In this document: piece by piece, positions 1 to 20,270 of the stretch | How positions within the stretch are numbered: position 1 is the first letter of the stretch | Layout of the letters: every line of letters begins with the position of its first letter | DNA from: a virus | Virus record (IMG/VR): IMGVR_UViG_3300025815_001586 | Location: 1 to 20,270 of that record | DNA: 20,270 nucleotides | Direction: 5' to 3' (one strand) | The notes under the pieces: model-generated | Database searches by the model: none | The model's input: the letters and a program-made list of their open reading frames with translations, nothing else | What the model was told of the DNA's origin: nothing | Translations under genes and position numbers: made by a program

Positions 1-181
1 CTGTGTGTGAGTCAGCAGCTTGGATTTGCCAGAAAGTAGATTGTAAAACCTTACCTCCGTTTAATCCACCTGTTGCAGATAAGAAAGGAGTTCTTTGACC
101 ACCTACACGGAATAGCTCCCCAGAAAAGTTATTAATATTCTGAGAATAAATTGCGTTACCTGTCAGCGATATTGCTGCCAT
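1..181 (-). CDS. Major capsid protein, N-terminal part (cut by window edge)
   Basis: The first 60 codons of a gene reading leftwards off the window. The ATG at 181 is preceded by a strong GGAGG Shine-Dalgarno box seven bases upstream. The protein begins MAAISLTGNAIYSQNINNF and continues with GELFRVGGQRTPFLSATGG, a Gly/Ser/Thr-rich start with the 'TPFLS' segment common near the N-terminus of HK97-fold phage capsid proteins. Its position directly after a coiled-coil scaffolding gene is the classical scaffold-capsid pair, and this context carries most of the weight. It would form the icosahedral shell. The C-terminal bulk is outside the window, so the capsid family cannot be fixed; the SU10-like/DUF5309 group is a guess only. 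A tail adaptor or decoration protein is less likely. Confidence 0.75.
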   Translation of the reverse strand, partial: MAAISLTGNAIYSQNINNFSGELFRVGGQRTPFLSATGGLNGGKVLQSTFWQIQAADSHT

Positions 182-218
182 AAAACACCTCCGTATGTGT
201 CGTATTAAATTCTTTTAC

Positions 219-680
219 TTATTTTTTTTGTTGGTCCATAATGTTTAGCTTGGCTCTCAAAGAATCTTTTACTGAAGCTCCTTTAAGTGCAGCAGCTAAT
301 TGCTCATTTATGTCCATAGGTACTTCTGAAGCAGAATTTGCATCAAGTGCAGCTACTCTAGACCTAGCATCATCTTGTACAACTGGTGCAGGTTGTGACT
401 GTGGTGTAGTAACAACAGCTCCTGTTGGTTCAAAACCATACTCATCTTTAGCAAACTGTGCGATAGACTCTAAATCTACAGGTCCATCGTACACTTGTTT
501 CAACGCTTTACCGAAACCTTTGTCAGTAGATAATCCTAATTTTCCAAAGACATTGCTAATTTCTTTATCTTTATAAGAAGCTAACTCTGCCTCTAGTTTC
601 TTGATAGTATCATCTTTTCTATCAATTGTTTCTCTCATTTGTTTTACACCATGTTCTTGCGGTGCATCAAATTCTTCCAT
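219..680 (-). CDS. Capsid assembly scaffolding protein
   Basis: A 153-residue acidic/charged protein. The frame can be opened at a GTG at 692, but the ATG at 680 is preferred because GGAGG lies five bases upstream of it and would otherwise be coding. Residues of roughly 10-45 are a charged heptad-rich coiled coil (RETIDRKDDTIKKLEAELAS). The middle is Pro/Gln/Val-rich and probably disordered. The C-terminal end is Lys/Arg-rich (DSLRAKLNIMDQQKK), as in scaffolds whose basic tail binds the inner face of the capsid. Scaffolds chaperone procapsid assembly and leave before or during DNA packaging. The capsid gene follows 37 bases downstream, and a folded RNA with its own -10 box lies upstream, so this pair may be transcribed more strongly than the rest of the late operon. 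Confidence 0.82.
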   Translation of the reverse strand: MEEFDAPQEHGVKQMRETIDRKDDTIKKLEAELASYKDKEISNVFGKLGLSTDKGFGKALKQVYDGPVDLESIAQFAKDEYGFEPTGAVVTTPQSQPAPVVQDDARSRVAALDANSASEVPMDINEQLAAALKGASVKDSLRAKLNIMDQQKK

Positions 681-718
681 TTGTACCTCCACTATGTGTT
701 AACCTATCTGACAAGACC

Positions 719-876
719 ATAGGCATCTTGCCGTGGTGCTACCTTTACCACTTGACTTATCTCTCTGGTAGCTAAAAGCTATAAGTCCATTACTCTACGG
801 TTTTTAATACGAGCTTTCTACGTAGGCTGTGAAAGCTGAATGCAGGTCTATTTGTAGCGGACCACGCAACGCCTAA
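719..876 (-). ncRNA. Folded RNA element in the leader of the scaffold-capsid genes
   Basis: A non-coding stretch between two late genes with dense complementarity (plus-strand coordinates). The two ends pair: AGGC 721-724 with GCCT 871-874, TTGC 728-731 with GCAA 866-869, and GTGGT 733-737 with ACCAC 861-865. Next to this is GCTACC 738-743 with GGTAGC 767-772. The loop of that helix (GACTTAT 754-760) can pair with ATAAGTC 781-787, which would make a pseudoknot. AGCTTTC 812-818 pairs with GAAAGCT 831-837, and its loop (CGTAG 821-825) can pair with CTACG 795-799. GTGGT can alternatively pair with ACCAC 747-751, so two exclusive folds exist. On the minus strand a TATAAT box ends six bases before the outer stem would begin. 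It may be a cis-acting leader or a free small RNA. I recognise no known class. Confidence 0.6.
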
Positions 877-881
877 TATTT

Positions 882-887
882 ATTATA
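882..887 (-). promoter_or_regulatory. -10 box (TATAAT) before scaffold-capsid leader
   Basis: A perfect TATAAT on the minus strand immediately after the stop codon of the upstream gene. The expected start, near 875-876, falls at the first base of the folded RNA's outer stem. At a 17-base spacing the -35 position reads ACTGGA, which is poor, so an activator or a phage-specific factor may be needed. The box could also be chance in AT-rich DNA, but its placement at the edge of the RNA structure supports it. Confidence 0.5.
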
Positions 888-889
888 CA

Positions 890-1921
890 CTAATCTGCTA
901 TAAGTCCAGTAATTTGTTTATCTTTTTTAGCAGCACCTAATTGTACACCTTGTGTAGATGCTAGTTCTGATTGTATTCTTTGTACACGTTTAGCAGCAGT
1001 AATATCACCAACTGCATAATCTTCTAATGTAGATAAGTCTAATTCTCTACCAATAGTTTTTGCTTGTTGCATCATAGCTCCAGCAGTTCTATATAATTCT
1101 CCAGCTTTATCTACACCTAATCCAAGTTTTCTTAATCTTTCAAAGTTTTGGAATGTACCTGTAAATCCTCTAGATGTAGCTTGTGCTTGTAATTGTAAAG
1201 TAGCTATGTCACCTTCTAATATTTTATCTTGTATTTTAGGATTAATTAATGCAGCAAATACAGTTCCACTATCTAATGGTATGTTATATCTTTCTTTAAA
1301 TAATTTTTCTACTTCAGGTATTTGATTTTTAACACCAGCATAAACTAAATCTATTCTAGCTTGAAATTCTTCTGCAGATACTGGGTCACCAGTATTATAA
1401 CCTACAGCCATATCAGTAAATTCATCTTCAAAATCTGTAAAATCTGTAACACCAACTTCAGCTAATGTTTGTTTATAAGATGCTTTAACACCCATAAAAG
1501 AAATTTCACTCATAATTAATGTTCCATCATCACGCATTAATTTACCAAAGTTATCTTTCCAAGCTTTAGTTTGTCTAGTTAATCCTACAGCTACATCTTT
1601 ATCTCCAGTTTTAACCCAAGCTTTAGCATATTCTTGTAATACAGCTTCTGGTAAAAATGACATCATACCTTTAGCTACATCTAAACCTTGTGATAAAGTT
1701 CTACCATTATTAGATTCTGATGCTGTAGGTTGATAGCCACCATAATCTCCAGCATAAGTTTCATCTCGTACACCTTGTACTGATGCACCAGCAAATCCTT
1801 CTCTACCAGGTATTTTTCCTGATAATAAACGTTCTAATTCAGATTCACTTTCGCCAGGTCTAGCTGTATCATTAGCTGTTGTTCTAGCTCCACCTGGTCC
1901 TATAACTACTACTTGTGCCAT
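890..1921 (-). CDS. Late-operon virion-associated protein, 343 aa (no recognised domain)
   Basis: Last of four medium-sized proteins between the giant protein and the scaffold. The ATG overlaps the TAA of the upstream gene (TAATG). The N-terminus (MAQVVVIGPGGARTT) is followed by about 70 Gly/Ser/Glu-rich, probably disordered residues. From about residue 75 the protein is helical and rich in aromatic and charged residues, without signal peptide, membrane segment or coiled-coil longer than a few heptads. No catalytic motif was seen. Its place in the packaging-to-capsid block suggests a structural protein (internal, ejected or head-tail connector), but this is inferred from position only. It is the last gene before the second promoter and RNA leader. 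Confidence 0.85.
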   Translation of the reverse strand: MAQVVVIGPGGARTTANDTARPGESESELERLLSGKIPGREGFAGASVQGVRDETYAGDYGGYQPTASESNNGRTLSQGLDVAKGMMSFLPEAVLQEYAKAWVKTGDKDVAVGLTRQTKAWKDNFGKLMRDDGTLIMSEISFMGVKASYKQTLAEVGVTDFTDFEDEFTDMAVGYNTGDPVSAEEFQARIDLVYAGVKNQIPEVEKLFKERYNIPLDSGTVFAALINPKIQDKILEGDIATLQLQAQATSRGFTGTFQNFERLRKLGLGVDKAGELYRTAGAMMQQAKTIGRELDLSTLEDYAVGDITAAKRVQRIQSELASTQGVQLGAAKKDKQITGLIAD

Positions 1922-3171
1922 TATCCTACAAAGCTCCTACTTGTAATAATACCTTCACCAAATGCTGAGAATGCAGCTTTAGCAAGGTCATTTTTAACTT
2001 TTGCATAACCACGATTTAAACCTTCTTCTCTCATCAACTCAAGTTCTTTACCATAATCATTAGTTTTAATTAACTTGTCTAGTAATGGGTCATCATCTTT
2101 AAGATTAACACCCATAGTTATTGCAGCATTTTCTTTTTTATTTGTCACAATACTAGCCCAATCAATTTCTCTATCATACATATCATAAAATTGATATCTT
2201 CTATCTTTAAGTTCATTAATAAAATTATCTTTAAATAAAGCATTGTTACGCATTTTACCTGCAAGTTCACCAATCTTTGAAGTGTATTGTCCTTGTAAAT
2301 GTTTTGGTAAATAAGTATCTAATAAATTTTGAACTTCAGTTTCTTTATCTGTAGTAGTACTAATAGTTTGTCCACTTAAAGCATTAACTAATCCTGAATC
2401 TAATGTTACATCTGCGTATGGGTCAAACACTCCTTGCATCTGCATTATTGCTTCTTGTTGTGTAAAGTATCCACGTCTAGTCATATCAGCTAAATAATAC
2501 ACAGCATTTTCTGGTAATTTACTACCATAAGTTTTCATAGCTGTTTGATTAAATATATCTGTATATAAAGATAAATTCTTTTCAAACTGTACAGGGTCTG
2601 TAAATTCAGACCTTTCTGCTATAAGTTGTGATTGAGTTACTTGTAATCTTTCTAATATAGCTCCATACAAATCTGTTTCTTCAAAAGCTTCAACAGCTTT
2701 AGCCATATCACCGTTATTAGCAATGTAATATCCAGCTAAATTATTTATATATTCATCATCAGCTAATAATCTAGAAGTAATTTTTCTTCTATTATTTTCT
2801 GCAGCAGTTAAAAAATTATTTGCTATTTGGTATGCGTCACCTTCAATATCTAATATTCCTGCTGGTACGCTAACTAATTTATCTCCATTTAAAAATCCAC
2901 TTTCAAAACTACCAATAGATATAGTAGGTATACCATAATCTTCTCTAGCATATTTTTCTTCATCATCTGTAGCTTTAGGTTCTTCTCTGCTATCGTAATA
3001 ATTACTAATGTCTTTAAGTGTTAAATTTTTTGGTAAATCTAATGCATATGAATAACTACCAAGGTCAATAATAATTTTATATCCTTCACCTTCAACATAA
3101 ATTATTTGTGTACCTTGCCAATCAGATTTTATACCACCTTGAAAACCAACATTTGTTTCTATTTCAGACAT
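1921..3171 (-). CDS. Late-operon virion-associated protein, 416 aa (no recognised domain)
   Basis: A soluble acidic protein. Residues 20-50 look like a beta-rich segment (TQIIYVEGEGYKIIIDLGSY), residues 60-100 are charged, and the remainder is mainly helical with many Tyr/Asn/Lys residues. The start ATG shares one base with the stop of the upstream gene and GGAGG lies within that gene's last codons, so it is translated by coupling. No known catalytic or binding motif is visible. Like its neighbours it is probably a virion component made with the giant protein; a role in DNA ejection or the portal vestibule is possible but unproven. Confidence 0.85.
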   Translation of the reverse strand: MSEIETNVGFQGGIKSDWQGTQIIYVEGEGYKIIIDLGSYSYALDLPKNLTLKDISNYYDSREEPKATDDEEKYAREDYGIPTISIGSFESGFLNGDKLVSVPAGILDIEGDAYQIANNFLTAAENNRRKITSRLLADDEYINNLAGYYIANNGDMAKAVEAFEETDLYGAILERLQVTQSQLIAERSEFTDPVQFEKNLSLYTDIFNQTAMKTYGSKLPENAVYYLADMTRRGYFTQQEAIMQMQGVFDPYADVTLDSGLVNALSGQTISTTTDKETEVQNLLDTYLPKHLQGQYTSKIGELAGKMRNNALFKDNFINELKDRRYQFYDMYDREIDWASIVTNKKENAAITMGVNLKDDDPLLDKLIKTNDYGKELELMREEGLNRGYAKVKNDLAKAAFSAFGEGIITSRSFVG

Positions 3172-4598
3172 TATTTATTACCTCCAAATAAATTTTTAAT
3201 TCCATTAATACCTTGACCAGCATATTTAAAAGCTGCTTCACCAATAACACCTTGGTCTTTTCCAAAAATAGGTTGTAAAATTCCTTTATCTACTATTAAA
3301 TAAAAAGGGTCATATTCCATTTGTTTAGTAAACTTTTGTAATCCTTCTCCAAATGATTCTTGCACAGCTTCTTTAAAATTTTTTTCTGGTACTTCACCAG
3401 ATAATATAGCATCCATAGCTTTAGTTGTATCTCCACCATATTCAGATGCAAATGTAGTAGCACCTTTAACAGCAGCTAAAGCAAGATTGCCTATTGACCA
3501 ATAAGCTATACCTTGTAATAATAATCCACTTGCACCACCCATAACACCAGCTAATGCAGTTCCTGCAAATAATTTAGGTATTCCTTTACCTAAAGTGTAG
3601 GTTATAATTTCATCAACAGGTCCAAATATTTTTCCTACTACATCTAAAGATTTCCTTCCAAGACCTGGTGTACCTGTTTGTTTATCTATATTTTCTGCAA
3701 TATTATTTTCATAAATAGGAATATCTCTATCCATTGTTTGTGCGTCATAAGCAGGTCCATCGTACCCTTCTAAAGGGTCAAAATATTCTGCACGATTAGG
3801 ATAATTATCTAAACTATCTGCATTAGCTCTATCTGCACGTTGTGCATCTTCTATGTCATCATTAAAATATTGGGGTAAATCAGCATCCATTGTTTGTGCA
3901 TCATATGCAGGTCCATTGTAACCTTCAAAAGGGTCAAACTCATCACCTGTAGGTCGCATGTTTACATCTTTTGGTGTATTTATAGATTCGTAATCTATTT
4001 TTTTATTATTAATTTTAAAATTACCATTATCAACAAAAGATAAACCATTACGATTTAATTTTAAAGTTAATCCTGTTTCATTATGTGTTATAAAAGATGC
4101 TCTATTTTCATTTTTAACAGTCCATGAATCTTTAGGAGCATAAGCACTGTTATCATCATAATATGCAACACTAATATTACCGTCAGGAAAAAGATTGTCA
4201 TCAAAACCTTGTGTAGTTAATGCTTGTTTAATACTGTCTATTTCATTATTTCTTAAATTTTCTGCAACACCAATAACTGTTTTTTGAGATGCAGTTCCTA
4301 ATTTTGCATTATTAATTACTTTAGATAATTGTTTTTTTAATTCATTAAAATCTCTCATAAAATTAATTCTTGTACTATTACGAGATTGACCAGTAGTAGG
4401 TATAGTAAGAATATTATCCATTAAATTTTTTTCAAAAACTGTTAATTGATTTCCTACTTTAATATCTAATAAATTTTTTTCATTAGACCACCATTTTTCC
4501 CAATCTAAATTTAAACTACCACGCTGATTATTTATAATCCAATCTGTTTCAGTACGTTTATAACCAGGTGCTTCTATTTCTTGTATTTTTTCAGCCAT
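3171..4598 (-). CDS. Virion-associated protein, 475 aa, with internal duplication and hydrophobic segment
   Basis: Two features stand out. First, residues 221-242 and 273-294 are near-identical copies (DPFEGYNGPAYDAQTMDADLP and DPLEGYDGPAYDAQTMDRDIP) 52 residues apart, separated by an acidic Asn/Asp/Ala-rich linker. The duplication is also visible in the DNA (about 3732-3781 and 3888-3939). Second, residues of about 343-378 are a long Gly/Ala/Leu stretch (LFAGTALAGVMGGASGLLLQ followed by GIAYWSIGNLALAAV) that could form one or two membrane helices or a pore-like amphipathic hairpin. A membrane-active segment in an otherwise soluble late protein fits ejected proteins that help DNA cross the cell envelope. 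That role is inference. Start and stop are both coupled by TAATG. Confidence 0.85.
   Translation of the reverse strand: MAEKIQEIEAPGYKRTETDWIINNQRGSLNLDWEKWWSNEKNLLDIKVGNQLTVFEKNLMDNILTIPTTGQSRNSTRINFMRDFNELKKQLSKVINNAKLGTASQKTVIGVAENLRNNEIDSIKQALTTQGFDDNLFPDGNISVAYYDDNSAYAPKDSWTVKNENRASFITHNETGLTLKLNRNGLSFVDNGNFKINNKKIDYESINTPKDVNMRPTGDEFDPFEGYNGPAYDAQTMDADLPQYFNDDIEDAQRADRANADSLDNYPNRAEYFDPLEGYDGPAYDAQTMDRDIPIYENNIAENIDKQTGTPGLGRKSLDVVGKIFGPVDEIITYTLGKGIPKLFAGTALAGVMGGASGLLLQGIAYWSIGNLALAAVKGATTFASEYGGDTTKAMDAILSGEVPEKNFKEAVQESFGEGLQKFTKQMEYDPFYLIVDKGILQPIFGKDQGVIGEAAFKYAGQGINGIKNLFGGNK
3732..3939 (-). repeat. Imperfect direct repeat inside the 475-aa gene
   Basis: Two copies of about 50 bases (roughly 3732-3781 and 3888-3939), separated by about 105 bases, share segments such as CCATTGTTTGTGC and AAAGGGTCAAA on the plus strand and encode the duplicated [FY]-D-P-x-E-G-Y-x-G-P-A-Y-D-A-Q-T-M-D motif. 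Differences are mostly third-position changes, so the copies are kept by selection on the protein. Confidence 0.8.
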
Positions 4599-6067
4599 TA
4601 CGCTCCAAACATATACAGTATCATATCTTGCTGCATCTTTCTAACATCTTTACCATTCTCTATAGCTTTAGTTACTTTGCCATATTCTTTTTCAAATTGT
4701 GCATCACGTATAGCTTCAGGTGAATCAATAGCAAACATAGATAAATCTACTTTACCAGTACCAGGTTGAAATGTTCCTGTTTCATCTCTACCTATTTGTT
4801 GTAATTGTTGGTAAGCATCAGTAGATAATGCAAAGTTATAGTTATTTAAAAACTCATTTTTAGCTCGTTGTTTAGCTGCAGTTAAACTATAAGAATCATA
4901 AAATTTATCTGACCAAGTACTAAGTTCTTCTTCTGTAGGAGGTCTATTTAACTTAGCTTCAAAATAATCGTTAACAAGTTCTTTCATTTCTAATGGACCA
5001 GGAATATCCATCTTAGCTATTATTTGTTTAGCTATTTCACCTTCTTGATATCTAGCGTTAGCATTAGTTACTTTAGCAAATTCTTTTAAACCATAATTAA
5101 ATAACTGTCTTTCAAAACTAAATTCATTATTAAGTTCTTGTGTCTTTGTGAAAAATACAGATTGACCTGTTTCCATTTCTTTCATTAATTGTTTATATAA
5201 ATCAGAACCTTCTGTTGCATCTAAGTTTCTATCAATCCAATCCATAACTAATTGAATAGATTGTCTTAATGGTTCACCATATTTACCTTCATAACCTACA
5301 AACCAATCTGGAGAAACTATTTTATTTTCTAATAAAAACTTTTGATATGAAGATATTTCTTGTGTACTAGCATAATTATCTATAATTCCAGCTATTGGTG
5401 CAGCAACAAAATAACCTGCATGTGGTTTTAAAACTACACTATTTCCTTGTACTGTAGGTCTTAATGGTGAATCTGCTGAAGCTGCTAATAAAAATTCTAA
5501 ATCTTCTGCTGGTATAGTAATACCATTTTCTTGTGCATTAGAAATATAATTTTGAACTGCAATTTCGTTACCAATTAAACCTAACTTTGCGTATTTTTCA
5601 TATGTAGAAAAATCTAATTGAGGTCCTATAGTTTGTTCAGAAGGTGTTATAGCTGTTTCACCTTCACGCCTTCTTCTAGATTTATCAATCCAACTTTCAT
5701 CAGAAGTAGAAGTTACTACAGGAGAACCCATATTAGGACCAGAAGGTGCAGCAATTTTATTATTTTCTTGTACTTGTTGCTCTACTGGTTTTTCATTAAA
5801 AGCTGCAGAAAAATCATTTCTAAAACTTTCTAAAGGAACTGAATCATTTTTAATACTTTCTAAAGCTTCAGCTTTTAATTTACGTTCAGAATCTGTACTA
5901 GGTTCAAATGAATTAATAAAATTAATAAATGATTCTTTAGTAACTTCAGCAATACCAGTAGAAAAAGCATAAGTGCTATCTAATTTTACAAGTTCTGAAT
6001 TTGGTTCTGCTTCTTTAAGTTTTCTAAACCATTCACCTAATCTTGTACCTAAACTTTTTTTTGCCAT
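4598..6067 (-). CDS. Late-operon virion-associated protein, 489 aa (no recognised domain)
   Basis: A soluble protein with a basic N-terminus (MAKKSLGTRLGEWFRKLKEA), a Ser/Pro/Gln-rich linker around residues 90-125, and an alpha-helical C-terminal half. Residues 374-388 (NRPPTEEELSTWSDK) follow the 'RPPTxEEL' pattern often seen in helical repeats of phage virion proteins; I give it no function. Three bases (TTA) separate it from the stop of the giant gene, and an AAGGA box lies in that gene's last codons. Its stop overlaps the next start (TAATG). It probably belongs to the same assembly as the giant protein and the three following proteins. Confidence 0.85.
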   Translation of the reverse strand: MAKKSLGTRLGEWFRKLKEAEPNSELVKLDSTYAFSTGIAEVTKESFINFINSFEPSTDSERKLKAEALESIKNDSVPLESFRNDFSAAFNEKPVEQQVQENNKIAAPSGPNMGSPVVTSTSDESWIDKSRRRREGETAITPSEQTIGPQLDFSTYEKYAKLGLIGNEIAVQNYISNAQENGITIPAEDLEFLLAASADSPLRPTVQGNSVVLKPHAGYFVAAPIAGIIDNYASTQEISSYQKFLLENKIVSPDWFVGYEGKYGEPLRQSIQLVMDWIDRNLDATEGSDLYKQLMKEMETGQSVFFTKTQELNNEFSFERQLFNYGLKEFAKVTNANARYQEGEIAKQIIAKMDIPGPLEMKELVNDYFEAKLNRPPTEEELSTWSDKFYDSYSLTAAKQRAKNEFLNNYNFALSTDAYQQLQQIGRDETGTFQPGTGKVDLSMFAIDSPEAIRDAQFEKEYGKVTKAIENGKDVRKMQQDMILYMFGA

Positions 6068-6070
6068 TAA

Positions 6071-9000
6071 TTATCCTTCTGGTAAATAATCCAAGTATTC
6101 TTGGTCATCTCTATATAACTTTAACATAACACCTGTCCATACAGCCCAAAAATCTGGATAATTTTCAATAATACCATTAGCTTCATTATACATCCACAAC
6201 CTAAGTGCTTTAGCTCTAACATCATCTGATGTTAACCACCAGTCTTTATTTCTTGTAGGTGAGTATTGTATAGACAATTGTTCAGCTTCTTCCCATTTAA
6301 CTAATGCTTCAGCAAATCCTTGTGCAGCAGCAAATTCCATAATTTTAGGATTAGTTGTCCAGTATTCTCTCATTTCATTAAATATATCCATTGTTGCTGG
6401 TGGAGATAATAAACCATATTCATCAGCTTGAAATCCAGGTAAAGCTTCTTTTAATTGTTCTCTATATAATCTTTTAATAACAGTTTTCTTAACTGATGGT
6501 ATTGTTGTTTTGTCTAAGTTCTTAGTAAATGTTTTATATCTAAAGAAACCAATTGTATCATTAACAGCTCTACGATATTGGTCAGGACTTAATAAATTCT
6601 TTTCACGAATAATATCATTATAATTTTTTTCTTCATAAGGATTGTCAATGTTTAAATAATAACCACTAACTTTTAGTGTACTAAAAATATCTGCGTTTTC
6701 TTTTTGAAATTGTTGTACTCTAACACTGTAAGGTTGTTTACCAGTTTCTGATTGTGTTCTAGGACTTAACAAATAAGGATGTTCTACTCCATATAATTCT
6801 AAAAATTCATTATATGTAGCTACATCATTACCTTCATTTTTTTCTTTAATACGTACATATTCTTCATACAATACAGCTTGACCCCATAAGTTTCCTTGTT
6901 TGTCATCAATAAAATATTCTGGTTGAAATCCTGTAGGACCAAAGAATTGATAAATAAATTGAAAACCAAACAAAGTTCCTGATTTAACTTTTGCATATTC
7001 TAAATATGCATTTTCTATTTCACCTTTATTTAATTCATTAACAGATAAACCTGGATACAATTTGTTAATATATTTATCTAACTTACCAGCTTTATATAAT
7101 CTTTCAGGTTCACCAGCAGATACACCCCATCTATACAAATCAATAGTAGCTTTAGCTCTCATACGTTCTGCTTCTGTACTTGCATCAGATATAACATCAA
7201 ACTCATCAGCACCAAGTAACCAAGCATTTAATTTTTTATATACAGGTGATATAGAAAATACATCAGTTAATTTTTCTGGTGGAGGAAACTCTCCAAATAA
7301 AGTTTTTTCTAAACTGTTAGCCCAACCATACTCTGCACCTAATTTAGTAGATGCAGTTTCAATTGGAGGTAAAACTTTATTTAAAGCAAAACCTACAAAT
7401 GGGTTAGGTCCAGGTACAAATCCTTGTCCTAACAAGTTAACACCTTGTACATATCCTCTAGGTGATATTTGTACTTGTTGTTCTCCTCCTGATAATTCAT
7501 CATCAAAAATTAAACTTGACATAAAACCACCAAATGGCATGACAAACATATCTTCTTGTGGGTCTTGTGGATTAGCTACAAAAAATCCATCATTAGAACT
7601 ACTACCTAAAGCATCTGCAGCACTGCCACCTCTAAAACCTACATGCCCTTTACGTAATACATATGGATTTTGTGCAAGTAACTTACCCCATGTTTGAAAT
7701 ACTTCAAACCACACTTCAGCAAATGGAAAAACATTTACTAACTTGTCAGATATAGTATGTCTTTGTTTTGTATCATACAATAATTCTTTTACACCAGCTA
7801 ATGCATAAGCTTTAGATTCTATATTCATAGCTTCGTAATCATCAATTTTTCCTGGTTTATACAATTTACTAGCACCTGTAAGTTCATCAATAATTTTTTT
7901 AGGAACTGCAGCATCTTTAGCTTCTTTAATAAATTGTTTTCTTAATCTTGGTGTAAAATCAGCAAATCTTTCACCAACATACATCCATCTAAATTGTTTA
8001 AATGTCGTAGACCTATTAAGAATACCAATAGGTTTTGTCATTAAATGGTCAAATACTGTTTGATAAAATATATCCATACCATCTTGAAACATTCCAAGAA
8101 AGTTTTTGTCAGTAGATTCATCAGCAAGATTTCTAGTAATTGTCATCATACCTGGGTCTAGTCCATCTTGTTTGTTGTAATATAACTTTAATTCATCTAG
8201 TACTTTTGATTTTTTAAATTTCTTTAACAAATTTTCTTCAGAACTAAAAAACTCAATTACATTTTTTTCATCAACACCATCAGTACCAAATTTAGCTAAT
8301 GTACCTTCACCAATCATTTTTCTAATATTTTGATTACCAGTATTAGTATTTAGTCTTAATTTATATTGATAAGTACCATCAGCTTGTTTAAATATATCTT
8401 TACCTTCAGATATTTGACCACCAGCACTAATACGTATTCTTGATTCTAAAAATTGTAAATGTTGGTCTAAAGTAACAGAACCATCTCTTAAAATTTCTGA
8501 CCATTTATTGCCACCGTATTTAATTAATTGTATTCTAGCTTCTCTACCTGCAGGAGATAATAACCATTCATTTAATTCTTTAGAGCCATAACCAAACTTA
8601 GCTACTTGTCTAGCAATAGGGTCATTTCTTAAATGTCTTAACTCTGCATACATTGATTCTGCTATTTGGTCTATTGTTAATTCAGATTTATCTTTTGCAA
8701 GATATTCTAAATATTTATTTTGTTTACGTCCTCTAGCATCAGCTATGTCATTAGGTCTAAATGTTTTTTGCATAGCTTCTATAACTTCTTCTTGCATTAA
8801 AAACTCTACAGCATCATTGTTTTGTTTAGCTTTTGTATATTTACCTAATGAAACTTTTTCTAACATAGCTCCAACTTTACTGTTTGGATTATGTGCAAAA
8901 ACCCATTGCAAATATTCATGTGGTTTGTTATAAAATCCTGATAAACCTTTAACAGCTATACGTGCTTGTTCTTCTAAAAACACACGTGTAAAAAATGCAA

Positions 9001-11794
9001 ATCTCATAAGTACTAATGGTTTAAATACATTTCTTGTATAAAAATTAGCTAAGTTAGTAAAGAAATTATTTTCTAATCTTTTAACAGATATAGCACCAGC
9101 TTCAAAAGGATTAGGTAAATCATCTGGGTTTTTAGCCCAAGGTGCATGATATTTTAACCATTGTTTAGTATCGTATGTGAAACTAGACCTAACATATACA
9201 CCCTCCCCTATTTCTTTATACGGTTTAAACATTCTTCCCATAGCTTTATCTAATAATCTATAATCCAGTAGGGGAGCAATGTTATCTTGCATTTCATCAA
9301 ATAAAGATGCAGTCATTGTTTGTACTACTTTTTTATTATTAAATATTGCTTCACCATCATCATTAATTTCATATCCATGAAAACCAGAACCTATGTTTGG
9401 AAGTATCTTTTTATTTTTACCTGTAGAATATATTTTCATTTTACTTTGACCTTCAAACATTTCTTTAGCAGCTTTAGCTACATATTCCCAGTTACCACCA
9501 CGTGCTGCAATTAATTGGACATCTCTTTGTGCTTGTGTATTAGCAAAACTTCTTAAAGCTTGTTTATCCATTGCATCAATAGAAGAAAATTCTTTTAATA
9601 TTTTTGATGCTTCTGTAGGGTCATATCCATTAATTTGTAAATGAGATGCAAGTTGTCTATAACCTACTTCAATATTACTTAAAGGTATTCCCATTTCAGG
9701 AACTACACCTAACATCTTTCTAAAGTAAGGATTGTATGTAGAGTTAAAGTTAGAACTAAAACCTAAATATCTTTCAAATTCAGGTAACTCTAATCCTTTT
9801 TCTACATCTACTTGTCTATATCTAGCTACGCTATCCATTTTATCTACTACTTCATCAACAGAATCTTCTACTCTTAATAATCTTGTAGGTTGTTTTCTAT
9901 AAAGAACTTCACGTACACTTCTAGTTTTTTCACCAGCCCAGCTACCAAATGTTCTATAAGCAGCATTAGGATTAATACCAGATTGGCGTAATGCTTTGTT
10001 AACTACTAATGAACCTGTCTTAGGTAACATTTTTCCAGGTAATGTATAAGGAATTAATTGTCCAGCTTCATCTTTAATTGAATATCCTGACTTACTAATT
10101 AAATCACCAAACATACTTTGTATTTTTGTCCAGTCAGTTTCTGCTGCTATTTCATCTCTAATTTGATATGGAAGATGTTTAGTAATTGGATTAGTTGCTA
10201 AATAAAATAAATCATCTTCTGTTGTAGCAGCTAACGATTTAAAAAAAGCTACATTAGTAGGCTGGTTTAATATTTCGTCAGATGTTAATTGAAAAAATCT
10301 TGGTACTCTACCAAATAATGTACTTTCTTTTTTAATCTTTTTTAAACTCTTTTTAACAGCACGTCTATCTTTAACATATTCTTTATTTTTAATAAAACGT
10401 CCAGCATCATCTTGATATTTAGCTAAGTTACCTGTACCTGTTAATCCATCAATTTCATCAGCTACAGTTTCTAAAATATCATCAGCCATAGCTCTAGGAT
10501 TTATTTTTATAGATTTACCTGTTTTTTTAATACGTCCCATTTGTACTAAGTCAAATGCTTGATTAGTTCCACGTAATCCACGTATTAAATTTTTAGCACC
10601 TTTAACACCTTTACCAGCAAATACTTCAGGTAAAATTTGATAACCAGCATCAGTTAATCCTGACAATACTTCAAATGCTTTTGTACCTGGTTCATAAAAT
10701 TCAGAAGCTGTTACTTTACCTGGTGAGTATTCCATAAGAATATTTTTATTAGCCCAATCTGGTCTGTAATAATCTTGTTCTGTTTGTCCAGCCCAAAAAT
10801 ATCTTTGTCTTGCTCTACCTGCATAAAAGTTTATTTTGTTTGGGTTATATGCAGATGTGTAATGTATTTCACCATTTTCATCAAATTGTTTAATTGGTTC
10901 ACCAATATGCTTGTAAATAAAATCACTAGCTTGTGTTGGTGTCATACCATAATTTTGTGTTAAATCTATGTAGTATGGTGTATTTTCAGCTTTAATACTT
11001 TCTAAAGTTATTTTTGTAGCTCTATCAAAGTTAAGTGGTTTACCTTGTATAACATTACGAAACATATTAGCTAATATTGGTTCTCCACCCATATCATGTG
11101 CTTCTTGTAACATATCAATAAATTTTCCTATATTACCTGCACCACCTAAATCTTTACCTAATCCTTCTACAGATGTATTACTTAAATCAATTTGCAACAT
11201 ACTTTGTGCTTTAGAAGGTGAATAACCATCTCTAAGTAATTTATCGTATGCACGTATATCTCTAAGATATGCTTGTGACCTACCAACTTTCATTGGTTGT
11301 CCAGGTGCTAATGCATTAACTGCACTAGATATAACAGACCATTTACCTGATGGACCTATTGTTTGAAATACAGCATCTAAAGCAGCAAATGCCCATACAC
11401 CGTATTGAACATCTCCTGGTTTAGCTCCACCTGGAAATAAACCTGCTGTTAACAAATCACCAATACTCATTTTCATATTATCTTCTGTATGTTCGTATTG
11501 ATATTGTTGTTGTAACTCTTGCCAAATTTTAGCTTCGTTATAAATACGATTATTTGATATTTCTTGTGCTATTACTTTATTAGCTTGAAAGTTAGGGTCT
11601 ACTCCTGCTAATGATAATGATGCAATTACATCTGCAGGCATTTCAGGAAATCTTTCTGCATAAGTTTGTAGGTCCTGTTGTATTAAATTGTTTTGTTCTA
11701 TTGCACCTTTGTATAAACCAACTTGTGCATCATCTCTATTAACACCACGTAAAATATCGTAGTATTGATTTCGGTCATATAAAATAAAACCCAT
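6071..11794 (-). CDS. Giant late protein, 1907 aa, probable internal/ejected virion protein
   Basis: The largest gene here, taking more than a quarter of the window. The start ATG shares its A with the previous stop (TAATG). The protein is soluble, mixed alpha/beta, with basic helical regions (for example RRAVKKSLKKIKKE near residue 485). No membrane helix, long Gly/Ser tape-like repeat or heptad tape-measure pattern was seen, so a siphovirus tape measure is unlikely. I found no convincing polymerase, methyltransferase, protease or transglycosylase motif. Around residues 1345-1375 a segment (VNVFPFAEVWFEVFQTWGKL) resembles the PF-x-F-W helices found late in some very large phage polyvalent/ejection proteins (LPD38-like), a weak analogy. 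Position between portal and scaffold suggests an inner-core protein that enters the cell with the DNA. A tail or head-completion function cannot be excluded. Confidence 0.8.
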   Translation of the reverse strand: MGFILYDRNQYYDILRGVNRDDAQVGLYKGAIEQNNLIQQDLQTYAERFPEMPADVIASLSLAGVDPNFQANKVIAQEISNNRIYNEAKIWQELQQQYQYEHTEDNMKMSIGDLLTAGLFPGGAKPGDVQYGVWAFAALDAVFQTIGPSGKWSVISSAVNALAPGQPMKVGRSQAYLRDIRAYDKLLRDGYSPSKAQSMLQIDLSNTSVEGLGKDLGGAGNIGKFIDMLQEAHDMGGEPILANMFRNVIQGKPLNFDRATKITLESIKAENTPYYIDLTQNYGMTPTQASDFIYKHIGEPIKQFDENGEIHYTSAYNPNKINFYAGRARQRYFWAGQTEQDYYRPDWANKNILMEYSPGKVTASEFYEPGTKAFEVLSGLTDAGYQILPEVFAGKGVKGAKNLIRGLRGTNQAFDLVQMGRIKKTGKSIKINPRAMADDILETVADEIDGLTGTGNLAKYQDDAGRFIKNKEYVKDRRAVKKSLKKIKKESTLFGRVPRFFQLTSDEILNQPTNVAFFKSLAATTEDDLFYLATNPITKHLPYQIRDEIAAETDWTKIQSMFGDLISKSGYSIKDEAGQLIPYTLPGKMLPKTGSLVVNKALRQSGINPNAAYRTFGSWAGEKTRSVREVLYRKQPTRLLRVEDSVDEVVDKMDSVARYRQVDVEKGLELPEFERYLGFSSNFNSTYNPYFRKMLGVVPEMGIPLSNIEVGYRQLASHLQINGYDPTEASKILKEFSSIDAMDKQALRSFANTQAQRDVQLIAARGGNWEYVAKAAKEMFEGQSKMKIYSTGKNKKILPNIGSGFHGYEINDDGEAIFNNKKVVQTMTASLFDEMQDNIAPLLDYRLLDKAMGRMFKPYKEIGEGVYVRSSFTYDTKQWLKYHAPWAKNPDDLPNPFEAGAISVKRLENNFFTNLANFYTRNVFKPLVLMRFAFFTRVFLEEQARIAVKGLSGFYNKPHEYLQWVFAHNPNSKVGAMLEKVSLGKYTKAKQNNDAVEFLMQEEVIEAMQKTFRPNDIADARGRKQNKYLEYLAKDKSELTIDQIAESMYAELRHLRNDPIARQVAKFGYGSKELNEWLLSPAGREARIQLIKYGGNKWSEILRDGSVTLDQHLQFLESRIRISAGGQISEGKDIFKQADGTYQYKLRLNTNTGNQNIRKMIGEGTLAKFGTDGVDEKNVIEFFSSEENLLKKFKKSKVLDELKLYYNKQDGLDPGMMTITRNLADESTDKNFLGMFQDGMDIFYQTVFDHLMTKPIGILNRSTTFKQFRWMYVGERFADFTPRLRKQFIKEAKDAAVPKKIIDELTGASKLYKPGKIDDYEAMNIESKAYALAGVKELLYDTKQRHTISDKLVNVFPFAEVWFEVFQTWGKLLAQNPYVLRKGHVGFRGGSAADALGSSSNDGFFVANPQDPQEDMFVMPFGGFMSSLIFDDELSGGEQQVQISPRGYVQGVNLLGQGFVPGPNPFVGFALNKVLPPIETASTKLGAEYGWANSLEKTLFGEFPPPEKLTDVFSISPVYKKLNAWLLGADEFDVISDASTEAERMRAKATIDLYRWGVSAGEPERLYKAGKLDKYINKLYPGLSVNELNKGEIENAYLEYAKVKSGTLFGFQFIYQFFGPTGFQPEYFIDDKQGNLWGQAVLYEEYVRIKEKNEGNDVATYNEFLELYGVEHPYLLSPRTQSETGKQPYSVRVQQFQKENADIFSTLKVSGYYLNIDNPYEEKNYNDIIREKNLLSPDQYRRAVNDTIGFFRYKTFTKNLDKTTIPSVKKTVIKRLYREQLKEALPGFQADEYGLLSPPATMDIFNEMREYWTTNPKIMEFAAAQGFAEALVKWEEAEQLSIQYSPTRNKDWWLTSDDVRAKALRLWMYNEANGIIENYPDFWAVWTGVMLKLYRDDQEYLDYLPEG

Positions 11795-12183
11795 TAGTAA
11801 ACCTGTCTGTTATTAATAATTTCTAATATGACAGGTGATGGGTTTATTTGATATATTGCCTCCAGTATTGTATCTACGTTATCTTGTATTTTATTTGGAC
11901 CTGGTCCTGGACCTATAGGTAATCCAGCTGTAGCTGGTTCTCCTGGTCTTTCGGTAGGTGCAAAAACATTTGGTGCAGGAATATTAGATTGTTGCATTGG
12001 TAATGGTGCAGCTTGTTGTTGTGCAACAAATGCTTTATTTTCACCGTAATCAGCGTCAGGAAGCCTTCTAAGAGGTTGTTTAGCACTTCCTGGACCTCCG
12101 TCAGTTCTTTGCCCACCTTGTGGTGTAGCTACTGCTGCAGGGTTATTTGGTTGTCTGTAACCACCTCGTCTACTCTTTGCCAT
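11794..12183 (-). CDS. Small disordered Pro/Gln-rich protein, 129 aa
   Basis: A low-complexity protein. The N-terminus is basic (MAKSRRGGYRQP), the body is rich in Pro, Gln, Gly and Ala (QQQAAPLPMQQ, GLPIGPGPGPNK), and only the C-terminal 35 residues (DNVDTILEAIYQINPSPVIL) look folded. The start is clear: AAGGAG seven bases upstream of the ATG, embedded in the last codons of the upstream small gene. The stop overlaps the giant gene's ATG by one base. Between portal and giant protein, a connector, a chaperone for the giant protein or a core component are all possible. I do not recognise a family. Confidence 0.8.
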   Translation of the reverse strand: MAKSRRGGYRQPNNPAAVATPQGGQRTDGGPGSAKQPLRRLPDADYGENKAFVAQQQAAPLPMQQSNIPAPNVFAPTERPGEPATAGLPIGPGPGPNKIQDNVDTILEAIYQINPSPVILEIINNRQVY

Positions 12184-12328
12184 AAAACTCCTTTGTAATC
12201 AAAATAATAATACCTGGCATAGGTGTTATGTATTCAACTACCGATTCAGATAATATATCTAATTCGTCTGTAACACCATATTCTGCATACACCATATCCC
12301 AAAAATCTACATCATATTTATCTTGCAT
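12170..12328 (-). CDS. Small acidic protein, 52 aa, between portal and Pro/Gln-rich protein
   Basis: The frame is open from 12370, but that ATG lies inside the portal gene. The ATG at 12328 lies one base after the portal stop (TAA-C-ATG) and is the sensible start, giving 52 residues. The protein is acidic and aromatic (DFWDMVYAEYGV) with a short hydrophobic stretch near the end (GIIILITKEF). Its last codons contain the ribosome binding site of the next gene and overlap it by 14 bases. Tight coupling on both sides supports a real gene. Function unknown. Confidence 0.65.
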   Translation of the reverse strand: MQDKYDVDFWDMVYAEYGVTDELDILSESVVEYITPMPGIIILITKEFYGKE

Positions 12329-12329
12329 G

Positions 12330-14108
12330 TTACATTCCAAAAGCTTGAGCCATTGTAGGTATACCGCCACCCATTTGTTGTTGCATCATTTGTTGTTGTA
12401 TCATCATTTCTTCTTCAGGTGTCATCTGAGGTTCTTGTGGTGTATAAAACTGTTTCATAATATCTGTTATAGCTGAAGGATACTCGTAAATAGCTATAGC
12501 AGCCATTGTTGCTGCAGGGTCACCTTGAGCAGACCTAGCTAAAATAGAATCAAATAAAACTTGTTCAGCTTTATTTTTACGTATACGTTCTTGTACTTTA
12601 GCTATGTTTTCTAAACCATCAATGTTATCTTGTAATGTTTCTACGTCTATAACACCTGCTTGCAATAATTGCAACCCAGTTACAATTTTTTGTGGTTCAT
12701 CAAATCCAGCCATAACACCATAGATACGTCTAGTTTTAAAGTCACCACCAATATCATTAAGTGGTTGATAGTTTTCAGAAAAAGCAGAACCATTTAAGAA
12801 ACCAGCCATAGGTTTTTTACTAATACCCATAGAGTAAGAAAGTACTACATCCATTTCTAATCTCTTATGGTCCATCTCTACTAATGATTGTTTAAATATA
12901 TCCCTATACTCAGAAATCATTAAAGACATAGTACTGTTAAGTTCTGATAGTCCAGCACCAGTAACAAAGCTATTAGGTGATTGGCTATCGTCAGTTACAG
13001 GATATCCACCAACCATACGCAATTGTCTTTCTAATCTATCTATCTGTTGGAATAATTGATATGGAATGTTATTCATTGGTTTAGAAACTTGTGTACCAGG
13101 AGCTAGATAATTGACCGCAAATCTACCTTTTCTGTATTGACCGGATTCTATCTCTCCTGATATGTTAGTTTCTGTAAACACAGAATCTTCCATGGCTATT
13201 GCCGACATAATGTTAATTTTTGCCATCATTGCCATCAAACCTATTACATGGTCATATTGTCCTTTTAATTGGTCAAATGATACACGTTTCATAAATACAA
13301 ATGGTGGTGTAGATAATACGTTAGGTATAAAGTCTAAAATCATATTACGCTCTGGAAATACTACATAAGTACCACCCATGTCATAATATTCAATAACTCT
13401 TACACCAGAGTATGTGTTATCTTCCCAACCTTGTTCTCTGTTGTTCTCATAAGATAAAAATGGTGTAGCTGTATCTGTTTGTGCGTCTTGTGCATCTTCA
13501 TCTTGTTTTAAAATTTCTTTTGCAAACTCAGGATATATCTGTGCAAGTTTATATCTAGGTATACGTCTTAGTACTGCTAATTCTCTTGGTTTTTGGTCTG
13601 GTCCAAAGTTTCCTGGAAATGTATCATAAGGGTCACGTAGTTCAGCACTAGGGTAAAAGAAACCATTATTATCACGTTTAGTTGTAATAACCCAAGCACA
13701 GTAACCATAACCAGGTAACCATCTAGCTGCTTGTTGTAACTGTCCTAGTAAGTTTTGTTTTTCATCATAGTTAGTAACAATACGTTCTAGTTTTTCTGCA
13801 CGTATTTTACTTCTAGCTGAATCATTATCATTAGGAACATCAACTCTAACTTGAGGTATTCCTGAAATCTTTTGTGCAAGTCGGTCAATACCTGATTGCA
13901 ACATGTTAGGAGCTGGTAATAAATCAGCATCAGAGGTTTCCATTGTATTACCTAGTAATGCTTTTATACCATCTGCACCACCGTTGAGGATAGCTTTTAT
14001 TCTAGCTTTCTGTACTTGTCTTTCTTGTACTAACTTACCTGATGTAAGTTCAGCAGCATTTCTAACTATCTCTTTGTATGATTTGATATCTAAATTTTCT
14101 ATGCCCAT
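12330..14108 (-). CDS. Portal protein
   Basis: A 592-residue protein of the size of podovirus/SPP1-type portals. The N-terminal third has the usual portal layout: helical start, then PAPNMLQSGIDRLAQKISG (about 66-84) leading into a strand with QVRVD, and a core region with LPGYGYCAWVITTKRD (about 131-146) and ELRDPYDTFPG (about 156-166). The C-terminus is Met/Gln-rich (EEEMMIQQQMMQQQMGGG), typical of the disordered portal tail or barrel. Twelve copies would form the channel through which terminase packages DNA. The gene overlaps the terminase stop by 10 bases and is translationally coupled to it. Identification rests on residue patterns plus the invariant terminase-portal order. Confidence 0.88.
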   Translation of the reverse strand: MGIENLDIKSYKEIVRNAAELTSGKLVQERQVQKARIKAILNGGADGIKALLGNTMETSDADLLPAPNMLQSGIDRLAQKISGIPQVRVDVPNDNDSARSKIRAEKLERIVTNYDEKQNLLGQLQQAARWLPGYGYCAWVITTKRDNNGFFYPSAELRDPYDTFPGNFGPDQKPRELAVLRRIPRYKLAQIYPEFAKEILKQDEDAQDAQTDTATPFLSYENNREQGWEDNTYSGVRVIEYYDMGGTYVVFPERNMILDFIPNVLSTPPFVFMKRVSFDQLKGQYDHVIGLMAMMAKINIMSAIAMEDSVFTETNISGEIESGQYRKGRFAVNYLAPGTQVSKPMNNIPYQLFQQIDRLERQLRMVGGYPVTDDSQSPNSFVTGAGLSELNSTMSLMISEYRDIFKQSLVEMDHKRLEMDVVLSYSMGISKKPMAGFLNGSAFSENYQPLNDIGGDFKTRRIYGVMAGFDEPQKIVTGLQLLQAGVIDVETLQDNIDGLENIAKVQERIRKNKAEQVLFDSILARSAQGDPAATMAAIAIYEYPSAITDIMKQFYTPQEPQMTPEEEMMIQQQMMQQQMGGGIPTMAQAFGM

Positions 14109-16021
14109 GGTGCGTTATTTATCTCCGTCATCTTATAATCTCCATAACTAGGATTATAATCTAATCCCATATCAGCAGCATGCTCTTTTTGCATACGTCT
14201 AAAAACCTTCATTGGAAACCAACTAGCCATAACTATATCAGTTTTTTCCTTGTTTCGTTTAGAAACAGGTTTACCATCAAAGTATAACAGTTGTTGCCTG
14301 TATTGCTGTACTTTTGCATTTGACATACCATCACCTACAGGTAAATGTATTCTTCTATCTTCAAATAAATCTGCCATAGCACCTACACCATAAAGTGGGT
14401 CATGTTTGTTTTTACCTGTAAGATGTCCTTGTACAGTTATACCAGTACGTAATGTAAATTCTTTAATAGCAGCATCTTGTCGTATAGCAGTTTGAAATCC
14501 GTTTTCTTCTACTATCCAATGTCTACAATCGTACTCGTGTAACCATAAAGCCATTTGGTCAAGTGCAGCTCTAATACCACCACCACGTTTATTTTCTAAA
14601 TCTACTAAATACAACTCACCTCTGTATTGGTCTATACCCCAAAGTACAGATGCTTGGTAACCAGATGATGCAGGGTCAAGTCCAGCAACAAGATATAAGT
14701 TTTTATATACTTGTCCTAGTACTAAGTCAGGTCGCATACATTGGTCAATAATATTCATAGTAAAGATTTGTGTACCTTCTACATATGCTTGGTTGTAATA
14801 TACCATTTCAAATGTTTGTCTACCGCCTGTAGATTCTGCAGAATGTAATCTAGACATTAACCATTTAAAAGAACGTTTACTTGCCCATAACATACAATCA
14901 ATATGTTCATCTTCAAGATGTTCTGGTATAGCACAATCAAGTGCATGTGCAGTTTCTACTATTGATGTAAAGTTATCTGATTCAAGTAAGTGATTATATA
15001 AATCATCAGGATGTTGTCTAGAACCAATTACAACAACAGCAGTATGTTCCTCTTTACGACTTGATAATGTTGTTGTCCACCATTGTCTTGTATTTTCTCT
15101 TGCAGCAGGTTGCATTGTAGTTTGATGGTCCTCAATGTCGTCTGCAATTATTAAATCACAGTCACGAGATAATATCTTTCCACCTTTACCTACAGCAACC
15201 ATAGTTGGTGATTTAATACCTGCTACTGTTCTAGTACCTACAGTAAATTGATTTTGTGACCAGTTTTTACCAGACCTGTTATCAGGTTTAAATGTTGTAC
15301 CTGGTATACAAAAATCTTCTTGTAAATCTTGGTTAGTATCTAACACATCTAGTACAGCAGACAATGCATTTTTAGCTATATCTTCGTTACCACCTACCCA
15401 CATAATACGTATGTTAGGGTTTTTACATATCTGATATACAGCAAAGTGTATTAACAATTCAGTCTTTCCATGTCGTGGGGGTGACAGTATCAATAATTCT
15501 TTACCGTTATCTATAGAATCTATAATGTTATTAATCCAGTTCTCATGAAAGTCAGCGGTTTCGTAGTGTTTACCTAGTTCGGTTCGAAAATATTTGTGTC
15601 GGAAGTTAGAAAAATTTTTTAATGATTCTTTGGCATCTTGGCTTAATTCCCAATCTTCTGCAGCTACTTCGTTCCTAGTATCAATCTTGTAGGCACCAAG
15701 CATGCGACTGACAGTAGCAGAAGTGCAGCCAAGGAGGGAAGCTGCGTGTGCTACTGTCATATCGCCAGTTGCAACCTCGTCAGCTATACCTTCACTTACG
15801 AAAGCTCGGTAATACTGTCCTCGTCTAACAGAAGCGTAGTCGCCTTCGTCAGACTTACGTTCAATATTAATAGGTTTTGGGTCTGCTGTCTTGTTATGTC
15901 TACTATCTCTAGCAAACTGTCTTTTTTGACAAGTGGGGGTGCAGAATTTGCGTTGTTTCCCCTTTAATTTTTTCCTGCAACCCTCTGCTATACAGATTAC
16001 ATTTTTATTGGTATCTACCAT
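14099..16021 (-). CDS. terL: Terminase large subunit with N-terminal zinc-binding and helix-turn-helix extension
   Basis: This is the DNA-packaging motor ATPase and headful/site nuclease. Walker A is SPPRHGKT (residues 180-187) and Walker B with catalytic acid is LIIADD (290-295). The RNase H-like nuclease acids are D449 (AGLDPASSG), E505/E506 (WIVEENG) and D594 (KTDIVMASW). In front of the ATPase are about 150 extra residues: a four-cysteine site (C10, C15, C27, C31; CIAEGC...FCTPTC) with a basic tail, then a clear helix-turn-helix at about 86-114 (MTVAHAASLLGCTSATVSRM). That fold normally belongs to the small terminase subunit, and no separate small subunit gene is seen here. The extension may recognise the packaging site. 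First gene of the late operon, 32 bases downstream of the predicted start site. Its ribosome binding site is weak. Confidence 0.95.
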   Translation of the reverse strand: MVDTNKNVICIAEGCRKKLKGKQRKFCTPTCQKRQFARDSRHNKTADPKPINIERKSDEGDYASVRRGQYYRAFVSEGIADEVATGDMTVAHAASLLGCTSATVSRMLGAYKIDTRNEVAAEDWELSQDAKESLKNFSNFRHKYFRTELGKHYETADFHENWINNIIDSIDNGKELLILSPPRHGKTELLIHFAVYQICKNPNIRIMWVGGNEDIAKNALSAVLDVLDTNQDLQEDFCIPGTTFKPDNRSGKNWSQNQFTVGTRTVAGIKSPTMVAVGKGGKILSRDCDLIIADDIEDHQTTMQPAARENTRQWWTTTLSSRKEEHTAVVVIGSRQHPDDLYNHLLESDNFTSIVETAHALDCAIPEHLEDEHIDCMLWASKRSFKWLMSRLHSAESTGGRQTFEMVYYNQAYVEGTQIFTMNIIDQCMRPDLVLGQVYKNLYLVAGLDPASSGYQASVLWGIDQYRGELYLVDLENKRGGGIRAALDQMALWLHEYDCRHWIVEENGFQTAIRQDAAIKEFTLRTGITVQGHLTGKNKHDPLYGVGAMADLFEDRRIHLPVGDGMSNAKVQQYRQQLLYFDGKPVSKRNKEKTDIVMASWFPMKVFRRMQKEHAADMGLDYNPSYGDYKMTEINNAPWA

Positions 16022-16059
16022 TATTTAACTATCTTTCATTAGATGTTTGTATAGTGAGA

Positions 16060-16088
16060 ATTATATGCTATAGTTCAGTTAATTACAA
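16060..16088 (-). promoter_or_regulatory. Late-operon promoter (TTGTAA-17-TATAAT)
   Basis: On the minus strand, TTGTAA (16088-16083) and a perfect TATAAT (16065-16060) are separated by exactly 17 bases, with expected transcription start near 16053, about 32 bases before the terminase ATG. This is the best sigma-70-like promoter on this strand and sits at the only logical point for starting the structural operon. Confidence 0.7.
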
Positions 16089-16111
16089 ACACTAAACCAT
16101 AGTATTTTGTA

Positions 16112-16290
16112 ACAGGTAAAGCGGTGACCGGGACATCAAAAGCTGCTCACAGGTAAAACTGTACACTAGAAAGACAAAGGCAGTACCCAAGAACACTAGA
16201 AAAGGTTTAGTCAGCATCAATAAAGACTATGCCCGCTCACGCCCATTCTTACTGGGTTTCTACAGAAATTACCAGCATATTTTCTAGACC
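16112..16290. ncRNA. Probable structured RNA element in the divergent intergenic region
   Basis: No coding frame is supported here, but there is ordered complementarity. GTGA-C-CGGG (16124-16132) pairs with CCCG-C-TCAC (16232-16240) with a single C·C mismatch. CTAGAAAA (16196-16203) pairs with TTTTCTAG (16280-16287). TAGTC (16208-16212) pairs with GACTA (16225-16229). CCCA (16242-16245) pairs with TGGG (16252-16255). ACAG (16149-16152) pairs with CTGT (16159-16162). ACAGGTAAA occurs twice (16112 and 16149) and ACTAGAAA occurs twice (16165 and 16195), offering alternative partners. Some helices conflict, so more than one fold is possible. The strand is not decided. It could also be DNA structure, for example an origin. 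No tmRNA, RNase P, SRP or tRNA signature was found. Confidence 0.4.
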
Positions 16291-16310
16291 TTACGTACTA
16301 TAATGAGTAG

Positions 16311-16345
16311 GTCAACATTGACATATGCTAGTCAAAGGTTATATG
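16311..16345 (+). promoter_or_regulatory. Rightward promoter with GTCAA/TTGAC operator-like half-sites
   Basis: TTGACA (16318-16323) and TATATG (16340-16345) are 16 bases apart, a plausible sigma-70 promoter for the small-gene arm. The -35 box lies inside a set of half-sites: GTCAA (16311-16315), TTGAC (16318-16322) and GTCAA (16331-16335). GTCAACATTGAC is a perfect 12-base palindrome, and TTGAC-8-GTCAA is a second inverted pair. Such placement over the -35 box suggests a repressor or activator site. A further TATAAT lies just upstream (16299-16304) without a good -35 box. Confidence 0.55.
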
Positions 16346-16384
16346 TACAGAGATAAATGAATAGTATGTATAAAATATTTATGT

Positions 16385-16440
16385 ATATATGTCTATATCC
16401 TTCTGCTGTCCTATAGGACAGAAGGATATAGTACATATAT
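16385..16440 (+). repeat. Bulged hairpin 1 (H1)
   Basis: First of six hairpins sharing one plan. Lower stem CTATATCCTTCTG (16393-16405) pairs with CAGAAGGATATAG (16419-16431). The 3-base bulge CTG (16406-16408) is on the 5' side; the upper stem is TCC/GGA and the loop TATA (16412-16415). An outer helix ATATATGT/ACATATAT (16385-16392/16433-16440) extends it past 20 pairs. Unlike most others it does not follow an obvious gene; it is in the leader. Its 3' arm contains AGAAGGA, resembling the ribosome binding sites of this arm, but no start codon follows at proper distance. No U-run follows, so it is not a standard terminator. Confidence 0.85.
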
Positions 16441-16508
16441 AAATTAAAATATACCTATATGTAGTTTAATTACTTACCTATGAAGTTATATGAAATCTAT
16501 ATATTATG

Positions 16509-16563
16509 TATCCTTCTAATAAAGACTTGTTGACTTAAAAGTCAAGTCTTTATAGAAAGGATA
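16509..16563 (+). promoter_or_regulatory. Bulged hairpin 2 (H2), burying the ribosome binding site of the 32-aa ORF
   Basis: Upper part as in the family: stem ATAAAGACTTG (16519-16529) with CAAGTCTTTAT (16543-16553), 5' bulge TTG (16530-16532), ACT/AGT, loop TAAA. The stem then continues through TATCCTTCT (16509-16517) with AGAAAGGATA (16554-16563), leaving A518 and A556 bulged. The 3' strand of this extension is the Shine-Dalgarno box of the ORF starting at 16566, so the whole binding site is double-stranded in the folded RNA. This predicts repression of translation unless the stem is opened or cut. Confidence 0.75.
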
Positions 16564-16565
16564 AT

Positions 16566-16664
16566 ATGAATAAAAATAAAAAGTATGTTGATACTAATAA
16601 ATGCAATAAGAATAAATTTCAAGATACTTATTGTTATATATGCGATATTGTTCACATTGCTTAA
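16566..16664 (+). CDS. Mini-protein, 32 aa, cysteine-containing
   Basis: A short ORF with ATG at 16566, four bases after an AGAAAGGA box. It starts MNKNKKYVDTNKC; cysteines at 13, 23 and 26 (CYIC) plus His30 form a possible CxxC...H metal site. The first 20 residues are very Lys/Asn-rich. The stop is three bases from the next hairpin of the family. Size makes it uncertain by itself; the strong ribosome binding site, the repeated ORF-hairpin arrangement and shared CxxC motifs of its neighbours argue that it is real. Function unknown; a small zinc-binding protein acting on a host target is a guess. Confidence 0.5.
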   Translation: MNKNKKYVDTNKCNKNKFQDTYCYICDIVHIA

Positions 16665-16666
16665 TT

Positions 16667-16711
16667 ATCACTCAGTATTCTGCTGACTTAAAAGTCAGAA
16701 TACTGACTGAT
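16667..16711 (+). repeat. Bulged hairpin 3 (H3)
   Basis: Stem CAGTATTCTG (16673-16682) with CAGAATACTG (16696-16705), 5' bulge CTG (16683-16685), ACT/AGT and loop TAAA. Below, ATCA-C-T pairs with A-C-TGAT with a single C·C mismatch (16671/16707). It starts three bases after the stop of the 32-aa ORF. No U-run follows. Confidence 0.88.
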
Positions 16712-16749
16712 ACTTAATGTATCTTTATCTATAAAAGAAAGGAAATAAA

Positions 16750-16974
16750 ATGGATAAATTTAATAACAAAAAAGTATGTCGTGTATGTAAGCGAGAAATC
16801 GTCTTTAAGAAAGACGCATACTGGAAACCAGCTAAAAATGGAGTAACTTATCCATTAAATATACACTATGGTGCTTGCACAGAAAGTGTATATCTTAATG
16901 GCTTAGACGCTTGGAAAGTTTCTAAGCAAGAACTTACACGTCTAGATAAATTACAATTAGCACTATTTAGATAA
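16750..16974 (+). CDS. Small zinc-finger-like protein, 74 aa
   Basis: Starts at an ATG with AGAAAGGA nine bases upstream. Cys10 and Cys13 (CRVC) together with His39 and Cys43 (IHYGAC) give a C-x2-C-x25-H-x3-C pattern, a credible single zinc site of the treble-clef or ribbon type. The rest is Lys-rich with a helical C-terminus (ELTRLDKLQLALF). Likely a small nucleic-acid- or protein-binding factor, but no family was recognised. It is the longest of the mini-proteins between the bulged hairpins: H3 lies 39 bases before it and H4 two bases after its stop. Confidence 0.8.
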   Translation: MDKFNNKKVCRVCKREIVFKKDAYWKPAKNGVTYPLNIHYGACTESVYLNGLDAWKVSKQELTRLDKLQLALFR

Positions 16975-16975
16975 T

Positions 16976-17022
16976 TATCTAACTGCCTTCAGCAGACTCT
17001 TGAGTCTGAAGGCAGATAGATA
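16976..17022 (+). repeat. Bulged hairpin 4 (H4)
   Basis: Stem CTGCCTTCAG (16983-16992) with CTGAAGGCAG (17006-17015), 5' bulge CAG (16993-16995), ACT/AGT and a CTTG tetraloop, a known stable loop sequence in RNA. Below, ATCTA/TAGAT pair around one A·A mismatch (16982/17016). It begins two bases after the stop of the 74-aa gene. Its stem is unlike H3 at nearly every position, yet the geometry is the same. Confidence 0.88.
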
Positions 17023-17039
17023 CTTATTAGAAAGGATAT

Positions 17040-17057
17040 ATGAAAGTAAGTATATAG
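17040..17057 (+). CDS. Possible 5-residue leader peptide (MKVSI)
   Basis: ATG at 17040 follows a full AGAAAGGA box (17029-17036) of the type used by neighbouring genes, but a TAG stops it after five codons. The stop overlaps the first base of a folded region. It could be a leader peptide that positions a ribosome before the RNA structure at 17057-17179, or a decayed gene start. Too short to call from sequence alone. Confidence 0.25.
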   Translation: MKVSI

Positions 17058-17179
17058 TTGCAATGATACATACTCTTGAGTAGGGAGTTTATGACTTGAG
17101 TATGAGTAGCAACCAAAGGTACAAACCAAGGGGAACATAACGCTGAGCATAACCAGAGTTCCCTTGATGAAAGGAAAAC
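17057..17179 (+). ncRNA. Two-hairpin RNA leader of the 27-aa ORF, possible switch
   Basis: Hairpin one: GTTGC (17057-17061) with GCAAC (17109-17113) outside CATACTC (17069-17075) with GAGTATG (17098-17104), enclosing a 22-base loop. Hairpin two: CAAGGG-GAAC (17127-17136) with GTTCCCTTG (17158-17166), one bulged G, and a 21-base loop with two CATAAC copies. CCTT in the 3' strand of hairpin two (17162-17165) can instead pair with AAGG (17171-17174) of the ribosome binding site, with loop GATGA. The two pairings exclude each other, the layout expected of a translational switch. No known riboswitch class was recognised. Confidence 0.5.
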
Positions 17180-17180
17180 T

Positions 17181-17264
17181 ATGAATGATGATGTATTATA
17201 TTGTCCAGCTTGTCTGGAACCAGAAACTAATGAATGTATGTGTTACATTCTAGTTATGGTGTAA
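17181..17264 (+). CDS. Mini-protein, 27 aa, with two cysteine pairs
   Basis: ATG with GAAAGGA six bases upstream. Cysteines at 8 and 11 (CPAC) and at 19 and 21 (CMC) could bind one zinc ion in a knuckle of minimal size. The C-terminus is hydrophobic (YILVMV). The stop is immediately followed by bulged hairpin H5. Reality is supported by the RNA leader, ribosome binding site and the same ORF-hairpin arrangement as its neighbours. Function unknown. Confidence 0.5.
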   Translation: MNDDVLYCPACLEPETNECMCYILVMV

Positions 17265-17265
17265 C

Positions 17266-17312
17266 TATCTAACAGCAGTCTGCTGACTTAAAAGTCAGAC
17301 TGCTGATAGATA
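17266..17312 (+). repeat. Bulged hairpin 5 (H5)
   Basis: Stem CAGCAGTCTG (17273-17282) with CAGACTGCTG (17296-17305), 5' bulge CTG (17283-17285), ACT/AGT, loop TAAA. Lower part ATCTA/TAGAT with an A·A mismatch (17272/17306) at the same position as in H4. It begins two bases after the stop of the 27-aa ORF. Confidence 0.88.
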
Positions 17313-17340
17313 TTTATGAAAATTAACTTGAAAGGAAGTT

Positions 17341-17427
17341 ATGAAAACTATAAATATAAATACATATTGTCACGAATGTGATAGTAGTCACGAAAGTGAC
17401 TATATATATTTACAATATCATCAGTAA
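17341..17427 (+). CDS. Mini-protein, 28 aa, with CxxC...H motif
   Basis: ATG at 17341 with GAAAGGA six bases upstream. Cys10, Cys13 (CHEC), His17 and His27 could form a small zinc site; the remainder is Tyr/Asn/Ser-rich. It has no membrane segment. The stop is one base before the next hairpin (H6). As with its neighbours, the call depends on ribosome binding site and arrangement more than on length. Confidence 0.45.
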   Translation: MKTININTYCHECDSSHESDYIYLQYHQ

Positions 17428-17484
17428 ATATATATCAATCAGTTGTCTGTAGACACTCGTGTCAGACAACTGACTGATATATAT
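17428..17484 (+). repeat. Bulged hairpin 6 (H6)
   Basis: Stem CAGTTGTCTG (17440-17449) with CAGACAACTG (17463-17472), 5' bulge TAG (17450-17452), ACA/TGT, loop CTCG. Lower part is an AT-rich helix of about 10 pairs with one A·C mismatch (17438/17474). It begins one base after the stop of the 28-aa ORF. Both the loop and bulge differ from H2-H5 while the geometry is kept. Confidence 0.88.
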
Positions 17485-17527
17485 AGTTAATATGTATATC
17501 AATTTAGCTAACAGAAAGGATATAACA

Positions 17528-17800
17528 ATGGCTAAAGCAATGGACCCAGTAGTTTGCGGACTTACTGGCAAAACACTAACCGAATGGCGTGAAAGACTAT
17601 TCGTTCAAAGATATATTGGAGGAAAGTTACAAACTATTCCATTATATCTTGATGTCAATGCAATAATAGAATTGCATAGACAATCTCCAACATATATCGC
17701 TAAGAAATCTGGCGATAGTGCAGAGGCATCTGCACCAGCTACTGAAGAAGTAGCTGTTACCGAAAGCACTGAAGTGCTTGAGGAAGTAGCACCCTATTAA
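17528..17800 (+). CDS. Small protein, 90 aa, acidic disordered tail
   Basis: The frame is open from 17492, but the ATG at 17528 is chosen because AGAAAGGA lies eight bases upstream and no binding site precedes the earlier ATG. Residues 1-60 look folded, with a start (MAKAMDPVVCGLTGKTLTEW) followed by basic residues (RERLFVQRYIGGKLQ) and a short strand-helix (LDVNAIIELHRQ). Residues 62-90 are Ala/Glu/Thr/Val-rich and acidic (ATEEVAVTESTEVLEEVAPY), probably disordered. No family recognised. Confidence 0.75.
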   Translation: MAKAMDPVVCGLTGKTLTEWRERLFVQRYIGGKLQTIPLYLDVNAIIELHRQSPTYIAKKSGDSAEASAPATEEVAVTESTEVLEEVAPY

Positions 17801-17818
17801 AATCGTATAGATTTTATA

Positions 17819-17844
17819 GTGCCTATGTTGTATAATGTAGGCAC
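17819..17844 (+). other. Small intercistronic hairpin
   Basis: GTGCCTA (17819-17825) pairs with TAGGCAC (17838-17844) around a 12-base loop. It stands 18 bases after the stop of the 90-aa gene, but it lacks the 3-base bulge of H1-H6. It is followed by a mixed A/T sequence, not a U-run, so termination is doubtful. A weaker AT-rich inverted repeat follows (ATAGT...ACTAT, about 17856-17873). Confidence 0.5.
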
Positions 17845-17898
17845 AATAAAGTTTATAGTGAATATATACTATGAGCTTTACAAAAAAGAAAGGAAACT

Positions 17899-18108
17899 AT
17901 GGATATAAATAAAGTTCGTAATGCATTAGAAACATTATCTGCAATTCTAAACGCTGACCAAATAGGACAGCTAGAAAGAATGGTAGCACAAGGTGTTATT
18001 AATCATCACGAAAACGTAGCAAGTAATCGTTCTGAAACAGATTTACAACAGCTTGGTATAGATGCAAAGCTTGATGTAGATATGTCATTCTACGAGGACC
18101 CGTTTTAA
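17899..18108 (+). CDS. Small acidic protein, 69 aa
   Basis: AGAAAGGA lies six bases before the ATG. The N-terminal half is an amphipathic helix pair (NALETLSAILNADQIGQLER) and the C-terminal third is acidic (AKLDVDMSFYEDPF). No cysteine, membrane or catalytic motif. Function unknown; hairpin H7 follows. Confidence 0.75.
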   Translation: MDINKVRNALETLSAILNADQIGQLERMVAQGVINHHENVASNRSETDLQQLGIDAKLDVDMSFYEDPF

Positions 18109-18120
18109 TTAATCCATATC

Positions 18121-18165
18121 GTTGCGTCTGTCGTTGTTTACTTATGTGTCAACGACAGACACAAC
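18121..18165 (+). other. Long intercistronic hairpin without bulge (H7)
   Basis: GTTGCGTCTGTCGTTG (18121-18136) pairs with CAACGACAGACACAAC (18150-18165), 15 of 16 pairs with one C·A mismatch, around a 13-base loop. It lies between two small genes as H3-H6 do, but has no 3-base bulge and a large loop. The next ribosome binding site (GAAAGGA, 18170-18176) is just outside the stem. No U-run follows. Confidence 0.8.
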
Positions 18166-18180
18166 TTATGAAAGGAAACT

Positions 18181-18387
18181 ATGTTAAATATAAATGACAA
18201 ACTAGACAGCTTAACTGAACAACAGTTAAAAGCTGTTATTAAATGGACACTCAGTGATTTGTATAGAACAGTGCATGAATACCAGGGACTTAATGAATAT
18301 GTTAAAGGTTGGTGTTCAATGCTTGACGAAGCTATTAAATATCAAATAGATAAACAATACAATTCAACTGTTAACGAGGAGGAATAA
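18181..18387 (+). CDS. Small helical protein, 68 aa
   Basis: GAAAGGA lies before the ATG. Mainly helical and charged (DKLDSLTEQQLKAVIKWTLS), with a KGWCSMLDEAI segment in the middle and an acidic end (NEEE). The terminal Glu codons GAGGAGGAA also serve as the Shine-Dalgarno box of the next gene, whose ATG is two bases past the stop. Function unknown. Confidence 0.78.
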   Translation: MLNINDKLDSLTEQQLKAVIKWTLSDLYRTVHEYQGLNEYVKGWCSMLDEAIKYQIDKQYNSTVNEEE

Positions 18388-18389
18388 AT

Positions 18390-18737
18390 ATGCGTATGTA
18401 TACAGACAGTGCAGATGCTATCAAAGCTTATGCAGAAGAAGTTAATTTTGACTTATCTAAATGTGATGAGGTAATTGAAATTAAGGAAAGCGAAAAATCA
18501 AGAGGTGGTTTGCAGATTAAATTTCCTAATTATAATAACAAACTTATGACAGTTACAATACATCACACTTGGGGAGATTTGTTTGACATTACATTTCATA
18601 CCAGTGATAAAGGAGAACAAACAATTAATGATGTTTTCTTTGATGATTTAATGGCAACATTTAATGCTTTAAAAGTAGCAATGACTGGTGTTACTAAAGA
18701 AGAATGGAGAGATATTTTATTTAATGAGGGAGAATAA
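18390..18737 (+). CDS. Hypothetical protein, 115 aa
   Basis: Starts seven bases after GAGGAGGAA. An alpha/beta layout: N-terminal helix (SADAIKAYAEEVNF), then strands (LQIKFPNY, LMTVTIHHTWGDLFDITFHT) and a C-terminal helix (FDDLMATFNALKVAM). This might be a small ferredoxin-like or SH3-like fold, but I cannot name a family. The stop overlaps the next start (TAATG). Found in a run of small early-type genes; it may be an inhibitor of a host function. Confidence 0.8.
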   Translation: MRMYTDSADAIKAYAEEVNFDLSKCDEVIEIKESEKSRGGLQIKFPNYNNKLMTVTIHHTWGDLFDITFHTSDKGEQTINDVFFDDLMATFNALKVAMTGVTKEEWRDILFNEGE

Positions 18738-18886
18738 TGATTACAGACGTTAAAAAACTAGTAGCAATTATAAATGTATTACGCAAACAAATAGACGTAG
18801 CATTTGAATTATTAACACCTGAACAACAGGCATATTTTTTAACTGCTATTAAAACTATTGGCGAACCATATAAAGAGGAGGAATAA
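18737..18886 (+). CDS. Small helical protein, 49 aa
   Basis: A gene fitting exactly between its neighbours: its ATG shares one base with the upstream stop, and its own stop shares one base with the next start (TAATG on both sides). The product is an amphipathic helical protein (VKKLVAIINVLRKQIDVAFE, then LLTPEQQAYFLTAIKTIG) ending KEEE. The terminal GAGGAGGAA doubles as ribosome binding site for the next gene. The perfect fit makes it convincing despite its size. Function unknown. Confidence 0.75.
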   Translation: MITDVKKLVAIINVLRKQIDVAFELLTPEQQAYFLTAIKTIGEPYKEEE

Positions 18887-19164
18887 TGGATACAAAAACT
18901 AGTCTTATTGAAATGTTAAATTCTATAGAAAAATCTATAGAAGCACTTCATCATAGACAAAAATTTATTGGTAAAACACAGCTGTTAATTGTTCAACATT
19001 TATCAGATAAAGATGAGGAGTTTGAAAAACAATTTATCTTACAATCTTTAATGGACAATAAATTGCGTAAAGGTTTTACCGATTTTGTAATGGAACAAGA
19101 TGATTGTCCAGACAATATTAAGACATTGTTAATGGACATATCAATGGCAATGGAGGAGGAATAA
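18886..19164 (+). CDS. Helical/coiled-coil protein, 92 aa
   Basis: Charged and mainly alpha-helical from end to end (SLIEMLNSIEKSIEALHHRQ, then DKDEEFEKQFILQSLMDNKL), probably a small helical bundle or coiled-coil dimer. One cysteine, no metal motif. Ends MEEE, again encoding GAGGAGGAA for the following gene; the stop overlaps that gene's ATG. Function unknown. Confidence 0.8.
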   Translation: MDTKTSLIEMLNSIEKSIEALHHRQKFIGKTQLLIVQHLSDKDEEFEKQFILQSLMDNKLRKGFTDFVMEQDDCPDNIKTLLMDISMAMEEE

Positions 19165-19775
19165 TGCCTAATTGGACAGACAATACAATAGAAATCAGTG
19201 GTGCTGTAAAAGATGTTAATGATTTTATGGATACCATTACAAACAAAGTTACTGTTGACGGAGAACCAGAAGTTATATTTAATTTAACTGATTGTTTTCC
19301 TTTACCTACAGAAATGAAAGAATTACATCAAGGTAGTCGTGAGATAGATGGTGTTAAATGTGACGCATGGTATGACGATGCAGATGGAGTAAGACCATTG
19401 CTTGATGTAACTAAGAATGAACTCATTGCTAAGTATGGTGTATATGCACCTATTGATTGGCAATATAGATTTTGGGGAACTAAATGGGGAGATTGTAATA
19501 CTGAATTATTATCAGACATAACATCCCAAGGTACAAGAGAACTTGTATTTACATTTGAATCTGCTTGGGGAGAACCATTTATGTTACTCAATGACATAGC
19601 TAATAAATATAACTTATCAATAATTAATACTGTTCGTCACGAGTTTGAAGATGATGAAGTTACTACTGAGTATCCTTGGACACCAGAAGAAACACTAGAT
19701 GTTTATCGTGACCATAGAAAATTATTAGATAATAATAAAGAAATGCTAAAGAAAGTGGTAAATGATAATGCTTAA
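19164..19775 (+). CDS. YubB/Api92-like ferredoxin-fold protein (DUF1281-type), 203 aa
   Basis: The start MPNWTDNTIEISG matches the hallmark MPNW-x-x-N-x-(L/I)-x-(V/I)-x-G opening of the YubB/Api92-like family. Two further family marks are present: WGTKWG at residues 104-109 and FESAWGEPF (131-139). Length is typical. These proteins occur on conjugative plasmids and phages; their biochemical role is not established, as far as I know. The C-terminal 40 residues are acidic/charged and probably helical. Translation is coupled to the previous gene (TAATG with GAGGAGGAA upstream). It overlaps the next gene by 14 bases. Confidence 0.85.
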   Translation: MPNWTDNTIEISGAVKDVNDFMDTITNKVTVDGEPEVIFNLTDCFPLPTEMKELHQGSREIDGVKCDAWYDDADGVRPLLDVTKNELIAKYGVYAPIDWQYRFWGTKWGDCNTELLSDITSQGTRELVFTFESAWGEPFMLLNDIANKYNLSIINTVRHEFEDDEVTTEYPWTPEETLDVYRDHRKLLDNNKEMLKKVVNDNA

Positions 19776-19995
19776 AGAATTATTAATAGAACAGTACGCA
19801 CATTGCGGAGAATGTTTAAGAGAAAAACCAGATGATATAGCACCAGTTGATTATGCTAAATACTCAATTGGTATTACTAAAGACAAATCATATGTTCAAG
19901 TATGGTGCGAACATCATCAAGGAGAAGTTGCATTGTTACAATTAGCAAAACCATTAGATATAACTAATAGTTGTAATTGTGAACACTGCGAATAG
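19762..19995 (+). CDS. Small cysteine-rich protein, 77 aa (probable zinc binding)
   Basis: Overlaps the end of the YubB-like gene; the first ATG (19762) or the one two codons later (19768) may be used, and no strong binding site separates them. Cys15/Cys18 (CGEC), Cys49 with His51/His52 (WCEHH) and Cys71/Cys73/Cys76 (CNCEHC) offer ligands for one or two zinc ions. The middle is beta-rich (YSIGITKDKSYVQVW). Its shape resembles zinc-ribbon proteins found among phage early genes, and it extends the theme of small CxxC proteins at 16566-17427. Function unknown. Confidence 0.78.
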   Translation: MIMLKELLIEQYAHCGECLREKPDDIAPVDYAKYSIGITKDKSYVQVWCEHHQGEVALLQLAKPLDITNSCNCEHCE

Positions 19996-19998
19996 TTT

Positions 19999-20270
19999 CA
20001 ATGCAGAACCACTGTAGTTGATAACGCAAGAGCTACTTACATTGCTAGTTTATAAGGTTGTTCATGCCTTTCCCTTGCTAGCCGTAAGACCAAAATGTAG
20101 GTAGCTTGTAGCACATGAGTAGTTCTTTACTCCGACTATTTGTGTGTTACAAGCTATCTATGTAAAACGAGTAAGTACGGAAAGAGAAATTCACGCAAGT
20201 GATGTCCTGCTAGAAAACTCGTAGTAGATAGCTTGTAGCACATAGGTATGTCGACCATTTGGTAATCAAT
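19999..20270 (+). ncRNA. Large folded non-coding region with repeated hairpin arm, runs off window
   Basis: No coding frame of note, but successive helices cover the stretch. CAATG (19999-20003) pairs with CATTG (20040-20044) enclosing GTAG/CTAC. GCTAG (20044-20048) pairs with CTAGC (20078-20082) enclosing AAGG/CCTT. An 18-pair helix joins TAGGTAGCTTGTAGCACA (from 20098) to its partner (about 20141-20160), with two G·U pairs and an inner GAGTA/TACTC stem. ACGAGT (20167-20172) pairs with ACTCGT (20217-20222) enclosing a TCAC-GCAA-GTGA hairpin with a GNRA-type loop. A second copy of the 20-base arm (about 20224-20243) starts another hairpin whose partner must lie beyond 20270. The G·U pairs fit plus-strand RNA. 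It could be part of a large ornate phage RNA; the class is not known. Confidence 0.55.
20096..20243 (+). repeat. Repeated 20-base element GTAGRTAGCTTGTAGCACAT
   Basis: Two copies, starting near 20098 and 20224, differ at one position (G or A). The first is the 5' strand of a long hairpin; the inverted partner at about 20141-20160 carries the complement. The spacing is about 126 bases, matching the hairpin plus the GNRA-containing domain between them, so the structural unit may be tandemly repeated past the window edge. Confidence 0.75.

Follow-up and report, generated by a model that had tools for sequence, protein, structure and literature searches.

What do six hairpins of one plan do between the very small genes of an uncultured phage, and what is conserved in them? 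The question arises from IMG/VR record IMGVR_UViG_3300025815_001586, a stretch of 20,270 bases that was analysed as a whole and is called the window here. The window makes up the left half of G001, a relative with 39,194 bases. The gene of the terminase large subunit and likewise the structural genes are oriented leftward, and a rightward early region of tiny genes starts at about 16.4 kb. For comparison, 80 terminase relatives and 16 larger records were examined.

The hairpin-bearing viruses are a large group of uncultured, mostly marine tailed phages, probably with an actinobacterial host. Such a host is suggested by the distant affinity of the terminase, portal and exonuclease sequences to Streptomyces phages, and a GTDB search for the host returned only phage contigs placed in mixed MAGs. 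Terminase relatives (L123-L127) were found in GTDB MAGs of four unrelated bacterial groups and are probably phage contigs mis-binned into host genomes. A search among phage records found no close isolate, and the two records inspected, ct2KA10 and Dagobah, had no comparable hairpin set. The late region of the window encodes a 1907-aa protein (6071-11794) without a significant match in Pfam or PHROGs, which is possibly an ejected virion protein.

Hairpins of the window

The original prediction, made from the letters of the window, described six hairpins with at least 10 lower pairs, a three-base bulge only on the 5' strand, three upper pairs and a four-base loop. This geometry was recovered in full, with lower stems of 13, 11, 11, 10, 10 and 11 Watson-Crick pairs, and all the 5' bulges (CTG, TTG, CTG, CAG, CTG and TAG in H1 to H6) were present as described (Table 1). 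The mismatch 11-12 pairs below the bulge in H3 to H6 was also confirmed. A strict search for this geometry identified six sites on the + strand, none on the - strand and none in 150 dinucleotide shuffles of the window, and the folding z-scores of the six hairpins were -5.4 to -7.1. A chance origin was rejected on the basis of the shuffles and of head-core occurrences in unrelated viral contigs, which extend by only 3-4 pairs. Copies in the rest of the genome were looked for as well, and a relaxed seventh hairpin (H7) was found in the window; past its end, G001 carries others, at +4.3 and +9.0 kb relative to the start of the terminase gene.

Table 1. Coordinates of the early-region features in the window (with the terminase gene as landmark); stems are given as lower pairs, bulge, upper stem and loop.
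Feature	Position	Strand	Description
Terminase large subunit gene	14099..16021	-	
TTGACA hexamer	16318..16323	+	kept in most of an alignment of 18 relatives, ~60-70 nt upstream of H1
H1, 5'-leader hairpin	16384..16441, core 16393-16431	+	13 bp, bulge CTG, TCC/GGA, loop TATA
H2	16509..16563, core 16519-16553	+	11 bp, bulge TTG, ACT/AGT, loop TAAA
Tiny ORF, 32 aa	16566..16664	+	CxxC-containing; RBS gaaagga
H3	16661..16717, core 16672-16706	+	11 bp, bulge CTG, ACT/AGT, loop TAAA
Zinc-ribbon-like ORF, 74 aa	16750..16974	+	weak Pfam A2L_zn_ribbon match, below cut-off
H4	16971..17027, core 16983-17015	+	10 bp, bulge CAG, ACT/AGT, loop CTTG; A·A mismatch
Tiny ORF, 27 aa	17181..17264	+	two CxxC/CxC motifs
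H5	17262..17316, core 17273-17305	+	10 bp, bulge CTG, ACT/AGT, loop TAAA; A·A mismatch
Tiny ORF, 28 aa	17341..17427	+	
H6	17428..17484, core 17439-17473	+	11 bp, bulge TAG, ACA/TGT, loop CTCG; A·C mismatch
Early ORF, 90 aa, after H6	17528..17800	+	conserved
H7, relaxed seventh copy	18121..18165	+	11 bp (16 with one C·A mismatch), 13-nt head TTTACTTATGTGT

Below the core, H1 has an outer helix of 9 bp past one bulged U, the outer 3' arm of H2 includes the Shine-Dalgarno sequence of the next ORF (AGAAAGGATA), and H3 continues into an outer helix after a C·C mismatch. For H3, H5 and H6, the fold of lowest computed energy has a head pairing other than the one first drawn; the upper pairs covary nonetheless, and energy does not settle the exact head fold of these three hairpins. 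An alternative drawing, in which the bulge starts one base earlier, gives a G-N-N bulge with a 4-bp upper stem of the GACT/AGTC type and fits the relatives better. The repetition of the preceding triplet by the bulge, which had been pointed out for five of the six hairpins, is not conserved among relatives.

The TTGACA hexamer upstream of H1 is presumed to be the -35 element of a rightward early promoter, with no good -10 assigned, and it does not appear in the promoter-scan list. Other inverted repeats were also observed in the window. An A/T-rich one of 12 bp with a 10-nt centre (17402-17435) abuts H6, and an imperfect one of 26 nt lies at 20098-20160. One of its arms, TAGATAGCTTGTAGCACA, occurs again, inverted, at 20225-20242; both places fall within a gap that extends from 19995 to 20267. 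A similar hairpin, AAGCTATCTA/TAGATAGCTT, is located upstream in L061.

Gene boundaries and compensated stems

A permissive hairpin search (595 candidates) was too noisy, and a stricter search was used instead. In 16 related phages, the rightward early region contained 81 perfect inverted repeats with a length of 10 bp or more, versus 3 elsewhere, two of which were early copies wrapped round a contig end. The positions recur when counted from the terminase start, at ~+372 (the leader, homologous to H1), in an array up to ~+1.5 kb, and at ~+2.1, +3.2-4.9 and +8.4-9.7 kb; phages of the G005 type lack the array. The hairpins are on the transcribed strand, one of them in the 5' leader, and where an upstream ORF was called they start in most cases 7-17 nt past its stop codon, the next ATG following 3-66 nt after the hairpin. 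For most array copies, the start codon follows at a distance of 20-66 nt and the Shine-Dalgarno sequence is unobstructed, whereas the 3' arm contains or abuts it in H2 and in several distal copies (G003 +3169, G007 +4888, G010 +3425). In the window's phage, no ORF follows H1 closely.

The site at ~9 kb was fixed only by its flanking genes, including a conserved annealing-protein gene downstream, and a hairpin was present in all 19 distinct alleles (z -1.8 to -5.6, mean -3.3), with a mean pairwise identity of 0.47 in the hairpin versus 0.83 in the adjoining gene. From the leader set of 51 sequences, most, though not all, fold well (z -8.9 to +0.9). A conserved RNA structure at early gene boundaries is demonstrated at the level of sequence comparison. 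In close relatives, the hairpins are kept while the tiny ORFs between them are swapped, as seen by inspection of the maps of L022/L024 and L066/L069/L072/L075. A second hairpin type with a conserved stem and a variable loop (TAGAGTGTA/TACACTCTA or TAGTACCTA/TAGGTACTA) was observed after an early ORF in several lineages (L016 1848-1876, L080 2030-2058, L084 1714-1743, L062 1224-1252, L069 1087-1117, L077 1094-1124).

Covariation was assessed in the head type of the window's phage, class A. Candidate sites were picked by the head alone, that is bulge and upper stem, with no demand on the lower stem, and they split into 45 with 0-5 and 29 with 7-9 of nine lower pairs. Eighteen distinct hairpins of the latter group, from this and close phages, were aligned without gaps and showed two-sided compensation at 11 of the 13 pairs; 69 changes affected both sides, none affected one side only, and G·U was absent. 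Standard pairs made up 98.7% of the cells, a figure that is partly built in, as these hairpins were selected for pairing; the variety of pair types is not built in by the selection. The covariation score was 0.83, versus 0.17 after shuffling and 0.09-0.17 with partners slid. Below the stem, most class-A hairpins have one mismatch followed by further helix, and this mismatch consists only of A and C in 18 of the 20 scorable hairpins of the same head type. Since A/C mismatches cannot pair on the + strand and the other strand would allow G·T, RNA of the + strand is favoured as the working form. The strong covariation bears out the proposal that conservation concerns the structure and not the sequence, on the transcribed strand. 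When a covariance model was built from class A, as had been suggested, it found the arrays of classes A and B and only those, so that other head types are linked to them through their position and layout.

G·U pairs are also nearly absent at the ~9 kb site, where they account for 4 of 323 pairs (319 Watson-Crick). Such scarcity is unusual for a constraint on RNA only and could point to a function at the DNA level or to hairpin-templated mutation, a process that copies one arm from the other.

Heads by lineage

Each phage lineage has its own head, which is largely common to its hairpins, among them GCT-GACT-NNNN-AGTC in class A, TCC-GACTT-CTTG-AAGTC in class B, TTCC-GACTT-ATG-AAGTC in class C and ATCC-TTRC-GG in class E. 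The precise plan of three-base bulge, three upper pairs and tetraloop turned out to be one lineage's version only and not universal. Outside classes A and B, homologous positions lack the bulge, which had been named as an outcome against the prediction; another lineage-specific head stands there, not nothing. The most divergent head type seen was observed in G013 (L115), where an A-rich centre, ATAAAAA, is common to early-region stems of 10-15 bp.

Heads cluster by genome to an extent that was reached in none of 2000 permutations (difference 0.104 versus a permutation sd of 0.008); stems cluster by genome weakly and far less than heads, yet beyond permutation. Distal hairpins of one genome carry a looser version of its array head. 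Before the same zinc-ribbon ORF, the orthologous stem TCAGTATTCT bears the head GCT-GACT-TAAA-AGTC in class A (the window's phage) and TCC-GACCA-CTTG-TGGTC in class B (L022, L042), by which recent duplication of one hairpin was rejected as the sole cause of the shared heads. The zinc-ribbon ORF itself was considered as the head reader and dismissed; it is unlikely to set the difference between A and B, because its closest relatives include phages with another head.

Across much of the early region, G001 and G010 show 90-97% identity (about 90% when given for the DNA as a whole), and most proteins encoded there are 92-98% identical, yet the hairpin heads of the two differ. At +9 kb, flanks with 95/92% identity enclose a hairpin, placed between stop and start codon, whose sequence is unrelated in the two phages, a wholesale replacement. 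Head and lineage are confounded except in this pair. Genes by which G001 differs from G010 are located at 29239-31149, at 3171-4598 and in the array (16.4-18.2 kb). Those that group with phages of the same head include a late 636/686-aa gene, a 475/807-aa gene and array genes; this grouping is a lead only, as there is one informative pair and a host difference would give the same pattern. The late 636-aa gene, which grouped with the head class (L091:9439-11349; G001 29239-31149), adjoins a holin-like gene, is absent or strongly diverged between the otherwise near-identical G001 and G010, and has a weak Colicin_D match in Pfam (E 0.007, below the family cut-off).

Possible functions and known systems

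With about an even chance of this being correct, the hairpins are intercistronic RNA elements read by a putative lineage-specific trans factor, most likely in mRNA processing or insulation. They would punctuate a polycistronic early transcript after nearly every small early gene, with one element in the 5' leader and the rest just past stop codons, ahead of the next Shine-Dalgarno sequence. Each element would comprise a perfect stem of 10-15 bp, often extended past a mismatch, and a head made of a bulge or internal loop, a short upper stem and a small loop. A trans-acting factor, either phage-encoded or host-specific, would read the head in the context of the long duplex and process or insulate the mRNA at each gene boundary, by cleaving the early transcript or by protecting cistron ends. 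As a consequence, the tiny genes would be exchangeable cassettes, and a change in the specificity of the factor would force all heads of a genome to change together. We strongly infer a putative lineage-specific reader of the heads, and processing or insulation as the function is a choice among rivals; this account does not explain why G·U is nearly absent. Among the options originally put forward, a specific signal for binding or processing remains the best reading of a conserved, transcribed-strand structure that is not an ordinary terminator. The other option, a mobile hairpin, did not hold as stated and applies in another sense, in that tiny ORFs are swapped between conserved hairpins and one hairpin was replaced between closely similar flanks.

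The early R sites of T7 are hairpins between the genes of an early polycistronic transcript and have asymmetric unpaired bases in a long stem. Similarly, the present hairpins lie between early genes and have long irregular stems, and they could serve the host RNase III as general cleavage sites in double-stranded RNA, their heads having no special reader and drifting with the lineage. This would agree with their place between cistrons, with irregular stems that add up to ~20 bp or more, with the tolerance of any stem sequence, and with some Shine-Dalgarno sequences that a cut would release. However, we consider it unlikely: a head shared on unrelated stems of one genome and switching in concert between near relatives such as G001 and G010, on stems that turn over fast, is left unexplained and distinguishes the hairpins from R sites, and no reason is given for the confinement to the early region. 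In lambdoid N/boxB systems, a small phage-specific RNA hairpin head serves as the recognition site, which the lineage-specific heads recall. By this analogy, and with H1 shortly downstream of the conserved TTGACA element, antitermination elements of the boxB/put kind might be envisaged, to which a phage factor or RNA polymerase would bind in the leader and then anew after each gene. They are rather improbable, as there are no terminators to overcome between the genes and many copies instead of one per operon, with a long stem below the bulge; no boxA-like companion was noticed, and an N-like gene was also not recognised in Pfam and PHROGs scans, by which small divergent peptides would be missed. 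The likeness to the MS2 coat protein operator consists of bulge, short upper stem and tetraloop, whereas the bulge has one base in MS2 and three here, and the present hairpins are multi-copy and mostly not over a start codon. Translational operators of this type, with a phage protein on the head blocking the ribosome site of the next gene, would suit H2 and the distal copies with a Shine-Dalgarno sequence in or beside the 3' arm, and have a low probability in view of the free Shine-Dalgarno sequences behind most array copies and the lack of a close ORF behind H1.

The rarity of G·U and the absence of one-sided changes would fit elements that act as DNA, namely cruciform or single-strand hairpins serving as promoters of a virion RNA polymerase or as attC-like sites of cassette recombination, and so would the exchange of ORFs between hairpins and the one wholesale hairpin replacement. 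Integron attC sites conserve structure over sequence, have extra bases on one strand and follow cassette ORFs; all three features are found here, whereas no conserved core sites were noticed and no IntI-type tyrosine recombinase was present among the scanned genes of G001 (some small ORFs were outside the scan). Among the genes scanned, neither an RNA polymerase nor an integrase or recombinase was recognised, save for one weak match to a single-strand annealing protein; the large late proteins, examined for a virion RNA polymerase, gave no result. As the A/C-only mismatches favour + strand RNA, and strict placement at gene boundaries with a leader copy is better suited to mRNA, we attach little probability to DNA-level elements. 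Ordinary intrinsic terminators with weak U-tracts are highly improbable. They would be expected as stable hairpins past stop codons, but no T-run follows any of the seven hairpins, one copy is in the leader ahead of the first gene, and the downstream genes have no evident promoter of their own. The original statement that the hairpins lack a U-run and are not ordinary terminators was upheld, since the only terminator-like match of the region is a different structure (17384-17403).

In the PeSL cassettes of T4-type phages (Arbiol et al. 2010, cited in PMC4177764), as here, hairpin-bearing spacers bound small, shuffled early genes, the exchange of ORFs in the present phages being seen by inspection. 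PeSL reportedly join an early promoter to a terminator-like stem-loop. In the present phages, the copies have neither a recurrent promoter nor a U-tract behind them; a single scan, for sigma-70-type sites only, showed no promoter excess in 15900-18400 (7 found versus 12.8 expected). The ESAS/SAS elements of cluster K mycobacteriophages, to which the layout had been likened, are multi-copy inverted repeats before small non-structural genes with a subcluster-specific consensus (PMC3203893), and a 13-bp start repeat of the GGGATAGGAGCCC type stands beside the inverted repeat; no such start repeat was noticed in the region read here. The comparison fails at the stems: the 17-bp arms of ESAS conserve their sequence without compensatory pairing (PMC3203893), whereas the arms here vary with two-sided compensation. 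The window had no Rfam match at gathering score, and no description was found in the open-access literature, which is weak evidence as the coverage is incomplete. By layout, the closest systems are the R sites of T7 and the PeSL cassettes of T4, and by recognition they are boxB and the operator of MS2; none of the compared systems combines free stems with concerted, lineage-specific heads.

It is only tentatively proposed, as a possibility with somewhat more against it than for it, that the hairpins represent a new regulatory RNA class, in which genome-wide early hairpins carry heads that form a lineage-specific code, the set of heads switches in concert, stems are rewritten by compensated changes and a putative reader evolves fast. 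If true, this would be a natural experiment in RNA-protein co-evolution, with dozens of genomes that each hold several copies of their own head on unrelated stems, and the near-identical phage pair with different heads would make the specificity gene, of phage or host, directly testable. Nearly all early genes of these uncultured phages are without known function, and the hairpins would provide a structural rule for locating gene boundaries and exchangeable early cassettes in an abundant group.
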